A stretch of 64,000 nt of DNA from assembly GCA_030431455.1 (NCBI GenBank), contig JAUIJE010000002.1, positions 629,294-693,293 of the forward strand. The letters run 5' to 3'. This stretch comes from a bacterium. GTDB lineage: Bacteria > Myxococcota > UBA727 > JAUIJE01. The translations under genes and the position numbers were made by a program. Numbering within the stretch: the stretch's first letter is position 1; every line of letters starts with the position of its first letter. Below are positions 1 to 64,000 of this stretch, one piece after another. The notes below the pieces were generated by a model. The model saw only the letters and a list, made by a program, of their open reading frames with translations, ran no database searches and was not told the DNA's origin.

Positions 1-291
1 CGACAAAAGCCGCCGCACGATGTCGCGCAGGTAGGCGGCGTACAAATCCCGCCCCGGGGGCTGGGCGGCCAGCGCCGCGGCCACGTCCGCGGTGGGCGCG
101 AGCCGTTCGTACAGCCGGTGCACCAGCCCGGTGAGCAGGTCGGCCCGGGTCCGGAAGTAGTTGGACGTGGTGCCGAGCGGGACCTGGGCCGCCCGGTCCA
201 CCGCCCGGTGGGTCAGGCCCCGGCCGCCTTTGGCCGCCAAGACCGACAAACCCGCATCAGAAAGCCGTGTGCGCCGTTCTGGGTTTTTCAT
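1..291 (-). CDS. TetR/AcrR family transcriptional regulator, C-terminus cut off by window edge
   Basis: The first 97 residues are visible, read leftwards from the ATG at 291. They form the usual three-helix DNA-binding head of TetR repressors: a short basic start (KNPERRTR), then helix-turn-helix residues around GLTHRAVDRAAQVPLGTTSNYFR, and the beginning of the ligand-binding domain (LTGLVHRLYERL). TetR proteins are dimeric repressors that release DNA on binding a small molecule. The gene is divergent from the reductase-like gene at 389, and the spacer holds two near-identical inverted repeats, so it most likely represses itself and that neighbour. The ligand cannot be guessed. The ligand-binding domain lies outside the window. 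Confidence 0.85.
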   Translation of the reverse strand, partial: MKNPERRTRLSDAGLSVLAAKGGRGLTHRAVDRAAQVPLGTTSNYFRTRADLLTGLVHRLYERLAPTADVAAALAAQPPGRDLYAAYLRDIVRRLLS

Positions 292-310
292 GCCCGCACC
301 CTAGCCGAAC

Positions 311-352
311 CACTACAGATGTTGTACATGAATAACCACTACAGATGTAGTG
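311..352. promoter_or_regulatory. Duplicated TetR-type operator in the divergent spacer
   Basis: Two copies of one motif lie 26 bp apart. The right copy, CACTACAGATGTAGTG at 337-352, is a perfect 7-bp inverted repeat around GA. The left copy, CACTACAGATGTTGTA at 311-326, keeps the same left arm and a degraded right arm. They sit between the start codons of the TetR gene (291) and the reductase-like gene (389), where an autoregulating TetR protein normally binds. A weak promoter for the rightward gene (TTGTAC at 322 with a 17-bp spacer to ATGTAG at 345) would be covered by the operators. The binding assignment is inference. Confidence 0.6.
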
Positions 353-388
353 AGCGATCATTCTGACCCCAACCCCTCCGGAGGCCCC

Positions 389-955
389 ATGCGTGAACTG
401 ACCTATTTCGTGGCCGTGTCCCTCGACGGCCACATCGCGGGCCAAGGCGGCGACATCAGCGCCTTTCCCCAGGGCGACCACATCGGGTGGTTGCTGGCCG
501 AATACCCCGACACGTTGCCCGCGCCGTTTTTGGCCGCGATGCAAAAAGAGGCGAACAACGCGCACTTCGACACCGTGTTGATGGGCCGGCGGACCTACCA
601 GCTCGGCGTCGATCAGGGCCTGACCAATCCCTACCCGCACCTGCGGCAGATCGTGTTCTCGCGGTCGCCGCAGAGTCTCGACGAGGCGGTGACCATGACC
701 GACGAGGACCCGCGCACCGTGGTGCAGCGTCTGCGCGAAGAGCCGGGGGGCGGAATGTGGCTGTGTGGCGGGGGCCAACTCGCGGCGCAGCTGATGCCGC
801 TGATCGATCGGTTGGTGCTCAAGGTCGCCCCCGTGCTGCTGCCGGGGGGCGTGCCGTTGTTTGCGCCAACGGACGGGCCCGCGTCGACGTGGACGCTGGA
901 ACAGTCCCAGACGTTCGATTCGGGGGTGGTGGTCAACCACCTGCGGCGGGGCTGA
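389..955 (+). CDS. Dihydrofolate reductase / RibD C-terminal domain family protein
   Basis: A 188-residue cytoplasmic protein of the RibD C-terminal/DHFR-like fold (YyaP/YwjB type). The N-terminus RELTYFVAVSLDGHIAG is the typical first strand and loop; DTVLMGRRTYQ near residue 75, IVFSRSP near 95 and GGGMWLCGGGQLAAQL near 128 are the NADPH-binding landmarks. The closing strand LVLKVAPVLLPGGVPLF also fits. Members are NAD(P)H-dependent reductases, mostly of unknown substrate; there is no deaminase half, so this is not riboflavin RibD. The ATG at 389 is chosen over the in-frame GTG at 350 because GGAGG lies just upstream and 350 falls inside the operator. It is probably controlled by the divergent TetR protein. 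Confidence 0.85.
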   Translation: MRELTYFVAVSLDGHIAGQGGDISAFPQGDHIGWLLAEYPDTLPAPFLAAMQKEANNAHFDTVLMGRRTYQLGVDQGLTNPYPHLRQIVFSRSPQSLDEAVTMTDEDPRTVVQRLREEPGGGMWLCGGGQLAAQLMPLIDRLVLKVAPVLLPGGVPLFAPTDGPASTWTLEQSQTFDSGVVVNHLRRG

Positions 956-968
956 GCCCGGCCGATGG

Positions 969-2423
969 TCAGGGGGTGGACGCGCAGGTCACCGGGGCGT
1001 CGATGACGCAGGTGTCGGGGCCCATGGGATCGCCGGCCACCCGGGCGTCGAAGAAGTCAAACACATTGTCCACCGCCCAGAGGAAGCCGGCCACGTGGTA
1101 GGCGCCGGCGCACTCGAGGTACTCGATCTGTTTGCCCGCGTCACAAAGCTCCTGCACCGCGGCGCGCTCGACGGGGGTGGCCACCAATGCGTCATTTTGG
1201 GCGGTGACCACGAGGGTCGGGGTGTCGTCCGCGTCGGGGATCGAGGTGTCGAGCAGGCTGTTCTCCATTTGGTAGCAGCCCCAGGTCTCGGGGAACTGTC
1301 CGGCCACGATCTCGTCGGTGTACACATCGCTCACCGCCACGTCGTAGTCGGGCACCCGGCAGTTGCTCACCATGTACGCGGGGGTGTCGACGTCGTAGGG
1401 CGGGCGCAAGGCCTCGTCGAGGGAGCCGGCGCTGCCATACCAGTTGAACAGCCCCACCGAGCTCACCGCGGCGTTGCCGAGACCGGTGGGGTTGTTGACC
1501 GCGGCGAGGGCGGCTTCGGCTTCGCCCACCAGGTCCATGGGGGGCACGGTGAGGGCGGCGGAGGCGATGGTCAGCTCGGGCGCGTAGTGGGGGGCATAGC
1601 GCACCACAAATGCACCTGCATGGCCGCCCTGCGAGACCCCGAGCACGTGCACCGGCCCGGCGGTCACGCCCACGTCGGCCTCGGTGAGCAGCTTTTGCGA
1701 AGCCCGGACCATGTCCAGCGAGGCCAGCGCCACCGGCTGGGCCACGAGGTAGGCGTGCAGGTCCTCGGCCGGGGACCCAATGCTGTTGAGTCCCAGGTAG
1801 TCGGGGGCCACCACCACGTAGCCGTAGGAGGCGAACAGGGCCACCGACGCGGCGTTGGCGTAGTTGGGCGAAAAGAAGCTGTCGATGTTGGCCGAGGGCG
1901 AACACGGGTCGTCGAAGCCCGACGTGCCGTGCAGGTAGAGCAAGGTCGGGTAGTCGCCGGGCATGGTGGGGTAGGCGATCATGCCCGTGGCCTCGGTGAG
2001 CACACCCTTGTCCTGGGTCTGGTACCGCACCCGGCGCAGCTGGGTGACGTAGGTCGGGTCGCGGCCTATGGCGGCCACCTGTTGCTGGCTGAGCAGGTTC
2101 TTGAAGCCGGTGAGCACGTCGAGGGCGAAGGTGCCTTTGTCCTCGTCGAGCACGAGGTCGCCGAGGCTCGAGACCCCCCACCAGCGAAACTCGCTCTGGC
2201 CGCAGCGCGCCGGGTCGTGGTGCGGCCCCACGTCGGGGTACCAGCCGTCCTCGACCTCGTAGTCCGGTCCTTGGTACCCGGCGTCGTCCACGCCCGCGTC
2301 GGGGGCGTCGCCGTCGCCGTCCCCGTCCCCGTCGCCGTCCCCGGTGGCGTCGGTGCCGCTCGGGCACCCGGTGAACAACACGGCGCCGAGCGCCAGCCAA
2401 ACGAGGGGAAGAACAGTGCGCAT
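969..2423 (-). CDS. Secreted lipoprotein of the alpha/beta-hydrolase (secretory lipase-like) family
   Basis: This 484-residue protein starts at ATG 2423 with a lipoprotein signal peptide ending LFTGC (Cys20), followed by a Gly-Asp linker (about residues 28-39) and an Asp-Ala-Gly-rich spacer. The catalytic part looks like a secretory lipase/esterase: an oxyanion region LYLHGTSG near 162-169, a nucleophile elbow GVSQGG with Ser264, a likely acid Asp411 (in QNDALV) and His443 (in GAYHVAG). The size and the long lid-like insertion between nucleophile and acid suit the LIP family of secreted lipases. It probably hydrolyses esters at the cell surface; the substrate is unknown. An in-frame start at 2486 is rejected because it would put 21 residues ahead of the signal peptide. 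Confidence 0.8.
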   Translation of the reverse strand: MRTVLPLVWLALGAVLFTGCPSGTDATGDGDGDGDGDGDAPDAGVDDAGYQGPDYEVEDGWYPDVGPHHDPARCGQSEFRWWGVSSLGDLVLDEDKGTFALDVLTGFKNLLSQQQVAAIGRDPTYVTQLRRVRYQTQDKGVLTEATGMIAYPTMPGDYPTLLYLHGTSGFDDPCSPSANIDSFFSPNYANAASVALFASYGYVVVAPDYLGLNSIGSPAEDLHAYLVAQPVALASLDMVRASQKLLTEADVGVTAGPVHVLGVSQGGHAGAFVVRYAPHYAPELTIASAALTVPPMDLVGEAEAALAAVNNPTGLGNAAVSSVGLFNWYGSAGSLDEALRPPYDVDTPAYMVSNCRVPDYDVAVSDVYTDEIVAGQFPETWGCYQMENSLLDTSIPDADDTPTLVVTAQNDALVATPVERAAVQELCDAGKQIEYLECAGAYHVAGFLWAVDNVFDFFDARVAGDPMGPDTCVIDAPVTCASTP

Positions 2424-2539
2424 GCTTTGTTGTGGCACCCCCGCCCGCCTTTGCAAGGCCCGGGCGGGGCCAGGCGGGCCCACCATGCGCCGATTTATTC
2501 GATTTTTCAGGTGGTTAAGGCGGGGGTGGCGCCCCCCCT

Positions 2540-2560
2540 GCCCCCGGTGGGGGCTCTTTT
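2540..2560. terminator. Hairpin with T-rich flank between two minus-strand genes
   Basis: GCCCCC at 2540-2545 pairs with GGGGGC at 2549-2554 across a 3-base loop, followed on the plus strand by TCTTTT. It sits directly after the stop codon of the small membrane protein, which reads the other way, and on that strand it has no T tract. It may simply be a stop hairpin for the minus-strand transcript. Confidence 0.35.
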
Positions 2561-2862
2561 CAGCTCAGGTAGGCGACGGTGAAAAAGCCGGTCAAAAACG
2601 CCAGCGGGGTGGCCAGCGTGAACACCGCGCGTGGTTCGCCGAGGGCGTCGAAGTGCGCAAAGATCTGAATCACCGCCATCGACGCGCCGAACACCGCGAG
2701 CGGGACCCACCAATAGGGTTCGAAGGCGTGGTCCCCGAGCAGATTGGTGTACGTCCCCATGCCGCAGAACAGGCCCACCGCGGCGGGGATCAGCACCGCG
2801 ATGGCGCCGGCGCGGGTCTCGCGGAGGTGTTCGACGGCGGCGTTCTTGGTCGGTTCGGTCAT
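2560..2862 (-). CDS. Small membrane protein with three transmembrane segments
   Basis: A 100-residue protein of unknown function. After a polar N-terminus it has hydrophobic segments at about residues 19-41, 51-69 and 79-99, consistent with three membrane passes. The ATG at 2862 follows AGGAG at a normal distance; longer frames upstream lack any such site. No conserved motif was recognised. It lies between two minus-strand genes but is separated from both by over 130 bases, so it is probably its own transcript. Confidence 0.65.
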   Translation of the reverse strand: MTEPTKNAAVEHLRETRAGAIAVLIPAAVGLFCGMGTYTNLLGDHAFEPYWWVPLAVFGASMAVIQIFAHFDALGEPRAVFTLATPLAFLTGFFTVAYLS

Positions 2863-3047
2863 GGGGTCGGTCTCCTGGTGCGGGCGATGTCCCTGACGTC
2901 TACCCGCCGGGGACCGCGGCGTCGTCGGAAGCCGCCGAAAACCGTCTGAAGGTCGGTTCAAAGAGGGACCCACGGCCGCCGCCGTTCCGGGCCTTTCGTG
3001 CCAATGCCAATGGGCGAGGGCGGCGGGCCCCGTCCTTGCGCGACGGG

Positions 3048-3851
3048 TCAGCGCGGCGCGGCGGATGACGCGTCGTCCTGGGCCAGCGTAAAGAACCGCG
3101 CGAGCGTGCCATCGGCGGGATGCCACGCCCCGAGCAGACCCTCGATCACGTCGGCGGTGGACTGCGTGACAAAACCTTGGGGCCCCTCCCGGTCGTCGTC
3201 GAGCCAGCGGAGGCCAAACCCGGGGACGACCACACAGGACAAAAATGAACCGTCCCCGACGTGCAGCGCGGGCAGGCGACCGCAGGCGTCAAGGTAATCG
3301 AGAGGCGCCGAACCATCCACGTCGTCGTAAGCAAAGCCTTGGTTGGACTCACCCACGCTTTCACCGTAGGGCATCGGCAAGGCATCAAACGCCCCGCAAT
3401 CCGACCCGCTCGGCCCAAACCGACGCGCCACCGTGGCCACCGCGCGCAGGTCGGCGGGGAGCACCAGCCCGGTGCGGGCCTGCCACTGGGCCACGTCGTG
3501 GTCGGTCGCCGGGGGCGTCGCCTCCCAGGCTGGGGTCCGAAGGACCTGCGCGAGCCGGTCCAGGGCCGCGGCCAACCGCGGCGCGACCCAGGCGGGGGCG
3601 GGCGCGGGCGCCGGCGCGCGGGGGGCGAAAAGCTGGTCGAGCATGCGCGTTGCCTCCGCCTCCACCGTGCGGCAGACATCCGCGGGGGCCATCATGCCCC
3701 CCGCCATGCCCATCTGAAGCGGGGCCAGCACCTGATGGCGCAGGTTCTCCTCGACCAACCCGCGATCGTGGTTGTCGGCGGCGTCGGCCAGCGCCTGGGC
3801 CAGCTCTTGCAGCTGGGCCCGGGCGCGCTCGAGGGCGGGGTGGGCGTTCAT
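3048..3851 (-). CDS. SMI1/KNR4 (SUKH)-like protein
   Basis: A 267-residue soluble protein. Residues 1-75 are a helical region, followed by a Pro-Ala linker (79-88) and a C-terminal half resembling SMI1/KNR4 domains: an entry helix DHDVAQWQARTGLVLPADLR at about 117-136 and a hydrophobic strand FLSCVVVPGFG near 203-213. SUKH proteins bind partners and in bacteria often act as immunity proteins against contact-delivered toxins, but no toxin gene is next to this one. The start at 3851 has GGAGG four bases upstream. The family call rests on the LPADLR region and overall layout, so it is moderate. Confidence 0.55.
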   Translation of the reverse strand: MNAHPALERARAQLQELAQALADAADNHDRGLVEENLRHQVLAPLQMGMAGGMMAPADVCRTVEAEATRMLDQLFAPRAPAPAPAPAWVAPRLAAALDRLAQVLRTPAWEATPPATDHDVAQWQARTGLVLPADLRAVATVARRFGPSGSDCGAFDALPMPYGESVGESNQGFAYDDVDGSAPLDYLDACGRLPALHVGDGSFLSCVVVPGFGLRWLDDDREGPQGFVTQSTADVIEGLLGAWHPADGTLARFFTLAQDDASSAAPR

Positions 3852-3967
3852 GTGACCTCCGGTGGATGCCACAACATGCGCGATCGGCGACCCGGCCGCG
3901 ACCAAAGGCCCCCGAAACCATCTGTGGCCCCCCGCGACCTTGCGGTACCGCAGACCGCCCGCCGGGG

Positions 3968-4939
3968 TCAGAAGCAGGCCCCGACAAACTCATCCTCGGC
4001 CACGGTCACCGGCTCGCAGGAAGGCGCGGCGGTGGAGCAGCCCGCGTCGGGGTCTGGCGCCTCCAGGTCGCAGGGGAGGTGGCACATGTCGGCGATGCAG
4101 TAGAGGCCCGGCGTGCAGGGGCATTGCCCACCCTCGTCGCCGAGCGCGACGCAGGCCCCGTCGACGTCGCCGAACACCACGTCGGGGTTGGGCGCGGCGG
4201 GCACACAGGTCTCGTCTTCGGGACAGGCGCCGCCGAACACGTCGGCCGTGCACGTGCGTTTGCACCGGTACGCGCCGTGTTCGCGGGCGCAGACCAGCGG
4301 CGCGCTGCACCCGACGAACTGCTGATCGTCCTTGTCGAACAGCAGGCACGCCTCGCCCTCGGCGATCTCGGTGCACGTGCCGTTCTGCCCGAACCTCGGC
4401 GGCGCCAGGTCGCCGAACACATTGGGCTCGATGCCGCGGAAACAGATTTCGTTCGCCGCGCACCCCTCGTCGTCCCCGATGACGCACGCCCCGCAGCCGC
4501 TGGTGTCGAGGTCGCCGAAGATGCAGCGGACCGTGCCCACCTCGCCCAGCCCCAACGACGCGCAGGTCGCGCCGCGCACGTCCTCTCCGTCGCACGGTTC
4601 GGGCCCGGTGGCTTCGCCGTCGAACGGGGTCCAGCAGTCCTCGTGCGCGGCGAGCTCACAGAAGGCGTTGCAGGTCAGGCTGCCCATCTCGTAGCCGAGG
4701 CTTTCGCAGGTCGCGCCGCGCAGCTCGAACCCCTCACACTGTTCGTCGGTGGCCAGCACCCCGTCGCCACAGCCGGGCGGGATCTCGCGGCCGGCGTCGG
4801 CGTCCCCCGCGCCGCCGTCGGCCCCGTCGTCGGCCGGCCCGCCATCGGCCCCCTCCGCCATCCCGGTGCCGCTGCAGCCGGCGGCCAGGGCCAGGCAGGC
4901 CAGCGCGGCCGCGCACATCGTGGTCGTCTTGGGGTGCAT
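3968..4939 (-). CDS. Cys-rich surface lipoprotein with DUF4215-like motifs
   Basis: A 323-residue lipoprotein with lipobox ALAAGC, then a Gly-Ala-Asp-rich spacer to about residue 50. CGDGVLATDEQCEG near 57-70 is the myxobacterial DUF4215-type motif. A repeated unit (EQCEG..LRGATCESLG, later EPCDGEDVRGATCASLG) occurs twice. The remainder holds many paired cysteines, including a C-terminal CPCTPGLYC block, so it is probably a disulfide-stabilised, outer-membrane-anchored surface protein. No enzymatic motif was seen. The function is unknown; this kind of protein is abundant in Myxococcota. GGGGAG lies a few bases before the ATG. Confidence 0.75.
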   Translation of the reverse strand: MHPKTTTMCAAALACLALAAGCSGTGMAEGADGGPADDGADGGAGDADAGREIPPGCGDGVLATDEQCEGFELRGATCESLGYEMGSLTCNAFCELAAHEDCWTPFDGEATGPEPCDGEDVRGATCASLGLGEVGTVRCIFGDLDTSGCGACVIGDDEGCAANEICFRGIEPNVFGDLAPPRFGQNGTCTEIAEGEACLLFDKDDQQFVGCSAPLVCAREHGAYRCKRTCTADVFGGACPEDETCVPAAPNPDVVFGDVDGACVALGDEGGQCPCTPGLYCIADMCHLPCDLEAPDPDAGCSTAAPSCEPVTVAEDEFVGACF

Positions 4940-5086
4940 CGTTCTCCCCTTCGATGTCGTGACAAGGTTGACCCTTCGTAATCATTCGTTCGATTCATTA
5001 CCAGGGCCTTGGTGGTCTCGGAGACATTCCCCTTTGTTTTCAGATACTTATGCTTGTGCGTGCCGTCACCGCGGCCGGTCGGCGCC

Positions 5087-5446
5087 TCACGCCTCGCGCG
5101 GCGGGGTCTTCATGTCCTCGAAGGACTCGAGCTCGCCGATCTCCCGGGCCACCGCCTCCTGGATCTTGGCCACCGCCGCCTCCGCGTCGACGAACTTCAA
5201 CCCCACCTCTTGGGGGCTCTGCCACGCCACCACCGCCTGGGCCGTGACCTCGCCGCCGCCGCCGGGCAAACGCACCTGGACCGACAACGCGTCGCCGTCG
5301 GACAGCGCGCTGTCGCCCCGCTCGACCCGGGCGCCCCCCGCGGACAAATCGCGGGTCGCGAGGGTGAAGCTCTTGTCCCCCTTGGTCACCCGCATCTCGC
5401 TCAAAAGCGGAATCCGCGGAAACTTTCGGCGCTCGTCCGCGCTCAT
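5087..5446 (-). CDS. PilZ domain protein
   Basis: A 119-residue single-domain protein. The c-di-GMP-binding signature of PilZ is visible: an arginine motif RRKFPR at residues 6-11 and DLSAGGAR at 33-40, followed by the small barrel strands (LSVQVRLPGGG, AQAVVAW, VGLKFVD). It ends in a charged helix. PilZ proteins bind c-di-GMP and switch motility, adhesion or secretion partners. ATG 5446 is preceded by GGGAGGG; an in-frame ATG at 5473 lies further out. It is divergent from the LamG lipoprotein gene, with 53 bases between the starts. Confidence 0.85.
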   Translation of the reverse strand: MSADERRKFPRIPLLSEMRVTKGDKSFTLATRDLSAGGARVERGDSALSDGDALSVQVRLPGGGGEVTAQAVVAWQSPQEVGLKFVDAEAAVAKIQEAVAREIGELESFEDMKTPPREA

Positions 5447-5499
5447 GCTGACCCTCCCCGACATGGACCACACGATGCTGTCGAGGGTATCTATACACC

Positions 5500-7071
5500 G
5501 TGGGCCACATCAAAGCCTCTTTCTGCCTTCTCTTGCCGCTCGCCCTGTGTGGCTGCCCGCCGGCGATCACCCCGCTGCCCGCCCAGCCCCCCTGTGACCG
5601 GTCCGCCGACTGCGCCGCCGGGTACTACTGCGACACCTTCCAGTCGCGCTGCGTGCCCGACGACCGGCCCCCGCCCTTCGGCTTCGACGCCGGGCGCCGG
5701 CCGGACGCGGGCCTCGACGCCGGCGATGTGCCCGATGTACAAAACGGCCCCGACGCCGGTCTCGACGCCGGTCTGCCCGACGTGGTCGTCGACGCCGGCC
5801 CCCAAAATCCCCTCAACCCCATCGATGTGGCCGCCACCACCGGCTACGGCACCGTGACCGTGACCTTCACCTACCCGGTGGACAACGCGGACCTCTGCGA
5901 GCTCCGGCGCCAGCTGGGCGCCGCGCCGGGCGCCCCCGAGCAGGGCGTGCTCGTCGCCACCGGCACCGAACAAGGCCCCCTCGTCGACGACGACCCCCCC
6001 ATCGAGACCGAGGTGGGCTACAGCGTGTTTTGTGCCCAAGGCGGTCTGTTCGCCACCGTCACCGCCGGCAACCTCGTCGGTCCGTTGTCGGTCAAGCCCC
6101 CCTGGCACTTCCCCGGCTGGCAAAAACGCCACCGGGTCCGTTTTCTCAACGCCGCCCGGCCCACCGCGCTCGACGACTTTGTGGTCCCGGTGTTCATCGA
6201 CCCCATCCGCTATCCCGGCATCGGCAGCGCCCTGACCAGCGGCGCCGACGTCCGCTTTGTCGACATCGACGGCACGGTGTTGCCCTTCGACGTCGAGGGC
6301 TGGAACCAAGCCACCACCACCGGGGTGTTCTGGGTCCGGGTCCCCACCGTCGACGCGAGCTCCGACGACGACAGCATCTTGGTCTACTACGGCAACGCCG
6401 CCGCCTTGCCCGCCCCCAACGCCGGCCAGACCTTCGCCGACCACCTCGCGGTGCTCCACTTCAACCAGGTCGCGGTCAACGCGGTCGCCGACCTCACCGC
6501 CTCCGGCACCGGGTACATCCCCTCGGTGGAAAATCCCCCCGGCCGCATCCTCGGCAGCTACTTGTTCTCGTCGGCGACCAGCGCCCAGCTCAACCTCACC
6601 GGGGGCACCCCCGCGCTGCCGGCGTTCACGTATTCGGCGTGGATCAAGATCCGCAACCTCGCCGCGGGCCAGCGCTTCTTCGAGATCCCCGGTCAGCTCA
6701 CCGTGGGCCGCGACGCGAACACCACCGCGGTCTCGGTCACCGGCAACCTCGGGGGCGCGGTCGACCTCAGCGGGGGCGAGGTGGTGACGCTGGGGCCCTT
6801 TCACCACGTCGTGGTCAGCGGCGACGGGGCCACGGTCGCGCTGTACGTCGACGGGGTGATGGTGGGGAGCGCCACCGCCGCGGGGCTCACCGCGCAGGCG
6901 GGGGCGGTGAGCCTCGGGGGCGGGGCGGCGTTTTTTGATGGCTGGTTCGACGAGGTGCGGCTGCGCGCCGGCGCGCGGGGGGCCGACTGGGTCGACGCGG
7001 ATTTTGCCGCCGGGCAGGACCTGTTCGTCGACGCCGCGCGCGACGCCGAAGAGGACGAGGACACGCCCTGA
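5500..7071 (+). CDS. Lipoprotein with DUF2341 and LamG (concanavalin-like) domains
   Basis: This 523-residue protein begins at GTG 5500 with a lipoprotein signal ending LALCGC. A short Cys-rich knot (CDRSADCAAGYYCDTFQSRC) and several Asp-Ala-Gly linkers follow. Residues about 205-305 match DUF2341: VRFLNAARPTALDDFVVPVF, ADVRFVDIDG, FWVRVP and ILVYYGN are its hallmarks. The C-terminal 190 residues resemble a LamG/concanavalin-like jelly roll (FTYSAWIKI, HHVVVSGDG, LYVDGVMVG, WFDEVRL). Such proteins bind glycans or other surface ligands outside the cell. No catalytic residues were recognised. Confidence 0.8.
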   Translation: MGHIKASFCLLLPLALCGCPPAITPLPAQPPCDRSADCAAGYYCDTFQSRCVPDDRPPPFGFDAGRRPDAGLDAGDVPDVQNGPDAGLDAGLPDVVVDAGPQNPLNPIDVAATTGYGTVTVTFTYPVDNADLCELRRQLGAAPGAPEQGVLVATGTEQGPLVDDDPPIETEVGYSVFCAQGGLFATVTAGNLVGPLSVKPPWHFPGWQKRHRVRFLNAARPTALDDFVVPVFIDPIRYPGIGSALTSGADVRFVDIDGTVLPFDVEGWNQATTTGVFWVRVPTVDASSDDDSILVYYGNAAALPAPNAGQTFADHLAVLHFNQVAVNAVADLTASGTGYIPSVENPPGRILGSYLFSSATSAQLNLTGGTPALPAFTYSAWIKIRNLAAGQRFFEIPGQLTVGRDANTTAVSVTGNLGGAVDLSGGEVVTLGPFHHVVVSGDGATVALYVDGVMVGSATAAGLTAQAGAVSLGGGAAFFDGWFDEVRLRAGARGADWVDADFAAGQDLFVDAARDAEEDEDTP

Positions 7072-7121
7072 GCGGCCGGATGGGGCTCGACAAATTGATC
7101 TGAGTGATTCAGTCAGGCCCC

Positions 7122-8423
7122 ATGGCGAGCAAAAAGAAGACCGCGAAGAAGAAGACCGCGAAAAAGAAGTCCACGACCAAAAAGGCCGTGACCAAGAAAA
7201 AGACCGCGGGCAAGGCGGCGACCAAAAAGGCCACCGCCAAAAAAGCCACCAGCAAAAAGGCCACCACCAAGAAGGCCCCCGCGAAGACGGCGAAATCGGC
7301 GCGCAAGACCACCACCGGGGCGTCGGACAAGACCACCCTCGGGGCCATCGCCGACACCGCCTCGCGCATCCACACCACCATCCGGCGGCAAAAGGCCCCC
7401 GAGCTGGCCATGCCGGTGCGGTCGCTGTCCAATGTTCGCTACAACAAGAAGGTCGGCTTTTTCGAAATCGGGAAGAACAAAAAGATCCGTTCGCTCACCG
7501 TCAACACGGTGAAGACCTTCGCCCAGACGCTCAAGATGATGGCCCTGTCGCGCAACCTCGTGCAGGACAACGACTTCGCCACCAAACGGGACGCGTACTA
7601 CCAAAGCAAAAACTGGGGCGATGCGCGCTTCAAAGACCAGCCCGAGTCGGACACGGTGATGGACGACATCGAGGCGATGTTCTCCGTCGACGGGGTCTCG
7701 CGCGAACAGCTCCGGTTTGTGCCCGACCAGCACGGCGGGGCGGTGGCCGGCGCGCTCACCGTCATCGACCGGGACATGGAGACCGGCGAGCCCATCGAGA
7801 TCGATTGCACCCGCTTCGGCTCGGGCGCCTATTCCGTGCCAAGCTGGGTCGAGCACCTGCAGTTCAAGACCAAAGCGAAGTTCATTCTCTGCATCGAGAC
7901 CCAAGGGATGTTCCAGCGGCTGGCCAGTCACAAGTACTGGCAGCACGCCAACTGCATCCTCATCTCGATGGGGGGCGTGCCCACCCGGGCCTGTCGTCGG
8001 TTCGTGCGGATTCTGTCCGAGAGCGCCAAGATTCCCGTCTACGCGTTCACCGACTGCGACCCCTACGGAATCGCGAACATCTACCGGACCCTCAAGGTCG
8101 GCTCGGGCAACGCCGCGCACATCAACCAGTTCTTCTGTGTGCCCAACGCGACGTTCATGGGGCTGACCCCCTTCGACATCCAAGAGTTCGGCCTGTCCAA
8201 AGCCACCCACCCGCTGGGCAAAGAGGACATCAAGCGGGCCAATGACGCGCTCAAGAACGACCCGTTCTTCCAGAGCTATCCACAGTGGCAAAAAGCGATC
8301 AAGCACATGCTCAAGTCCGAGGTCCGCGCCGAACAGCAAGCCCTGTCGCTGCACGGTCTCAACTTCGTGCTCGAGGAGTACTTGCCCTACAAGCTCAAGA
8401 ACATCGACAAGTTCTTGCCCTGA
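7122..8423 (+). CDS. DNA topoisomerase VI subunit A / Spo11-like protein with histone-H1-like tail
   Basis: A 433-residue protein with two parts. Residues 1-68 are a Lys/Ala/Thr tail of KKT and KKAT units like bacterial H1-type histones. Residues about 75-433 are a Spo11/Top6A core: TKRDAYYQSKN holds the catalytic tyrosine (Tyr160 by alignment with Spo11 RD-YY motifs), and the Toprim metal site is Glu259 (CIETQGMF) with Asp311 and Asp313 (TDCDPYG). All catalytic residues are present, so DNA cleavage is possible. Topo VI works as A2B2 and needs the GHKL ATPase subunit B, which is not adjacent: the neighbours are a lipoprotein and queE. ATG 7122 is preferred to the in-frame GTG 7104, though neither has a strong ribosome site. 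Confidence 0.88.
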   Translation: MASKKKTAKKKTAKKKSTTKKAVTKKKTAGKAATKKATAKKATSKKATTKKAPAKTAKSARKTTTGASDKTTLGAIADTASRIHTTIRRQKAPELAMPVRSLSNVRYNKKVGFFEIGKNKKIRSLTVNTVKTFAQTLKMMALSRNLVQDNDFATKRDAYYQSKNWGDARFKDQPESDTVMDDIEAMFSVDGVSREQLRFVPDQHGGAVAGALTVIDRDMETGEPIEIDCTRFGSGAYSVPSWVEHLQFKTKAKFILCIETQGMFQRLASHKYWQHANCILISMGGVPTRACRRFVRILSESAKIPVYAFTDCDPYGIANIYRTLKVGSGNAAHINQFFCVPNATFMGLTPFDIQEFGLSKATHPLGKEDIKRANDALKNDPFFQSYPQWQKAIKHMLKSEVRAEQQALSLHGLNFVLEEYLPYKLKNIDKFLP

Positions 8424-8438
8424 GGGCTCGAGGACGGC

Positions 8439-9131
8439 GTGACCGCGACGGTGAAGCTGTCCGAGACGTTCTTTTCGTTGCAAGGCGAGGGGTCCCTGAC
8501 CGGGACCCCTTCCTATTTTGTGCGCACCACCGGCTGCAACCTGCGCTGCGCGTGGTGCGACACCCCCGAGACGAGCTGGGCCCCGGTGGGGCAGGACCGT
8601 TCGATCAGTGACATTGTAGCGGAGTACGGTTCGCGCCCGGACGTGCGCCACGTGGTGCTCACCGGGGGCGAGCCGCTCATCGCCCCCCGGGTGGAAGAGC
8701 TCGCCCGGGCCCTGAAGGACGCGGGCGCCCACCTCACCGTCGAGACCGCGGGCACGGTGGACAGAGACATTGTCGCGGACCTGTGGTCGATTTCGCCCAA
8801 GCTCGCGCACGCCACGCCCCACCACGACAAGAAGTGGGCGGTGCTGCACGAGGAGCGCCGGCTCGACGAGAATGTGCTGCGGGCCCTGATGGCGCGCGGG
8901 CCGCACCAGCTCAAGTTTGTGGTCGCGTCCGAAGCCGACCTCGACGAGGTCGACGCGCTGGTGGGCCGGCTCTCGGCCCGCCCCGACCTCGTGCAGCTCA
9001 TGCCCGAGGGAACGGACGCCGCCACCCTCGATGCGCGCGCCCCCTGGGTGGCCAAAGCGTGTCTGGCCCGCGGCTATCGGTTTTGCGATCGGCTGCACAT
9101 CCGCCTGTACGGCCACACCCGCGGCACCTAA
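8439..9131 (+). CDS. queE: 7-carboxy-7-deazaguanine synthase (radical SAM)
   Basis: A 230-residue radical SAM enzyme that converts 6-carboxytetrahydropterin to 7-carboxy-7-deazaguanine in the queuosine/preQ0 pathway. The cluster motif is CNLRCAWC with Cys33, Cys37 and Cys40. The N-terminal FFSLQGEGSLTGTPSYFVR is the typical QueE substrate-binding start, and VVLTGGEPL the SAM-binding GGE motif. It starts at GTG 8439, 15 bases after the Spo11-like gene, probably on the same transcript. Its pathway partner queC is at 36089-36781. The length fits short QueE proteins. Confidence 0.92.
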   Translation: MTATVKLSETFFSLQGEGSLTGTPSYFVRTTGCNLRCAWCDTPETSWAPVGQDRSISDIVAEYGSRPDVRHVVLTGGEPLIAPRVEELARALKDAGAHLTVETAGTVDRDIVADLWSISPKLAHATPHHDKKWAVLHEERRLDENVLRALMARGPHQLKFVVASEADLDEVDALVGRLSARPDLVQLMPEGTDAATLDARAPWVAKACLARGYRFCDRLHIRLYGHTRGT

Positions 9132-9204
9132 CGATCCACCTGGGCCAAGATCGGGTCTTCCCGCGTTCCCCTTGTGAGCGCCCCCTCACGTGCCTGGAGG
9201 CACC

Positions 9205-12200
9205 ATGACCGCCGAGTCCGATTCCCCCGCGAAGGCGGGGCGCTCCCCCTTGCCCGACGTGCCCCCCCGCGTGTGGGACGGCCGCCACGTCGAGCGAGAC
9301 CCGGCCACGGGGAATGTGCTCGTCGAGGGCACCTACCAAGCCGGCCTCAAACACGGGCGCTGGAAACGATACTGGCCCGCCGGCCAGCTGATGCAAGACT
9401 ATGCTTATGCACACGGCCTGCGCCACGGTCCCGAACGCGACTGGGCCGAAAACGGCACCCAGGTCTGCGAGGGCGAGAACCACCGGGGCAAACGCATCGG
9501 GACCTGGCAGTGGTGGCACGACAATGGTGCCAAGCGGTGCGCCCGGGTCTACGATGACAAGCATCGCCAACAGGGCCCGTTTGTGCACGACCACGCCGAC
9601 GGAACGCCCAAGGCCCGGGGCCAGTGGCTCGACGACAAACCGCACGGGGACTGGACCTGGTGGGACGAGCGCGGCTACGAAAAGCTCGAGCGTGGGTTTG
9701 CCCGGGGCACCTGGCACGGCGCGGAACGCGCGTGGTTCGCCGGGGGCGTGCTCGCGATCCAACGCACCTGGCGCGACGGGGAAAAACACGGCGAAGAAGA
9801 ACTCTACGATGCCACCGGCCGGCTCACGTTCCAAGGTGCGTGGTCCGATGGCTGCCCGGTGGGGGTTCATGTTCAGGTGGACGAAGACGGAAACGAGACC
9901 CGGACCGAACACGTGCACGGCATTGCCCTGGCTCGCGCCGAGGACGCCAAGCTCCGCCACAAGATCTTGAAAAAACTGAGCAAAGCCAAAGACGAATACG
10001 CTCAGGAAGAAGCGCTGGGGAACAACCTCGAGTACCAAGAAGACGGACGGTACCTGTACTTTCTATGGAAAGCCGGTCACCACGACGTGCCCGGCGATCC
10101 TGACCTGCATCGGTTGTTGGCGAAGGCCCACGGGCTGTTCAGCGGCGCGGACCTGGTGGCGTTTTTGACCGCGGCCGCGCCCGGCCGCCACGGGCCGATG
10201 CTCGAGACTTGGCCGCGCCACCTCGACGAGTTGGTGCTGCAGGTCTACGCGCGGGACCCTGGCCCCCTCGAGGCCGCGTACCCCAAGCTGCCCGCGCGGG
10301 TGCGCGATGGCCTCGACCTCGTGCGCATCCGGTTCGGGCGCGACATCGGGCCCGGGCTGCGCAAAAAGGGCCTCGCGGCGATGGCGAAAAAACACGCCAC
10401 CGGCCACGGCATCGCCGGGGCGTGTGGGTGGCCGGACGACGACGGGCGCATCGTCGAGCGGGCGCTGCTCGACCGCGACACCGGCGCCCCCACCGCGCAC
10501 TTCGAGGCCCTGCTCGCCCCCCTCGGGGGACTGCCCGCGTGGATCGAGGCCCTGCGCCCCTACGCCTTCCAAGAGGCGGCCCAGCGGGTGGGCCGGGTCG
10601 ACTTTCGCCACTTTCGCGACGTGGTGCGCACCGCCTCGGCGGAGGAGGCCGCGCGGCTCATCGACGCCATCACCCTCGACAACCTCGCGCCCGAACGCTT
10701 GCACCACGCGCTCACCGAGGTGCGCGACGACGACGTGGACACCACCGTACAGATCGCCCTCGCGGTGAAAAACACCGGCACGCACCGTTGGCCGGTGGTG
10801 TGCACCGCCCTGCTCCGCCTGGCCGAGGCCGGCCGGGAGCCGCCCGCGTCGCTGCTCGATCGGTTCGAGCTGACCGCGGGCTCGCCGAGCCACAGCTCGC
10901 AATGGATGACCGACCCCTTGCGCTGGTTCGACGAGGCCGCGCAACACGACCCCGCGTTTCGGCTGCACTACATCGACCGCGACGTGGGGGCGGCGGTGCC
11001 GAGCACGCGCTTGCAGCACCTGGCCATGCGCAGCCTGTCCCCCGCCGCGCGCCGCGCGGTGATCAAAAAGCGCCTCGGCGACCAGCCCATCAACGGCTAC
11101 GCCACCCAGTGGTTCTATTTGCTCGACGACGACGCCATCTGGCAACGGGCGATCGAAGCCGCCGCAGGCCAATTTTCGCGCAATCACGACATGGCGGTGT
11201 ACGGCCTTGGCGAGCTTGGCACAAAAGCGTTGCCGGCGTTGGTCGAGCAGGTGGAAAAGGCACCGCCCGACCAAAAAGAGGCCTGGTCCAAGGCGGTGCT
11301 GGTCGCGCTGGCGCGGGCCACGGTCGACGACGGCGGATTTGATGCTGCCCATGACCGGCACGTGCGGTTTGATGCCATCGGCGAAGACCACAAGCATCAG
11401 TACTACACCGTGTTTTATGAGCGTGTGCTGTACGGGCTGCCGCGGGCGCGTGCCGCCGCCGTCCTGTTGAACGGCCTGCGCGGCGACGCCTTCACCCGCG
11501 CGTTTGCCATGATCGGCGCCGCCCCCCTCCCCGATGTGTTGGAGGTCGCGTTCGGGAGGCTGCTCGACGAGGAAGACAAGCTGAAGCACGAGGAGCAGCA
11601 GCGGGTGCGCACGGGTCTTTGCAGTCTCGGCGACGCGCGGCCCTACGTGCGGTGGATCCTGCAACAGGGCGCGGGCGGGGGCATCCACGGCGTGCTGCGG
11701 GACGCGGTGGGCGGGCAAGTCTTCGAGCAGATCCAGAAGGATTGTGCGGCGGCGGGACAGGCCCCCGCCCGCGCCCTGGACCACATCGAAAAGCTCCGCC
11801 GGCGGGCGGCGGCGGAAGGCGGGGGAGGGACGACACTGTACTTCCTGCGCCCCCGCGAGGCGCCGGCGGAAGGATACAATGTGATTGGGGGTCCCGCCCC
11901 CGGGGTGGACGCGACCCGGTGGCCCCGGCGCGACGACGAGCCCATGGCCCACCTGTTGACGCTGGATGTCACCACCGTGCCCGGCATCGCCGCGTTGGTG
12001 CCGAAAGACGCGCGAACGGTGTCGGTGTTCTGTGCCCAGCCCTCGATGAACGAGGCGTGGGAGCCGATGAACGACTACACCCAGGTGGTGTTCAGCACCG
12101 AGGCCGAGCTCGCGGCCCAGCCCGCGCCTCCCGAGGATCTCGACGAGGTCAGCGACGTCATCGAGCCCGGCTCGTTTGAGGTGGTGGCGATCGAGATGCC

Positions 12201-12399
12201 GGCGTCGCCGAGCCGCGACCTCGGCCTCGAGGTGTACCGGGCGAGCGCGCGGGTGGCGGGGGCGCCGATCTGGTTGCAGGACGACGAGGGCGGCGGGCAG
12301 TTCTTGATGCAGTTCGACGAGGGCTTCATCCCGATGAACCTGGGCGACGCCGGCGTGATGTACGTCTTCGACAACACCGCCTTCTGGCAATGCCATTAG
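9205..12399 (+). CDS. Large YwqK-repeat / DUF1963 (YwqG-like) fusion protein
   Basis: A 1064-residue soluble protein without a signal peptide. Residues about 20-240 are repeats of the YwqK/MORN-like type (GTYQAGLKHGRWKRYWPAGQ, GTWQWWHDNGAKR, GDWTWWDERG and more). A long, mostly helical middle part (about 250-850) has no recognised domain, though its VYGLGELGTKALPALVEQ stretch is HEAT-like. The last 190 residues resemble DUF1963/YwqG: LLTLDVTTVPG, GAPIWLQDDEGGGQFLMQFD and DAGVMYVFDN. In Bacillus, ywqG and ywqK belong to one toxin-immunity locus; here both types lie in one chain. The ATG at 9205 follows GGAGG, unlike the in-frame GTG at 9190. The role is unknown; a polymorphic-toxin immunity ancestry is inference. 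Confidence 0.75.
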   Translation: MTAESDSPAKAGRSPLPDVPPRVWDGRHVERDPATGNVLVEGTYQAGLKHGRWKRYWPAGQLMQDYAYAHGLRHGPERDWAENGTQVCEGENHRGKRIGTWQWWHDNGAKRCARVYDDKHRQQGPFVHDHADGTPKARGQWLDDKPHGDWTWWDERGYEKLERGFARGTWHGAERAWFAGGVLAIQRTWRDGEKHGEEELYDATGRLTFQGAWSDGCPVGVHVQVDEDGNETRTEHVHGIALARAEDAKLRHKILKKLSKAKDEYAQEEALGNNLEYQEDGRYLYFLWKAGHHDVPGDPDLHRLLAKAHGLFSGADLVAFLTAAAPGRHGPMLETWPRHLDELVLQVYARDPGPLEAAYPKLPARVRDGLDLVRIRFGRDIGPGLRKKGLAAMAKKHATGHGIAGACGWPDDDGRIVERALLDRDTGAPTAHFEALLAPLGGLPAWIEALRPYAFQEAAQRVGRVDFRHFRDVVRTASAEEAARLIDAITLDNLAPERLHHALTEVRDDDVDTTVQIALAVKNTGTHRWPVVCTALLRLAEAGREPPASLLDRFELTAGSPSHSSQWMTDPLRWFDEAAQHDPAFRLHYIDRDVGAAVPSTRLQHLAMRSLSPAARRAVIKKRLGDQPINGYATQWFYLLDDDAIWQRAIEAAAGQFSRNHDMAVYGLGELGTKALPALVEQVEKAPPDQKEAWSKAVLVALARATVDDGGFDAAHDRHVRFDAIGEDHKHQYYTVFYERVLYGLPRARAAAVLLNGLRGDAFTRAFAMIGAAPLPDVLEVAFGRLLDEEDKLKHEEQQRVRTGLCSLGDARPYVRWILQQGAGGGIHGVLRDAVGGQVFEQIQKDCAAAGQAPARALDHIEKLRRRAAAEGGGGTTLYFLRPREAPAEGYNVIGGPAPGVDATRWPRRDDEPMAHLLTLDVTTVPGIAALVPKDARTVSVFCAQPSMNEAWEPMNDYTQVVFSTEAELAAQPAPPEDLDEVSDVIEPGSFEVVAIEMPASPSRDLGLEVYRASARVAGAPIWLQDDEGGGQFLMQFDEGFIPMNLGDAGVMYVFDNTAFWQCH

Positions 12400-12400
12400 A

Positions 12401-12424
12401 GCGCATCTTTGATTTGAGATGCGC
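12401..12424 (+). terminator. Perfect 8-bp hairpin after the YwqK/DUF1963 gene
   Basis: GCGCATCT at 12401-12408 pairs perfectly with AGATGCGC at 12417-12424 around an 8-base AT-rich loop, starting two bases after the stop codon. There is no T tract, so it may be a stop or 3'-stability hairpin rather than an intrinsic terminator. Confidence 0.45.
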
Positions 12425-12492
12425 CAGGTGCGCTCTCGTGTCTCCCACCGGACAGACGGGCGGGGCGGCCGGTCTTGGGGCATCATGGGGGC

Positions 12493-14148
12493 ATGCGCGG
12501 GGTGCTGGCCTTGTTGATGCTGCCGGGTGGGCTGGTCGTTGGGAGCGGCTGTGACGCGGTCTGCGAGGGCGACTTCGTGGTGGAGACCCAGGCCGACCTG
12601 AACGCGCTGGCCGGGTGCGTCGAGGTGGATGGCAACCTGGAGATCACCAGCGCCGAGCGGACCTTGACCCTGGAGAGCCTGCGGGGGCTCGAGCGGGTAT
12701 CGGGCCGGATGCGCATCGCGGGCACCGCCCTGCGCGATCTCTCCGACCTGAAGCAGCTCCGGGAGGTCGGCGGCCCGTTGGACATCTACAACAACTCGTT
12801 CTTGGAGAGCGTCACCGGGCTGTACGGCTTGCAACGTGCAGGGGCATTGTCACTGGAAGACAACCCGCCGATATCGGTGATCCGCGGGTTCGACTCGCTG
12901 GTCGAGGTGGGCGCGCTCCGCATTCAGGGCAACCGCGACCTCCGGCGGGTTTGGGGATTCAACAGTTTGGCCCGCGCCACCGGCCCCCTCCACATCGATG
13001 TAAAAGGTGACATCCAGGGCTTCAACCGGCTCGAATCCACCCTGGGGTCGGTCACGCTCACGGGGCGAGACCGGTCGACGACCCCCAACCGCATCGACGG
13101 CTTTGCCCAGTTGCGTTCCCTGGGCGAGGACCCCACCTCGGTGCTGTCGCTGTCCGCGGAGTCCATCGCGGGATTTGATCACCTGGGCCCCGACTGGGGG
13201 CACGGGCTGCGGGTGTCCGCGTTCCACGTCGAGGGCTTGCCCGACATCGAGACCGTGGCCGGCGACGTCGAGATCGAAGTGTTCGCCCGGCGCACGCCGG
13301 AAGCCGAGCCCCCCGAGCCGTGGGACGCCCTCGGTTTTGTGCAGAGCTGGCGCGCGGTGGGCGGTGACCTGGTGGTGGGGGGCGCGGGGCTCACCTCCTT
13401 GGCCTACTTCGGCGCGCTCGAGTCCGTGGGCGGTGAGCTCGACGTCGGGGGGGCGTTCGGCTTCAGCGACGTCGGCGGCTTCTTTGCGCTCGCCGAGGCG
13501 CGGGGCATCACGCTGCGGGTCGGGCCCGAGGCCGCCCACCTCTACGGGTTCGAAGCGTTGCAGCACACCGGCGAGCTCGCCATCGTGCCCCCGCCTGACG
13601 TCGACGCGGGGCGGCTCGAGACCATCACCGGGTTTGATCAGCTGCACACCGTCGACGGCCCCCTGGTGTTCCGCGACCTCCCGGGGCTGACCCGCATCAC
13701 CGGGTTTTCGTCGCTGACCTCGGTGGGGCAAGCCCATCCCGACGACGCCGCCCTCGGGTCCCTGTACCTGCATGGCCTGCCCGCGCTCTCCACCATCGAG
13801 GCGTTCGGCGCGTTGCGCACGGTGGCCCACACCCTCAACCTCTACCACCTCGCGCCGACCCAGCTGCCCCGGTGGGCCGATCTCGAGGTGCGCCACCTGT
13901 TCATCGTGGACCTCCCGGTGACGGCGTTGCGGGACTGGCCGTCGATGGTCACCCTCGACTCCTTGACCCTTCGCAACAATTCCGCGCTCTACGGTCTCGG
14001 CCTCGCCGGCCTGGTGACCGTCACCGGCCGGGTCGAAATCACCAACAACCCGTCGCTGTCGTGCGCCGACGCCATGGACTTGGTGCAAGCCCTGAGCGCG
14101 CCCCCTGCCGAGGTGCTCGTCGACAACAACCTCGGCGCTTGCTTTTAG
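12493..14148 (+). CDS. Receptor-L-domain-like repeat lipoprotein, paralog 1 of 3
   Basis: A 551-residue lipoprotein (lipobox VGSGC) composed of repeats of the receptor-L/leucine-rich type seen in EGF and insulin receptor ectodomains. After the anchor comes a module with CEGDF and the phrase LAGCVEVDGNLEI; then units such as LREVGGPLDIYNNS, LVEVGALRIQGN and LHTVDGPLVFRDL recur about every 23-25 residues. It closes with SCADAMDLVQ and a final DNNLGACF. It is probably exposed on the outer membrane and elongated, a binding rather than catalytic protein. It shares layout with the next two genes on the same strand. ATG 12493 is used because the hydrophobic segment begins there. Confidence 0.75.
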   Translation: MRGVLALLMLPGGLVVGSGCDAVCEGDFVVETQADLNALAGCVEVDGNLEITSAERTLTLESLRGLERVSGRMRIAGTALRDLSDLKQLREVGGPLDIYNNSFLESVTGLYGLQRAGALSLEDNPPISVIRGFDSLVEVGALRIQGNRDLRRVWGFNSLARATGPLHIDVKGDIQGFNRLESTLGSVTLTGRDRSTTPNRIDGFAQLRSLGEDPTSVLSLSAESIAGFDHLGPDWGHGLRVSAFHVEGLPDIETVAGDVEIEVFARRTPEAEPPEPWDALGFVQSWRAVGGDLVVGGAGLTSLAYFGALESVGGELDVGGAFGFSDVGGFFALAEARGITLRVGPEAAHLYGFEALQHTGELAIVPPPDVDAGRLETITGFDQLHTVDGPLVFRDLPGLTRITGFSSLTSVGQAHPDDAALGSLYLHGLPALSTIEAFGALRTVAHTLNLYHLAPTQLPRWADLEVRHLFIVDLPVTALRDWPSMVTLDSLTLRNNSALYGLGLAGLVTVTGRVEITNNPSLSCADAMDLVQALSAPPAEVLVDNNLGACF

Positions 14149-14262
14149 TGTCCAGCGACGAGACGCCCGATCGGGCGCTCGTCGTGGCCTTGGCGAGCGC
14201 AGATCCGCGTCGCGGTTCGGAAACCTCCAAGCTCCCCGCGCGTGGTGGAGCGGGAGGTGGAC

Positions 14263-15951
14263 ATGGACAAACGCGTGGCGCGCACCGTTTGGGCAATCGG
14301 TGTGATCAGCTTCAGCGCCGGGTGCGGCAAGGCCATCTGTTTGGACGACATGTTGGTCGAGGACCGCACGGGCATGGCGGAGCTCAGCGGTTGTCGGGAG
14401 GTCCGGGGCGACGTCGAACTCGCGGGCGCGTACGTTTGGACCACCTCGGGGCTGTTCGATCTGGAGCGCATCGACGGGGACCTGCGCATTCACGACACGA
14501 ACATCGAGGTCCTCGACGGGCTCGAGCGCCTGGCCCACGTGGCCGGGGTCATCGACATCCACAACAACACATCCCTCGAGACCCTCGCGTCGTTCGACGA
14601 CCTCGAAGGCGCCGGGGGTCTGTACATCGAGTCCAACCACCGCCTGACCCGCATTCCCGGGTTCCCGACGCTGACCAACCTCGGTGGGCTCGTCATCCGC
14701 GACAACCTCGAGCTCCACCACGTCGGCGGGTTCGACGCGCTCGAGAGCATGGCCGGGCCGCTCCACATCGAACTCCACGGGCACATCGATGGCTTTTCAC
14801 AGTTGTTGTTCATCGACGGCGACCTCACCCTCCGAACCCGCGGCGACCCCGGCCTCGCCGGCGAAGAGGAAGCCTCCAACCAGCCCACCACCATCTCCGG
14901 GTTCGATTCGTTCTGGGGCGCCGCCTCGCCCGGCTTTGCCCTCGCCTGGGACACCGACGTGCTCACCGGGTTTGATTGGTTGGGCCCCGACCTCAGCGCG
15001 GACCTCATCGTGCACGCCTCCGCGGTGACCGGCCTCACCCGCGTGTCCACCGTTGAGGGCAGCGTGACCATCGACGCATCGCCCGGCGAGGGCTCGACGG
15101 TCGCGGGCGATGGGGACGCCTTCGGTTGGACCACGAACCTGCGCGCGGTGACCGGGGCGCTGGTGGTCGACGGGCCCATCCCCGGGGACGCCTTCGCTCG
15201 CCTCGTCGTCGTCGGCGACCTGTCCCTCGGGACCAACACCCCGGTGCGCACCGCGGGGCGTTGGCCCTCGCTCACCACCGCCGGATCCATCGACATTGTG
15301 CTGCAAGACAACGCCGCCGACCTCTCCGGCTTCTCTCAGTTGTCCACCGCCCACGCGCTGACCATCCGCACGTCCTCGACCTCCCCCCAGGCCGGCCCCG
15401 CGCGCCTGCTCGGCTTTGACGCCCTCACGTCCCTGGAACGAGGTCTCACCGTCGTCGGTCTGCACCGGCTCACCGAGCTTGGCGCGTTTGGCGCCCTCAC
15501 CACCGTAGGCGCGGGGGGCGGAACCTTCTCGCCGCACGCCGAGGGCGCGTCGGTGGTGCTCCGTGACCTCCCGTTCCTCAGCGCCCTCGACGGCTTGCGG
15601 CAGTTGACCTCGGTGCCGCACGCCCTCCGCCTCGATCACGTCGGCTTGGCATCATTCCCGCCCTGGTCCGACCTCACCGTCACCCACACCATCGAGGTCG
15701 CGGGGGTGGCCGCGACCGCCCTGCCCACGTTGCCCCGCACCACATCGCTGCGAGAGCTCATCATCCGCGAGAACCCGGCGCTCATCGAGCTGGGCCTCAC
15801 CCACGTCGACAGCGTGCCCGGTCGCATCGAAATCTGGGCCAACCCGGCGCTGCCCTGTGCCACCGCCGCATCGTACGTGAACCGACTGCTCACGCCGCCG
15901 GCGTTCTTGATCCTCGAGGACAACCTCAACCCGTGCCCGTGGCCGCGCTGA
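14263..15951 (+). CDS. Receptor-L-domain-like repeat lipoprotein, paralog 2 of 3
   Basis: A 562-residue lipoprotein (lipobox SFSAGC) with the same plan as its neighbours: an N-terminal module with two Cys (KAICLDDM, LSGCREVRGDVEL), then repeats with signature phrases such as LAHVAGVIDIHNNTSLETL, LEGAGGLYIESNHRLTRI and LTNLGGLVIRDNLELHHV, and a C-terminal cap with PALPCATAASYVN. A middle segment (about 190-330) departs from regular repeat spacing, as in paralogs 1 and 3. The ATG has an excellent GGGAGG site upstream. The gap to paralog 1 is about 115 bases. The function is unknown; ligand or cell-surface recognition is inference. Confidence 0.75.
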   Translation: MDKRVARTVWAIGVISFSAGCGKAICLDDMLVEDRTGMAELSGCREVRGDVELAGAYVWTTSGLFDLERIDGDLRIHDTNIEVLDGLERLAHVAGVIDIHNNTSLETLASFDDLEGAGGLYIESNHRLTRIPGFPTLTNLGGLVIRDNLELHHVGGFDALESMAGPLHIELHGHIDGFSQLLFIDGDLTLRTRGDPGLAGEEEASNQPTTISGFDSFWGAASPGFALAWDTDVLTGFDWLGPDLSADLIVHASAVTGLTRVSTVEGSVTIDASPGEGSTVAGDGDAFGWTTNLRAVTGALVVDGPIPGDAFARLVVVGDLSLGTNTPVRTAGRWPSLTTAGSIDIVLQDNAADLSGFSQLSTAHALTIRTSSTSPQAGPARLLGFDALTSLERGLTVVGLHRLTELGAFGALTTVGAGGGTFSPHAEGASVVLRDLPFLSALDGLRQLTSVPHALRLDHVGLASFPPWSDLTVTHTIEVAGVAATALPTLPRTTSLRELIIRENPALIELGLTHVDSVPGRIEIWANPALPCATAASYVNRLLTPPAFLILEDNLNPCPWPR

Positions 15952-16015
15952 TCTGCGCACAGGAAACCCGCGCGTCCCCGGTGCATGGCGTCAGAGAACC
16001 ATGAGGGGCAAATAC

Positions 16016-17686
16016 ATGAAAATGAAACTGAACATGATTCCGCCGCTGGCCTGGCTCGGGGTGCTGGCCGCGGCGGTGGGCTGTGGCGAAGTGTGCGAAG
16101 GCAACTACGTCATCACCGACGCGCTGGAGCTGGCCCACATGAGCGGCTGCCGTGAAGTCACCGGCGATCTGGAGATCCGGGTGTCGGGGAACGTCGAGGC
16201 GCCCATCGACCTCTACGCCCTGCGCGAAGTGGGGGGCCACTTCGTGCTCGCGGCCAGCTCGTTCGAACGTCTCACCGGCCTGGAAGGGCTCACCGACGTC
16301 GGGGGCCGGGTGCTCATCCACCACAACCCAGGTCTGAACCACCTCGACGAGCTCGCCGGCCTGCGCACCGCGCGGCACCTGGCCATCGAGGACAATGGGT
16401 TCTTGGTCCGGGTCGACGGCTTTGACCAACTGCGGACCACCGGAGACCTGCTCATCCGCAACAACCCAAATCTGAAGCGGGTGTCCGGGTTTGCGCGCCT
16501 GGCCCAGACCACGGGAAAGGTCGTGATCGAGGCGGGCGAGACCATCGAGGGATTTGGGCAGCTCGCGCGCACAGATGGGTCAGTGACATTGTGGGCCAAC
16601 GCGCGCCCCAATATCGACGAGGACAGCGTGACCGGCTTTTCACAGTTGCGGTCGTTGGGCGACGACCCGGCGGCTGAGCTCCGCATCGTGACCGCGCAGG
16701 TGGACGGCTTTGACGCGTTGGGGCCGGACTGGGGCCACGGCTTGCACGTGCAGGCCCAGCGCGTCCTGGGGCTGGAGGGCCTCGAGACCGTGGCCGGCAG
16801 CGCCTACGTCGAACTCACCGTGCCGACCAACCAAGCGCGCGACGCCCGGGCCGGCCTGTTCTTCGCCGACACCTTGCGGGAGGTCGGCGGCGACTTGATC
16901 ATCCGCGGGCCGCCGGACCTGGACCTCACCCCGTTCAACCAGGTCGAGCGGGTGGGGGGCCAGATTCAACTGGGGGGCGGCACCGGCATCGACGCGCCGG
17001 GGCGATGGCCCGCCCTCATCACCGCCGGGTCGTTGGTGATCAACGTCAGCGAGCGCGCCGGACCCATCGAGGGGTTCTACCTGCTGGAGCACCTCGGCGC
17101 GCTCACCATCCGGCCGTTCGAAGGCGCGGCCCCGGCGGACCTCACGTCGATCGAAGGCTTCAACGCGTTGGCGGTCGTCGACGGGTTGATGCGCATCTCG
17201 CACTTGCCCGCGCTCGAACGCATCGACGGGTTCTGGTCGCTGGTGTCGGTGGGGGCGCAACACCCCGACGAGTCCGAAAAGGGCAGCCTGTGGTTGCGCT
17301 TTTTGCCCGCGCTTAAAGTCCTCGCGGGGATGACCCAGCTTCAGCGGGTGGGCCACACCCTGTCGCTGCGGGACCTGGGGTTGGTCGAGCTGCCCGCCTG
17401 GCCGGCGCTGTCGGTGGGCACGCTCACCGTACAGCACACCGAGGTGGCGGCGTTGCCCGCCTGGCCGGCGATGACGCAGTTGGATTCGTTGTCGGTCGGC
17501 TACAACCCCCAGCTCTCGTCGCTGGGCTTGTCCGGTCTGCAGGCGGTGACCACGGAGGTGCAGGTGGTGCAAAACCCCGTGCTGTCGTGTGACGACGTCG
17601 AGGCGCTCCTCGACGGCTTCACCGGCGCCCCGGCCGAGACCTACGTGTCGTCCAACCAGGACGGTTGCGTGGTCTTTCCCCCGTGA
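16016..17686 (+). CDS. Receptor-L-domain-like repeat lipoprotein, paralog 3 of 3
   Basis: A 556-residue lipoprotein (lipobox AAVGC) that again opens with CEGNYVITDALELAHMSGCREVTGDLEI, matching paralogs 1 and 2 nearly phrase for phrase. Units such as LREVGGHFVLAASSF, LTDVGGRVLIHHN and LRTTGDLLIRNNPNLKRV define the repeat. It closes with LSCDDVEALLDGF and a terminal Cys near VSSNQDGC. ATG 16016 is preferred to the in-frame codon at 16001 because GAGGGG lies seven bases before it. It is the last of the tandem; the next gene is convergent, 28 bases away. Confidence 0.75.
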   Translation: MKMKLNMIPPLAWLGVLAAAVGCGEVCEGNYVITDALELAHMSGCREVTGDLEIRVSGNVEAPIDLYALREVGGHFVLAASSFERLTGLEGLTDVGGRVLIHHNPGLNHLDELAGLRTARHLAIEDNGFLVRVDGFDQLRTTGDLLIRNNPNLKRVSGFARLAQTTGKVVIEAGETIEGFGQLARTDGSVTLWANARPNIDEDSVTGFSQLRSLGDDPAAELRIVTAQVDGFDALGPDWGHGLHVQAQRVLGLEGLETVAGSAYVELTVPTNQARDARAGLFFADTLREVGGDLIIRGPPDLDLTPFNQVERVGGQIQLGGGTGIDAPGRWPALITAGSLVINVSERAGPIEGFYLLEHLGALTIRPFEGAAPADLTSIEGFNALAVVDGLMRISHLPALERIDGFWSLVSVGAQHPDESEKGSLWLRFLPALKVLAGMTQLQRVGHTLSLRDLGLVELPAWPALSVGTLTVQHTEVAALPAWPAMTQLDSLSVGYNPQLSSLGLSGLQAVTTEVQVVQNPVLSCDDVEALLDGFTGAPAETYVSSNQDGCVVFPP

Positions 17687-17714
17687 GATGTGCGGGGGCC
17701 GGGCGCGACCCCGG

Positions 17715-18680
17715 CTACAGCACGCTGGGGTCGAGCACGCCGAGGCCGATCAACAAGAACACCACCCACAAGGTCAAGGCCGCGGCCCCGGTGAGCAGCG
17801 CCGCGGCCAAGGGCAGCAGGCTCGTCGAGGTCGGCGCGTCCACGGTCTTGCCGTAGGCGCGCAAAGACAGGCCAAAGGGGTGCAAGGCGGCGGGGGCCTG
17901 GTCCTGTTTTTCCAATGTGATGGCATCGTGGTAGAGCATCACCGTGCCGAGGGCCAAGCCGATGGGGAGCACGTTGGCGGGGGCGGTGAGCAGGGCGTTG
18001 AGCACGCTCTCCGCTGGGCCGAGCCCGAGGGTGTCGGGGAAAAACCACCCGTAGGCCATGAACCCGAGCTGGGTGAGCCCGAGGTAGCAGACATAGGTGG
18101 TGAAGCCGTAGGCGAGGACCTTGCCGGTGCCGAGGCGCTTGACCAGCTCGGTGCTGCGGGAGAGCGCGGCCGACGACGATTGGCCTTCGTACAGGACCAC
18201 GGGGATCACCAGGCTGTAGCGCGCGAGCAGGATGAACCCGGGCACGAGCAGCAACAAAAAGCCGAGGCCGGTCATGATGCCGGCGATGAGCAGCGGCCCG
18301 ACGGTCTTGACCCAGGCTTTGACCCCGGCGGAGAACGCCTCGCCCGGGCCGATGTCCTGGCCCTGGCCGAGGCGCATCGACGCGGCCACCGCGGTGGTGA
18401 GCAAGGCGGTGCCGAGGGTGAACTGAAAGAGACGTTCGATCTTGTTCGTCACGTTCAGCGCTTGGAGGTCACCGCCCAAATTGGTGACAAGCAGGTCGAG
18501 CACAAAGTCGAACGGCAACCACGCGAGCACCGGCAGGGCCACGAACACCACCGGGTGGCGGCGCAACACCGTCCACACATCGCGGTGCAGCTCCGCCAGC
18601 GAGCGGGGACCGTGGAGCGTGTACAGGCCGGCCCCCACACCGGCGGACGAGGGGAGCGGATTGTGGGCGTCGGTGGACAT
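17715..18680 (-). CDS. Polytopic membrane protein, glycerophosphodiester-phosphodiesterase membrane-domain/YciC-like
   Basis: A 321-residue integral membrane protein with about six to seven hydrophobic segments (for example residues 43-66, 85-105, 130-160, 195-215, 230-255 and 285-312). The stretch GLGFLLLLVPGFILLARYSLVIPVVLYEGQSSSAALSRS is the landmark of the YciC/DUF7847 and GdpD-membrane-domain group, whose molecular role is unknown. The N-terminus is cytoplasmic and polar. It is transcribed towards the receptor-L cluster, convergently, and its start lies about 60 bases from the end of the GIDE-like gene on the same strand, so the two may share a transcript. Confidence 0.7.
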   Translation of the reverse strand: MSTDAHNPLPSSAGVGAGLYTLHGPRSLAELHRDVWTVLRRHPVVFVALPVLAWLPFDFVLDLLVTNLGGDLQALNVTNKIERLFQFTLGTALLTTAVAASMRLGQGQDIGPGEAFSAGVKAWVKTVGPLLIAGIMTGLGFLLLLVPGFILLARYSLVIPVVLYEGQSSSAALSRSTELVKRLGTGKVLAYGFTTYVCYLGLTQLGFMAYGWFFPDTLGLGPAESVLNALLTAPANVLPIGLALGTVMLYHDAITLEKQDQAPAALHPFGLSLRAYGKTVDAPTSTSLLPLAAALLTGAAALTLWVVFLLIGLGVLDPSVL

Positions 18681-18743
18681 GCGGACCTCGCAACCAAACA
18701 GGACCGGTGCAGCCTAGCGCATTCGTCCGCGGGGGGCGGCCGA

Positions 18744-19490
18744 TCACCGCCCGTGGCGGTAGACCGCCCACTGCAGCAGCGCGAACCCGACCACGACGAC
18801 GACCGCGGCCACCGCCCAGGCGATGGCCTTGAGCCGGTACCGGCGGGCCACCCGGGTCTCGCCGCGATCGCTGACCAAAAACAGCGGGTCTCCGTGGGCA
18901 AAGCGCGGCAGCTCGCGCCGGCGGGTGTACGGACCGAGCACGTACAGCTCGTCACCCTCTTCCAGCACGGTCTCGGTGGCGCGCAGGGTCTTGTTCAGCA
19001 AAAGCCCTTTGTGGCTCTGTCCGTACCGCGCCATCAAATCTTCAAAGTCGTTGGCCCCCCCGGTGAACACGCCCTGTCGCGCTTTGCTGTCGCGGTCGAG
19101 CAAGATGCGCGCTTCGCGGATCGCGACCTCGGCCTCGCCGCTGCCGTCGCGGATCACAAAATCCCCCGATCGGGTGTCGTCGACGACCTTGACCCACTTT
19201 CGTCGGCGGGTGCTGCCGTTGCTGCGGTATTGGCGCACCGTCTTTTGCTGCTCGATGACCAGGCGATGGTACACGCAGGGGGTGCCCGCCAAGGGGCTGG
19301 TCAACAGCGCCCCCCGGGCACGGATGCGCCCTTTGACCTCGGCGAAGCCTTGGGCGCCGAGTCGTCCTATGGGGCTGGTCTCGGTGTCCTCCACCAACCG
19401 GTAGCGCCCCCAGGCCTTGCGGCCAAACGTCGCCGCCCCAAACGCCAGCATCGTGCCCACCCCGGTGACAAGCACAAAGAACAACGCCAT
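18744..19490 (-). CDS. Membrane protein with a GIDE-like (MUL1/E3-ligase-associated) domain
   Basis: A 248-residue protein with a membrane segment at each end (about residues 2-20 and 222-240) and a soluble domain between. That domain reads like the GIDE module of eukaryotic MUL1/MAPL and its bacterial relatives: LLTSPLAGTPCVYHRLVIEQ at about 62-81, GDFVIRDGSGEAEVAI at about 109-124 and EGDELYVLGPY at about 178-188. There is no RING finger, so ligase activity is not implied. Bacterial members are of unknown function at the inner membrane. AAGAGG sits upstream of ATG 19490; an in-frame TTG at 19496 is possible. Confidence 0.65.
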   Translation of the reverse strand: MALFFVLVTGVGTMLAFGAATFGRKAWGRYRLVEDTETSPIGRLGAQGFAEVKGRIRARGALLTSPLAGTPCVYHRLVIEQQKTVRQYRSNGSTRRRKWVKVVDDTRSGDFVIRDGSGEAEVAIREARILLDRDSKARQGVFTGGANDFEDLMARYGQSHKGLLLNKTLRATETVLEEGDELYVLGPYTRRRELPRFAHGDPLFLVSDRGETRVARRYRLKAIAWAVAAVVVVVGFALLQWAVYRHGR

Positions 19491-19757
19491 CAACAAACCC
19501 CCTCTTGGTACATCGGAATAGACTGTGAATAGCGGTGGCGTCCGGTCCCGACGTGAACCTGGTCAGGGGGCCGCGTCGCCACGGGAAGGCCCCCGGGCCC
19601 GATCTTGGCAGACCCGGGTGAGCGCGGGCGCCCCGCAGCCACCGCCACCGCACAAGCGCCGGCCGAGAACGACCATGGCCCAGCCCTCGAATGCCAAGCA
19701 AGGCACGCTCGTCACAGCGCGCAAGGTGATCCACACGCCAGGCGCCGGGCGCCACGC
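19491..19757. other. Non-coding spacer between divergent genes
   Basis: About 270 bases with no convincing gene. It holds a short self-complementary stretch (GGCGCCGGGCGCC near 19741) and otherwise nothing recognised, leading into the promoter of the pilin-like lipoprotein gene. Confidence 0.5.
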
Positions 19758-19786
19758 TTGGTGCGACGCCGTCGCCGTGCTACATC
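19758..19786 (+). promoter_or_regulatory. Candidate sigma-70 promoter of the pilin-like lipoprotein gene
   Basis: TTGGTG at 19758-19763, a 17-base spacer, then TACATC at 19781-19786 preceded by TGC, an extended -10. The predicted start, near 19793, leaves a 16-base leader holding GGGAG before ATG 19809. It is a pattern match only. Confidence 0.4.
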
Positions 19787-19808
19787 CGCGCCCACCCGGG
19801 AGTTTGTC

Positions 19809-20186
19809 ATGCTCAAATCGCTGGTTGTTTGTTCGCTGTTTGCCCTCGTGGTCGTCGGCTGCTCCACGCCGCAAAAAGTGGCCGAACGCGCGGTGGACTA
19901 CGGCAAGTGCCGGGCCCTGCAGGGGGAAGCCCAGACCGCGTTGCGCGCGATCCACGCCGCCCAGGCCAATCAGAAAGCCGCCCGGGACACCTACGCCAAT
20001 ACCATTGGGGACCTGGGCATCGACGTCGAGGAGCAGCTTCCGCACTACAGCATCAAGCTGGTGACGGTGACCGAGACGCGCTTTGTGGCCGAGGCCAAGG
20101 GCACCCACGACGCCAACAAAGGCGACACCTGGCGGGTCAACGAAAAGGGTGACATCGACAACACCCGCGACGGCTGCAAGCAGTAA
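19809..20186 (+). CDS. Small lipoprotein with a type IV pilin-like globular domain
   Basis: A 125-residue lipoprotein with signal ending VVVGC (Cys18). After an Ala-rich helix (AQTALRAIHAAQANQKAARDTYANTIGDLGID, residues about 41-72) come strands and a close resembling minor pilins: HYSIKLVTVTETRFVAEAKG, then DTWRVNEKGDIDNTRDGC with a terminal Cys. That order (long helix, Tyr-rich middle, TW..NEKG, final Cys) is that of pilin C-terminal domains, but a lipobox replaces the prepilin peptide. It lies 341 bases upstream of the type II secretion operon and ends in its own terminator. The pilin resemblance is by eye and needs a structural check. Confidence 0.6.
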   Translation: MLKSLVVCSLFALVVVGCSTPQKVAERAVDYGKCRALQGEAQTALRAIHAAQANQKAARDTYANTIGDLGIDVEEQLPHYSIKLVTVTETRFVAEAKGTHDANKGDTWRVNEKGDIDNTRDGCKQ

Positions 20187-20231
20187 CATTTTCGAGGCCT
20201 GCGCGGCGGGGCGCGGGTGATCGCGGCGCTG

Positions 20232-20259
20232 CGCCCCCGGGCGCGGGGGCGGCGTTTTT
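20232..20259 (+). terminator. Intrinsic terminator after the pilin-like lipoprotein gene
   Basis: CGCCCCC at 20232-20238 pairs with GGGGGCG at 20245-20251 around a 6-base loop, followed after three bases by five Ts at 20255-20259. It lies 45 bases after the stop codon and separates this gene from the gsp operon. Confidence 0.65.
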
Positions 20260-20527
20260 GTGCGCCCGGGCGCGGATCTGGGGACCGTTTTTTTCCCGGG
20301 CGGCGGACGGGGTGGCACGCCCGGGGCCCGGCAGACCGCCTGCGGCGCGCGCGGTTGCCAAAATGACAACGCCCCGGGGCGCGCGCGGCCGGCCGGGTCA
20401 AAATGGCACGGATGAGGCCCCGGCGCGGGGTCTATGTCCTTGAGAACGCGGACATTTTTCGGAATGTTGAAGCCGGAAACGACGGTTGTCGGGCAGGGGC
20501 TCGACCCCGGCAACCCAGGGAGACGAC
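20260..20527. other. Leader region of the type II secretion operon
   Basis: About 270 non-coding bases, very GC-rich at the left end and less so near gspC. Two promoter candidates are present. One is sigma-54-like: TGGCACG at 20404-20410 with GC at 20417-20418, giving the required GG-N10-GC spacing but a poor -12 box. The other is sigma-70-like: TTGAGA at 20440-20445, 17 bases, AATGTT at 20463-20468. AGGGAG lies five bases before the gspC start. Confidence 0.4.
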
Positions 20528-21673
20528 GTGCCGATTCTCGAAGCGCTGTTCAAACGACATTTCTGGACGGTGCACGCCGCGGGTCTGGCCGCGGTGGCGT
20601 TTCTGGCCGCCCAGGCGACCACCCACGCGGCCGGCCAGTACATCGAGGGCAAGCTCGCCGAGCAGGCCGACCAAGGCAAAAAGGGCCGCAGCTTCGCCCC
20701 GACGTCGTCGAGCGAGATGCGCAACTTCAACGACGCCAGCGAGCAGAACATCTTCGACGGCAAGCGGGAAGAGCCGGTGGTGGCGGGGGGCCCGCAGGCC
20801 TGCCGCTCCAACGCCGAGTGTCCCGAGGGCAGCGTGTGCCGGGACAACCCCGACGAGAGCGAGGACGGCCCCGAGAAAGTGTGCCAAGCCGACACCGAGT
20901 TGCCCGCGGGCGACGTCGACTGCACCGCGGCCCCGGTGTCCTCGACGTCGATGCAGCTGGTGGGCACCGCCGTGTTCGAGCACCAAGAAGACTCCCTGGC
21001 CTCGATCATCGACGCCGGCGCGGGCCGGGGCGCGGAGGCGGAGATCTACTCCATCAACGAGTGCGTGGAGGTGCCCGAGGCCCCCGAGGGCGACGTCGAG
21101 CACGAGAACAACTTCCTGTCCAAGCCCCCGCCCTGCCGCGAGCTCCCCGGTGGCCACCGCCTGGTCCAGATCGGGGTCGAGGACGTCTGCATCATCAACA
21201 CCGAAGAGAACCGTTACGAGCGCGTGACCCTCGAGGAGCCGCCCAAGGACGCCCCCAAAGTGGCGAGCGCGCCCAAGCCCAAGACCAAACGCAAGGGCAA
21301 GAGCAACGAGTTCACCGACGAGATCGCCGAGGGCATCTCCAAGACCGGGCCCAACAGCTACGAGGTCAAACAAGAATCTGTGAACAGCGCGCTGGGCAAT
21401 CTCAGCAAGCTCGCCACCCAGGCCCGCATCGTGCCCGCGTTCGAAGGGGGCGAGGCCATCGGGTTCAAGCTGTTCTCGATCCGGCCGGGCTCGTTGTATT
21501 CGAAGATCGGCATCCAGAACGGGGACGTGATCCAGAAGGTCAACGGCTACGACCTCAACAGCCCCGACAAAGCCCTTGAGCTGTACCAGAAGCTCAAGGA
21601 CGGCAAAGAGTTTTCCGTGGACATCAAACGCCGGGGCAAGCCGGTGACCCTCGACTACAGGATTGCGCAATGA
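20528..21673 (+). CDS. gspC: Type II secretion inner-membrane protein GspC with Cys-rich insertion
   Basis: A 381-residue protein that links the inner-membrane platform to the secretin. It has a single transmembrane helix at about 13-32, a homology-region (HR) domain beginning near residue 143 (MQLVGTAVFEHQEDSLASI) and a C-terminal PDZ domain at about 300-375 (AIGFKLFSIRPGSLYSKIGIQNGDVIQKVNG). Between helix and HR lies an unusual cassette with Cys92, 98, 104, 119 and 132, patterned like the small disulfide knots of myxobacterial surface proteins; Cys179, 203 and 221 follow. The GTG at 20528 is chosen for its AGGGAG site. It is the first gene of the operon and overlaps the next by four bases. 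Confidence 0.88.
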   Translation: MPILEALFKRHFWTVHAAGLAAVAFLAAQATTHAAGQYIEGKLAEQADQGKKGRSFAPTSSSEMRNFNDASEQNIFDGKREEPVVAGGPQACRSNAECPEGSVCRDNPDESEDGPEKVCQADTELPAGDVDCTAAPVSSTSMQLVGTAVFEHQEDSLASIIDAGAGRGAEAEIYSINECVEVPEAPEGDVEHENNFLSKPPPCRELPGGHRLVQIGVEDVCIINTEENRYERVTLEEPPKDAPKVASAPKPKTKRKGKSNEFTDEIAEGISKTGPNSYEVKQESVNSALGNLSKLATQARIVPAFEGGEAIGFKLFSIRPGSLYSKIGIQNGDVIQKVNGYDLNSPDKALELYQKLKDGKEFSVDIKRRGKPVTLDYRIAQ

Positions 21674-22449
21674 GTGTGACTGAAAAGGCGATGTTGGCCC
21701 GTGGCATCGGGCTGCCCGTGGTGGTGGCCCTGTCGTGGCTCGTGTTCCCGGTGTGGCTCGGCCTCGCGGTGATGGCCCCGGACGACGCCACCGTCGACGT
21801 GCGCGCCGACGGCAACGGCGCGTTCGAGCCGGTGGGCTTCGGCTGGCGGGTGCGCCATTTCGACGGCGAGGACGGGGAGCTGGCCAAGGTCCGCGGGCTG
21901 GCCAAGGGCGACATCGTGGTCGCGGTGAACGAACACCGGGCCATCGCGTCCGAACAAGAGCTGTTCGCGCTGCTGTCGCTGCCCGCCACCGCGGCCCCCG
22001 CGGTTCACGAGACCACCTGCGGCGGGTCCTGGAGCGGCGGCTTGGCGGTGGACGTGTACCGGGACGGCAAGGCTCTGCGCCTGCTGTCCGTCGAGCACGA
22101 CAACGGCGTGACCTCGGTGATCGAGGTGCGCAGCCCCCACGAGGCCGACGACGCCGACACCACCCACCACGGCGCGAAGTTCGTGCTGGTGGGGGTCGAG
22201 GGCCGGCCCGGTCATGCCTATGCATTGTATGACCTGGTCGCGGGCTCGCTGTTCGAGCGAGCCGGGGTCCGGGCCGGGGACGTGCTCCTCGAGCTCGCGG
22301 GCCACGACGTGACCACCGGCGGCCTGCACCGGGCGCTGCACCGGGCCGAGCACCGCGAGGCGGGGGACATGCGGATCCTGCGCGACGGGATCGAACAAGA
22401 ACTGACCTGGGCGGCGGCCGGCGCCGACGACGTGGTCGCCCCCGAATAG
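21670..22449 (+). CDS. Inner-membrane PDZ-domain protein in the type II secretion operon
   Basis: A 259-residue protein with one transmembrane segment at about 12-36 and two PDZ-like modules outside: one near 50-105 (GFGWRVRHFDGEDGELAKVRGLAKGDIVVAVNEH) and one near 175-255 (YALYDLVAGSLFERAGVRAGDVLLELAGHDV). It overlaps gspC by four bases (ATGA). The topology copies GspC without an HR domain, so it may be a second GspC-like connector or a chaperone for substrates. It is not one of the named core gsp genes. The name cannot be given with confidence. Confidence 0.8.
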   Translation: MSVTEKAMLARGIGLPVVVALSWLVFPVWLGLAVMAPDDATVDVRADGNGAFEPVGFGWRVRHFDGEDGELAKVRGLAKGDIVVAVNEHRAIASEQELFALLSLPATAAPAVHETTCGGSWSGGLAVDVYRDGKALRLLSVEHDNGVTSVIEVRSPHEADDADTTHHGAKFVLVGVEGRPGHAYALYDLVAGSLFERAGVRAGDVLLELAGHDVTTGGLHRALHRAEHREAGDMRILRDGIEQELTWAAAGADDVVAPE

Positions 22450-22494
22450 GTCTACGAATTCACTGGCATTGATTTTGGCTCCACCGAGCAGAGG

Positions 22495-25110
22495 ATGAAC
22501 AAAGACATGAACACCAAAGCGATCGCTGCGATCGGATGTTTGGTACTGAGCGCGAGCACGGCCTCGGCGATCCCCGATCGCGAGGCCGCGGGTGAGCCGG
22601 CGGTGACCGAGGTGCGGGTGGCCCAAGCCGCCACCGCGCCCAAACAGTGTGTGCCCCGGCGCGGGAAGTTCTACTTCCAGTTCGAAGAGGCCGCGATCTT
22701 CGACGTGCTCAAGCAGATTTCGCTCATCACCTGCCGCAACTTCATCGTGTCGGAGTCGGTCAAGGGCGGGAAAAAGGAGCTCACCATCATCAGCCGCTCG
22801 CCGGTGTACCGCGAGCAGGCCTACTCCGCGTTCCTGAGCGCGCTCGAGGCCAACAACATGGCCCTGGTGCCCGCGGGCCGGTTCTACAAAGTGGTCGAGC
22901 GCAAGGACGCGGCCAAACAGCCCGTGCCCATGTACGAAAAGAAGGGCGACGGGAGCGTGGGCCGGGTCGAGCTCGGCGACGGCATCTCCTACAACGACGC
23001 GCAGGTCACGTTCATCTATGAGCTCAAGTACACGAGCAAGGACCAGGTCCAGCCCATCCTGCGCAACCTGATGAGCAAGACCGGGGACCTCCAGGTGGTG
23101 GGCGAGAACTTGCTCATCATCACCGAGAGCGCGGCCAACATCCGCCGGTTGGTGAGCATCATGGACCGCATCGACGTGTCCGGCGCGGGCAATCGCATTC
23201 ACATTGTGAACATCGAATACGCCGAGGCCTCGGGCATCGCCACCAAGCTCACCGACATCTTCGGCTCCGCCACCGTGCGCGGGGGCAACAAGAAGCCCAC
23301 CGGGACCGGGGAAGGCGGGGACGACGACAGCATCGAATCGGTGACCATCGACAAGATCGTCGCCGACGAGCGCACCAACAAGCTCATCATCATCGCCTCG
23401 GAAAAAGCCTTCCAACACATCCAAGAGCTCATCGACGTGCTCGACGTGCCCGGCGAGACCACCACCACCGGCGCCCAGGTCTACGTGCACCCGCTCAACA
23501 ACGCGGACGCCCAGAAGACGGCCTCGACCCTCAGCTCGTTGGCCCAAGGCTCGGGCCGCAACGCGGCGGCGAAGAAGGGCGCGGCCAAAAACGCCCCCAA
23601 AGAAGCCGCGTCGCTGTTCGAGGATGAGGTCAAGATCACCGCCGACGAGGCCACCAACTCGCTGGTGATCATCGCCTCGGCCCGCGACTACCGCAGCCTC
23701 AAAAAAGTCATCGAAGACCTCGACGTCCGGCGCCCCCAGGTGTTCGTGGAGGCCGCCATCCTCGAGGTCGCCCTCACCGAGACCCGCAGCCTCGCGGTCG
23801 ACGCCTACAGCGGGTTGCCCGTGACCATCCCCGGCCTCGAAGGCAGCGGTCTTGGCTTCATCGCCAACGAAGGGGGCCGGTCGCTGGCCACCTCGTCGGT
23901 CAACCTCGTCGCCGCCCAAGCCCTGTTCCAAAACTTGAACGCCAACAACCTCGACCCCACCACCCTCGGGGCCGCGGCCGACGCGGTCACCGGCATCGAA
24001 GACCTGCTCGGGTGGGTGGCGTTCCACGGTCCGCCGATTCCCGGTTCGCAGGACATCTTCGGGTTCGCGGTGCCGTCCTTCGGGGTGGTGCTCAACGCCC
24101 TGCAGAACAATGCCAATGTGGACGTCCTGTCCACGCCCCACATCATGACCACCGACAACGAGAAAGCCGAGATCAGCGTGGGCAAAAAAGTCCCCGTGGT
24201 GCGCGGCATCTCGAACTTCGGGGGCGGCGGTGGCCTCGGCGGGTTCGGCGGGTTGCAGCAGGTGCAGTACGAGGACGTGAAGCTCAAGTTCTCGGTCACC
24301 CCCCACGTCAACGACTCCGACGAGATCCGCCTCGAGGTCGAGCAAGAGGTCAGCGACCTCGGGGAGCAGGTGCCGGTGGGCAACGGCCTGACCCAGCCGG
24401 TGATCACCCAGCGCAACGCCAAGACCGTCATCGTGGTCAAAGACCAGCAGACCATGGTCATCGGCGGCCTGATCCAGACCCGCAAGGGCGAGTCCGAGTC
24501 CAAGTTCCCGTTGCTCGGTGACCTGCCGGTGATCGGTTGGCTGTTCAAACGGTGGAACGCCGACGAGGCCAAGACCAACCTCATCATCGTGCTCACGCCC
24601 TATGTGGTCCGCTCCCGCGGCGACTTTGGCAAGATTTACGACCGCAAGATGAAAGAGCGCCAAGAGTTCATCGAGGCGTATTACGGCGTCGCCCAGGAGT
24701 ACAATCCCTACGTCGACTACGACAAGAAGAGCGGTCCTCTGGCCCGGCTGGTGGGTGAGCTCGACCACGAGCTGCAAAAACTCGAAAACGGCGGCCCGGG
24801 CGTAGACGGCCAAATTGCGGTCACGCCCGAGACCGCGGTCGAGCCCTTCGCGGAGGACGGCGACGCCGCCGGCGATCCCCCGCCCCCGGGGGTGCGCCCC
24901 ATCACCCCCGGCGACGGCGACACCACCGGCGCGGGTGACGAGGCGAGTGACGACGACGGCGGCGGCGGCATCAAGCCCACCGGCCGGCCTGCCGCCGACG
25001 GCGACGACGACGGCACCGGCGACGACGATGGCAGCGCCGCCGACGCCGACGGTGACGGCGGCGACGACGCCAGCGCCGACAACGGCGCCGCCGAAGGAGA
25101 CACCCCGTGA
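22495..25110 (+). CDS. gspD: Type II secretion secretin
   Basis: An 871-residue outer-membrane secretin that forms the exit channel. It has a signal peptide to about residue 25 and an N0 domain starting KFYFQFEEAAIFDVLKQIS at about 56, then N1-N3 domains with the repeated IHIVNIEYAEASGIATKL and VYVHPLNNADAQKTASTL motifs. The secretin core includes FGVVLNALQNNANVDVLSTPHIMTTDNEKAEISVGKKVPVV, a Gly-rich gate segment and TVIVVKDQQTMVIGGLIQTR. The C-terminal 110 residues are an Asp/Gly/Ala-rich acidic extension. It has a long N-terminus and overlaps gspE by four bases (GTGA). Confidence 0.95.
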   Translation: MNKDMNTKAIAAIGCLVLSASTASAIPDREAAGEPAVTEVRVAQAATAPKQCVPRRGKFYFQFEEAAIFDVLKQISLITCRNFIVSESVKGGKKELTIISRSPVYREQAYSAFLSALEANNMALVPAGRFYKVVERKDAAKQPVPMYEKKGDGSVGRVELGDGISYNDAQVTFIYELKYTSKDQVQPILRNLMSKTGDLQVVGENLLIITESAANIRRLVSIMDRIDVSGAGNRIHIVNIEYAEASGIATKLTDIFGSATVRGGNKKPTGTGEGGDDDSIESVTIDKIVADERTNKLIIIASEKAFQHIQELIDVLDVPGETTTTGAQVYVHPLNNADAQKTASTLSSLAQGSGRNAAAKKGAAKNAPKEAASLFEDEVKITADEATNSLVIIASARDYRSLKKVIEDLDVRRPQVFVEAAILEVALTETRSLAVDAYSGLPVTIPGLEGSGLGFIANEGGRSLATSSVNLVAAQALFQNLNANNLDPTTLGAAADAVTGIEDLLGWVAFHGPPIPGSQDIFGFAVPSFGVVLNALQNNANVDVLSTPHIMTTDNEKAEISVGKKVPVVRGISNFGGGGGLGGFGGLQQVQYEDVKLKFSVTPHVNDSDEIRLEVEQEVSDLGEQVPVGNGLTQPVITQRNAKTVIVVKDQQTMVIGGLIQTRKGESESKFPLLGDLPVIGWLFKRWNADEAKTNLIIVLTPYVVRSRGDFGKIYDRKMKERQEFIEAYYGVAQEYNPYVDYDKKSGPLARLVGELDHELQKLENGGPGVDGQIAVTPETAVEPFAEDGDAAGDPPPPGVRPITPGDGDTTGAGDEASDDDGGGGIKPTGRPAADGDDDGTGDDDGSAADADGDGGDDASADNGAAEGDTP

Positions 25111-26984
25111 GCGACACCGAGTTCCGCGACCCTGCGTTTGTCGACTCGAACGAGTTCGACCAGGACGAGCCCACGGTGGTGACCAGCGCCCCCGAGAGCT
25201 TGTCGCAAGGCCTGAGCGAACTTCCCGACCTGCCCCACCGCGGGCTCGCGGGGAGCCTGTTCGGTGAGGTGGTCGCGGAACTGTTCGGGGTCTCGCCCAC
25301 CGCCATCGGCGAAGCCCTCGACGCGCAGGTCGAAAAAGGCATGCCCATCGGCGAGCTGCTCGTGGCCCAAAAGGCGCTCAGCCCCCACCAGGTGCTCGAG
25401 GCCTTGGCGGTGCAGCTCGAGCTGCCCTACCTGACCCACATCGAGGCGGACCTGATCCCCGACGAGCTCATCCGGCTTGTCCCCATTTCGTTCGGCAAGC
25501 AGAACCGGGTCGTGCCCCTCGGGCGCACCGACGACGGCATCGTGATCGTGGCCTGCTCAGACCCGCTCGACGCCGCCACCCACGACGTGCTCCGGGTGCT
25601 GTTCAAGGCCGAGCTCGAGCTCGCGGTGGCCGCCCCCGAGAACATCGTGGGCGCGATCAACAGCGCGTACGACCGCGCGTCCGCCCTGGCCGACCAGGCG
25701 GTGGCCGACCTCGAAGAGGGCGAAGGCACCGGCATCGACGGGGGCATCGACGACGAGATCGTCGATCTTCTGGACATCGAAGGGGACGACGAAGCCCCCA
25801 TCATCCGGCTGGTCAACTCCCTGATGTCCCAGGCGGTCAAAGACCGGGCCTCGGACATTCACATCGAGCCCTTCGAGCGCGAGATGAGCGTGCGCTTCCG
25901 CGTCGACGGGGTGCTCTCGGAAATCATCAAGCCCCCCCGCCGGTTCAAAGATGCGATCACCTCGCGCGTCAAAATCATGGCCGGACTCAACATCGCCGAA
26001 AAACGCCTGCCCCAGGACGGCCGCATCCGCCTCAAGGTCGCGGGCCGGGACATCGACATTCGTGTCTCCACCGTGCCCACGACGTACGGCGAGCGCATCG
26101 TGATGCGTCTGCTCGACCGCTCCAACGCGCTGCGCGAGCTCGACACCATTGGCTTTTCACCCCGCAACCTGAAGATGATGAACAACCTGATTCACAAGAG
26201 TCACGGCATCATCCTCGTCACCGGCCCCACCGGTTCCGGCAAGACCTCGACGCTGTACGCGTCGCTGGCCAAGATCAACAAGCCCGAGCTCAACATCCTC
26301 ACCATCGAGGACCCGGTCGAATACCAACTCAAGGGCGTCGGCCAGGTCCAGGTCAACGCGAAGATCGACCTCACCTTCGCGTCGGGTCTGCGCTCGTTCT
26401 TGCGGCAGGATCCCGACGTGATCATGGTGGGTGAGATTCGCGACCGCGAGACCGCGGAGATCGCGATCCAGGCCTCGCTCACCGGCCACTTGGTGCTCTC
26501 CACGGTGCACACCAACGACTCCGCCGGGGCGGTGACCCGTTTGGTGGACATGGGGGTCGAGCCCTTCCTGGTCGCATCCTCGCTCATCGGGGTTTTGGCC
26601 CAGCGTCTGGTGCGCACGATTTGCCCCGACTGCAAAGAGCCGGTCAAGCCGGTGGCCGAGGAGCTGCTCGAGGTCGGTCTCGATCCCGGTGAGGTCACCC
26701 AGGTGTACAAGGGCAAGGGCTGTCACAAGTGTGGAGACAGTGGATACCGGGGCCGGATCGGCATCTACGAGATGATGATGGTCGACGACGAGATTCGCAA
26801 GCTCATCACCCAGAACGTCGACGCCGGGACCCTGAAGAACCTCGCCCGGGAAAAGGGTCTGGTGGCGTTGCGCGAAGACGGCGCGATGAAAGTCGTGCAG
26901 GGCGTCACCACCATCGAAGAGGTCAGCCGGGTGACCCAAGAAGATACAGTGGCATTTGACGCCATGGACGCCGAGGGGGTCTGA
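25107..26984 (+). CDS. gspE: Type II secretion ATPase
   Basis: A 625-residue cytoplasmic hexameric ATPase that drives pseudopilus assembly. An acidic start leads to the MshEN/N1 domain at about 50-170 (GEALDAQVEKGMPIGELLVAQKALS). The ATPase has Walker A GPTGSGKT at 373-380, an Asp box near 395, a Walker B region around DPDVIMVGEIRD and the His box (GHLVLSTVHTNDSAGA). The zinc tetracysteine is CPDC near 506 and CHKC near 538. The start GTG overlaps gspD by four bases and the stop overlaps gspF by one base, so the genes are coupled. Confidence 0.96.
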   Translation: MSDTEFRDPAFVDSNEFDQDEPTVVTSAPESLSQGLSELPDLPHRGLAGSLFGEVVAELFGVSPTAIGEALDAQVEKGMPIGELLVAQKALSPHQVLEALAVQLELPYLTHIEADLIPDELIRLVPISFGKQNRVVPLGRTDDGIVIVACSDPLDAATHDVLRVLFKAELELAVAAPENIVGAINSAYDRASALADQAVADLEEGEGTGIDGGIDDEIVDLLDIEGDDEAPIIRLVNSLMSQAVKDRASDIHIEPFEREMSVRFRVDGVLSEIIKPPRRFKDAITSRVKIMAGLNIAEKRLPQDGRIRLKVAGRDIDIRVSTVPTTYGERIVMRLLDRSNALRELDTIGFSPRNLKMMNNLIHKSHGIILVTGPTGSGKTSTLYASLAKINKPELNILTIEDPVEYQLKGVGQVQVNAKIDLTFASGLRSFLRQDPDVIMVGEIRDRETAEIAIQASLTGHLVLSTVHTNDSAGAVTRLVDMGVEPFLVASSLIGVLAQRLVRTICPDCKEPVKPVAEELLEVGLDPGEVTQVYKGKGCHKCGDSGYRGRIGIYEMMMVDDEIRKLITQNVDAGTLKNLAREKGLVALREDGAMKVVQGVTTIEEVSRVTQEDTVAFDAMDAEGV

Positions 26985-28231
26985 TGCCGGTCTACGAGTA
27001 CAAAGGGTTCGATGCCAAGGGCAAGAACACCAAAGGTCTCCGCGAAGCGGACTCCGAACGGGCCCTGCGTACCGTGCTGCGCAAAGAAGGCGTTCGCATC
27101 ACCTCGCTCAAGGACGCGTCGGGCAAGGGCGGGGACAAAAAGCAGGGTGAGGGCGGCGGGGTCCTCAACCGCGAGATCAGCTTCAAGGGCCTGCAGCGCA
27201 TCAGCATCGACGACATCGGGGTCGCCACCCGGCAGCTCGCGACCTTGCTGCAAGCCGGCGTGCCCATGGTCGAATCGCTCACCGCCCTCATCGACCAGGT
27301 CGACAACAGCGCGTTCAAGAACATCCTCGCTCAGGTCAAAACCGACGTGAACGAAGGTCTCGCCCTCCACCAGGCGATGGAGAAACACAAACGTGTGTTC
27401 GACCACATCTTCGTCAACATGGTGCGCGCGGGGGAGTCGTCCGGCACCCTCGACATCGTGCTCGAGCGCTTGGCCGACTTCAAAGAGGGCCAAGCCCGGC
27501 TCAAGGGCCAGATCATCGGCGCGATGATCTACCCCGTGATCATGCTCGGGGTCGCGGTCATCGTGATGGCGTTGTTGTTCGTGGTCGTCGTGCCGCGGAT
27601 TACAAAAATCTTCGAGCACGCCGACGCCCAGCTGCCCTGGACCACCCAGACTTTGATTTGGATCAGCGAGTTTGCGCGGGATTGGTGGTTCTTGGTCATC
27701 GGGGGCACCATCGCCGGGACCATCGGCCTGCGGCGTTGGGCCCGCACCGAAAAGGGCAAAGCCGTGTTCGACCGGTTGAGCCTGCAGGTGCCGATCTTCG
27801 GGCCGCTGTTCCGCATGGTGGGGGTGGCCCGGTTTGCGCGGACATTGGGCACGCTCCTGCAGGCGGGGGTGTCGCTGCTCACCTCGCTGGAGATCACCAA
27901 GAACGTGGTGAACAACGCGGTGCTCTCCGACGCCATCGAGGTCACCCGGGAGGCGATCCGCGAGGGGGAAGAGATCGCGCCCCCGCTCAAGCGCAGCAAA
28001 CAATTCCCGCCGATGGTCACGCACATGATCGCGATCGGCGAAAAATCCGGTCAACTCGAGGGCATGTTGCTCCGGGTGGCCACAGCTTTTGAAGAGCGTG
28101 TCGACGCGCGGCTCAAGGGCCTCACCGCCCTGCTCGAGCCGGTGATGATCGTGGGCATGGCCGTCGGGGTCGGGTTCGTTGTGTTCTCGATCATGATGCC
28201 CATCCTGCAGATGAACACGCTGGTGAAATGA
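26984..28231 (+). CDS. gspF: Type II secretion inner-membrane platform protein
   Basis: A 415-residue polytopic protein at the centre of the secretion platform, contacting GspE and GspL. Two T2SSF domains lie at about 75-195 and 275-400, with the paired signature phrases ATLLQAGVPMVESL and GTLLQAGVSLLTSLEITKNVV. Three transmembrane segments lie near 180-205, 225-250 and 380-405. The length is normal for the family. It starts inside the gspE stop codon (TGATG). Confidence 0.95.
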   Translation: MPVYEYKGFDAKGKNTKGLREADSERALRTVLRKEGVRITSLKDASGKGGDKKQGEGGGVLNREISFKGLQRISIDDIGVATRQLATLLQAGVPMVESLTALIDQVDNSAFKNILAQVKTDVNEGLALHQAMEKHKRVFDHIFVNMVRAGESSGTLDIVLERLADFKEGQARLKGQIIGAMIYPVIMLGVAVIVMALLFVVVVPRITKIFEHADAQLPWTTQTLIWISEFARDWWFLVIGGTIAGTIGLRRWARTEKGKAVFDRLSLQVPIFGPLFRMVGVARFARTLGTLLQAGVSLLTSLEITKNVVNNAVLSDAIEVTREAIREGEEIAPPLKRSKQFPPMVTHMIAIGEKSGQLEGMLLRVATAFEERVDARLKGLTALLEPVMIVGMAVGVGFVVFSIMMPILQMNTLVK

Positions 28232-28294
28232 GGAATCCCGGGCCGCTTCACCGCGTCCCACCCATGAAGGATTGAACGCAAGAAAGGACCTGTC

Positions 28295-28735
28295 ATGACC
28301 GAAATGACAAACACTCAACAAGAAGCGGTGCGCCGGGTGGCCGCCCCCCGCGGTATGTCACTGCTCGAGATCATGGTCGTGATCGTGCTCATCGGTCTGG
28401 TGACCTCGATGGTCGGGGTCGCGGTGATGAACCGTCTCGAGGACGGCAAGATCGAGACCGCCCGCACCCAGGCCCGGAACATCGAGTCCGCCCTCGAGCA
28501 GTACAAGCTCAAGTTCGGCAGTTACCCCAACGCCACCCAAGGGCTGAGCGTGCTGGAGAGCCCGCCCAAGGGCACGCCGATCATGGACCGGATTCCGAAA
28601 GACCCGTGGAACAACGACTACATCTATTCGAACCCCGGCCAGAAAAACACCCGCAAGTTCGACGTGATCTCCAAAGGCCCCGACGGCCAAGAGGGGACGG
28701 AAGACGACGTCGGCAACTGGGAAGACTCCGAATGA
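28295..28735 (+). CDS. gspG: Major pseudopilin
   Basis: A 146-residue major pseudopilin. The prepilin leader is 20 residues, with cleavage expected between Gly20 and Met21 ahead of SLLEIMVVIVLIGL, and the conserved Glu at position +5. The mature part keeps YPNATQGLSVLESPP, DPWNNDYIYSNPG and the calcium-site loop GPDGQEGTEDDVGNW. It is separated from gspF by 63 bases and has its own AAAGGA site, as expected for the most abundant component. The spacer that follows is the only long gap in the operon. Confidence 0.95.
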   Translation: MTEMTNTQQEAVRRVAAPRGMSLLEIMVVIVLIGLVTSMVGVAVMNRLEDGKIETARTQARNIESALEQYKLKFGSYPNATQGLSVLESPPKGTPIMDRIPKDPWNNDYIYSNPGQKNTRKFDVISKGPDGQEGTEDDVGNWEDSE

Positions 28736-28894
28736 GCCCAGAGGCCCCCAGCGCGCCCGTGGCGTCGTTGCTGCGCTGCTCCCTCGGTCACGTACCTTAT
28801 GTACGCTCCCTCGGTGCGCTGCTCACGCCTTGCCACGAACACGCTGGATGGCCTCTGCATCTCATTCGGGCTTGTCCTGTAGGAACGCACACCC
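28736..28894. repeat. Intergenic repeat-like element inside the gsp operon
   Basis: A 159-base spacer with clear internal structure. CTCCCTCGGT occurs at 28779-28788 and 28806-28815, and GCGCTGCTC at 28773-28781 and 28816-28824, so two copies of the pair lie in mirrored order around a perfect hairpin, CGTAC-CTTAT-GTACG at 28791-28805. This is unlike any other spacer in the window and sits between the major pseudopilin gene and gspH. It may be a mobile or REP-like intergenic element, or an attenuator or processing site that lets gspG be made in excess. Its family was not identified. Confidence 0.5.
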
Positions 28895-29545
28895 TTGTCT
28901 AAACCTCGCGGATTTACCCTGCTGGAGATTGGCATCGCCATCGCGTTGATGGCGATGCTGCTCGCGTTGGTGTCGACGAGCGTGAACTCGTTGACGTCGG
29001 CGGAGATGCGCAAGCAGGTGGGCATGCTGCAGGGGCTGATCCGCGACACCTACGCGCGGACCGCGCTCAACGGCAACAGCCACCGCCTGGTGCTCGACCT
29101 CGACGCGGACGCGTTTTGGGTGGAGCGGGCCGAGGGCGGGGCGGTGGTGGGCCGCAACCTGATGAGCACCGACGCGGACGGGAAGATCGAGTTCGACAAG
29201 CAAGACGAACGGCTCGAGGGCACCGAGGACTCGGACGACCCCGAGGACATGGTGAAAAAGCAGCTGTTCGCGGGGCCGAGCTGGGGCGCGGTGGAAGACG
29301 AGTACGGCAAGCCGATTCAGCTCCCGGGTGGGGTGCGGTTTTTGTCGGTGTGGGTCGACCACCTGCAGGAGGCGGTGAGCGCGGGCAAGGTCGCGCTCAT
29401 CTTCTTCCCGGGCGGCTACATGCAAGAAGCGCACATCACGCTCACCGACGACGAGGACGGCAGCTACACGCTGACGTTGGTGACCCAACCTTTGACCGGG
29501 GAGACGTTCATCGAGAACGACATCCCCGATGTGCCGGTGCGATGA
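28895..29545 (+). CDS. gspH: Minor pseudopilin GspH
   Basis: A 216-residue pseudopilin with leader SKPRG and mature start FTLLEIGIAIALMAMLL, Glu at +5. The globular part is acidic in the middle (about 90-120). The order of genes and the GspH-type length place it here. The start is TTG 28895, with AGGAACG about twelve bases upstream; no ATG or GTG lies before the prepilin motif. It overlaps gspI by four bases (ATGA). Confidence 0.88.
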   Translation: MSKPRGFTLLEIGIAIALMAMLLALVSTSVNSLTSAEMRKQVGMLQGLIRDTYARTALNGNSHRLVLDLDADAFWVERAEGGAVVGRNLMSTDADGKIEFDKQDERLEGTEDSDDPEDMVKKQLFAGPSWGAVEDEYGKPIQLPGGVRFLSVWVDHLQEAVSAGKVALIFFPGGYMQEAHITLTDDEDGSYTLTLVTQPLTGETFIENDIPDVPVR

Positions 29546-30276
29546 GCATGAAGCGCGGGTTTTCGCTCCTGGAGGTGCTGGTGGCGGTGGCGTTGATGGC
29601 CATCGGGGTCACCGCCCTGCTCACGGTGCAGGCCCGGGCGGTGCGCCTGGCCCAAGAGGCGGGGGCGATCACCGTGGCCACCCAGCTCGCGCGCGGCAAG
29701 CTGTATGATTGCGAGACCGAGCTGCTCAAGCGCGGGTTTTCCACCGGCGACTACAAAGAGACCGGGAAGTTCGACGACGAGGGCTACGACCAGTTCTTCT
29801 GGGAGTGTCACGCCTACCAGCCCGACCTGCCCGTGCCCGACGCCGGGCAAATCACCGAAGGGGCGTTGGGCGCCCTCGGCGGCGGCGCGGCCGGGGCGGG
29901 GGCGGGGGCCGCGGGCGGCGGGGCCGCGGACCCGATGATGAGCATGGGCATGGGCATGATCGCCCCGGTGGTGGCCCAGCTCGCCCAGATCATGAAGGAG
30001 TCCCTGCGCGAGCTCGTGGTGGTGGTGAAGTGGAAGGACGGCGACACCTGGGAAGAGATGCGGGTGGCCACGCACCTCGTCGACACCGCCGCGGTCAATG
30101 CCATTGCGCAACAGCTGGGCAACATGCCCGGCATCCCCGGCCTGCCGGGCATGGGCGGCAGCGGCAGCGGGGGCAAAAGCGGCCCGGGGGGCACGTCGGT
30201 GCCGCCCAACAGCGCGGGCAACTTCAACCCCAACGCCGGCGCCCTGCAACCCAACAACCGCGGGAGGACGCGATGA
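29542..30276 (+). CDS. gspI: Minor pseudopilin GspI with Gly/Met-rich insertion
   Basis: A 244-residue pseudopilin with leader MSMKRG and mature start FSLLEVLVAVALMAIGVTALL. GspI normally ends near 120-130 residues; this one carries a Gly/Ala stretch at about 112-131, a Met-rich piece (DPMMSMGMGMIAP), then the expected RELVVVVKWKDGD strands, and a Gly/Pro/Asn-rich tail of about 50 residues. The insertion lies in the pilin fold. The pseudopilus tip (GspI-J-K) takes part in substrate recruitment. It overlaps gspH and gspJ by four bases each. Confidence 0.88.
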   Translation: MSMKRGFSLLEVLVAVALMAIGVTALLTVQARAVRLAQEAGAITVATQLARGKLYDCETELLKRGFSTGDYKETGKFDDEGYDQFFWECHAYQPDLPVPDAGQITEGALGALGGGAAGAGAGAAGGGAADPMMSMGMGMIAPVVAQLAQIMKESLRELVVVVKWKDGDTWEEMRVATHLVDTAAVNAIAQQLGNMPGIPGLPGMGGSGSGGKSGPGGTSVPPNSAGNFNPNAGALQPNNRGRTR

Positions 30277-30923
30277 CGCGCGCCCGCGGCTTCACCTTGC
30301 TCGAGGGGCTCATCGCCGCCGGCTTGCTCGCGGTGATCGGCACCGCCCTGGCCACCTCGCTGAGCTCGTCCATCGACTCCAAAGAGACCGTGGAAGGCAT
30401 CAGCGGCCGCTACCACGTGGTGCGCCAAGCCATGACCCGCATGGCCGATGAGATCTCCATGGCCTACATCTCGGCCCATATCGTGAATAGCGAGCTTCGG
30501 GTCAAAACCGCGTTCAAGGGCGAGCGAGACGTGCTCCACTTCACCGCCTTCGGCCACGTGCCCCGGGTGGCGGACGCCAAAGAGTCCGACCAGCGTGAGC
30601 TCTCGTACCTCATCGGCCCCGACGAGCGCACCGGCGCCCAGTCCATTCTCCGGCGCAACCAGCCCAACCCCGACGACCAGATGGACGAGGGCGGCCGCGA
30701 GCAGACCCTGCTCCCCGACGTCAAAGACCTCGAGTTTCAGTACTGGGACCCGCAGTCCGAGGACTGGAAGGACAGCTGGGACACCGAGGAGTCGCAGTTC
30801 ACCGGCCGGCTGCCGAGCCGGGTCAAGATCATGTTCACCGCGGTGATGGACAGCGGGGAAGAACAAACCTTCGTGAGCCAGACCAAGGTCTGGTTGGACA
30901 AGCCCTGGGTGTTTCGGAACTGA
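30273..30923 (+). CDS. gspJ: Minor pseudopilin GspJ
   Basis: A 216-residue pseudopilin with leader MTRARG and mature start FTLLEGLIAAGLLAVIGTALATS, Glu at +5. Family features include RYHVVRQAMTRMADEISMAYIS and the late strand DVKDLEFQYWDPQSEDWKDSW. It pairs with GspI and GspK in the pseudopilus tip. It overlaps gspI by four bases; gspK begins two bases after its stop. Confidence 0.9.
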   Translation: MTRARGFTLLEGLIAAGLLAVIGTALATSLSSSIDSKETVEGISGRYHVVRQAMTRMADEISMAYISAHIVNSELRVKTAFKGERDVLHFTAFGHVPRVADAKESDQRELSYLIGPDERTGAQSILRRNQPNPDDQMDEGGREQTLLPDVKDLEFQYWDPQSEDWKDSWDTEESQFTGRLPSRVKIMFTAVMDSGEEQTFVSQTKVWLDKPWVFRN

Positions 30924-30925
30924 CC

Positions 30926-32344
30926 ATGGACGCGCCGCAGACCTCTCCTGACCAAGCCCCGGTGCCCTGGCCGCGCCGGGTGTGGGCGGTGTTGATGACG
31001 CCCGTCGGCGAGCGGGTGTCCTACCGGTTGCCGTTTTCGAAACAGAAGCGGCGCGGGGCCCCCCACGGGGTGGCCTTGCTCACCGTGCTCATCGGCTTGG
31101 CCCTGATGAGCGCGGTGGTGACCGACCTCGGGTCCAACGAGATGGTGCGCTACAAGCTCGCCATCCACGACCGGGACGTGATGCGGGCCCAGGCGTTGAG
31201 CGAGAGCGGGGTCAACATCGCCCGGTTGGTGCTCGCGGTGCAGGCCGCGTTGCAGCCGATGGTGACCCAGCTCGTCGAGACCGGGTTCCCGTTGCCGGCG
31301 CAGACGGTGTGGGACCTCATCCCGCTGGAGAGCGGGTTGATGCGCGGGATGATCAGTGGAGAGCTGCAGAGCGCCATCGGTCTCGACGTGAGCTCGGCGC
31401 TGGAGAAGCGCAAAGAGGAGTTCGAGGCCAAGCAGGAGGACGCGGCGTTCGACGCGGCCGACGTCGATCCCGAGCTCGAGGGCACCGAGCCGTTTGTGCC
31501 CCCGGAGGGCGGGTTCGGGGGGTTTCAGGGTGAGTTCAACGTCGAGATCGACGACGAGGAGAAGAAGGCGGTGTCGCTGCGCGGCTGGGTCACCGCCGCG
31601 GATCGGTTCACCATCGCGCAGAAACTCTATTCCCTGTTCTTGCCCGAGCGCTACGACTTCCTGTTCGAGGAGCGCGACGCCGACGGCAACCGCACCGACC
31701 GCTACGAACTCGTGGCCAACATCTACGACTGGATCGACACCAACGAGGACGCCACCGACCCCCGCGCGGACCAGGTCAACTGGGGCCGCCTCGGGTCCGG
31801 CTCCGAAGACACGATGTACACCGCCTACGACGGCATCGAGCCCAAGAACGAATACTTCGACTCCCAGGCCGAGCTCCGCCTGGTGCGGGGCTGGACCGAC
31901 GCGCACGACAAAGCGTTCGGGGATGCGATCTCGATCTACGGCGAAGCCAAGACCAACATCCTGTCCGCGCCCCCGCAATCTGTGGAGAGCCTGGTGCGCA
32001 TCTGCGCCAAGAACCCCACCGACCCCTTGTTGTTCGACCCCGAGTGGATGCGCCTCACGGTCCAGACCTGGATGAGCTGCAAACAACTCGGCGCGCTGGT
32101 CCCCGGAGGGTGCCAAGCCAGCCCCAAGGGCTTCGTGGCCTATCTGGGCTCGGGCCTCGGCACCCAGGGCACGGCCCTGCTCGTCGACGAGCCGCGCTGC
32201 ATGGACAACATCTCCACCGAATCCAAGAACTTCACCGTCAAGAGCACCGCCCAGGTCGGGGACGTCACCCGCACCGTGTCGCTGGTGGTGCGGGTCCACG
32301 GGGCCATCGAAGAGCGGTACCACTACTCCATCGTCGGAAGGTAA
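30926..32344 (+). CDS. gspK: Type II secretion pseudopilin GspK
   Basis: A 472-residue large tip pseudopilin. The leader is unusually long, 48 residues, with cleavage expected after Gly48 before VALLTVLIGLALMSAVV. Position +5 is Thr rather than Glu, which is normal for GspK. The body has RAQALSESGVNIARLVL, the alpha domain, and the C-terminal part with WIDTNEDATDP and LSAPPQSVESLV, the usual GspK landmarks. It caps the pseudopilus with GspI and GspJ. The following gene starts seven bases on. Confidence 0.9.
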   Translation: MDAPQTSPDQAPVPWPRRVWAVLMTPVGERVSYRLPFSKQKRRGAPHGVALLTVLIGLALMSAVVTDLGSNEMVRYKLAIHDRDVMRAQALSESGVNIARLVLAVQAALQPMVTQLVETGFPLPAQTVWDLIPLESGLMRGMISGELQSAIGLDVSSALEKRKEEFEAKQEDAAFDAADVDPELEGTEPFVPPEGGFGGFQGEFNVEIDDEEKKAVSLRGWVTAADRFTIAQKLYSLFLPERYDFLFEERDADGNRTDRYELVANIYDWIDTNEDATDPRADQVNWGRLGSGSEDTMYTAYDGIEPKNEYFDSQAELRLVRGWTDAHDKAFGDAISIYGEAKTNILSAPPQSVESLVRICAKNPTDPLLFDPEWMRLTVQTWMSCKQLGALVPGGCQASPKGFVAYLGSGLGTQGTALLVDEPRCMDNISTESKNFTVKSTAQVGDVTRTVSLVVRVHGAIEERYHYSIVGR

Positions 32345-32350
32345 GCAGAG

Positions 32351-34528
32351 ATGACGACGATCGTTGGCATTGATTTGGGCTCGTACAGCGTCAAGGTGGT
32401 GCGCCTCGAAGGCCGCCGGGGCAGCGACTACGAGGTCACCGCCTATGACACCGAGCGGGTGCCCGAGGGCGCGGCCGGGGACAGCCTCGCCGACCGCCAC
32501 TTCGAAGCCTTGGTCGCGTTGCGCGACCGCGGCGCCCTCGACGGTCAGGTGTTCGTCACCGCCCTGCCCGGCGAGGGGGCGAGCATCCGCACCCTGAGCT
32601 TCCCCTTCTCCGATGTGCGCAAGATCGAGGCCGCGCTCCCCTTCGAGCTCGAGTCGGAGATCCCGTTCGACATCGAGGACGTGGTCTATTCCTGGACCCT
32701 CACCGGCCAGAAAAAGATCCAGCGCGTCGAGGTGTCGGGCGAGGTGCCCGCCCCCGAGACCGAGGTGTTGGTGGGCTGGGCCAAGAGCGATTCGGTGGCC
32801 GAACACCTCGCCCTGTTCGAGAGCGTGGGCATCGACCCGCGGCGGGTGCAGTTCGATGCCATGGCATTGGTGGACCTGTTCGACGGGGTGTTCAAAGACG
32901 CGCACGACGCGGAGCTCACCGACGCCCCGGCCATGACCCCGGGCGGCACGGTGGTGCAGAGCGGGCCGGACGCGCCCGACCCCGCGGTGGCCATGGTCGA
33001 CATCGGCCACCACCGCACCAATGTGTGCATCATCGCCCAGGACCGGGTGGTGGGCGCGCACACCATCTTGCACGGGGGCGCGGACGCCACCCGCAACCTC
33101 GCCCGGGAGATCGGCATCTCCCTGCAGGACGCCGAGCGGGGCAAGCGCACCGAGGCGTTCATCGAGGTGCTCGGGGCCGAGGCCCAGTTCCCCGAACAGC
33201 GCCGGGCCAGTGACATTCTGAAGAAGTCCTACGCACCGATTTTGCGTCGACTGCGCCAGGTGTTCCAGTCCGCCATGGGCCAAAGCCGGGTCCGGGTGGT
33301 CAAGATCGTGCTCACCGGGGGCGGCAGCCGCATCGCCAACCTGCAGCGGCACATGTCCGACGTGCTCAACGTGCACACCGTGCGCGGGGGCCGGGATGTG
33401 GCCACCCGGTTGGGGGCCGCGCTCCCGCTCTATCCCGACGACGAACAGGACATGTCCGAGGTGCCGGAAGCGGCCGGGGCCTTGGCCTACGCGTTCTCGG
33501 GCCTGCTCGGCGAGCAGAGCCGGTCGAAGCTCGATTTCCGCACCGGGGAGTTTGCCTGGCGGGGCGAGCTCGATTTCATCCGCGACCGTGCAGCGACATT
33601 GGGGGTGTGGACCGCGGTGATTTTGCTCGCCATCCTCGTCAGCGGCGCGGTTCGGATCTGGACCCTGGGCAACCAGGCGGACGAACTCACCGCCGCGCAG
33701 GTCGCGGCGTGCAAGGCCCTCACCGGCCAAGAGATCGAGTCCACCACCCGCTGTCTGAACATCATCAACGACCGCATCACCGGCCAGTCGGGCTTTGTCA
33801 TCCCCGAGGACTCGGCCGCGGACATGTACCTGGAGGTCTCCCGGCGGGTGCCGCCCAAAGACCAGATCCCCCGCAAAGTCACCGAGCTCGACATCAACGA
33901 CGACCGCATCCGGATCAAGGGCGAGACCTCGGATTACGACGGGGTGGACAAGATCGTGGCCGCGCTGCAAGGGGGACGCTGCTTCTCCGAGGTGGAAAAG
34001 GGCAAAGCCAGGGACGTGCAAGGCAAGATCGAATGGAACGCGGTCATCACCCTGGACTGCGCGAAGAAGCCCGAGGGCGATGAGCTCCCCGAGGGCCAGA
34101 TCACGGGGACCAAAAAGAAGAGCGCCTCGCGCGCCAGCCCCGCGCCCACCCCGCGCAACACCACCCCCACCCGGCCGGCCCCGATCAAGGCCAAGGCCGC
34201 GACCCCGCTGAAGGCCGCGAGCACCGACGCCGACCGCGACGACAAAGATGAAGAGCGCCAAAAGCGCATCGAACAGGCCCGGGAGCGGGCCCGGGAGCGG
34301 GCCAAGGAGCGCGCGGCCAAGCTGCGCGAAGCCCGCGGGGACAAGATGCCCGCCGACGTCAAGCGCGAGCGCATCAAGGAGCAACAGAACATGCTCGATC
34401 GCATTCGGGAGCAGCGGGGGCTCGAGCCCAAAGCGGGGGGCAAGCCCCTGCGGCCGCGGCCCGGGGTCATGCCCCGGATTCCCACGCCGAAGTTGAAGAA
34501 GCGGGCCGCCGACGAGGGGGATGAGTGA
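32351..34528 (+). CDS. gspL: GspL/PilM-like cytoplasmic-periplasmic protein with long charged tail
   Basis: A 725-residue protein joining the GspE ATPase to the membrane platform. Residues 1-370 are a PilM/actin-like fold starting VGIDLGSYSVKVVRLEG with a second phosphate loop MVDIGHHRTNVC and LTGGGSRIANL. A transmembrane helix lies at about 416-438, followed by a periplasmic ferredoxin-like domain to about 580. Residues about 590-725 are an unusual Pro/Lys/Arg-rich extension with a predicted charged helix (ERQKRIEQARERARERAKERAAKLRE). Ordinary GspL proteins are near 400 residues, so this is clearly longer. The stop overlaps the gspM start by one base. Confidence 0.85.
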   Translation: MTTIVGIDLGSYSVKVVRLEGRRGSDYEVTAYDTERVPEGAAGDSLADRHFEALVALRDRGALDGQVFVTALPGEGASIRTLSFPFSDVRKIEAALPFELESEIPFDIEDVVYSWTLTGQKKIQRVEVSGEVPAPETEVLVGWAKSDSVAEHLALFESVGIDPRRVQFDAMALVDLFDGVFKDAHDAELTDAPAMTPGGTVVQSGPDAPDPAVAMVDIGHHRTNVCIIAQDRVVGAHTILHGGADATRNLAREIGISLQDAERGKRTEAFIEVLGAEAQFPEQRRASDILKKSYAPILRRLRQVFQSAMGQSRVRVVKIVLTGGGSRIANLQRHMSDVLNVHTVRGGRDVATRLGAALPLYPDDEQDMSEVPEAAGALAYAFSGLLGEQSRSKLDFRTGEFAWRGELDFIRDRAATLGVWTAVILLAILVSGAVRIWTLGNQADELTAAQVAACKALTGQEIESTTRCLNIINDRITGQSGFVIPEDSAADMYLEVSRRVPPKDQIPRKVTELDINDDRIRIKGETSDYDGVDKIVAALQGGRCFSEVEKGKARDVQGKIEWNAVITLDCAKKPEGDELPEGQITGTKKKSASRASPAPTPRNTTPTRPAPIKAKAATPLKAASTDADRDDKDEERQKRIEQARERARERAKERAAKLREARGDKMPADVKRERIKEQQNMLDRIREQRGLEPKAGGKPLRPRPGVMPRIPTPKLKKRAADEGDE

Positions 34529-35085
34529 TGCAAGCACTGCTCGATCAAATCTCGGAGGCGTTCAACGCGCGCACCGACCGCGAACAGAAGCTGGTGTTGG
34601 TCACCGGTGTGGCGTTGGCCATCTTCCTGCTCCTGGGGGCGTTCTGGTGGACGGAGAGCGCGGTGGACACGCGGCTCAAGACCATCAAGGTCAAAAAGGA
34701 ACAGCTCGCGCTCGTTCAATCCAAAGAGGGCGAATACAAAGCCGCGGAGCAGGCCGAGGAGCAGGCCAAGAAGCGGCTCAAGAGCAATAACATTTCGCTG
34801 TTCAGCAAGCTGCAGTCGGCGGCCCAAAAGCAGGGCCTGCAGCTGCGCGACCTCAACGAACGCAAAGTGCCGGTGAAGGGCGCCGAGACCATCGAGCAGG
34901 TCAGTGTCGAGGTCAACTTGCAGGAGGTGAGCATCGACGCCCTCAACCAGTTCCTCGAGGAGATCGAGGGGCGCCGCAAGAACGGGCTGGTGAAGATCAC
35001 CAAGCTCAAGGTCCTGACCCGTCACGACAACGATCAGATGCTCAAGGTCAACATGACGGTGGCGACCTGGAAAGAGGCGGGGTGA
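34528..35085 (+). CDS. gspM: Type II secretion protein GspM
   Basis: A 185-residue inner-membrane protein: a cytoplasmic stub, a transmembrane helix at 23-41 (VLVTGVALAIFLLLGAFWW), a Lys/Glu coiled coil at about 50-92 and a ferredoxin-like domain to the end. GspM partners GspL. The ATG at 34528 overlaps the gspL stop (TGATG); an in-frame GTG lies three bases earlier. Confidence 0.82.
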   Translation: MQALLDQISEAFNARTDREQKLVLVTGVALAIFLLLGAFWWTESAVDTRLKTIKVKKEQLALVQSKEGEYKAAEQAEEQAKKRLKSNNISLFSKLQSAAQKQGLQLRDLNERKVPVKGAETIEQVSVEVNLQEVSIDALNQFLEEIEGRRKNGLVKITKLKVLTRHDNDQMLKVNMTVATWKEAG

Positions 35086-35089
35086 TCGC

Positions 35090-36085
35090 GTGTCGCGTGC
35101 GCTGAAGTTTTTCGCCTATTCGTCCTGGTTCTGGCTGGTGTTCTCGCTGAGCGTTTACCTCACGTTCCCCCTGGGCACGATCAAGGGCATCATCAAGGAC
35201 CAGATGGAGCTCGCCCTCGGCAAGGGTGACCGCATCAAGGTCGGCCGCCACGGGGTCGACCCCGAGGTGAGCATCGGCAGCTTGTCCCTGTACCGGGTCA
35301 GCGGCCTGTCCATGGAGCGGGTGCGCATCCAGCTCGCGTCGTCCAATCCCGACCCCGGCCCGGTGGTCGACGTGGACGAGCTCAACGTGCGGGTGGGCCT
35401 TTTGAGCCTGCTGTCCGACGTGAAAAACGTGAGCTTCTCGGGGGAGCTGTACGGGGGCACGTTTTCCGGTGACGCGGATCTGGACCCCAAGACCCAGGCC
35501 ATGCACGGGCTCAACGTCGAGGTCGATGACGTGCGGGTGGACAAGGCCATCGCGGTGCAACAGCTCGCGGGGGGGCCCCTGGGGGGCAGCCTGAGCGCGG
35601 ACATCGAGCTGGAGCTCGGGCCCGATCCCCAAAAGGAGGGCACCGGCACCGTGGTGCTCAAAGGGGACAAGCTGTCGGCGGGACCGGGCGACTTCCGGTT
35701 CCCGGGCGTGCCCCTGCCGGTCAATCTGCCCTACATCGATCTCGGCAAGCTCAACGCCGAGATCGACGTGGTCAAGGGCACGGCCAAATCCAAAGACATT
35801 TCGCTCACCGGGGGCAACGCCACCGCCAACATCGAGATCGAGTCCAAGCTGCAAAAGCGCATGGGCATGTCCCGTCTCGATGGCGCGGGGTGGTTCTTGC
35901 TCGACGAGGAGTTCTTGAAAAAGCCCGAGAACAGCAAGCTCAAGAGCGCGATGGAGATCGCGTCGGCCATGGGGGGCAAGGCCAAAGACGACGAGGGCCG
36001 GTACCACTTTGATTTGCGGGGCACGGCCCAGGCCCCGAAGTTTGCGCTGTCGCGCACCGCGGGCAAAAAGCGCGGCAAGAAATAG
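35090..36085 (+). CDS. gspN: Type II secretion protein GspN-like
   Basis: A 331-residue protein with an N-terminal membrane helix (about 8-28) and a beta-rich periplasmic part typical of GspN: repeated strands such as VSFSGELYGGTFSGDADLD, LGGSLSADIELELG and GRYHFDLRGTAQAPKFALS. It ends in a basic tail (KKRGKK). It starts with GTG five bases after gspM, and its stop lies three bases from the convergent queC gene, so it ends the operon. Confidence 0.8.
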   Translation: MSRALKFFAYSSWFWLVFSLSVYLTFPLGTIKGIIKDQMELALGKGDRIKVGRHGVDPEVSIGSLSLYRVSGLSMERVRIQLASSNPDPGPVVDVDELNVRVGLLSLLSDVKNVSFSGELYGGTFSGDADLDPKTQAMHGLNVEVDDVRVDKAIAVQQLAGGPLGGSLSADIELELGPDPQKEGTGTVVLKGDKLSAGPGDFRFPGVPLPVNLPYIDLGKLNAEIDVVKGTAKSKDISLTGGNATANIEIESKLQKRMGMSRLDGAGWFLLDEEFLKKPENSKLKSAMEIASAMGGKAKDDEGRYHFDLRGTAQAPKFALSRTAGKKRGKK

Positions 36086-36088
36086 GGC

Positions 36089-36781
36089 CTAGCTGCCGCC
36101 GTACACTGTGGGGTCCGCGACCCCGGCGGCGGCAAACCCTTGGCGGCGCAGCACGCAGGCGTCGCACCGGCCACAGGCCCCGTCCTCGAACGGGTCGTAA
36201 CACGAGGTGGTCATCGCGTAGTCGACCCCGAGGGCGAACCCCCGCTGGATGATCTCGGCCTTGGTCCAATGCAACAGCGGGGCGTGCACGGTGATGTGCG
36301 CGTCATCGTCGTCGACCGCGCGGGTGGCGACGTTGGCGAGGTGCTCGAACGCCTCGACGAAGGCCGGGCGGCAATCGGGATAGCCGCTGTAGTCCATCGC
36401 GTTGACCCCGATGAACAAATCCCGCGCCCCGGTGACCTCGGCCTTGGCCAGGGCGAAGCTGAGAAAAATCGTGTTGCGCGCAGGCACATAGGTCACGGGG
36501 ATGCCCGCGCCCATGCTCTGCTCGTCGCGGTCCTTGGGCACCTCGATGTCGTCGGTGAGCGCGGAGCCCCCGAACGCGCGCAGGTCGATGTCGACCACCT
36601 GGAACGAGGCCACCCCCGCCTTGTCCGCCACCGCGCGGGCGGCGTCGAGCTCGCGGCCATGACGCTGGCCGTAGCGAAAGCTCAGACAATGGGGCGCGAA
36701 CCCCTGGTCTTGGGCGATGGCGAGCACGGTGCTCGAGTCCAAGCCCCCGGACAGGAGCACGACGGCGGGGCGCAAAGTCAT
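36089..36781 (-). CDS. queC: 7-cyano-7-deazaguanine synthase
   Basis: A 230-residue ATP-dependent enzyme converting 7-carboxy-7-deazaguanine to preQ0. The PP-loop SGGLDSST lies at residues 11-18, FRYGQRH near 35-41, and [16 protein letters not shown] around 99-114. The zinc site is Cys194, Cys203, Cys206 and Cys209 (GACGRCDAC). All family residues are intact and the length is normal. ATG 36781 is the start giving the canonical N-terminus. It acts directly after QueE, whose gene is 27 kb away; queD and queF are not in the window. Confidence 0.95.
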
Positions 36782-36849
36782 GCGCGGCGCATAACAAAAG
36801 CAACCGCGGCCCAATAGACGGACGTGCGGGCGCAGGGTACACCTCCGGC

Positions 36850-39039
36850 ATGAACGACAAGGCCTCGGCCGCGGCCTCGACGAGCCTCGGCGACAAGCTG
36901 CACGCGTTGGTGCAGGGACCGGGCAAAGACCGCCTGGCGTTTTTGTTCGTGATGAGCGTGGGGGTGGCGGTGACCATCCCCTTCCTCGGCTCCACCGGGT
37001 TTTTTGACCCCTGGGAGACCAACTACGCCGAGGTCGCGCGGCAGATGGCCGAGCGCAACGATTACCTCTACCCGTTCTGGAAGGACGCGTACTTTTTCTC
37101 CAAGCCCATCTTGTTGTTCTGGTTGACCGCGCCGCTGTACTGGCTCGTCGGGGCCGGCGACGAGACGCGGGAGCTGTCGTTCCTCGTCGAGTGGGTCGGC
37201 CGCCTCCCGGTGGCGTTGTTCTCGCTGTTGTTGCTCGCGGTGGCGTTCTACGTCGCCCGCCGCCTGTGGAATACGCGCGCGGCCCTGCTCGGCAGCGTGG
37301 CGTTGGCCACCACCCCGTTCTTCGGGTTCATGAGCCGGCAGGCGATCACCGACACGCTCTATGTCGCGCCGATGAGCGCGGCGATGTTGCTCTGCGCCTG
37401 GCTCGTGCTCGACGACGAGGACGAGCGGGTCAAGCTCGAGCTCGCCCCGATTCCGTGGTGGCTGTTCGGGGTGGGCTGTGCGGTGGTGGTGCCGCAGATG
37501 ATCGTCATCGGGCGCAACGGGGCGTTCCTCAACCGCGTCGAGTTGTTCGGCAACGAGACCGCGACCCGCTACGCGGTGATGATCGGCCTGTCCGCCCTCG
37601 CGGTGGCGGTGCTGTACGCGTTCAAGCGGTTCGGTCGCGACCCGTGGCTGATGTCGGCGTCGATTCTGCTCGCCCTCGCCACGTTGGGCAAAGGCCCCCA
37701 CGCGGTGGTCTTCGTGCTGCTCGTGTTCTTCGTGTACTTTTTGGCTTCAGGCGAGTGGAACCGCCTCGAGCGGCCCACGTTGATCCTCGCCGCGGGGGTG
37801 TATCTCCTCGTGGCCGCGCCCTGGGTGATCGTGATGTTGCTGTTTGGCGGCAAGGACGATCAGCAAAAGACCTGGTACCGCCGCTTCGTGTTGCACGACC
37901 TGCTCGGGCGCATGGGGGGCGTGCACGGCGAGCGCGGCACCCACGACTACTACATTCGGTACCTGAGCTTCGGGCTGTTCCAGTGGGTGACCGCGTCGGT
38001 GTTGGCGGTGCTCAACGCGTTGTCCCGGCAGCTGGGGGCCCAAAAGACCCGCACCCGGCACGAGCGCTTCACGTTGCTGGTGGCCATTTGGGCAGTGGCA
38101 TTGTTTGCGTTCTTCACCATCATCGGCACGAAGTTTCATCACTACATCTACCCGGTGGTGATCCCCTCCGCGCTGCTCATCGGGTGGTGGCTCGACGAAC
38201 TGCTCAAGAGCCCCCAGCGGTTGGCGGTGGGCCTCGGCGTGCTCATGTGTTTTGTCGTCGTCACCGTGACCCGCGACCTCATCACCGAGCCGTGGCAGTG
38301 GGCCGACCTCTACTCGTACCATTACGTGAGCTACAAGCCCGACTACTACTTCCCCAAAGACATTGCGTTCCGCCTCAAGGACCAGCCGGTGTCGTGGTGG
38401 CAGCTCGGCATCGGGGCCTGCGGCCTCATCGCGCTCGCGTTCCCGCTGCTCGGGTTGCTCGCGGACTGGGCGTTCGAACAGCGGGGGGCGGGGGCCGAGA
38501 GCACCGCCACCGATGACGGCAACCCGGTGGCCGTGCCCGACGGGAGCAACGACTCCGCGGTCCAGCGTGTGCTCGAGCAGTTCGCCAGCCCCCTGGAGAA
38601 GCTCGGCGCACTCCCGCGCCAACTCTTCCGCCACGACGACGCCCCCTCCAAAAACGCCGGGGTCGTGGCCGGCCTGATGCTGTCCGGCGTCCTGGTGTCC
38701 ATCGGGGTGGTGCACGTCTACATGGCCCAGGCGAGCCAGCACTGGACCCACCGCCACATCCTGCACACCTATTGGGAGATGTCGCAGCCGGGCGAGCCGC
38801 TCATCGCGTTCCAGATGGATTGGAAAGGCGAGACCTTCTACGCCCACAACAGCGAGCGCCAGATCAAAAAGTCGAGCGCGGAGCTGAAAAAGGTCGTCGA
38901 CAAACCGGGCCGCACCTTCGTCATCGTGCAACAGGACCGCTACAACCGGTTGAAGTCAGCGGTGGGCAAAGAGAACGAAAAGAACATGCGCATCGTCGAT
39001 CAGTCCAACACCAAGTGGTACCTGGTCCTGATCGAATAG
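36850..39039 (+). CDS. ArnT/PMT-family membrane glycosyltransferase (GT39/GT83-like)
   Basis: A 729-residue polytopic protein with about twelve hydrophobic segments. The first periplasmic loop holds the family's catalytic-acid signature [16 protein letters not shown] (about 49-64), and [27 protein letters not shown] follows, as in ArnT. A second loop near 340-375 has [36 protein letters not shown]. The C-terminal 190 residues are a soluble periplasmic domain after the last helix. Such enzymes transfer a sugar from a polyprenyl-phosphate donor to lipid A or proteins; the acceptor is unknown. It is divergent from queC. Confidence 0.85.
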
Positions 39040-39101
39040 CGACCGGTGACGTGGCGCACGGCGGGGCATGCCCGGTGGCGATGGGCGCCTAGGCTGCGGG
39101 C

Positions 39102-39248
39102 GTGTCCTTCGCCAAACGCCTTCTCGCTGAGATGCTGTACCCCGTGGTTCGACTGCTTTTGCCCGTCTACCTCGGGTGGGTCATGTTCGAGTGGGTCCGC
39201 GGGGGCCTGCCCGACCACCGTCGCCGGCGCGGCGACAAAGACAAATAA
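39102..39248 (+). CDS. Small hydrophobic protein
   Basis: A 48-codon frame starting at GTG 39102, with a single hydrophobic stretch MLYPVVRLLLPVYLGWVMFEWV (about residues 11-32) and a strongly basic end (DHRRRRGDKDK). It is followed at once by a hairpin, and it begins about 60 bases after the glycosyltransferase stop, so it could be a small membrane subunit in the same transcript. There is no recognised family; the support is position, composition and the hairpin only. Confidence 0.45.
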   Translation: MSFAKRLLAEMLYPVVRLLLPVYLGWVMFEWVRGGLPDHRRRRGDKDK

Positions 39249-39250
39249 CG

Positions 39251-39274
39251 AAGCCCGCACCAACGTGCGGGCTT
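39251..39274. terminator. Strong 10-bp hairpin between convergent genes
   Basis: AAGCCCGCAC at 39251-39260 pairs perfectly with GTGCGGGCTT at 39265-39274 around CAAC. It lies three bases after the small-protein stop. On the minus strand it is followed by a short T-rich stretch, so it may serve both directions. Confidence 0.55.
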
Positions 39275-39340
39275 GTCGCCAAACAATCGTTGCGAGCCCC
39301 AAACCTTCGGTGTCGCGGGGTGCGCGACTCGCTCGCTGCC

Positions 39341-39359
39341 CGCGCGGCCAAGCCGCGCG
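39341..39359 (-). terminator. GC hairpin after the three-repeat HTH-like gene
   Basis: CGCGCGGC at 39341-39348 pairs perfectly with GCCGCGCG at 39352-39359 around CAA, starting six bases beyond the stop of the minus-strand gene. It lacks a T tract. Confidence 0.4.
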
Positions 39360-39364
39360 GAGAA

Positions 39365-39769
39365 TCAGAAGCGTTTGACCCGGGCGGGGGCGATGCCGCG
39401 GCGGTGGCGGGCGTTGCGCACGCGCTCGACGGGAATCTCGAGGATGTGCGCGAGCTCGGTGTCGGGGGCGGAGCCGAGCGGCATGTTGTCCCACTCGACG
39501 AGCTGGCGCACGCGGTAGGGGTCGATGCCGCGCTGCACGCGCGCCCGCATCACGGTGGTGGTGCTGATGCCGAGCTTGTCCGCGAGCTGAGCGTCGGAGA
39601 CCTTGCCCAGGGGCTGCTTGGTCCAGTTTATGCGGTACCGCGGCTGGTACGGCTTGATGTCGCGCTTGATGCGCTCGCGGCGTACGCGGTCTTTGCTGAC
39701 GCCGAGGTTCTCGGCGAGGTCACGGTCGGACTGCAGACCCAAAGGTTGCTTGTTCCAATTGATGTTCAT
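39365..39769 (-). CDS. Protein of three tandem HTH-like repeats
   Basis: A 134-residue basic protein consisting entirely of three copies of a unit of about 44 residues. Each unit opens with a Trp and PLG (INWNKQPLG, INWTKQPLG, VEWDNMPLG), continues as D..LA..LGI, then V...R...R.I.P (VSKDRVRRERIKRDIKPY; ISTTTVMRARVQRGIDPY; IPVERVRNARHRRGIAP). The DxxLAxxLGISxxxVxxxR core is a helix-turn-helix pattern, so a repetitive DNA-binding protein is likely. There is no effector domain. ATG 39769 marks the first repeat; an upstream in-frame start would add 26 unmatched residues. The name and targets are unknown. Confidence 0.75.
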   Translation of the reverse strand: MNINWNKQPLGLQSDRDLAENLGVSKDRVRRERIKRDIKPYQPRYRINWTKQPLGKVSDAQLADKLGISTTTVMRARVQRGIDPYRVRQLVEWDNMPLGSAPDTELAHILEIPVERVRNARHRRGIAPARVKRF

Positions 39770-39810
39770 GGACAAAATGCTCCGGTTGTACGGGGGAAGA
39801 CCTGGGCCTG

Positions 39811-39840
39811 ATAGCACACTGGCGCACCGGGCCAAGCCAA
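39811..39840 (-). promoter_or_regulatory. Candidate promoter of the three-repeat HTH-like gene
   Basis: On the minus strand TTGGCT (39840-39835) is followed after 18 bases by TGCTAT (39816-39811), about 40 bases upstream of the start codon. It is a pattern match only. Confidence 0.3.
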
Positions 39841-39988
39841 ACCGCAATGAAAATGCGTGGCCGGTGCGTACCCGACCGTTCGGTCATGCTCACCCATTGG
39901 TGCACCGGCGCATGACGAGACGCGTCAAGAGCCGATCATTGGCGCCGGTGGTACGAAATCCCTTGGACCTTGTGCGGGCTCGAATGGT

Positions 39989-40858
39989 TCAGGCGGCGTC
40001 CGCGAACCGCGCGTGTTGGGCCCGGGCCACGATGTCCGCGAAGTGGGCGGCCAAGGGGTGGGCGGCGAACTTTTGCAGGTAGTGTCCGCCTTCGCGGGTG
40101 TGCACGTGGCGCAGGTAGACCCGGTCGGAGAAGGCGTCCGCGAGTTTGTGTTGGGCCCGCGCGTCGACGAGGGGGTCGTCCTCGGCGCTGGCGATGAGCA
40201 CCGGGCAGCGCACCTTGCGCAGGACCTGGCGGTGCTCTTTGAAGTCCACCGCCGCCACCAACTGGGCGTGCAGTGCCATTTCCTCGATCGAAAACGTGCC
40301 CTTGAACCCCATGCCCGCGTACAGCGCGTTGGCGGGGCCCTCCATGCGCGCGGCCAGCGCCGGGACCCGCGCGGCCCGGGCGAGCAACCGCATCATCGGC
40401 GGCGGCACCGGTGAAAAGCCCCGGTGCCGCACCACCCCCAGCGACGAGATGAGACCGAGGGCGCGCACCCGGTGTTCGAACTGGGCGGCGGCGAAAAAAC
40501 ACGCCGCCCCGCCGAAGCTGTGCCCGATCACCGAGAACGTCTCGGCCCCCAGCGCGTCGGCGATGTGCACAAACAGCGCCGCGCGGTTGCTGGCCTTGAA
40601 CGCGGGGAAGGCATCAAACGGGGTCTGGCCAAAGCCGGGAAAGTCGATGCGCACCGCGCGCATGCCCCGGGCCGCGAGGGCGGGGCCGAGGTACCGAAAG
40701 TCGCGCAATGAGCCGGGCACCCCGTGCAACATCATCACCAAGGGGCCCGCGCCCTCTTCCGCAATGTGAATGGACTTGCCGTGGCCGATGGGCAGCGCGT
40801 ACGGGGCGGGGTCCGTGGGGGCGGGAGCGTCGAGGGTGGGCTTTTCGCGGTCAGCCAC
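39989..40858 (-). CDS. Alpha/beta hydrolase
   Basis: A 289-residue cytoplasmic alpha/beta hydrolase. HGVPGSLRDFRYLGP (about 45-59) forms the oxyanion region, GHSFGG (near 112-117) carries the nucleophilic Ser, SAEDDPLVDAR the acid Asp and a late GGHYLQKFAAHPL the His. The cap domain is short. Haloperoxidase, epoxide-hydrolase and esterase relatives look alike, so the substrate cannot be named. It overlaps the upstream ABC-F gene by eight bases and is the last gene of a minus-strand run. Confidence 0.82.
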   Translation of the reverse strand: MADREKPTLDAPAPTDPAPYALPIGHGKSIHIAEEGAGPLVMMLHGVPGSLRDFRYLGPALAARGMRAVRIDFPGFGQTPFDAFPAFKASNRAALFVHIADALGAETFSVIGHSFGGAACFFAAAQFEHRVRALGLISSLGVVRHRGFSPVPPPMMRLLARAARVPALAARMEGPANALYAGMGFKGTFSIEEMALHAQLVAAVDFKEHRQVLRKVRCPVLIASAEDDPLVDARAQHKLADAFSDRVYLRHVHTREGGHYLQKFAAHPLAAHFADIVARAQHARFADAA

Positions 40859-42782
40859 CGATCTCCTCCAGTTCTTGCCAGCGCGCGTAGGCGGTCTCGA
40901 TGGTGGGGCCGAGGGCGCTCAGCTCCTCGGACATGGCCCGGGCCTGGTCGGGGTCGGACGAAAAGATGCCCCCGTCGGCGAGGGCGGCCTCGATCTCTTC
41001 CTTGCGCGCCTCCATCTCGAGGATGCGGCCCTCGATGGATTGGTACTCCTGCTCCTCTTTGTACGAGCGCTTGGTCTTCTTTTTCTCGCGAGCGGGGGCG
41101 GGGGCCTTGTCGCTTTTGTCCGCTTTGGCCGGCTTGTCACTGTTGTCCGCGGCCTGCGACCCCCCCTCGCCCCGGGTGCGCAGGTAGTGGGTGTAGTCGC
41201 CCTGGACGGGCACGACTTTGTGTTCGGCTGCGCCGGTCTCGTCCGGCTCGAACGCGAGGATGCCGGTGCACACCCGGTCGAGGAACGTGCGGTCGTGGCT
41301 GACGATGAGGGCCACGCCCTGGTGCTCTTCCAGGGTCTGCTCGAGCACCCCGAGGGTGGTGACGTCGAGGTCGTTGGTGGGCTCATCGAGGAGCAGGCAG
41401 TTGTGGCCCTCGGCGAAGAGCTTGGCCAGCTGCAGGCGGTTCTGTTCGCCCCCGGAGAGGGTCTTGACCTGCCGGCGCCGGTCGTCGGGGTCGAACAAGA
41501 AGCGCTCGAGGTAGCTGGCCACGTGCACGCGCTCTTCGCCCACGAACACGGTGTCGCCCCCGTCGGGACACAAATGTTCCTGCACGGTCAGGTCCTCGGT
41601 GAGGGCGTCCCGGTGCTGGTCGAGGTAGCCCACCTTGGTGTGCTTGCCGAGCACGACCTCGCCCGCGCGGGGGGTGTGGGTGCCGAGCAACACCGAGAGC
41701 AGGCTGGTCTTGCCCGCCCCGTTGGGGCCCACGATGCCCCAGCGTTCGCCCTGCACACAGATGAGGTCGAGGTGCTCGAAAAACACGCGCTCGCCGCGCC
41801 CCACCGAGAGGTCCTGAAACTCGAGGATGGTCTTGGCCAGCCGCGCCTCTTTGGCCTTGCGCACATCGAGGGCGCGCTCCTTGTTGCGGGTGACCTCGTG
41901 CTGGACCTCGTCGATGAGGGCGTGGGCCCGGTCCAGGCGCGCGTTCTGTTTGGTGGTGCGGGCTTTGACCCCCGCGCGCAGCCAGGCCACCTCCCGGGCG
42001 AGGATGCGCTTTTTGCGGGCGGTGGTGCGTTTTTCGAGGTCTACGCGGACGAGACGATTTTCGATAAACTGTGCATAGGGAGGGGCGTGGTCGAAGACCT
42101 CGCCCCGGTCGAGCTCGAGGATGCGGGTGGCCACCCGGTCCAAAAACGCGCGGTCGTGCGAGACGAACAGGAGCGCGCCGGTGCGCTTCATCAACGTGGT
42201 GGCGAGGAAGTCCACCGCGCGCCGGTCGAGGTGGTTGGTGGGCTCGTCGAGCAAGAGCACGTCAGGGTCTTCGAGCAGGATGCGGGCGAGGTCCACCCGC
42301 CGGCGCTCCCCCCCCGAGAGCTCGGCGATCTTTTGGTCGTGCCGGTGCACGCCCAGGTTCTCCAGGGTGTGGGCGATGCGGTGGTCGACGGAGAAGCCCC
42401 CGCGCAGCTCGATCTGGGCGGTCAAGGACTCGATCTCGTCGAGGGCGGCGGGGTCCGCGCCCGCGTTGGCGCACAACGCGGTGTGACGCTCGATGAGCCC
42501 GATGAGGTGGGCGAGGCCGCTTTTCGCCACCTCCCACACGGTGCTGTCGGGGTCGAGCTCGGGGGTCTGCCAGAGGATGCCCACGGTGCGGTCTTTGGGC
42601 ACCGACAGCGTGCCGTCGTCGAGGGGCATGCGCCCCATCATCAGCGACATCAGCGAAGACTTGCCCGCGCCGTTTTCGCCCACCAACGCCACGCGTTCGC
42701 CCGCGTCGAGCCGGAAGCTCACCCCGTCGAGCAGGGTCTTGCCCCCGGCGTAGGCGAAGTGAAGGTTCTGGGCGGTGAGCAA
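40851..42782 (-). CDS. ABC-F family ATPase (Uup-like)
   Basis: A 643-residue soluble protein with two ABC cassettes and no membrane domain. Cassette 1 has GENGAGKSSL, LSGGERRRVDLARILLEDP and LLLDEPTNHLD; cassette 2 has GPNGAGKTSLL, LSGGEQNRLQLAKLF and LLLDEPTNDLD. The linker after cassette 1 is the charged helical arm of ABC-F proteins, and the C-terminus (about 530-643) is a Lys-rich segment plus coiled coil, as in Uup. ABC-F proteins act on ribosomes; Uup members are also linked to DNA repair and biogenesis. It starts six bases after the Cys-repeat gene and is cotranscribed with it. Confidence 0.92.
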   Translation of the reverse strand: MLTAQNLHFAYAGGKTLLDGVSFRLDAGERVALVGENGAGKSSLMSLMMGRMPLDDGTLSVPKDRTVGILWQTPELDPDSTVWEVAKSGLAHLIGLIERHTALCANAGADPAALDEIESLTAQIELRGGFSVDHRIAHTLENLGVHRHDQKIAELSGGERRRVDLARILLEDPDVLLLDEPTNHLDRRAVDFLATTLMKRTGALLFVSHDRAFLDRVATRILELDRGEVFDHAPPYAQFIENRLVRVDLEKRTTARKKRILAREVAWLRAGVKARTTKQNARLDRAHALIDEVQHEVTRNKERALDVRKAKEARLAKTILEFQDLSVGRGERVFFEHLDLICVQGERWGIVGPNGAGKTSLLSVLLGTHTPRAGEVVLGKHTKVGYLDQHRDALTEDLTVQEHLCPDGGDTVFVGEERVHVASYLERFLFDPDDRRRQVKTLSGGEQNRLQLAKLFAEGHNCLLLDEPTNDLDVTTLGVLEQTLEEHQGVALIVSHDRTFLDRVCTGILAFEPDETGAAEHKVVPVQGDYTHYLRTRGEGGSQAADNSDKPAKADKSDKAPAPAREKKKTKRSYKEEQEYQSIEGRILEMEARKEEIEAALADGGIFSSDPDQARAMSEELSALGPTIETAYARWQELEEIGG

Positions 42783-42788
42783 GGCGGC

Positions 42789-43205
42789 CTATCGCCGACG
42801 CAGGTCGCGCTGGAGCTTTTCGATGATCTGAAAGTACTCGGTCCGGCCGTAGGGCTCGTTGAGGATGTGGAAGTCTTTGCGGGACAGGCCCACACACCCA
42901 AAACAGTACGTACAGTCCGCGCACGCGTCGCAATGCTCGAGGTATTTGCAGTTCACGCAGTTGGTGCTCTCGACGCAGTAGGCCGACGAGTGACAGCCGC
43001 TGCACGACTCACAGTGCGTGGAGTTGCTGCAGCCTTCGCACCCGGTGCAGTGGGTGCAGCGGTAGCAGTTGTCGCAGCCGGTGCAGAACATGCAGCTGCC
43101 ACAGTTGCGGCAATCCTTGAGCTTGAACCCCTGGGGGTTTTCCCCCGCGCGCTCGTACTGGGCGCGGAGTTGTTCGTAGCTTTTCAAAAACTCTCGGGGG
43201 TCCAT
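42789..43205 (-). CDS. Protein with 21 cysteines in strict triplet register (CPR 'caib/baif-like' type)
   Basis: A 138-residue protein. After a helical start (residues 1-31), Cys occurs at 32, 35, 38, 41, 44, 47, 50, 53, 56, 59, 65, 68, 71, 77, 83, 86, 92, 95, 98, 101 and 104: every spacing is 3 or 6, so 21 of 25 triplet positions are Cys. No other cysteine exists. The C-terminus CFGCVGLSRKDFHILNEPYGRTEYFQIIEKL resembles the close of Cys-repeat proteins misannotated as 'caib/baif family' in CPR bacteria. A regular solenoid with stacked Cys, disulfide-linked or metal-binding, is inference. There is no signal peptide, so metal binding is likelier. It is in operon with ABC-F. Confidence 0.75.
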   Translation of the reverse strand: MDPREFLKSYEQLRAQYERAGENPQGFKLKDCRNCGSCMFCTGCDNCYRCTHCTGCEGCSNSTHCESCSGCHSSAYCVESTNCVNCKYLEHCDACADCTYCFGCVGLSRKDFHILNEPYGRTEYFQIIEKLQRDLRRR

Positions 43206-43230
43206 GGCCAATCCTACTGTACGAGCACGA

Positions 43231-44970
43231 TCAGAACGCAAACATCAGCATCGCGGTGAGGCGGTTGTTGTCGAGGGGGCCCACCCCCGCGTCGGTGAGC
43301 TCGACCAGGGTGGTGGCGTCGATCATCACGCTGATGGGGAGGTTGTAGCTCACCGGGTCGTAGCGCAGGCCGATGGTGCCTTCGAGCAGGGTGTCGTCGC
43401 GGAAGGTCCGGGTCGGGTCGTAGTAGGAGATCCGGGCCGCGGGTTTGATCCCGAGCAGGGAGATGCCGAAGGGCCGGTCGATGTAGAACCAGCTGGTGGC
43501 GCCAAAGCCATACTCGGCGCGGTTTTGGTCGGTGATCTCGGGGAACAGGCTGTTGGCCACCTCCTGGCGCACGATGCCCTGGGCGAGGAAGTTGAAGCCA
43601 AACGCCGAGGCGGTGAGGTCGCCGAACAGCTGGGTGTCGGTCTCGGCGAAGAGGTTGGGGATCTGGCCGGTGGTGCGCGGGTTGTAGTGCCCGCCGATGC
43701 CCACGTTGATGTAGCGCTCAAAGCCCGCGGACAACCGGGTGAACACCGCGGGGAGTTTGTTGTCGTTGCCGTACTTGGCCGCGCCATTGCCATTGGCCGC
43801 GGCGAACAGGTAATCGAGGCGGACGGGACCGAGGTGGAGGTCTTTGGCCCCCACCACGATGCCCACGTCGCGGCCGACGCCGAGGCCATCGACTTCGTAG
43901 TTGCGGCCCGCGCGGACCCCGGCGGACGCCACCGAACGATCCGTGAACACCAACTGCGAACGCGACGTGGTCCCCTCGACCGCGCCGGGCATGAAGGTCT
44001 GGCCCGCCCAGATTTGCAGGAAGGCAAATGGGGCATAGTGCACAAACGCGTCCACCAAGACCGGCCGGGTGTCCTGCACGGGGTTGTTTTGAATGCGGTC
44101 GGGGAGGAAGCCCGCGCCCTCGATGATCAAGGTAAAATCGAAGGTGTCGCCGTAGGCGCCGCTCACCCCCAGGCGGGCCTGGTCGACGAAGAAGCCGTCG
44201 TTGTTGCCGATGAACAGCGCGCCCGGGTCCGGTTGCTGCAGCTCGTACATCGCCCGCAGGCGGACCCGGGGCCAGACCGCGAACTTGCCAGTGCGCATGC
44301 AGGGGATGCCCGCCGGGCACACGTCCTCGTGGGGGTCGGGCACGGGGGTGGGGTCGGGCCACGCCGTCCGCACCGTGGCGGTGAGATCGCCGAGGGCGCG
44401 CACCTCGCCGCGGTCAAAGCTCACCATCACCCGGTGGCCGTCCGGCTGGGCGTCGCTGTGCACCACGATGTCGACGCGGATGGCGCGGTCGCTGTCCGGC
44501 TCGGTGAAGAGCACGTCGTGCACGCCGGGGGACAGCTGGACCTTGACCGGGGTGGTCCCCACCGGGCTATCCCCCAAAAAGACCTCGGCCCAAAACGGCG
44601 ATGCCGCGAGCTCGACCTCGACGGGGGGCAGGTCCTGTTCGGGGGTGCCGGTGTCGCTCGGGAGGCTGGCGGGGGCTTCGCCGTTGCCCGCCGGGGGGGC
44701 GGCGGACGCCGGGCCGCCCCGGGGCGCCTCGGGGGTCTTTTCCGGGGCATCGGCCGCGGGCGCGGCGGGGGGGGCCGCGGGGGCCTCCTTAGGGGCGGCT
44801 TGGTCGCCGGCGGGCGCGGGGGCCTTGTCCGTCGCCGCGGGCGCCTTGTCCGGGGCCGGTTCGGCCGGGGCCGGGGTCTCGGCCGGGGCCGGGGTCTGCG
44901 CACCGGCCGGCGCGGTGCACATGAACGAGGCCAGGGCCACAGAGGACAGCAAGAGGGCGCGGTGTTGCAT
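43231..44970 (-). CDS. PEGA domain fused to an OprP/OprO-like outer-membrane porin
   Basis: A 579-residue exported protein. It has a signal peptide (about 1-24, ending PAGAQ), then a Pro/Ala/Glu-rich linker to about residue 110, a PEGA-like beta sandwich at about 118-190 (FWAEVFLGDSPVGTTPVKVQLSPGVHDVLF) and a C-terminal beta barrel from about 225 matching phosphate-selective porins (WPRVRLRAMYELQ, GFFVDQARLGVSGAYGDTFDFTLIIEG, IWAGQTFMPGAVEG) and ending in an aromatic, MLMFAF. The linker and PEGA domain could reach the cell wall. GGAGAACCC precedes ATG 44970. Confidence 0.75.
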   Translation of the reverse strand: MQHRALLLSSVALASFMCTAPAGAQTPAPAETPAPAEPAPDKAPAATDKAPAPAGDQAAPKEAPAAPPAAPAADAPEKTPEAPRGGPASAAPPAGNGEAPASLPSDTGTPEQDLPPVEVELAASPFWAEVFLGDSPVGTTPVKVQLSPGVHDVLFTEPDSDRAIRVDIVVHSDAQPDGHRVMVSFDRGEVRALGDLTATVRTAWPDPTPVPDPHEDVCPAGIPCMRTGKFAVWPRVRLRAMYELQQPDPGALFIGNNDGFFVDQARLGVSGAYGDTFDFTLIIEGAGFLPDRIQNNPVQDTRPVLVDAFVHYAPFAFLQIWAGQTFMPGAVEGTTSRSQLVFTDRSVASAGVRAGRNYEVDGLGVGRDVGIVVGAKDLHLGPVRLDYLFAAANGNGAAKYGNDNKLPAVFTRLSAGFERYINVGIGGHYNPRTTGQIPNLFAETDTQLFGDLTASAFGFNFLAQGIVRQEVANSLFPEITDQNRAEYGFGATSWFYIDRPFGISLLGIKPAARISYYDPTRTFRDDTLLEGTIGLRYDPVSYNLPISVMIDATTLVELTDAGVGPLDNNRLTAMLMFAF

Positions 44971-45075
44971 GGGTTCTCCGTTCGCGGCCCCGCTTAGCAG
45001 AGGGCCGGACGAGGGCAAAGGCCGCTGAACGGGTGAGCCCAAATAACCTGGTCCCCGGTGCAGCCCGGCCCGTTC

Positions 45076-46869
45076 TCAGCCGAGGCCCTCCAGGGCGAGC
45101 TGCACCAGCGCGTAGGTGTACAGCTCGATCCAGCGCACGAACTCCGCGCGGGCCACATATTCATTGGACGCGTGCAGGCCCGCGGCCCGGGCGGGGTCGT
45201 TGCTGCGGGGGCCGAAGGTGACCGCCCCGTGCCCGATGGCCTTGGCGTAGGTGGTGAACGGCACCGTGGTCGGGGCCGCGGGCAGCCCGGTGACGGTCGC
45301 GTAGGCGGCGGACAAGGCCGAGACCAGCGGGGCGCGCCCCTCGATGACAAACGGCGACTGGCCATCGCCCTCGACCGCGATCTCGAGCGTGTCCTCGGCC
45401 CCCTTGCGCATCAGGGTCTGCCGCACGGCCTCGATCGCCTCGTCGGCGCTGCGGGGCGGCGGCCAGCGGAGGTTGAGCGCGACCTCGCACACGCCCCCGC
45501 CCCCGCTCTGCACGGTCCCGAGGTTGACGGTGGAGCCCGAGAACCGCGCGTCGGTGTCGTCGAGCCCGAGGGGGGCGGCGTCGGGCTGGGCGCCGACCTC
45601 GGTGCCGAGCAGGCGGACCAAGCGGGTGCAGGGGGTGGGCAACAGGCGGCCGTGGGCGGCGAGGAAAGCCATGAGCACGCCGACGGCGTTTTTGCCCTCG
45701 TGGGGGGTCGCGGCGTGGGCGGCCTTGCCGTGCGCCCGCACGAACACCCGCTCGCCGAGTACATCGACGGCCACGTCGATGTCGGGGCGGTCTTCGGCGG
45801 CTTTTTCCAGCGAAGCGGTGGCGGCGGGGCCCGCGGCGTTGGGGGTCAAGATCAGCTCGGCCTGCGCCTCGGGGGGCACTTGGTTGGTGGCCTCGCCCCC
45901 TTCGAGGCGCACGAGCTGGAACCGCGACGCGTCCAGCTCCTTCCGGCTCGCGGGGGCCGCGGCGACGGCCTTGACCAGGACGTTGGCCACGCCCTTTTCG
46001 CCGATGCCGACGGGAAAATCGCCGTCGGCCACGAACACGTCCGCGGGCAGGGGGCGCGCTTGTTGGTACCGCTGGATGCCAACCTTCGCGCGCTCCTCCG
46101 ACGTGCCCACCACCAGCCGCGGCCGGAGCGGCAGGTCGAGCCCGCTTTGCTGCAACGCCACCAGGGCGGTCAGGCCGGCCACCAGGGGGCCTTTGTCGTC
46201 GAGCACCCCGCGCCCGAACCAGCGCCCGTCGACGTCGGTGAGCACAAACGGGGGCGTGTCCCACTCGGCGTGGTCGGCCGGCACCACGTCGGCGTGCACC
46301 ACCATCGCCACCTCGCGTCCGGCCCCGCGCCCCTCGAGCCCCACCTCGTAGGCCACGTGCTCGACGTGGGCGAAGGACAAGCCGGCCCCGAGCACGGCCG
46401 CTTTCAGGTCACGCTCGAACGCGTCGAACGCCGGTGACCGCCCCGGGGTGGGGCTGGCGGGGTCGTTGACCGTCCGGCGCGACACCAGCTGTTGCAGGAG
46501 CATTTGGCGCTCTTTGGTCCAGACCTGCCGGGCCCAGCGGGCCACGATCACGGGGATGGCAAACCGGACCTCGTCGGTGATCGCCGCGCTCTCGTGGTCC
46601 GGCAGCTTGAGCGCCAGCGACCGCAACATCTCGTCGTCTTCGGCCATCAGCGCGGCCCGCACCCGGTAAAAAAACTCCACCAGGGGCTCGCCCGGTCGCT
46701 CGGGCAGGGCGGTCAACACCTCGTACAGGCTGCGGGACAGGGCGGGGCTGCCTTGGACCTCGACCAGGGCGTCTTCGGCCCGGGCCGAGCGCCGGGGGGT
46801 GCAGCCGGCCACAAGCCCGCAGGCGAGCCACACCAACCCCGCCCCCCAAGCCCTCTTGCGCGTCAACAT
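45076..46869 (-). CDS. M20-family metallopeptidase lipoprotein (PepV-like)
   Basis: A 597-residue lipoprotein (lipobox LVAGC, Cys23). A helical N-terminal domain of about 130 residues precedes an M20 core: VVHADVVPA with His192 and Asp194, GRGVLDDKGP with Asp224 bridging the two zincs, the Glu pair 258-259 in GTSEERA, and VADGDFPVGIGEKGV as in PepV. The lid domain lies at about 330-470. The enzyme is expected to trim dipeptides or small peptides outside the inner membrane. The extra N-terminal domain is unusual. It is 105 bases upstream of the porin gene on the same strand. Confidence 0.82.
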   Translation of the reverse strand: MLTRKRAWGAGLVWLACGLVAGCTPRRSARAEDALVEVQGSPALSRSLYEVLTALPERPGEPLVEFFYRVRAALMAEDDEMLRSLALKLPDHESAAITDEVRFAIPVIVARWARQVWTKERQMLLQQLVSRRTVNDPASPTPGRSPAFDAFERDLKAAVLGAGLSFAHVEHVAYEVGLEGRGAGREVAMVVHADVVPADHAEWDTPPFVLTDVDGRWFGRGVLDDKGPLVAGLTALVALQQSGLDLPLRPRLVVGTSEERAKVGIQRYQQARPLPADVFVADGDFPVGIGEKGVANVLVKAVAAAPASRKELDASRFQLVRLEGGEATNQVPPEAQAELILTPNAAGPAATASLEKAAEDRPDIDVAVDVLGERVFVRAHGKAAHAATPHEGKNAVGVLMAFLAAHGRLLPTPCTRLVRLLGTEVGAQPDAAPLGLDDTDARFSGSTVNLGTVQSGGGGVCEVALNLRWPPPRSADEAIEAVRQTLMRKGAEDTLEIAVEGDGQSPFVIEGRAPLVSALSAAYATVTGLPAAPTTVPFTTYAKAIGHGAVTFGPRSNDPARAAGLHASNEYVARAEFVRWIELYTYALVQLALEGLG

Positions 46870-46922
46870 GCAGCGCAGATATGAGACGGACCAGCTGCCG
46901 GCAAGGAGGCCCCCGCTTGGCG

Positions 46923-47507
46923 ATGTTCATGACCCCAGACTGGGACCAACCACTCGATGTGGAGGCCTATCTGCGCGGGACCCCCGACGACGCCAACATC
47001 CGCGGGATGTACCCGGCCGCGTTGGTGCGCCAGGTGGAGAAGAAGACCGGCCAACGGCTGGGCGAGCGTCGTCGCTACATCGACTTCAAGTACTACCCCA
47101 TGCGCGAACACATCCAGCTGCTCGCCGAGGGGGCGCCGCTTTTGTACCCCCAGCTCAGCCTGCGCCGGGCCTTTCGCGAGCTCGCGCGCATGACCGTGCC
47201 CACCCTGCGCTCGAGCATGGTGGGCAAGGTGCTGCACAACCTCGCCGGGGGCACCACCGCGGCGATGTTGGCGATCGTGGCCAAGGGCTACGGGGTGTCC
47301 CGCGACCGGGGCACGGCCAAGGTGGTGGAGAACACCGAGGGGCACGTCATCGTCGAGCTGCGCGACATTTTTGAGTTCCCGTCGTCGCTGCACGTGGGCA
47401 TTTTCGAATCCGGGCTGCTCGAGCTGGGCAACGAGGGCCGCATCGACGTGCGCGAACACGACTTGTTCAACGTCGATCTCAAGCTCTACATCGACCGCAC
47501 CGACTGA
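46923..47507 (+). CDS. DUF2378/TIGR02265 family protein (myxobacterial paralog family)
   Basis: A 194-residue soluble protein. The family layout is visible: IRGMYPAALVRQVEKKTG, YIDFKYYPMREHIQLL, then LYPQLSLRRAFRELARMTVPTLRSSMVGKVLHNL, and a beta half VVENTEGHVIVELRDIFEFPSSLHVGIFESGLL. Members are almost confined to Myxococcota, occur in many copies, and have no known activity; the fold resembles heme-NO-binding or regulatory beta-alpha domains by hypothesis only. ATG 46923 is 13 bases from AAGGAGG; an in-frame TTG at 46917 fits the spacing better. It is divergent from the M20 gene. Confidence 0.75.
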   Translation: MFMTPDWDQPLDVEAYLRGTPDDANIRGMYPAALVRQVEKKTGQRLGERRRYIDFKYYPMREHIQLLAEGAPLLYPQLSLRRAFRELARMTVPTLRSSMVGKVLHNLAGGTTAAMLAIVAKGYGVSRDRGTAKVVENTEGHVIVELRDIFEFPSSLHVGIFESGLLELGNEGRIDVREHDLFNVDLKLYIDRTD

Positions 47508-47620
47508 GCGCGGCGGCGTTCGTTTTTTGGCGATCACAAAAATCTGATGGCGGCGCCCGCGCCCCCGGCGCGTCTGCTGGCGATGTAGGCCCTGGCACCT
47601 GTCCTGCACACCCGAGGACC

Positions 47621-49894
47621 ATGCGCAGCATGGTGTTTGTCATTTGGGGGATGTCTTTGGCGGTGGGGTGCGGTCCCGCCCAAGACGAGACGCTGTCCGC
47701 GCTCTCCCTGTCCGCCGACCCGGCGGAGGTCACGGCCTCGCCGGTGTTCTTTGGCCAGACGGTGGAGCGCACGGTCGAGGCCCAGGCGGGCGGGGCCGCG
47801 ATGCCGCTGAGCGGGGCCCGGCTCGAAGACGCGTCCGGGCCGGCGACGGCGGCGGTGACCGTGGTCGACGGCGCGGCCGCGTTGCGCATCACCGGCGGCG
47901 ACAGCGTCGGGCTGTTCACAGTTCGGCTTGTGCTCGAGGTGGGCACCTCGGCGGTGGAGGTCCCGGTCACGGCCACGGTGCAGCCGCTCCCCGCCTGCGA
48001 CGACGACAACCCGTGCACGGTGGATCGATTCGACGGGTCGGGCTGCGTGCACGACGCGTTGCCGGACGGCAGCAGCTGCGACGACGACAACGTGTGCACC
48101 ACCGACGACGTCTGCGTGTCCGGTCAATGCCTGGGCGCGATGCTGCCCTGCGACGATGGGGTGGCGTGCACCATCGACCGGTGTGACCCGGCGGTGGGCT
48201 GCGTGGCCGAGGCCAACCACGGGGCGTGCAACGACGGAGACGCCTGCACCGACGATGTGTGCGACCCGACCGCCGGCTGCCAGGTCACGCCCAAAGAGGA
48301 GGGCGCGCTGTGCGCCAATGACCTCGCCTGCGGGGACATCGGGTTCTGCATCGGGGGCCAATGCGAACTCTCGCCGGTGCCGGACGGGTTCCCGTGTGAG
48401 GACGGCAACGTGTGCACCAGCGGCGACACCTGCGAGCAGGGGGTGTGCGTGGCCGGCGGCGGCGGGGACCCCGCGTCGTACCGCGCGCTCACCCAGGGAA
48501 GCTACGCGGCCAACCTGTGCGGGGGCGCGATGCTCTACCCCGACCCCGACCAACTGTGCCAAGGCGACCTCGTGCTCGACCCCGCGCAGGTCCTCGCCGC
48601 GCGTCCCACCGCCGACGGCTACGAGGCGATCTGGCGCACCCCGTACGTCACCCCCGAGGGCAACGCCTGCGATCCCCTCAACGCTTACCTGCCGGTGCCG
48701 CCCCCCGGCGTGCCCGTGCCCCCCCCGCCCCCCGACGTCATCGATTACTGTGGCGCGGCGGTGTTCTTCTCGCCCGACGACGGCACCCCCGCGCGCCAGC
48801 TCACCACCGTGTACGGCCCGGTGGCGGCGGCGTTCAAGGTGTTCACCGAGCAGCCCTTCGACCCCGCCCCCGCGGCCGGGCGCAACAACAACCGCGGGGT
48901 CGCCGACGAGGCCCCCCCCGGCGATGTCCCGCCCGCGCTCACCCAGGCCGACTTCGTCATCGCCCAGACCCGGGCCGACCTCACCGAGGTACGGGTCGAG
49001 GCCTACCACAGCGCAAACACATTCCCGGTGGGGTGGGGCACGTTCACGCCCAACATCGCCACCGACATCGGGCCCGCGGGCGAAATCGACGTCGTGTTTC
49101 AGGACGGCCGGTTGGTGTTCACCACCCTAGAGGCCATGTACTGCCTGTACGGGGTCGACGACGACGGGTGGTGCCAGCCCCGGGTGGCCCTGTTCCAGAC
49201 CGGCTATCTCGAGGGCGGGTTCTTGGACGCTTACAATGAATATGCACTGTACGAGGCCTCCGCGGGCTGTGTGATCTCGGGCCAACGCTTGTACCAAGCC
49301 GACCTTCAGCTCCGGGTCGACCCCGTGGGCGAGACCCAGGTCTTGGCCCGGCGCGCCGACGCCTGCAGCCTGCTCGATCCCGGCTTCGCCGCCCCCGCCC
49401 GGGTCGAGGTCATCCGCACCGGGTCCGCCCCCTGGCGGCTGTACCTGTCGGGGATGCGCGACGCGGCCCTGCACGATGGCGGCCTGCTGGTGCACGCCGA
49501 CGAGATCTGCGACGACGGCTGTACCGGGTGCGACGAACTGCCCGCGTGCATGGCCGGGCCGATGGTCCACATCGACGACGCGGGCTGGTCCCCGGTGCCC
49601 GCCCCCCCGGGGCCCGGTCCGGTGGTGTCGGTGCCGGACGTGGCCGGCCACGCGGTGTTTACGCTCGATGCCGTTCACCTCGGGTTGGACGATGGCTATA
49701 CACAGTTTCCCGTCTCGGGTGGGGCCTGGGCCTGGTCTTCGACCCAACGCCCGGTGGCGGCGGGGGCCGCGGCGGCGTCGGTGATGGGTCCCTCGCCGCT
49801 GTTCGACGGTCTCGAGGCGGTGGACGGGGACTTCGCCGGGGGGTTGTCCCAGGTCGCGGTCCAACCCTTTGCGTGTCTGGAGCTTCAGCCATGA
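47621..49894 (+). CDS. Cys-repeat surface lipoprotein, paralog A
   Basis: A 757-residue lipoprotein (lipobox LAVGC, Cys17). Residues about 25-125 form a beta domain (FFGQTVERTVEAQ, GLFTVRLVLEVGTSAVEV). About 130-290 is a run of CDD-N-CT-D repeats (CDDDNPCTVDRFDGSGC, CNDGDACTDDVCDPTAGC), the disulfide-rich repeats common in Myxococcota. The C-terminal 450 residues form a beta-rich domain without known family. GAGGACC precedes the ATG and the last four bases overlap the next gene. It is likely outer-membrane anchored. Ligand and role are unknown. Confidence 0.78.
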   Translation: MRSMVFVIWGMSLAVGCGPAQDETLSALSLSADPAEVTASPVFFGQTVERTVEAQAGGAAMPLSGARLEDASGPATAAVTVVDGAAALRITGGDSVGLFTVRLVLEVGTSAVEVPVTATVQPLPACDDDNPCTVDRFDGSGCVHDALPDGSSCDDDNVCTTDDVCVSGQCLGAMLPCDDGVACTIDRCDPAVGCVAEANHGACNDGDACTDDVCDPTAGCQVTPKEEGALCANDLACGDIGFCIGGQCELSPVPDGFPCEDGNVCTSGDTCEQGVCVAGGGGDPASYRALTQGSYAANLCGGAMLYPDPDQLCQGDLVLDPAQVLAARPTADGYEAIWRTPYVTPEGNACDPLNAYLPVPPPGVPVPPPPPDVIDYCGAAVFFSPDDGTPARQLTTVYGPVAAAFKVFTEQPFDPAPAAGRNNNRGVADEAPPGDVPPALTQADFVIAQTRADLTEVRVEAYHSANTFPVGWGTFTPNIATDIGPAGEIDVVFQDGRLVFTTLEAMYCLYGVDDDGWCQPRVALFQTGYLEGGFLDAYNEYALYEASAGCVISGQRLYQADLQLRVDPVGETQVLARRADACSLLDPGFAAPARVEVIRTGSAPWRLYLSGMRDAALHDGGLLVHADEICDDGCTGCDELPACMAGPMVHIDDAGWSPVPAPPGPGPVVSVPDVAGHAVFTLDAVHLGLDDGYTQFPVSGGAWAWSSTQRPVAAGAAAASVMGPSPLFDGLEAVDGDFAGGLSQVAVQPFACLELQP

Positions 49895-52455
49895 AGCGGG
49901 TGTGGTGGGTCGCGATGTGGATGGCCCTGGCCGCGGGTTGCCCGGCGGTGGACGAGGCGTTTGACCGTTCGACGGTGACGCTGCGCTTTGCCCCCGACGA
50001 GGTCGCCTTCGGCGGGGTGGTGTTCGGCCAGACCCGCACCCTGGATGTGCAGGTCGACAACGAGGGCGGCTACGCGACCCGGATCGACGCGGCCGCCATC
50101 GCCGGCCCCACCGGGCCCGCGGTGGTGGCGGTGGATGTGCCCGAGGCCGACCTGCCCAACGCGGGGCGGGGACGCCTGCGGCTGCGCCTCACCGCGGGAC
50201 AAGACGTGGGCCTGTTCACCGCCGCGGTGGTGCTCACGGTGGACGGCACGGAGCACACCCTGCCCGTCTCCGCCCAGGTCGTGCCCCCCCCGAGCTGTGA
50301 CGACAACAACCCCTGCACCCTCGACACCCTGGCCGACGGGGCGTGCCAACACACCGTGCTCCCCGATGGAGCGGACTGCGACGATGACAACGCATGCACA
50401 TTGGACGACGTGTGCAGCGCGGGGCAATGCATGGGGGCCCCGCTCACCTGTGACGACGGCGTCGACTGCACCGTGGACCGGTGCGATCCCGCGGTGGGCT
50501 GCGTGGCCGAGCCCGACCCCCGCCGGTGCGACGACGGCGACCCCTGCACCGCGGATGTCTGCGCGGTGATTACCGGGTGTTCGTCCAGCCCCGAACCCGA
50601 AGGCGCGGTGTGTGCGCAAGATGGTTGCCACACGGTGGGCTTTTGCACCGCCGGGGCTTGTCATGAAATCCCGACCCCGGACGGGTTCGCCTGTGACGAC
50701 GGCGACGCGTGCACCGGCGGCGACCAATGCCTCGCGGGGGTGTGTACGCCCGGCGAGGCGGCGGGCGAGGGAGGCGGTGCCCCCCGCTTGGTCACCGAGG
50801 GCGCGTTCTACGTCGACCTGTGCGCGGGGCCGTTCTCCGACGCCAACGGGGGGGGCTGCGTCACCCCGGGTGTGGCCTTGGCCCCCGAGCGCGTGCTCGC
50901 GGTGCGCAGCCACCAAGGGGTCAACGAGGTGATCTGGCGGACCCCCTTCACCGACGAGAACGGCCTGGGGTGTGCTGCAGGTTCATTGTTTTCGATGGTG
51001 CCGCGGGCGGAGCCGGACACGCCTCCCGACGACGGGGCGGTCTTTCCCGGCACCCCGTACTGTGCCGCGGGGGTGTTCTGGACCCGGTTGGGGGCCGACG
51101 GCCTGTCCGATTCCCAGCAGCTGACCGCGGTGCGCGGCGAGCCCGCGGCCGCGTTTGGGCGCGTGGGCCAAGGGGGCGAGCTGGACTTCGCGGTGGCCGC
51201 GGTCAACGACGACCCCCGTCAGGTGACGGTGGAGTCGTTCAGCGCCGGGGCGGTGACCCGCGCCATCGGGACCCACAGCTTGCCCTTTGTCGCCGAAGAG
51301 AACCGCCCCCACGAGCTTTCCATGGACATTGCCGAGGACCGGGTGTTCGTGGCCACCCTCGGCAACCCCATGCAGAGCATCGACATCGATTGTCCGTCGG
51401 CGTGCGAGATGGACGGGCCCTGTTGCGCCCCCACCACCGGGCACGTGGTCTCCCATCTGCCCTTCGGCGACTTCGATCCCGATGTCCGCATGGTGCGCTT
51501 CGACACCGATCCCGTCGCGCTGGGGTGCGTGGGTCCGGTGGACATCTCGCAGGCCGACCAGGTGCAGCTCAAGGTGTACGACCACCAAATGGTGGTCGTG
51601 CATCGCGCGCCCGCGCCGTGCAGCACCCTCGGCGAAATGTTGCTGCACAGATTCGCCCTCGACGTCGACGATCCCGCGACCTTCGCGTTCACCCAGCCGG
51701 TGTACGGCTTTCCCGAGGCCCCCTTTGCGGTGGCCGTGGCCGCCGGTCCGTCCGCGGGCACGTCGCTGTGGGCGGGCGCGGACGCCCCCTGCGCCGCCGG
51801 GGTACACGATGGACCCTGCGCGTACGCCGTGGGCATGAACACCGGGTGGGACACGAACATCGCCATCAACGAGAGCGGGATTCGGCCGCAGCAGCTGCTC
51901 GCCGCCGGCTCGGTCGACGACCCGGTGGTGGTCGTGCGCCGGTCGGTCCAGACCTCCATCGAGCGCGGCGGCTTTTCGGCCCCGTTGCTCTGGCCCACCG
52001 GCGAACGGTTCTGGCTCGAGAACTTGCCCCTGGCCACCGACGGCCAGCGCGCCCTCGCGGGCCTCACCGGCGAGAACTTCGGCGGCTTGGTGCCGCCGTC
52101 GCCCCGGGTCGCGGTCCAGCCGCTCGGGTGCAGCCAACCTGCGCCCGCCACCTGCACCGACGACGACGAGTGCGGCATGGGCGCCTTTTGTGAACACCCG
52201 GTCTGTCTCGACGTGGACTGTGTCGGTCCCGGGTGTCCCCCCTGCGAATCGACCTGCTCGAGTTGGGCCCGGGCGTGCGACGCGGTCTACCTGGTCGGCT
52301 GCGAAGAAGACCCCGGGTCGCAGGCGCCGCCCGAGGGCACCTGCCCCGGCCACACCGCGTGGGCCGACCAAGGCTGTGGGTCGTGGACCTGCGTGGACCC
52401 CCAGACCTGCGAGCCGGTGAACATCGACCTCGTCGAGCCCGAACCCCAGGGGTAG
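49891..52455 (+). CDS. Cys-repeat surface lipoprotein, paralog B
   Basis: An 854-residue lipoprotein (lipobox LAAGC) with the same order as paralog A: beta domain (VVFGQTRTLDVQVDNEGG), Cys repeats (CDDNNPCTLD, CDDDNACTLDDVC, CDDGVDCTVDRCDPAVGC) and a long beta-rich part. Many phrases match A, such as DRCDPAVGCVAE and the phrase VGLFT. It differs by an extra Cys-rich C-terminal knot of about 100 residues (CTDDDECGMGAFCEHPVC to CVDPQTCEP). It overlaps A by four bases (ATGA), so both are made together, perhaps as a heteromer. It ends in a spacer of 180 bases before the kinase. Confidence 0.78.
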   Translation: MKRVWWVAMWMALAAGCPAVDEAFDRSTVTLRFAPDEVAFGGVVFGQTRTLDVQVDNEGGYATRIDAAAIAGPTGPAVVAVDVPEADLPNAGRGRLRLRLTAGQDVGLFTAAVVLTVDGTEHTLPVSAQVVPPPSCDDNNPCTLDTLADGACQHTVLPDGADCDDDNACTLDDVCSAGQCMGAPLTCDDGVDCTVDRCDPAVGCVAEPDPRRCDDGDPCTADVCAVITGCSSSPEPEGAVCAQDGCHTVGFCTAGACHEIPTPDGFACDDGDACTGGDQCLAGVCTPGEAAGEGGGAPRLVTEGAFYVDLCAGPFSDANGGGCVTPGVALAPERVLAVRSHQGVNEVIWRTPFTDENGLGCAAGSLFSMVPRAEPDTPPDDGAVFPGTPYCAAGVFWTRLGADGLSDSQQLTAVRGEPAAAFGRVGQGGELDFAVAAVNDDPRQVTVESFSAGAVTRAIGTHSLPFVAEENRPHELSMDIAEDRVFVATLGNPMQSIDIDCPSACEMDGPCCAPTTGHVVSHLPFGDFDPDVRMVRFDTDPVALGCVGPVDISQADQVQLKVYDHQMVVVHRAPAPCSTLGEMLLHRFALDVDDPATFAFTQPVYGFPEAPFAVAVAAGPSAGTSLWAGADAPCAAGVHDGPCAYAVGMNTGWDTNIAINESGIRPQQLLAAGSVDDPVVVVRRSVQTSIERGGFSAPLLWPTGERFWLENLPLATDGQRALAGLTGENFGGLVPPSPRVAVQPLGCSQPAPATCTDDDECGMGAFCEHPVCLDVDCVGPGCPPCESTCSSWARACDAVYLVGCEEDPGSQAPPEGTCPGHTAWADQGCGSWTCVDPQTCEPVNIDLVEPEPQG

Positions 52456-52635
52456 TCAAACATCCGATGGCGCACCGCGTTGAAGACGCGGGCCCACCGG
52501 CCATTGGCGGGTAAATCGGTCGCGGGCCTGCTTCGTTCGTACCCAGACCGGCGGAAACTTCCGATCGGATGGCCCTTTCTCTAAAGTCGAGCCGTCTGCG
52601 CGGAGCCCCCCCTGGCCCCGCCGCTGAGGACGTTC

Positions 52636-54708
52636 GTGAAGGCTGGAGACACCGTCGCCCAACGCTATGAACTCGTGCACGAAGTCGGGCGCGGTTCGTC
52701 GGGTACCGTCTTCAAGGCCACCGACACGCTGCTCAACTCCACGGTCTGCATCAAGTTTTTGCGCGAAGGGCTCGCCCACGACGAGAACATCCTCGAGCGC
52801 TTCAAGCGCGAGTTGTTGCTCGCCCGCCGCCTGTCCCACCCCGGCATTTGCAAAGCCTTTGACCTGCAAAAGCTCGCCAACGGCGATGTGTTTTTGGTCA
52901 TGGAGTTTGTCGAGGGCGAGTCGTTGGCCGCGCGGCTGCAGCGGGAGAAAAAGCCGCTGCCCCTCGACGAGGCCCTCGCGGTGGTCAAGGGCGCCTGTGA
53001 GGCGGTGGGCGCGGCCCACAAAGAGAGCGTGATCCACCGCGACCTCAAGCCCGGCAACATCCTGTTGCGCGAGGACGGCCAGGTCGTGGTCGTCGACTTC
53101 GGCATCGCCACCGCCGCGGACTTGTCGGGCCTGACCACCCCCGGGTTGGTGCTCGGCTCGTCGCGCTACATCGCGCCCGAACGCTGGGTGGGCGACACCG
53201 CCGGCACCGCGTCCGACGTGTGGTCGCTGGGCGTGATCCTGTACGGCTGCTTGACCGCGCGGCTGCCGTTCGACGGCGAGGGCCCGTTCGGGGCGTTCGA
53301 GTCCATGCAAAAAGGGCCGCCCGACCCGCCCCACGTGTTCAACAAAGACGTGCCCCGCACGGTGGAGAAGGTGCTGGCCAAAGCCCTCGCCTACGAGGTC
53401 AAAGACCGCTACCCGGACGCGACCGCGATGGCCGCCGCCCTCGACCACCTCATCGACCCGGTGACCAAAACCCAAGCGTCCTCCGCGTCGCTGAAGGGCA
53501 GCGCCGAAGACAGCACCGCGGCCAACCTCCCGGACCCGAAGACCACCGCCGACGCCGACGCGATCCCGACCCTGACCGGGGCGATGGCCAAGGCGTTCGA
53601 GATGCCGTCGGGACCCGCCTCCGCCGAGGACGATGTCGTCGACATCTCCCGCGAGGCCGCCCCGGTGGCGCCCGATGCCCCCGGGGCCGAGCCTTCGCCC
53701 GCCCCCCTGGACAAGACCCGGGTCGAGGACATGTCCGCGGTGCTCGAGGACCTCACCGCGGCCGCCGACCCCACCACCGACCGCAACCTCGCGGTGCCCG
53801 AGCCCGCGGACACCGCGCCGGGGGCCGACTCCACAATGCTCTTGCAATCGGCCGAGCCCCGCGCGCGCCGCCCGGCCTGGGCGCTGCCCGCTCTCATCGG
53901 GGGCGTGGCCTTGGTCGGCCTCGCCCTTCTGCTCTGGGCCGGGGGCGGCAGCGACCGGCCCGAACCGACCGGCCCGGTCGCGCAGCAGGACCCCCCCGCC
54001 GCGCCCGCGCCGCCGGCCGATCCCGCCGGCGAGGACCATCCCCCCGACGCGCCCCCCGTCGAGGCCGCCGCCACCAAGGCCCCCGCCGCCGGGGACACCG
54101 AGCCCGCCGGTCCCGACGGCGACGCGTCCGAAGACTCCAACTGGGCGTTCGAGGACGCGGACCTCGACGAGGACGACGAGGACGACGACGGGGACAAAAA
54201 CAAACCACCGGACCCGGACCAGGCCGAGACCCCCGACGAGCCCGGCGCGCGCGTGAGCACAAAGTCAAAAACACGCCGCCGCACCAAGAAGGCCAGCCGC
54301 CGAAAATCATCATCGTCCGCATCGTCCGCGGCCCAGGCCGAACGCGCGTACAAGACGGCCGAGCGCGCGGTGACGACGGGGATCAAGAAAAAGGGACTGC
54401 GCCGCGGGGACGTGCCCAAGCTCGACGAGCTCGTCTCGAGCATGCGCCGCGCGGCCAAAAAGGGCGATCACAAACGGGCCGAGGACCTCGCCCAGAGCGC
54501 CGAGAAGTTGTTGCGGGGGGTGAGCGTGGACCGGTCGTTCCTCAACAAGAAGATCGCGCGTTTCAACCGGGCCTACGATACGGTCCAAGACGAATCGAAG
54601 CGGAAGGAAGTCGGACAGGCGGTCGCTGCGGTGAGCGGCCCCTTCCGTCGAGGGGACTACGATGCGGCCAACCGAGCGCTCAACCGTGCGTTTGACCTTC
54701 TGCGCTAG
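52636..54708 (+). CDS. Membrane Ser/Thr protein kinase
   Basis: A 690-residue receptor-like kinase. The kinase domain spans about 11-275: VGRGSSGTVFKA glycine loop, Lys40 in VCIKFL, HRDLKPGN near 134, DFGIA near 155 and IAPERWVG. A disordered Pro/Ala/Asp linker leads to a single transmembrane helix at about 413-437 (LPALIGGVALVGLALLLWAGG), and the outside part begins acidic (DEDDEDDDGDKN), followed by a Lys-rich helical domain to the end. There is no PASTA or PEGA repeat. The GTG start at 52636 follows GAGGACGTTC. The next gene overlaps its 3' end, so signalling and that periplasmic protein are probably linked. Confidence 0.88.
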   Translation: MKAGDTVAQRYELVHEVGRGSSGTVFKATDTLLNSTVCIKFLREGLAHDENILERFKRELLLARRLSHPGICKAFDLQKLANGDVFLVMEFVEGESLAARLQREKKPLPLDEALAVVKGACEAVGAAHKESVIHRDLKPGNILLREDGQVVVVDFGIATAADLSGLTTPGLVLGSSRYIAPERWVGDTAGTASDVWSLGVILYGCLTARLPFDGEGPFGAFESMQKGPPDPPHVFNKDVPRTVEKVLAKALAYEVKDRYPDATAMAAALDHLIDPVTKTQASSASLKGSAEDSTAANLPDPKTTADADAIPTLTGAMAKAFEMPSGPASAEDDVVDISREAAPVAPDAPGAEPSPAPLDKTRVEDMSAVLEDLTAAADPTTDRNLAVPEPADTAPGADSTMLLQSAEPRARRPAWALPALIGGVALVGLALLLWAGGGSDRPEPTGPVAQQDPPAAPAPPADPAGEDHPPDAPPVEAAATKAPAAGDTEPAGPDGDASEDSNWAFEDADLDEDDEDDDGDKNKPPDPDQAETPDEPGARVSTKSKTRRRTKKASRRKSSSSASSAAQAERAYKTAERAVTTGIKKKGLRRGDVPKLDELVSSMRRAAKKGDHKRAEDLAQSAEKLLRGVSVDRSFLNKKIARFNRAYDTVQDESKRKEVGQAVAAVSGPFRRGDYDAANRALNRAFDLLR

Positions 54709-55528
54709 CCTCGTGGCCGTGGGGCTGTGCGGGCCCGCCCAAGCCGCTTCGGTCCGGGTGCTGCTCGTCGACGGGGTGGCGGTCGACGCCCAAGACAAGC
54801 AGGTGGTGGCGCAACAGCTCGCGGCCGAACTCGCCGCGGTGGGGGCCGAGGTCGAGACCCGCCAGGCCGCGCCCGACTGTTTGAGCCGGGCCCCGTGCCT
54901 GCACCGCGCGCTCCAAAAACACGACCTCGGCCTGACCCTGGAGCTGTTCCGCTTGGGCCCGCAGATGCAGGTCACGATGGTCGTCGTCGAGCCGGACGGG
55001 AAAAAGTCGCGGCAATACCTGACCGAGCTCACCCAGGCGGGCGAGGCCTGGCAGGGCGAGCTGCTCGACACCACGCTGCGGACGCGGGTCGCGGCGGCGC
55101 CACCCGCGGACCCGGCCCCAGCCCAGACCGCGCCCGCCCCGGCCCCCGATGAGCGCCCCGACGCGTCGGCCCCGGCGCCAGAGGCCACCGCCGCGCCCGC
55201 CGAAGACCCGGGGCAAAGCCCCGCCGCGCCCGAGCCGAGCCCGACCGCGGGCGCGCCCGCCGCGGGGGGGGCGACCAACCCTGGGCTGTACGTGATCGCC
55301 GGCGGCGCGGCAGCGGTGGCCGCGGGCGTGCTGTTGGTCGTCGTGGGTGGCGGCATGGCCGGCTGGGGCTATCTGGTGCGCAACGACCCCGCCGCGCTCG
55401 GGGACACCAAGGAGACCGCCCAGCTCGTGGGCTTCGCCGGCATCGGCATGACCGTGCTCGCGGCCGTGGTCGGCCTCGCGGGTGCCGGGGCCGCGGGCGC
55501 CGGCGCCTACCTCGCCTTTGGTGAATAG
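54662..55528 (+). CDS. Exported protein with two C-terminal membrane helices
   Basis: A 288-residue protein. The N-terminal signal is MRPTERSTVR-LTFCASLVAVGLCGPAQA, followed by a beta-alpha domain (VRVLLVDGVAVDAQDKQVVAQQLAAEL, LGLTLELFRLGPQMQVTMVVVEPDGKK) of about 100 residues. A Pro/Ala-rich stretch (about 140-205) leads to two hydrophobic segments (about 210-236 and 255-285). It starts at ATG 54662, inside the kinase gene, with GAGGGG six bases before it; an in-frame GTG at 54686 would give a shorter signal. The family is unknown. The 47-base overlap with the kinase suggests paired expression. Confidence 0.7.
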   Translation: MRPTERSTVRLTFCASLVAVGLCGPAQAASVRVLLVDGVAVDAQDKQVVAQQLAAELAAVGAEVETRQAAPDCLSRAPCLHRALQKHDLGLTLELFRLGPQMQVTMVVVEPDGKKSRQYLTELTQAGEAWQGELLDTTLRTRVAAAPPADPAPAQTAPAPAPDERPDASAPAPEATAAPAEDPGQSPAAPEPSPTAGAPAAGGATNPGLYVIAGGAAAVAAGVLLVVVGGGMAGWGYLVRNDPAALGDTKETAQLVGFAGIGMTVLAAVVGLAGAGAAGAGAYLAFGE

Positions 55529-55642
55529 CGGCCGCTCACGGCCGAGGCGTTGGCGCTGGGCAACGCTTCTCGGGGCGCAAGCCATGTCGACGGCACGCCA
55601 TCGCCTACGCTCCGCGGCGCGCGGGCGTCTCGTCGACGGCCA

Positions 55643-57007
55643 CTAGTTGCCGAAGTCGAAGCCGCCGCCGCCGCCGCCACCGCCGCCGGGGTTGTCTTCT
55701 TTGACCGTGCCGACTTCGGGCTCGTATTGAACCCAGCGGAAGTTGTCCATGATCACCGAGCTGTCGAGCACCCCGTCGCCCTCGTCGTGAATGGACAGGA
55801 TGAGGGTCACGGTCTCGTCGTCGGGGCTGATGGGCGCGCTGGTGGTCAGCCAGCCCGAGCCGCTGCCGATGTAGCCGAGGTTGGCCTCGGGGTCGTCGCA
55901 GTAGTCGGGGAGCACGCAGTTGTCGATCGGGAAGCCGGTGCAGCTCGCGAACGCGCTCTCCGCGCCGTAGGGCGTGTTGCCGATGGGCGTGGTCCATTCG
56001 CGGGGAAGCTCGAAGAAGCCGACGTTCACCGTGATCGGGCGGTTCTCGGGGTCGAACGACACGTTGGCCGCCGCGCCGCCGTTGATCGCGTTGGTGGTGG
56101 CGATGGCGTAGAAGGTGTCGTTGTACGACGAGCACAAGAAGTCCGGCCACTCGATCGACATGAACATGAAGTCGAACTCGAAGCCCTTCACGTTGGACGG
56201 CGGGCTCAACACGATCTCGATCTGGGCGAGGTCGTTGACGTCGTCGGCCCCGGGGTTGGCGGGGTCGGGATCGGGAAAGCAACCGCCCGAGCAGAAGGTC
56301 TCGCCGTTGGCGTTGTCACCGTTGGCGTTGCCGCTCGACAGGATGGCCAAGCAGTCGCCTTTTTTGGGCTCGACGTCGCCGTAGTAGTCGGCGAACACCC
56401 CGAACTGGGCCGAGTCGCCCTCGAGCCGCGTCACGCTGAGCACGGTGGGGTCGCACAGGTCCATGGCACTGAGCAGGGAGTTGGCGTCGCTGGTGCCGTC
56501 ACCGGCGCAGGTGCAGGGCGCGATCTCTTCTTCGTCGGTCAGGCCGTTGCAGTTGTCGTCGATGTTGTTGTCCGGGTACTCGTAGCCGCCCGGCTGGACG
56601 AACCACCGCAGGTCGTCGCAATCCTCATTTTCGGGGTCGCTGTTGGGGCAGAAGATGAACCCGTCCTGGTCAAAATCGGTGCACTCGGGATCGCCGTCGC
56701 CGTCTCCGTCGCCGTCGCCGTCGCCGTCCCCATCTCCGTCGCCGTCCCCATCTCCGTCGCCATCCCCATCGCCGTCGCCGTCGCCGTCACCGTCTCCGTC
56801 GCCATCGCCGGTGCAGGCCCGCTCGGTGCAGCTCACCACCGCGCCCGCTTCGCAGGTGCAGTCGTTGCAGCCGTCGTCCGCGATCCAGGTCGCCCCGATC
56901 GCCTTCACGGTGCCGTTGTAGTCGCATTGCGTCTCGTTGCCGTCGCAGCCCCAGGCCAAGACAACGAACAGCACCCCCCAAATTGCGGCGAAGATCCGAA
57001 TCTGCAT
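55643..57007 (-). CDS. Choice-of-anchor-L lipoprotein with VWC-like, Gly-Asp repeat and MopE-like motifs
   Basis: A 454-residue lipoprotein (lipobox VLAWGC). In order: a VWC-like Cys knot ([25 protein letters not shown] to ERAC) near 26-62, about twenty Gly-Asp dipeptides, a MopE-like motif [12 protein letters not shown] and then a choice-of-anchor-L domain ([79 protein letters not shown]). It ends in a Gly-rich tail. Such proteins sit on the outer membrane and are structural or adhesive. AGAGGAG lies six bases before ATG 57007. Confidence 0.82.
56691..56812 (-). repeat. Hexanucleotide repeat coding for Gly-Asp dipeptides
   Basis: About twenty imperfect copies of a six-base unit, read on the minus strand as GGNGAY (GGCGAC, GGAGAC, GGGGAC, GGGGAT and similar). 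Third-position changes keep the Gly-Asp code, so the protein is under stronger constraint than the DNA. A shorter tract (about 2314-2343) encodes the linker of the lipase-like lipoprotein. Confidence 0.8.
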
Positions 57008-57148
57008 TGAAGCTCCTCTTACCGGCCTTGGTGTACCGCGCTCGTCGGAAGATGCAACGCCGGTCCCGCCCCAGATCGGACGGGTTTTGGTGGATTTCCG
57101 CGCACTTTCGGCGCCCCTTGGCCGCCCGGTCCTGGTAGGGTGCGCCCC

Positions 57149-58780
57149 GTGCGAGCGGAAGATCAAGAGCGCATCCTGATCGAAGTGCAGCGCCGGGTGG
57201 TCGCCCAGGCCCAACAGCGCGCCCGGCTCGACGAGACCCTGGCCGATTCGCTGTACCACGAGAAGCGGCGCCTCAAAGACGAGCCCGACGAGCGGGCCAA
57301 AAAGCGCGACAAGGCGTTCTACGACACGATCCAACGCAGCATGCGGGGGGCCTCGGACCGGGCCCTGACCCGGCTGCTCGACCAGATCGTGCGCCATTAC
57401 GCCGAAGAAATCGCGGGCAACTTCGACGAGCGCATCTACACCGCCGTGACCCGGGCCGGGGCCCCCGCGCTGGGGCTGCTCCTCAACGCGGTGTCGCCCA
57501 AGCAGCTGGTCAACCGGTTCCCCGACCTGCCCAACTTCGATGACGCGATCATCATGCAGGGCGAGATCGAACAGCTCCGGCGCCTGCACGAGCTCGGCAC
57601 CGTGATCCTCGTGCCCACCCACGTGTCCAACCTCGACTCGGTGGTGTGCGGCTATGCCCTATATAAGCTGGGCTTGCCCCCGTTCATCTATGGGGCCGGG
57701 CTCAACCTGTTCAGCAACCCGCTGATCGGGTTTTTTATGCACAACCTCGGCGCTTACACCGTCGACCGGCGCAAACGCGACCCGCTCTACAAGCAGGTGC
57801 TCAAGACCTACGCCACGTGCACCATCGAAAACGGCTACGACAACATCTTCTTCCCCGGCGGAACGCGCTCGCGCTCCGGCGCCATCGAACAACACCTCAA
57901 GCTTGGCCTGCTCGGCACCGGCGTCACCGCGTACGTCGAGAACCTCGTGCAAAAGAAGACCGCGCCCAAGGTCTTTGTGGTCCCTGCCTCGCTGAGTTTT
58001 CAGCTTGTGCTCGAGGCCGAGACCCTGATCGATGACTTCCTCAAAGAGGTCGGCAAGTCCCGCTACATCATCACCGACGACGAGTTTTCCAAGCCGGGGC
58101 GGGTGTTGTCGTTCATGAAGCAGCTGCTCAGCCTCGACAGCAAAATCTACTTCACCGTGGGCCAAGCCTATGACCCGTTCGGCAACCCGGTCGACCCCGA
58201 CGGCAACAGCCTCGATCCCCGCGGTCGTGAAGTGGACACGTCTTTGTACGTGACCCGCGACGGCGTGCCCGTGCACGACGAGGTCCGGGACGCGGAGTTC
58301 ACCCGGGAGCTCGGCGAGCAGCTCGCCCACGCGTACATGGCCGACAACCTCGTGCAGGCCACGCACGTCACCGCGCGCGCGATGTTCTCGTTGTTGCGCA
58401 CCCAGAACCCCGACGTGCACATCGTCCGCCTCCTCCGCACCGGGGGGCAGATCGAGGACGTGTCCCTGACCCAGCTCTACCGCGAGGTCGATCGGTTGCT
58501 GCACGAGCTGCGCGGCCTGCACGGGCGGGGGGGCATTCGCCTCGGCCCGGTGGTGCAGGCGGACAGCGCCGACGACGTGGTGGAGGACGGCCTGCGGCAT
58601 TTCGCGATCTTCCACAGCCGGCCCGCGGCCGAGCGACGGGGCGACCGGGTGTTCGCCACCGACCGCGCGCTGCTGTTCTATTACCAAAATCGTCTCGAGG
58701 GCTATCGCATCGATCGGGAGGCGGGGCTCTCCCCCGTGCTCACCAAAGATCACCGAGGCCTCAACGCGGGGAGCCTATGA
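57149..58780 (+). CDS. Glycerol-3-phosphate acyltransferase-like (PlsB/LPLAT type) protein
   Basis: A 543-residue LPLAT-superfamily acyltransferase. The HX4D catalytic motif HVSNLD lies near residue 158 (VPTHVSNLDSVV), followed by GLNLFSNPLIGFFMHNLGAYTVDRRK and the glycerol-phosphate-binding FFPGGTRSRSG near 234-244. Long N- and C-terminal extensions resemble PlsB more than the short PlsC type. The expected role is acylation of glycerol-3-phosphate in membrane-lipid synthesis. GTG 57149 is used since AGGG lies eight bases upstream. It overlaps the next gene by four bases, the first of a lipid-related operon. Confidence 0.8.
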   Translation: MRAEDQERILIEVQRRVVAQAQQRARLDETLADSLYHEKRRLKDEPDERAKKRDKAFYDTIQRSMRGASDRALTRLLDQIVRHYAEEIAGNFDERIYTAVTRAGAPALGLLLNAVSPKQLVNRFPDLPNFDDAIIMQGEIEQLRRLHELGTVILVPTHVSNLDSVVCGYALYKLGLPPFIYGAGLNLFSNPLIGFFMHNLGAYTVDRRKRDPLYKQVLKTYATCTIENGYDNIFFPGGTRSRSGAIEQHLKLGLLGTGVTAYVENLVQKKTAPKVFVVPASLSFQLVLEAETLIDDFLKEVGKSRYIITDDEFSKPGRVLSFMKQLLSLDSKIYFTVGQAYDPFGNPVDPDGNSLDPRGREVDTSLYVTRDGVPVHDEVRDAEFTRELGEQLAHAYMADNLVQATHVTARAMFSLLRTQNPDVHIVRLLRTGGQIEDVSLTQLYREVDRLLHELRGLHGRGGIRLGPVVQADSADDVVEDGLRHFAIFHSRPAAERRGDRVFATDRALLFYYQNRLEGYRIDREAGLSPVLTKDHRGLNAGSL

Positions 58781-59760
58781 CCGTGCAGGTGGGAGTCCTC
58801 GGCGGGGGCCGCCTGGCCACCGCGCTGTCGATGCTCATGCACCTCGGGGGGGCCAAGGTCCGCGTGTGGGAGGTCGACGAGAGCCGGCGCCCCGCGCTCA
58901 AAAAGGACCTGAAGAAGGCCGCCGTCCTCGTCGACACCCTCGAAGAAGCGGTGGACGGGGCCGCGCTGGTGTTCTTCGCGGTGCCCGCCCCGGTGTTCGG
59001 TGACGTGGCCGAGGCCTATGGTCCGCATGCGCGAGGCAATCACATTGTGTTGCACGCCGCCCGCGGGGTGGGGCCCCGGTTTGTGTTGCCCCACCAGATG
59101 ATCCGGCGCGCCACCTGCGTGCGCAAGATCGGGGTGCTGGGGGGGCCGCTCTACTTCGCGGACCTCGAGAAAAAGCGGCCGCTGTTTGTGGCCCTGGGGT
59201 CCCGCTACCCCGAGGTGTTCACCGCGGTGGCCGAGATCGCGGAAGGCACCCCCGTGCGCCTGCACACCTCGCGCGACGTGATCGGCACCGAAGTCGCGGG
59301 CGCCTATTCATTGGTCACGGCCCTCGCGGTGGGCATGTGCGAGACCCTGGACATGGGCGAGACCGCCAAAGGCGTGCTCATGGCCCGGGGCCTGTCCGAA
59401 GCCACCAAGCTCGGCCTGTACCTGGGCGGGCAGCTCTCCACCTTTACCGGACTGGCCGGGGTGGGCGACCTCATCCCCCGCAAGGTGAGCTCCACCGAGC
59501 GCCACCACCTCGTGGGGGCGGCCCTCGCCACCGGCACCCCCATCGACGAGGCCCTCCGCGGCGTGGCCGGTCACGTCGAGGGCGTGACCACCGCCCAGGA
59601 GGGCGCCGCCCGCACCCACGACTGGGGCTTGCGTTTGCCCCTGCTCGACACCGTGGCCGCGGTCATCGACGGGGCGGACGACGTGCGCCCCCGTCTCGAG
59701 GCCCTGCTCGAACTCGACTTGCAGCTCGGGGCCGAGGTAGAGAGTCGCGCACGGTGGTGA
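58777..59760 (+). CDS. GpsA-like glycerol-3-phosphate dehydrogenase homolog lacking the catalytic Lys
   Basis: A 327-residue protein clearly built like NAD(P)-dependent glycerol-3-phosphate dehydrogenase: GVLGGGRLATAL (Rossmann loop), ALVFFAVPAP, the phrase IGTEVAGAYSLVTALAVGM, and FTGLAGVGDL. Aligned with E. coli GpsA (VGVQLGGAVKNVIAIGAGM), the catalytic Lys of the LKN motif falls on Ser and the Asn on Leu. The later SRN substrate-phosphate motif reads TERHH, keeping Arg but losing Asn. It may not catalyse the standard reaction. It overlaps the acyltransferase by four bases and the HAD gene by four. Confidence 0.75.
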   Translation: MTVQVGVLGGGRLATALSMLMHLGGAKVRVWEVDESRRPALKKDLKKAAVLVDTLEEAVDGAALVFFAVPAPVFGDVAEAYGPHARGNHIVLHAARGVGPRFVLPHQMIRRATCVRKIGVLGGPLYFADLEKKRPLFVALGSRYPEVFTAVAEIAEGTPVRLHTSRDVIGTEVAGAYSLVTALAVGMCETLDMGETAKGVLMARGLSEATKLGLYLGGQLSTFTGLAGVGDLIPRKVSSTERHHLVGAALATGTPIDEALRGVAGHVEGVTTAQEGAARTHDWGLRLPLLDTVAAVIDGADDVRPRLEALLELDLQLGAEVESRARW

Positions 59761-60653
59761 GCCACCCCTTCATCGTCCGGTCCAACCACCGCACCCTGGA
59801 AAAAGGGGACAGCGACGTGGTCTACGTCTGGGACATCGACAAGACCTATCTCGACACCCATTTCTCGTCGGTGCGGGGGCTGTTCGCCATCCCCTTCGAG
59901 TTCGCGGTGGACAAGCGCGCGGTGCCCGGCGCGGTGCCGTTGCTGCGCGCGATCCGCCGGGGCCCGGGCGACACCCCGCGGGTCACCCCGCTGTACTTCG
60001 TCAGCGGCTCGCCCCCCCAGCTCCGGGCGGTGGTCGAACGCAAGATGACCCTCGACGGGGTGCACTTCGACGGCATCACCTTCAAGGACCAATGGGGCTT
60101 TGTGAAGGCCGGACGCCCCAAAGGGGTCAAGGAGCAGGTGGGCTACAAGCTGCGCGCGTTGCTCTTGTACCGCCAAGAGATGCCCATCCCTACCCAATGG
60201 TACTGCTTCGGTGATGACGCTGAGTCCGACGCGGATGTGTTTCCCCTGTTCGGCGAGGTCTGCGCCGGGCTGCGCGGCGCCGCCCTCGAGGCCCGGCTGA
60301 AAAAGCACCACGTCCACAAGGACGACATCAAGAACATCCACGCCATCTGCGAGACCACCCCCGTCACCGGCGACCCCGTCACCGGGGTGTTCATCCACCT
60401 CTACAACCGCACCGATCCCGCGCGCCTCGCCACCGACCGGGTGTTCCCCACCCGGTCCTTTCTCCAGGCCGCGTTGGTCCTCGCCCAGCGCGGCGAAATC
60501 CGCCCCGAGGCGGTGGGCACGGTGGCCCGCCGCATGCGCCGGGACGGCCTGGTGCCCGATCACCTCCTGCGGCGCGACGTCGAGGACGCGGTGTTGCGCT
60601 TCGGTCCCCTCGATGACGAGTTGCTTGCCTACGCCCTCGACGAGGGGGTCTGA
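59757..60653 (+). CDS. HAD-superfamily phosphatase, App1/DUF2183-like
   Basis: A 298-residue protein with all four HAD motifs: WDIDKTYLDT (nucleophile Asp26, acid Asp28), YFVSGSPPQL (motif II Ser), a Lys in the FKDQWGFVKAGRPKG region, and FGDDAESDADVF (motif IV). The first-motif wording and overall order resemble phosphatidate phosphatase App1 (DUF2183). With the acyltransferase and dehydrogenase ahead of it, dephosphorylation of phosphatidate or lysophosphatidate is plausible, but inferred. The start is GTG 59757, overlapping the previous stop (GTGA); GTG 59754 is also possible. The stop overlaps the next gene by one base. Confidence 0.78.
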   Translation: MSHPFIVRSNHRTLEKGDSDVVYVWDIDKTYLDTHFSSVRGLFAIPFEFAVDKRAVPGAVPLLRAIRRGPGDTPRVTPLYFVSGSPPQLRAVVERKMTLDGVHFDGITFKDQWGFVKAGRPKGVKEQVGYKLRALLLYRQEMPIPTQWYCFGDDAESDADVFPLFGEVCAGLRGAALEARLKKHHVHKDDIKNIHAICETTPVTGDPVTGVFIHLYNRTDPARLATDRVFPTRSFLQAALVLAQRGEIRPEAVGTVARRMRRDGLVPDHLLRRDVEDAVLRFGPLDDELLAYALDEGV

Positions 60654-61120
60654 TGGCCCGCCCCTACACCCCCGGCCTCACCCCGCGTCCCGCCCCCGCC
60701 GCGCTCGAGGCCGCCGCCCTCGATCCCGACGACCCCGCGGCCAACCGGGTGTTCGCGGAGGGCTTGTCGCGCATGGCCGCCGGCTACTACTGGGAAGCGC
60801 ACGAGTGTTTCGAAGCGGTGTGGCACGCGAGCGGGCGCCGCACCCCGGTGGGGCACGTCTTGCAGGGGCTGGTGCGGGTGTGCGCGGGAGCGGTCAAAGC
60901 CCGGCAGGGGCAGCCCGCCGGCGTGCAGTCACATGGGGAAGGGGCCGCGGCTCATTTTCGCGCCGCCCAACAGGCGACCGGCCGCGCGCAGCTCGCGGGG
61001 CTTGACCTCGAGCCCTGGGCGGCGTGGGCCGAACAATGGGCCCAGCATCCGCCCGGCGCCGTCTCCCTCGACGAGCCGGTGTTCGCGCTGCCGCCTATTC
61101 GAGTTTCCAGACCTTCTTGA
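60653..61120 (+). CDS. DUF309 family protein
   Basis: A 155-residue all-helical protein. The DUF309 signature is GYYWEAHECFEAVWHASG near 44-61, followed by LQGLVRVCAGAVKARQGQ. DUF309 proteins have no established activity; the His-Glu pair has been suggested to bind metal. It starts within the HAD gene stop (TGATG), so it belongs to the lipid operon, and its last 26 bases overlap the convergent kinase gene. Confidence 0.82.
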   Translation: MARPYTPGLTPRPAPAALEAAALDPDDPAANRVFAEGLSRMAAGYYWEAHECFEAVWHASGRRTPVGHVLQGLVRVCAGAVKARQGQPAGVQSHGEGAAAHFRAAQQATGRAQLAGLDLEPWAAWAEQWAQHPPGAVSLDEPVFALPPIRVSRPS

Positions 61121-63167
61121 GGTTCTTGGTGGACTCGATCTTCACCGTCTTGGTGCTGTCGATGCCGGCGGCTTCGTTGACCAGCCGCACCTTGTGGCGT
61201 CCCGCGGACAGCTTCAGCTTGAACAGCGGGGTGGAGCCTTTGGGCTGACCGTCGATGAAGATCTTGGCCCAGGGGTCGGTGCGCACGGTGAGAAAGCCAG
61301 GCTCTTTGGCTTTCTTCTCGACGATCTTCTCGCGGTCGACGTACTTGATGACCTCTTTTTCTTTGACCACCACCCGGCTGCTGTCGCGCGCGGGCTTGGT
61401 CTTGCGCGAGGACGCCGTCGACCGGCGGTGCATGTCCGCGCTCTCGGTCTTGCTGTCGCCCCAATCCAATGTCACTGAGATCGTCTTGGTGCGATAGCCG
61501 TTGGCCACGAGCTTGATCTTGTGGGTGCCGGGGTCGAGGAAGTCGAGCTCCCGGGAGGCGAGGGCGATCCACGGGTGGTTGGGCCCCGACACCGACTCCA
61601 GCCGGCACCCGTCGGGGGCGTCGGCGATGCGCAACCGCGGCTTCACCTTCTCGATGCGAACCTCCTCGGTGGCGACCTTGCCGTCGGGGGTCTCGACTTC
61701 GATCTTGTGCGCCCCGGGGGCGAGCCCTTTGATGATGGTGGGCACCTTGTCCGGCCAGGCCTTGCCGTCGACGACCACCTTGGCCCCCACCGGCTCATCG
61801 ATCTGGATGTCGGTGGACGTGCCCTTGCGCTTCTTGCTCGATTTCTTTTTGCGGAGCTTGATCTTCGGCTTGGCCGCGACCTTCGGCTGCTCCGCATCGT
61901 CCTCGTCGGCCTGGGCGGTGGGGGGCGTGCCGTCCTCGACCCCGTCACCCGGCGTCCGCAGGTCGGGGATCGCTTCGTCTTTGCCCCCCGACAGCGCCAC
62001 GAACGACACCACCAGCAGCGCGAGCACCCCCACCAACCCCGCGGCGAGGCCGAGGCGTCGACGCTGCTTGAGCTCCACCATGGTGGTCATGGTGGTGGGG
62101 GTGGCGCCCGGTTCTTGGGGACCGGACGAGTCGAGGTTGATGATGAAGTTGTCTTTGGACGGGGTGAGGTCCTTGGTGACCTCATCGAGCTGGGCCCCGA
62201 GCACGGTGCGGACAAAGTCCGCGACCTGGGTCTGGCCCACCGCCCGGGAGCAGGTGTCGAGGTAGCCGCGCAGGTCGTTGGCGGCATCGGCCAATCGTGG
62301 ATAGCGGTCGGCGGGGTCGCGCTGGAGCATGCGCATCACGACCTGCTCGAGCAGCGGGGGGAACCCGGGCACCACCTGCGAGGGCACCGGCACCGGCTCC
62401 TTGAGGATTTTCTCCAAGGTCTTGAGCTCGTTGTCGCCCTTGAACAGCCGCTGGTTGGTGGTCATCTCCCAGAGCACGGCCCCGAGGGCGAACTGGTCGG
62501 CGCGGCCGTCGATGTTGTCCCCGCGGATTTGTTCGGGGGCCATGTACTGCAGCTTGCCCTTGAGCATGCCGGTGGCGGTGCGGGTCGAGCGGTTGGCGGC
62601 TTTGGCGATGCCGAAGTCGACCACCTTGGTCACGCCGTCGCCGCGCACCATGATGTTCTGGGGGGAGATGTCGCGGTGCACGATGTTGAGCGGGGTGCCG
62701 TCCATGCTCACCGCGTGGTGGGCGTGGTCCAGGCCGAGGGCCGCGTCGTGGACCATGCGCGCCGACACCTGAAAGGGGACGGCAAGCCCCTGCCGCGCGG
62801 CGGTGCGTTGCAGCTTGGCGAGGTCACCCCCGTGGATGAACTCCATGGCGATGAAGTAGATGCCGTTCCACAGCCCAACCTCGTAGATGCCGACGATGTT
62901 CGGGTGGTTGAGCGTGGCCGCGACCCGCGCCTCGTCGAGGAACTGGTCGACGAAGCCCTCTTGTTCGGCCAGCTCGGGAAGCAAGCTCTTCAGGATCACC
63001 AGCCGGTCGACGGCGACCCCGGTCTGGCGGGCGAGGAACACTTCCCCCATGCCCCCGAGCGCGAGCCGCCGGATGACCTCGTACTTGCCGAAAATGAGGT
63101 TCGCCGACTGGCTGTCGAAGGGACCACCGTCACCTGAACCCACCACGGAATTGGCGTGCATGTTCAT
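61095..63167 (-). CDS. Membrane Ser/Thr protein kinase with PEGA-type extracellular domains
   Basis: A 690-residue receptor-like kinase. The kinase domain is at about 28-300: LALGGMGEVFLAR, Lys60 in RLVILKSL, HRDISPQN with Asp166, DFGIAKA with Asp184, and YMAPEQIRG. A helix at about 368-392 crosses the membrane. Outside come a Lys-rich stretch and two PEGA-like sandwiches, VGAKVVVDGKAWPDKVPTI near 456 and GFLTVRTDPWAKIFIDGQPKGSTPL at the C-terminus. PEGA repeats bind surface components. The start is either ATG 63167 or ATG 63161; neither has a good ribosome site. Confidence 0.88.
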   Translation of the reverse strand: MNMHANSVVGSGDGGPFDSQSANLIFGKYEVIRRLALGGMGEVFLARQTGVAVDRLVILKSLLPELAEQEGFVDQFLDEARVAATLNHPNIVGIYEVGLWNGIYFIAMEFIHGGDLAKLQRTAARQGLAVPFQVSARMVHDAALGLDHAHHAVSMDGTPLNIVHRDISPQNIMVRGDGVTKVVDFGIAKAANRSTRTATGMLKGKLQYMAPEQIRGDNIDGRADQFALGAVLWEMTTNQRLFKGDNELKTLEKILKEPVPVPSQVVPGFPPLLEQVVMRMLQRDPADRYPRLADAANDLRGYLDTCSRAVGQTQVADFVRTVLGAQLDEVTKDLTPSKDNFIINLDSSGPQEPGATPTTMTTMVELKQRRRLGLAAGLVGVLALLVVSFVALSGGKDEAIPDLRTPGDGVEDGTPPTAQADEDDAEQPKVAAKPKIKLRKKKSSKKRKGTSTDIQIDEPVGAKVVVDGKAWPDKVPTIIKGLAPGAHKIEVETPDGKVATEEVRIEKVKPRLRIADAPDGCRLESVSGPNHPWIALASRELDFLDPGTHKIKLVANGYRTKTISVTLDWGDSKTESADMHRRSTASSRKTKPARDSSRVVVKEKEVIKYVDREKIVEKKAKEPGFLTVRTDPWAKIFIDGQPKGSTPLFKLKLSAGRHKVRLVNEAAGIDSTKTVKIESTKNLKKVWKLE

Positions 63168-63371
63168 TCCGGCTTCGACCCACCCCTTGATCCGGCCCGC
63201 GGGCTGCGGTGCCGCATCACATCCGGCCCCGGCGATCACGCCGGTGCGCGGACAACCACGGGTCATCGTATGCGATCTCGCCTGCCAGTGGCCATGTCCG
63301 TTCAGTCCGCGACGACCGCGCGCGCCGTCGAGGTGCGACGTGCACGCACACGGGCGCGGCAACCCACGTGG
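63168..63371. other. Spacer between minus-strand genes
   Basis: About 200 bases upstream of the PEGA kinase gene. No gene or strong promoter was recognised. Confidence 0.4.
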
Positions 63372-64000
63372 TCAGCGCTTCTTGCGCCGCTTGCGCTTGG
63401 CCTTTTTGGCCTTGGCCCGGGCCTTGGTCGCTTTTTTCGGCGCGGCCGCGGGCGCGGACAGCGTGATGTCGTAGGCCGAGCGCCAGACCATGCGCACCCG
63501 GGGCGGGATCTTCTCGCCCTCGAACGGCATCGCGCGCAGCCGCCCGTCGAGCTCGACCAGCGCCGCCTCTTCGCTCAACCCGAGCACCCGCGCGCGCTGG
63601 CCCATGGCGTCGTCGACGTGCACCAGGTAGGGGCCAGACTCACATTGTTTGGCCAACGCGCCCGACAGCCGCACCACCAGCGCGTCCTCGTGGCCGCCGT
63701 CCTCGTCGGGCTGCACTTCGGCCAGCCCGTCGACGACGATGTCGCCCAGCCGCAACGGGGTGGGCCGCCGCCACTTGGGCACGGTGTGCACAATTTCCCA
63801 GCCCTTGTCCCCGGCGGCGAACGCAAACAGGCTCTGGCCGCGCTCCTTCTCGTTTGTTTCGCGCGCGGTGTCGGTGCCGAACACCTGCGGGCACGCGGCC
63901 GAGTCGAGGAAGTCCTCGACGTCGTCGGGGGCCGAGGCGGTGGCACCGCCCAACCACAGGGGACAAAACACAACCAAAGCGAGCAAACGGGTCCGCAGCA
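63372..64000 (-). CDS. Exported protein with Lys-rich tail, probably continuing beyond window
   Basis: A hydrophobic N-terminal stretch (LLALVVFCPLWLGGATASA) is a signal peptide; codons for LRTR lie upstream in frame at the window edge, so the true start is likely outside, unless the TTG at 63986 is used. The body (about residues 25-180) has beta-strand phrases such as LRLGDIVVDGLAEVQ and YLVHVDDAMGQRARVLGLS. The last 25 residues are almost all Lys, Arg and Ala (APKKATKARAKAKKAKRKR). The family was not recognised. The basic tail might bind the cell wall, DNA or acidic surface polymers. Confidence 0.65.
   Translation of the reverse strand, partial: LRTRLLALVVFCPLWLGGATASAPDDVEDFLDSAACPQVFGTDTARETNEKERGQSLFAFAAGDKGWEIVHTVPKWRRPTPLRLGDIVVDGLAEVQPDEDGGHEDALVVRLSGALAKQCESGPYLVHVDDAMGQRARVLGLSEEAALVELDGRLRAMPFEGEKIPPRVRMVWRSAYDITLSAPAAAPKKATKARAKAKKAKRKRRKKR

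Follow-up and report, generated by a model that had tools for sequence, protein, structure and literature searches.

By all of the sequence and structure features that could be tested, the protein encoded at 7122-8423 of the 64-kb stretch of DNA analysed here (the window) is a genuine topoisomerase VI A subunit (Top6A). It very probably belongs to a complete A2B2 topoisomerase VI (topo VI) whose B-A operon has been split and which works as a decatenase beside gyrase; its A subunit carries a lineage-specific tail that may help to retain it on DNA. What we infer from sequence comparison is that the enzyme is active, that its A and B subunits pair in vivo, that it serves as a decatenase and that the tail has an effect. 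In the proposed mechanism, an ancestral B-A operon would have been split in this lineage, leaving the B gene 93 kb from the A gene; a second duplex, on which the B subunits close with ATP, would pass through a break that the A subunits make in the first duplex by means of Tyr160 and the Toprim acids.

The features of the window are collected in Table 1. All three Pfam domains of the 7122-8423 protein (TP6A_N, Topo_VI_alpha and TOP6A-Spo11_Toprim) scored above their curated cut-offs. The original prediction had claimed a Spo11/Top6A core with Tyr160, Glu259, Asp311 and Asp313 and had proposed a family alignment as a check; the claim stands, with the four residues invariant in all 26 relatives aligned and also across a further set of 38 sequences, Woesearchaeota among them. 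Tyr160 is the counterpart of the second tyrosine in the archaeal EAYY motif. The best NCBIfam matches were to PRK04342 topoisomerase models, titled either "DNA topoisomerase IV subunit A" or "VI subunit A", with a top score of 430 bits that lies under the cut-off of that equivalog. The nearest solved relative is the M. jannaschii enzyme (1d3y, E=1e-97), and the AlphaFold2 model (mean pLDDT 85.8; below 50 throughout residues 1-64) matched it with a TM-score of 0.94 normalised on the target, indicating a Top6A fold. Membership of the Spo11 family was rejected, as the core has 49% identity to 1d3y (E=5e-36) vs 18% to Spo11 (8uru, E=1e-12), and a phmmer comparison with Spo11 gave E=0.016. A GTG upstream at 7104 is a possible alternative start of the open reading frame.

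Table 1. Features of the Top6A gene and of its surroundings in the window
Feature	Position	Strand	Remarks
Secreted protein, DUF2341 and concanavalin-like domain	5500-7071	+	directly upstream of Top6A
Top6A gene	7122-8423	+	433 aa plus stop; intact ORF
K/A/T-rich basic tail	7122-7319	+	residues 1-66, Top6A N-terminus; pLDDT <50 over residues 1-64
15-bp in-frame tandem repeat (ACCAAAAAGGCCACC = TKKAT)	7221-7277	+	3.8 copies, within the tail
TP6A_N (winged-helix / CAP-like) domain	7512-7691	+	residues 131-190; Pfam
Catalytic Tyr160 codon	7599-7601	+	from alignment with archaeal EAYY motif
Topo_VI_alpha all-beta domain	7731-7877	+	residues 204-252; Pfam
Toprim domain (TOP6A-Spo11_Toprim)	7881-8396	+	residues 254-425; Pfam
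Toprim acid Glu259	7896-7898	+	from alignments
Toprim acid Asp311	8052-8054	+	from alignments
Toprim acid Asp313	8058-8060	+	from alignments
QueE-like radical SAM protein (7-carboxy-7-deazaguanine synthase)	8439-9131	+	starts 15 bp past the Top6A stop
Two tandem paralogous-looking secreted proteins, receptor-L / LRR-like repeats	12475-14148, 14242-15951	+	
tRNA-Pro (CGG)	44660-44743	+	only tRNA of the window
6-bp tandem repeat TCGCCG	56691-56810		20 copies

The Top6A/Spo11 Toprim fold is shared with the nuclease of SMC-like anti-plasmid defence (Wadjet JetD / MksG), and weak PADLOC JetD matches of 31 and 25.7 bits were obtained with the Toprim part of the protein. At 31 bits the match is confined to residues 227-409 or less, and no JetABC was found among the adjacent genes, Top6A being flanked by the gene for the concanavalin-like secreted protein on one side and by that for the QueE-like radical SAM protein on the other. 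The full-length Top6A domain set and orthology, the cognate Top6B and the conserved B-A operons of relatives leave a defence nuclease with a negligible probability. Given the 15-bp gap between the Top6A stop and the QueE-like gene, these two genes may be co-transcribed; no QueE-like homologue, and therefore no conserved Top6A-queE linkage, was found among the listed flanking genes of relatives. No Rfam features were found in the window.

The original prediction was literally correct that the B gene is absent from the window, and it is to the whole-genome search that the description of Top6A as an orphan gives way. The genome encodes one Top6B of 621 aa (C16:730794-732659), on the same contig and strand and 93,078 bp downstream of Top6A. 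This Top6B is complete, with GHKL HATPase and transducer domains above the cut-off and an H2TH domain present; its alignment to M. mazei Top6B covers residues 11-337 and 420-594, and its GHKL motif residues are invariant among 25 relatives. Of the two options that had been proposed for the A subunit, pairing with a distant B gene is thus supported, and action without B is disfavoured both by this complete gene and by the linked B-A arrangement of most relatives. Some Spo11-like proteins make do with a minimal B partner or none, and a 64-kb window without a B gene would be compatible with an orphan A subunit of Spo11 or mini-A type that cuts without Top6B, its tail possibly replacing the DNA-engaging role of B. 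We regard such an orphan as highly unlikely, however, since the only Top6B of the genome is complete and shares a contig with Top6A, relatives as a rule have B and A linked, and the core is nearest to archaeal Top6A and far from Spo11.

The arrangement of the two genes was compared across 39 genomes, the present one included. Top6A was found in 26, and in 17 of these 26 Top6B lies directly upstream of it; seven of the 17 belong to the same order, including G002 and the genomes of family f5. Linkage of Top6B in close relatives, which the original prediction had said would change its reading, is therefore what was found. Additionally, B adjoins A in 14 of 15 further loci, the exception being located at a contig edge. 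The pair is separated in families f1, f2 and f4, and in G006 the two genes are convergent and about 2.9 kb apart. Because B is directly upstream of A in most relatives, the split in this lineage appears secondary (derived). Adjacency, which the present genome lacks, is usual and not required, so that membership of topo VI is unaffected.

Several further observations were made on Top6B. In this order, an acidic insert of about 80-100 residues separates H2TH from the transducer (L003:6803-7051, residues 337-419, outside the window), and the stretch examined in the present genome contains 29 acidic vs 9 basic residues. The insert also occurs in f5, where Top6A is tail-less, and is missing in f8, f9, f11, f12 and f17. 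The C-terminus of the present Top6B reads KKKTKKKSKTKSKSKAA (L003:7604-7657, outside the window), and a long S/T/K-rich C-terminal tail is found on Top6B of the f4 genome G010. The gene immediately upstream of Top6B encodes a secreted protein in which GD is repeated over a very long stretch (L003:4165-5718, outside the window).

The decatenase role is suggested by the distribution of type II topoisomerases across the Myxococcota. The 156 genomes of the phylum that were searched for Top6A (>=90% complete) were also scored for the number of GyrA/ParC-family genes (PF00521). Top6A was detected in 48 of the 156, a frequency that, for this phylum, is at odds with the earlier statement that bacterial copies are rare. 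All 48 have exactly one PF00521 gene; among the 108 genomes without Top6A, 102 have at least two and six have one. By family, the 20 with Top6A never have a second PF00521 gene and the nine without Top6A always do, with no overlap. Fisher tests gave p values of 6e-34 at the genome level, which is inflated by relatedness, and 1e-7 at the family level, the fairer measure of the two, although it too ignores phylogeny. The single PF00521 gene was taken to be GyrA, the GyrA box being confirmed in the present genome only. The Top6A proteins of the phylum form two very divergent groups (33-37% vs 61-79% identity to the 7122-8423 protein), and the exclusion was seen in both; the two groups suggest two acquisitions, with a placement that is uncertain from long branches.

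The present genome encodes one GyrA with a GyrA box and one GyrB/ParE-type gene. No topo IV was detected in it, and since the assembly is 96.87% complete and in 28 contigs, parC and parE may have been missed; such a miss in one incomplete assembly would not, however, explain a phylum-wide pattern. The M. mazei topo VI preferentially decatenates DNA (PMC8837201), being slow and distributive on supercoils (PMC8837201, PMC5922973), and topo IV is reported to be lacking from three topo VI-bearing families of the Myxococcota (PMC11302465). Combined, the single PF00521 gene of Top6A-containing genomes, the published decatenase preference and the published lack of topo IV argue that topo VI replaces topo IV, and the enzyme is most likely the chromosome decatenase here, beside a single gyrase. 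Alternatively, topo VI could mainly relax positive supercoils or serve another process, the absence of topo IV being incidental and gyrase alone being enough. The six near-complete genomes with neither Top6A nor a second PF00521 gene are in keeping with this alternative, as are G009 and G012, two reduced genomes of the same order (0.5 and 0.3 Mb) in which neither Top6A nor Top6B was found and which have one GyrA/ParC-family gene and are apparently gyrase-only. The exclusion is nevertheless clean in large genomes and across both divergent Top6A groups, and the M. mazei enzyme prefers catenanes to supercoils, so that we consider the sufficiency of gyrase improbable. The retention of topo VI by bacteria is treated as an open question in the literature (PMC11302465). 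With topo VI read as the replacement of topo IV, the answer in this phylum looks simple, as a family has topo IV or topo VI and not both, and the phylum would represent a natural experiment in which an essential enzyme was swapped for an archaeal one.

The original prediction had also described about 68 residues of histone-H1-like KKT/KKAT repeats. The repeats are real, and can now be placed at the N-terminus of Top6A: residues 1-68 contain 26 K, 16 A and 15 T, and the net charge is +29 across the first 95 residues. GC3 in the tail (0.87) is near that of the Top6A core (0.90), and the tail therefore looks like translated sequence. The histone likeness was retained in part. The H1-like HC2 family (PF07382) scored 22.6 bits against the whole of Top6A and 20.9 bits against the tail alone, under the cut-off of 40, and common ancestry with histone H1 was rejected; the KKxxAKK-type repeats are alike, and the likeness to a compacting protein is one of repeat pattern only. 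None of seven shuffled tails gave an HC2 match, indicating that the HC2-like ordering is lost on shuffling. A search of the present genome found no other protein sharing the tail. As modelled, the tail is probably disordered, and its net charge, predicted disorder and HC2-like repeats make nonspecific DNA binding plausible.

The frequency of tails was judged from the 39 sampled genomes and from the 15 additional loci, picked for family spread. Within the order, long tails are found in G000 (f1), G001 (f2) and G002 (f3) and moderate ones in f4, and Top6A has no tail in the f5 genomes or in G004, though the latter is a family-mate of the long-tailed G001. Long basic N-termini of Top6A also occur in other bacterial lineages (L061, L067, L068, L076 and L077), these being among loci fetched partly by the peptide pattern KKKTAKKK, which biases the tail frequency there. 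The archaeal Top6A homologues retrieved are without a long basic N-terminus. The tail is a lineage-specific and variable basic extension that is long in three of the order's families and missing from sister lineages; its absence from f5 of the same order indicates that it is dispensable for basic enzyme function.

By analogy with other topoisomerases, the tail would most likely raise the affinity for DNA or the residence time on it. Wendorff and Berger found the M. mazei enzyme to be distributive and slow, postulated a processivity factor and left the slow in vitro pace of the type IIB enzyme itself unexplained (PMC5922973). A more specific proposal, which we put forward tentatively and hold to be rather doubtful, is that the basic Top6A tails of topo VI-dependent bacteria are a built-in retention device that makes a distributive topo VI processive enough to act as the sole dedicated chromosome decatenase of a bacterium; if true, the missing processivity factor proposed by these authors would be present in cis, as the tail itself (PMC5922973). 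The lysine repeats of actinobacterial TopA raise processivity, and that tail is likewise lysine-rich, repeat-built, lineage-specific, terminal and found in high-GC bacteria (PMC7398561). It belongs, however, to a type IA enzyme, is C-terminal and has an experimentally established processivity gain, whereas the present tail is N-terminal on a type IIB enzyme and its role is putative. In plants, RHL1 and BIN4 contribute DNA binding to topo VI as accessory proteins and may provide the same processivity aid; they are separate proteins reported absent from bacteria (PMC11302465), whereas the tail here is fused to the A subunit, and no homology is claimed.

A serious rival to DNA retention is that the tail is neutral low-complexity sequence that expanded as a 15-bp unit was duplicated in tandem, and that it has no specific role. 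The period-15 repeat within the tail and the strong variation of its length between sister genomes (none in G004 vs long in G001, of one family) are what neutral growth would produce, and we give this explanation an appreciable chance of being right. It is opposed by the recurrence of long basic N-termini with a common K-rich composition (G000-G002, L061, L067, L068, L076 and L077) and by the loss of HC2-like ordering in all seven shuffles. The tailed and tail-less pairs within one order would allow a direct test of the effect of a lysine tail on a type IIB enzyme.

Overall, the present Top6A has the domain order, tyrosine, Toprim acids and fold common to known topo VI A subunits (1d3y of M. 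jannaschii; 2q2e and 9o0g of M. mazei; 2zbk), and, as in known topo VI systems, a cognate B subunit is encoded in the same genome. It differs from the solved enzymes in its bacterial host, in the distance of 93 kb between the A and B genes, in the basic N-terminal tail of about 66 residues on A, and in two features of the B subunit: a short basic tail at its C-terminus, and an acidic insert of about 80 residues that separates H2TH from the transducer. In the catalogue of Allen and Maxwell 2024, bacterial topo VI was described in 17 families, including Polyangiaceae, Anaeromyxobacteraceae and Vulgatibacteraceae, which likewise have topo VI and gyrase and no topo IV, and was attributed to horizontal transfer from archaea on at least two occasions (PMC11302465). 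In the passages of that study consulted, we found no mention of a tail or of unlinked A and B genes (PMC11302465), and the phylum-scale count given here, with Top6A in 48 of 156 genomes and in 20 families and a clean exclusion of a second GyrA/ParC gene, goes beyond it. The advance over that work is a modest one, namely a variant that has a tail on its A subunit and unlinked genes for its two subunits, together with the phylum-wide exclusion between topo VI and topo IV.

Follow-up and report, generated by a model that had tools for sequence, protein, structure and literature searches.

Receptor L domains are best known for binding hormones as modules of animal receptors. The bacterial window analysed here, a stretch of 64,000 nucleotides, contains three adjacent genes with repeats of this type, which raises the question of whether their products are genuine L-domain proteins and what they do. 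A sequence-only reading of the window had described three neighbouring lipoproteins with a lipobox, a cysteine pair and a cysteine-containing cap in common, and it had suggested outer-membrane recognition proteins, perhaps for kin or prey, that were diversified by duplication. The genes and the features discussed below are as follows.

12401..12424, + strand: hairpin GCGCATCT-TTGATTTG-AGATGCGC in the gap that separates the MORN_2 gene from gene 1, seen in the intergenic sequence
12493..14148, + strand: gene 1 (P0001, 551 amino acids), putative lipoprotein with an elongated receptor-L-domain solenoid (open reading frame, Pfam, alignment, AlphaFold2)
12550..12552, + strand: lipobox cysteine C20 of P0001 (GSGC), lipobox read from the sequence
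12553..13083, + strand: residues 21-197 of P0001, N-terminal L domain modelled alone with a pLDDT of 95.5 (predicted structure)
12562..12618, + strand: N-cap cysteine pair C24/C42 of P0001, first to last codon base, probable disulfide
14062..14142, + strand: C-cap cysteine pair C524/C550 of P0001 with helix 524-533, probable disulfide
14263..15951, + strand: gene 2 (P0002, 562 amino acids), paralogue with cysteines at 21, 26, 44, 532 and 558 (open reading frame, Pfam, alignment)
16016..17686, + strand: gene 3 (P0003, 556 amino acids), paralogue with cysteines at 23, 27, 45, 525 and 551 (open reading frame, Pfam, alignment)

The start codons given here are our choice, and alternative in-frame starts are present. 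All three genes have a third-position G+C of about 0.90, and their G+C by codon position is coding-like. The intergenic gaps of 114 and 64 bases appear compatible with a single transcript. Upstream of the trio lie genes for a MORN_2 protein, a Radical_SAM protein that is presumably QueE-like, a topoisomerase VI A/Spo11-like protein and a Laminin_G_3/DUF2341 protein. The hairpin is situated 3' of the MORN_2 gene, which suggests that the trio is a unit apart from this upstream gene, and it is not among the terminator-like sites found by the program. Between positions 9000 and 19600 there are 15 such sites against 5.9 expected; as they are mostly intragenic, no inference was taken from them, and a promoter scan of the same region returned no sites. 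Downstream, two genes on the opposite strand (17715-19496) are followed by a type II secretion cluster, with GspD, GspE and GspF at 22495-28231. This neighbourhood gives no indication of a pathway for the trio.

Each of the three proteins contains exactly five cysteines, all at aligned places. One belongs to the lipobox, two to the N-cap and two to the C-cap, and in P0001 these are C20, C24, C42, C524 and C550. The spacing is 18 residues in the N-cap pair and 26 residues in the C-cap pair in all three proteins, and both pairs probably form disulfides. As judged by eye, a hydrophobic leader precedes a lipobox-like motif, GSGC20 in P0001, SAGC21 in P0002 and AVGC23 in P0003, and from this motif all three are putative lipoproteins. 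No spacer separates the lipobox cysteine from the N-cap in any of them. The residue at position +2 is an aspartate in P0001 and a glycine in both P0002 and P0003. According to an excerpt of PMC3222651, a +2 aspartate marks inner-membrane lipoproteins in E. coli, and Myxococcus xanthus uses a +2 lysine for inner-membrane retention. An inner-membrane location is therefore possible for P0001, although sorting rules differ between species. A location of the trio in the outer membrane, as had been proposed, is conceivable, and a part in kin or prey recognition is conjectural.

All three proteins match the Pfam family PF01030 (Recep_L_domain) above its gathering score of 21.8 bits: P0001 with 42.3 bits (E = 9.5e-11), P0002 with 23.2 bits (E = 7.8e-5) and P0003 with 35.2 bits (E = 1.5e-8). 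For P0002, the LRR_EndoS model gave a better E-value (5.5e-6), but this match remained below its own cut-off (27.0 versus 27.9 bits). Beyond these two models, no further Pfam domain was found in the three proteins at E ≤ 1, and in particular no catalytic, signalling or peptidoglycan-binding domain. With the open reading frames, the aligned cysteines and the PF01030 matches, the description of three adjacent receptor-L-type lipoprotein genes held for every copy, as did the shared lipobox, cysteine pair and cysteine-containing cap.

The structure of P0001 was predicted with AlphaFold2 from the three-row alignment. The model consists of one continuous solenoid with a mean pLDDT of 87.3 and a pTM of 0.85, and the only segment with a pLDDT below 50 is the leader (residues 1-20). 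About 20 main strands were counted from the DSSP listing over residues 22-544 of the full model. The solenoid that the earlier reading had expected was thus obtained in the prediction.

The N-terminal part was then compared with known structures on its own. A Foldseek search of the PDB gave 14 hits at E ≤ 0.001, and all 14 were insulin receptor, IGF1R or HER3. In VIA-align, the insulin receptor (2hr7_A) superimposed over 132 residues with a Z score of 13.7, an rmsd of 2.3 Å and 25% identity, and the insulin-receptor-related receptor (7tyj_A) over 129 residues with 2.1 Å and 26%. Internalin B aligned over 163-167 residues with Z scores of 12.2-12.7, 3.8-4.1 Å and 17% identity. The Z scores of the L domains and internalin B are close, and for this predicted model it is the rmsd and the identity that favour the L domain. 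The whole-length model gave a different picture. Here the leading Foldseek matches included TLR8, SHOC2, LGR4 and internalin A, with insulin receptor chains also listed, and the highest-ranked structures in VIA-align were SHOC2, YopM and the TSH receptor; the longest of these leucine-rich repeat (LRR) alignments carry a high rmsd. Over its whole length, the predicted model is no less similar to generic LRR proteins than to L domains.

Sequence profiles were built from an alignment of 14 N-terminal segments of the L-type family (A2). PF01030 matches all 14 rows at E ≤ 0.01, and 10 of the 14 contain at least two cysteines within the first 34 residues. Searched against PDB sequences, the A2 profile had 159 matches at E ≤ 0.01; among the best 60 of these, a Listeria internalin came first (9.7e-16), and the insulin receptor (2.3e-13), EGFR (7.4e-13) and ErbB2 (1e-12) were also found. 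On the basis of the sequence profile and the predicted N-terminal fold, a genuine receptor L domain makes up the first ~150 residues, and the domain assignment made from the sequence is supported by Pfam, by the A2 profile and by Foldseek.

The three proteins are clearly paralogous. P0001 is 35% and 40% identical to the other two over the whole length, and P0002 and P0003 are 33% identical to each other. Nucleotide identity among the genes is 48-54%, and because identity at third codon positions is only 42-51%, the duplication that gave rise to the trio is old. No sign of recent gene conversion between the copies was seen, the best 30-codon window having 68% nucleotide identity. The strongest self-similarity occurs at a lag of 23-24 residues in all three proteins, with identities of 0.131 (P0001), 0.113 (P0002) and 0.120 (P0003) against maxima of 0.121, 0.124 and 0.114, respectively, over 200 shuffles. 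The value for P0002 is below its shuffle maximum, so in this crude test its repeat signal is not above the chance maximum.

If the copies had diversified their binding faces for kin or prey, most variation would be predicted at exposed strand residues. Among the three paralogues, pairwise identity is 20.5% in polar strand-exposed columns (n = 88) and 12.5% in the other polar columns (n = 149), a difference (p = 0.0096) in the direction of more conserved exposed strand positions; the residue classes are crude, being defined by DSSP strand and hydrophobic majority with all strand faces pooled. An earlier, uneven comparison between unlike column sets showed no difference. Hypervariable exposed strand positions were not found between the three copies, and with three old paralogues and such classes the test is weak evidence against diversified binding faces. 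The proposal of diversification by duplication therefore stands for the duplication, which left paralogues of 33-40% identity, and is not supported for the exposed repeat face, which is not the more variable one.

The trio is not the only source of L-type repeats in its genome. A window-derived profile gave 24 matches at E ≤ 1e-5, which together with one match from the PF01030 search correspond to the trio and 14 other genes, a count that reflects our grouping of overlapping matches. Twelve of these 14 siblings pass the lipobox rule, and one more (L053) is lipoprotein-like by eye, giving 13 of 14; another sibling (L067) contains neither a leader nor a cysteine. In six of the 14, a (GD/GE)n stretch occurs some way behind the lipobox, a spacer that the trio does not have. 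The 18-19 kb that flank the window on either side contained no L-domain frame at E ≤ 1e-4.

Among relatives, the window-derived profile had matches at E ≤ 1e-10 in 17 of 58 genomes, its own genome counted in, and the strict PF01030 model matched 20 of 193 genomes of the phylum. In control genomes, a match (Bacteroides ihuae) was obtained in the PF01030 search that added one match to the count for the own genome, and none of 14 controls matched in the 193-genome PF01030 search. With a whole-length profile at E ≤ 1e-20, full-length matches in 195 phylum genomes were restricted to the three window genes, and the best matches outside the trio covered about 150 residues. A search of genome contigs for orthologues by peptide patterns (P0001; alignment A1) found no relative. 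By BLAST, a 561-residue frame in a relative belonging to another taxonomic family (L071, genome G126) aligns to P0001 over 545 columns with 28% identity (E = 5.6e-21). A further genome (G057) contains three L-domain lipoprotein genes side by side (L072), in which stalk repeats with cysteines precede the L domain; since this genome has a trio of its own, tandem L-domain lipoproteins are recurrent and not unique to the present locus. Both L071 and the L072 trio resemble our proteins in lipobox, L-type repeats and C-cap cysteines. Unlike our proteins, they carry spacers or cysteine-containing stalk repeats between the lipid and the L domain, and L071 does not have the first N-cap cysteine.

Metazoan receptor L domains have an N-cap and a C-cap that are pinned by cysteines, and they consist of roughly 6 coils in roughly 150-200 residues. 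The trio resembles the L domain of the insulin receptor, IGF1R and ErbB proteins in its sequence profile, in the fold of the first ~130 residues and in the cysteine pairs at both caps. It differs by having about 20 coils, although its N-terminal part still conforms to the L domain in both profile and fold. In contrast to insulin- and EGF-type receptors, there is no furin-like cysteine-rich region, with five cysteines in all, and no transmembrane or kinase part, and the predicted lipid anchor is at the N terminus. A right-handed repeat solenoid is shared with Listeria internalins and Leptospira LRR proteins, and many such LRR proteins are secreted or act as surface binders; unlike internalin B, the best L domains fit the N-terminal model more closely in rmsd and identity. 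Fungal Ecm33 is anchored by GPI. PMC5872309 describes Ecm33 proteins as components of the cell wall that carry motifs resembling the receptor L domain; unlike the trio they are eukaryotic, and the likeness is one of description.

We consider a ligand-binding or adhesive solenoid the likeliest role of the trio, and give about even weight to the full proposal that these are lipid-anchored, elongated L-domain solenoids acting as passive binding or adhesion rods. After cleavage by signal peptidase II in front of the lipobox cysteine, the lipid would tether the protein to a membrane with no spacer, since the first cysteine of the N-cap follows at a distance of four or five residues. The remainder would form a single right-handed solenoid of about 20 coils, in effect a receptor L domain with cysteine-pinned caps and many extra coils between them. 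The far cap would project from the membrane at which the lipid end lies, and the stack of coils may contact a protein or a glycan through one of its faces. The three long-separated copies might have different or additive partners. Comparable solenoids, the Leptospira LRR proteins, bind glycosaminoglycans and integrins according to an excerpt of PMC11629876. Some observations count against a binding rod, namely the exposed strand face that is not hypervariable, the +2 aspartate of P0001, the LRR likeness of the whole model, the internalin as top profile match and the neighbouring genes, which give no hint of a pathway.

An alternative is a periplasmic envelope scaffold, in which lipid-anchored solenoids would bind peptidoglycan or an envelope complex and have no outward role. 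Direct attachment of the N-cap to the lipid cysteine, where six of the 14 siblings have (GD/GE)n stretches, is in line with such a scaffold, as are the +2 aspartate and the conserved exposed strand positions. The proteins contain no peptidoglycan-binding domain recognised by Pfam, however, and many fold relatives act outside cells; we regard the scaffold as rather unlikely. Quite improbable, in our judgement, are kin or prey receptors on the outside of the outer membrane, with duplicated copies and diversified binding faces. Surface solenoids often bind ligands, and three diverged copies are present here as well as a separate tandem trio in G057, but variation is not greatest at the exposed strand positions and nothing ties the locus to predation or kin discrimination.

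The nearby GspD, GspE and GspF genes raise the idea that the type II secretion system takes the three proteins as substrates, or interacts with them as partners, and carries them to the surface. PulA, as recounted in an excerpt of PMC3222651, uses a +2 aspartate before type II export, which the aspartate of P0001 recalls. Yet this residue occurs in one of the three proteins only, two opposite-strand genes intervene, and 14 sibling genes are located elsewhere in the genome; we consider such a link very improbable. The trio could also be ordinary, canonical LRR lipoproteins of the internalin or BspA-like kind, with the receptor-L label a mere cross-hit. The whole-model matches to LRR proteins, the internalin at the head of the A2 profile search and the better LRR_EndoS match of P0002 all speak for this. 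It is nevertheless decidedly unlikely, given the 14 of 14 receptor hits of the N-terminal model, the closer superposition of the best L-domain structures (2.1-2.3 Å and 25-26% against 3.8-4.1 Å and 17%), the PF01030 scores above cut-off in all three proteins and the N-cap cysteines that are 18 residues apart in each.

The kind of protein is known, because PF01030 is a recognised family and Pfam searches find members of it in bacteria. No paper on bacterial receptor-L lipoproteins was found in the open-licence literature, and the family seems to be catalogued already and little studied in bacteria. Within this family, the window genes represent a variant: a tandem trio of elongated lipoproteins that are capped at both ends and have no spacer. 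A far-reaching interpretation is a large undescribed class of lipid-anchored L-domain receptors in the phylum, with free coil number and maybe near the source of the eukaryotic module, the trio being long receptors for different partners; we regard this as doubtful. Judged by sequence and predicted fold, the domain is commonly used as a lipoprotein module within one bacterial phylum; tandem arrays of it are found there, and the number of coils differs greatly. Proteins of the trio type would be tractable models for the ligands of bacterial L domains and for the evolution of the module.

Upstream of the tandem trio of receptor-L-domain lipoproteins, the window contains a gene for a Topoisomerase VI A subunit/Spo11-like protein (7122-8420, plus strand; PF21180 in Pfam, 2e-56), which carries a Lys/Ala-rich tail at its N terminus. 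Two ORFs that could have encoded a B subunit, at 861-2579 and 3245-4978, have no Pfam match. Downstream of the trio, a gene on the minus strand (18747-19496) encodes a bacterial GIDE-family protein (3e-10), a family that is annotated in Pfam as E3 ubiquitin ligase. It is followed by a Type II secretion cluster on the plus strand (19722-28231), which comprises PDZ proteins, the GspD secretin, GspE, GspF, and one protein whose matches to type IV pilin-like families are weak and fall under the cut-off.

Using the L-domain profile derived from the window, no match was found in eight small genomes (0.3-1.8 Mb) from another family of the same order (G005, G007, G009, and G011-G015). Another L-domain lipoprotein trio in tandem is present in G057, a relative of another family (locus L072, G057:C1:7942000-7957000, at 3314-10165), where repeated Cys- and Asp-rich stalk units precede the L domain in each protein.

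Within the window's own genome (G000), the L-type-repeat protein at locus L067 (G000:C11, around 309479-309856) has no leader and zero cysteines, in contrast to its 13 lipoprotein-like siblings, and is therefore perhaps cytoplasmic. In three of the sibling lipoproteins, at L050 (G000:C16), L054 (C12), and L055 (C3), the segment from the lipobox to the L domain includes a run of Gly-Asp dipeptides, 56 to 98 residues long, that looks like a surface stalk.
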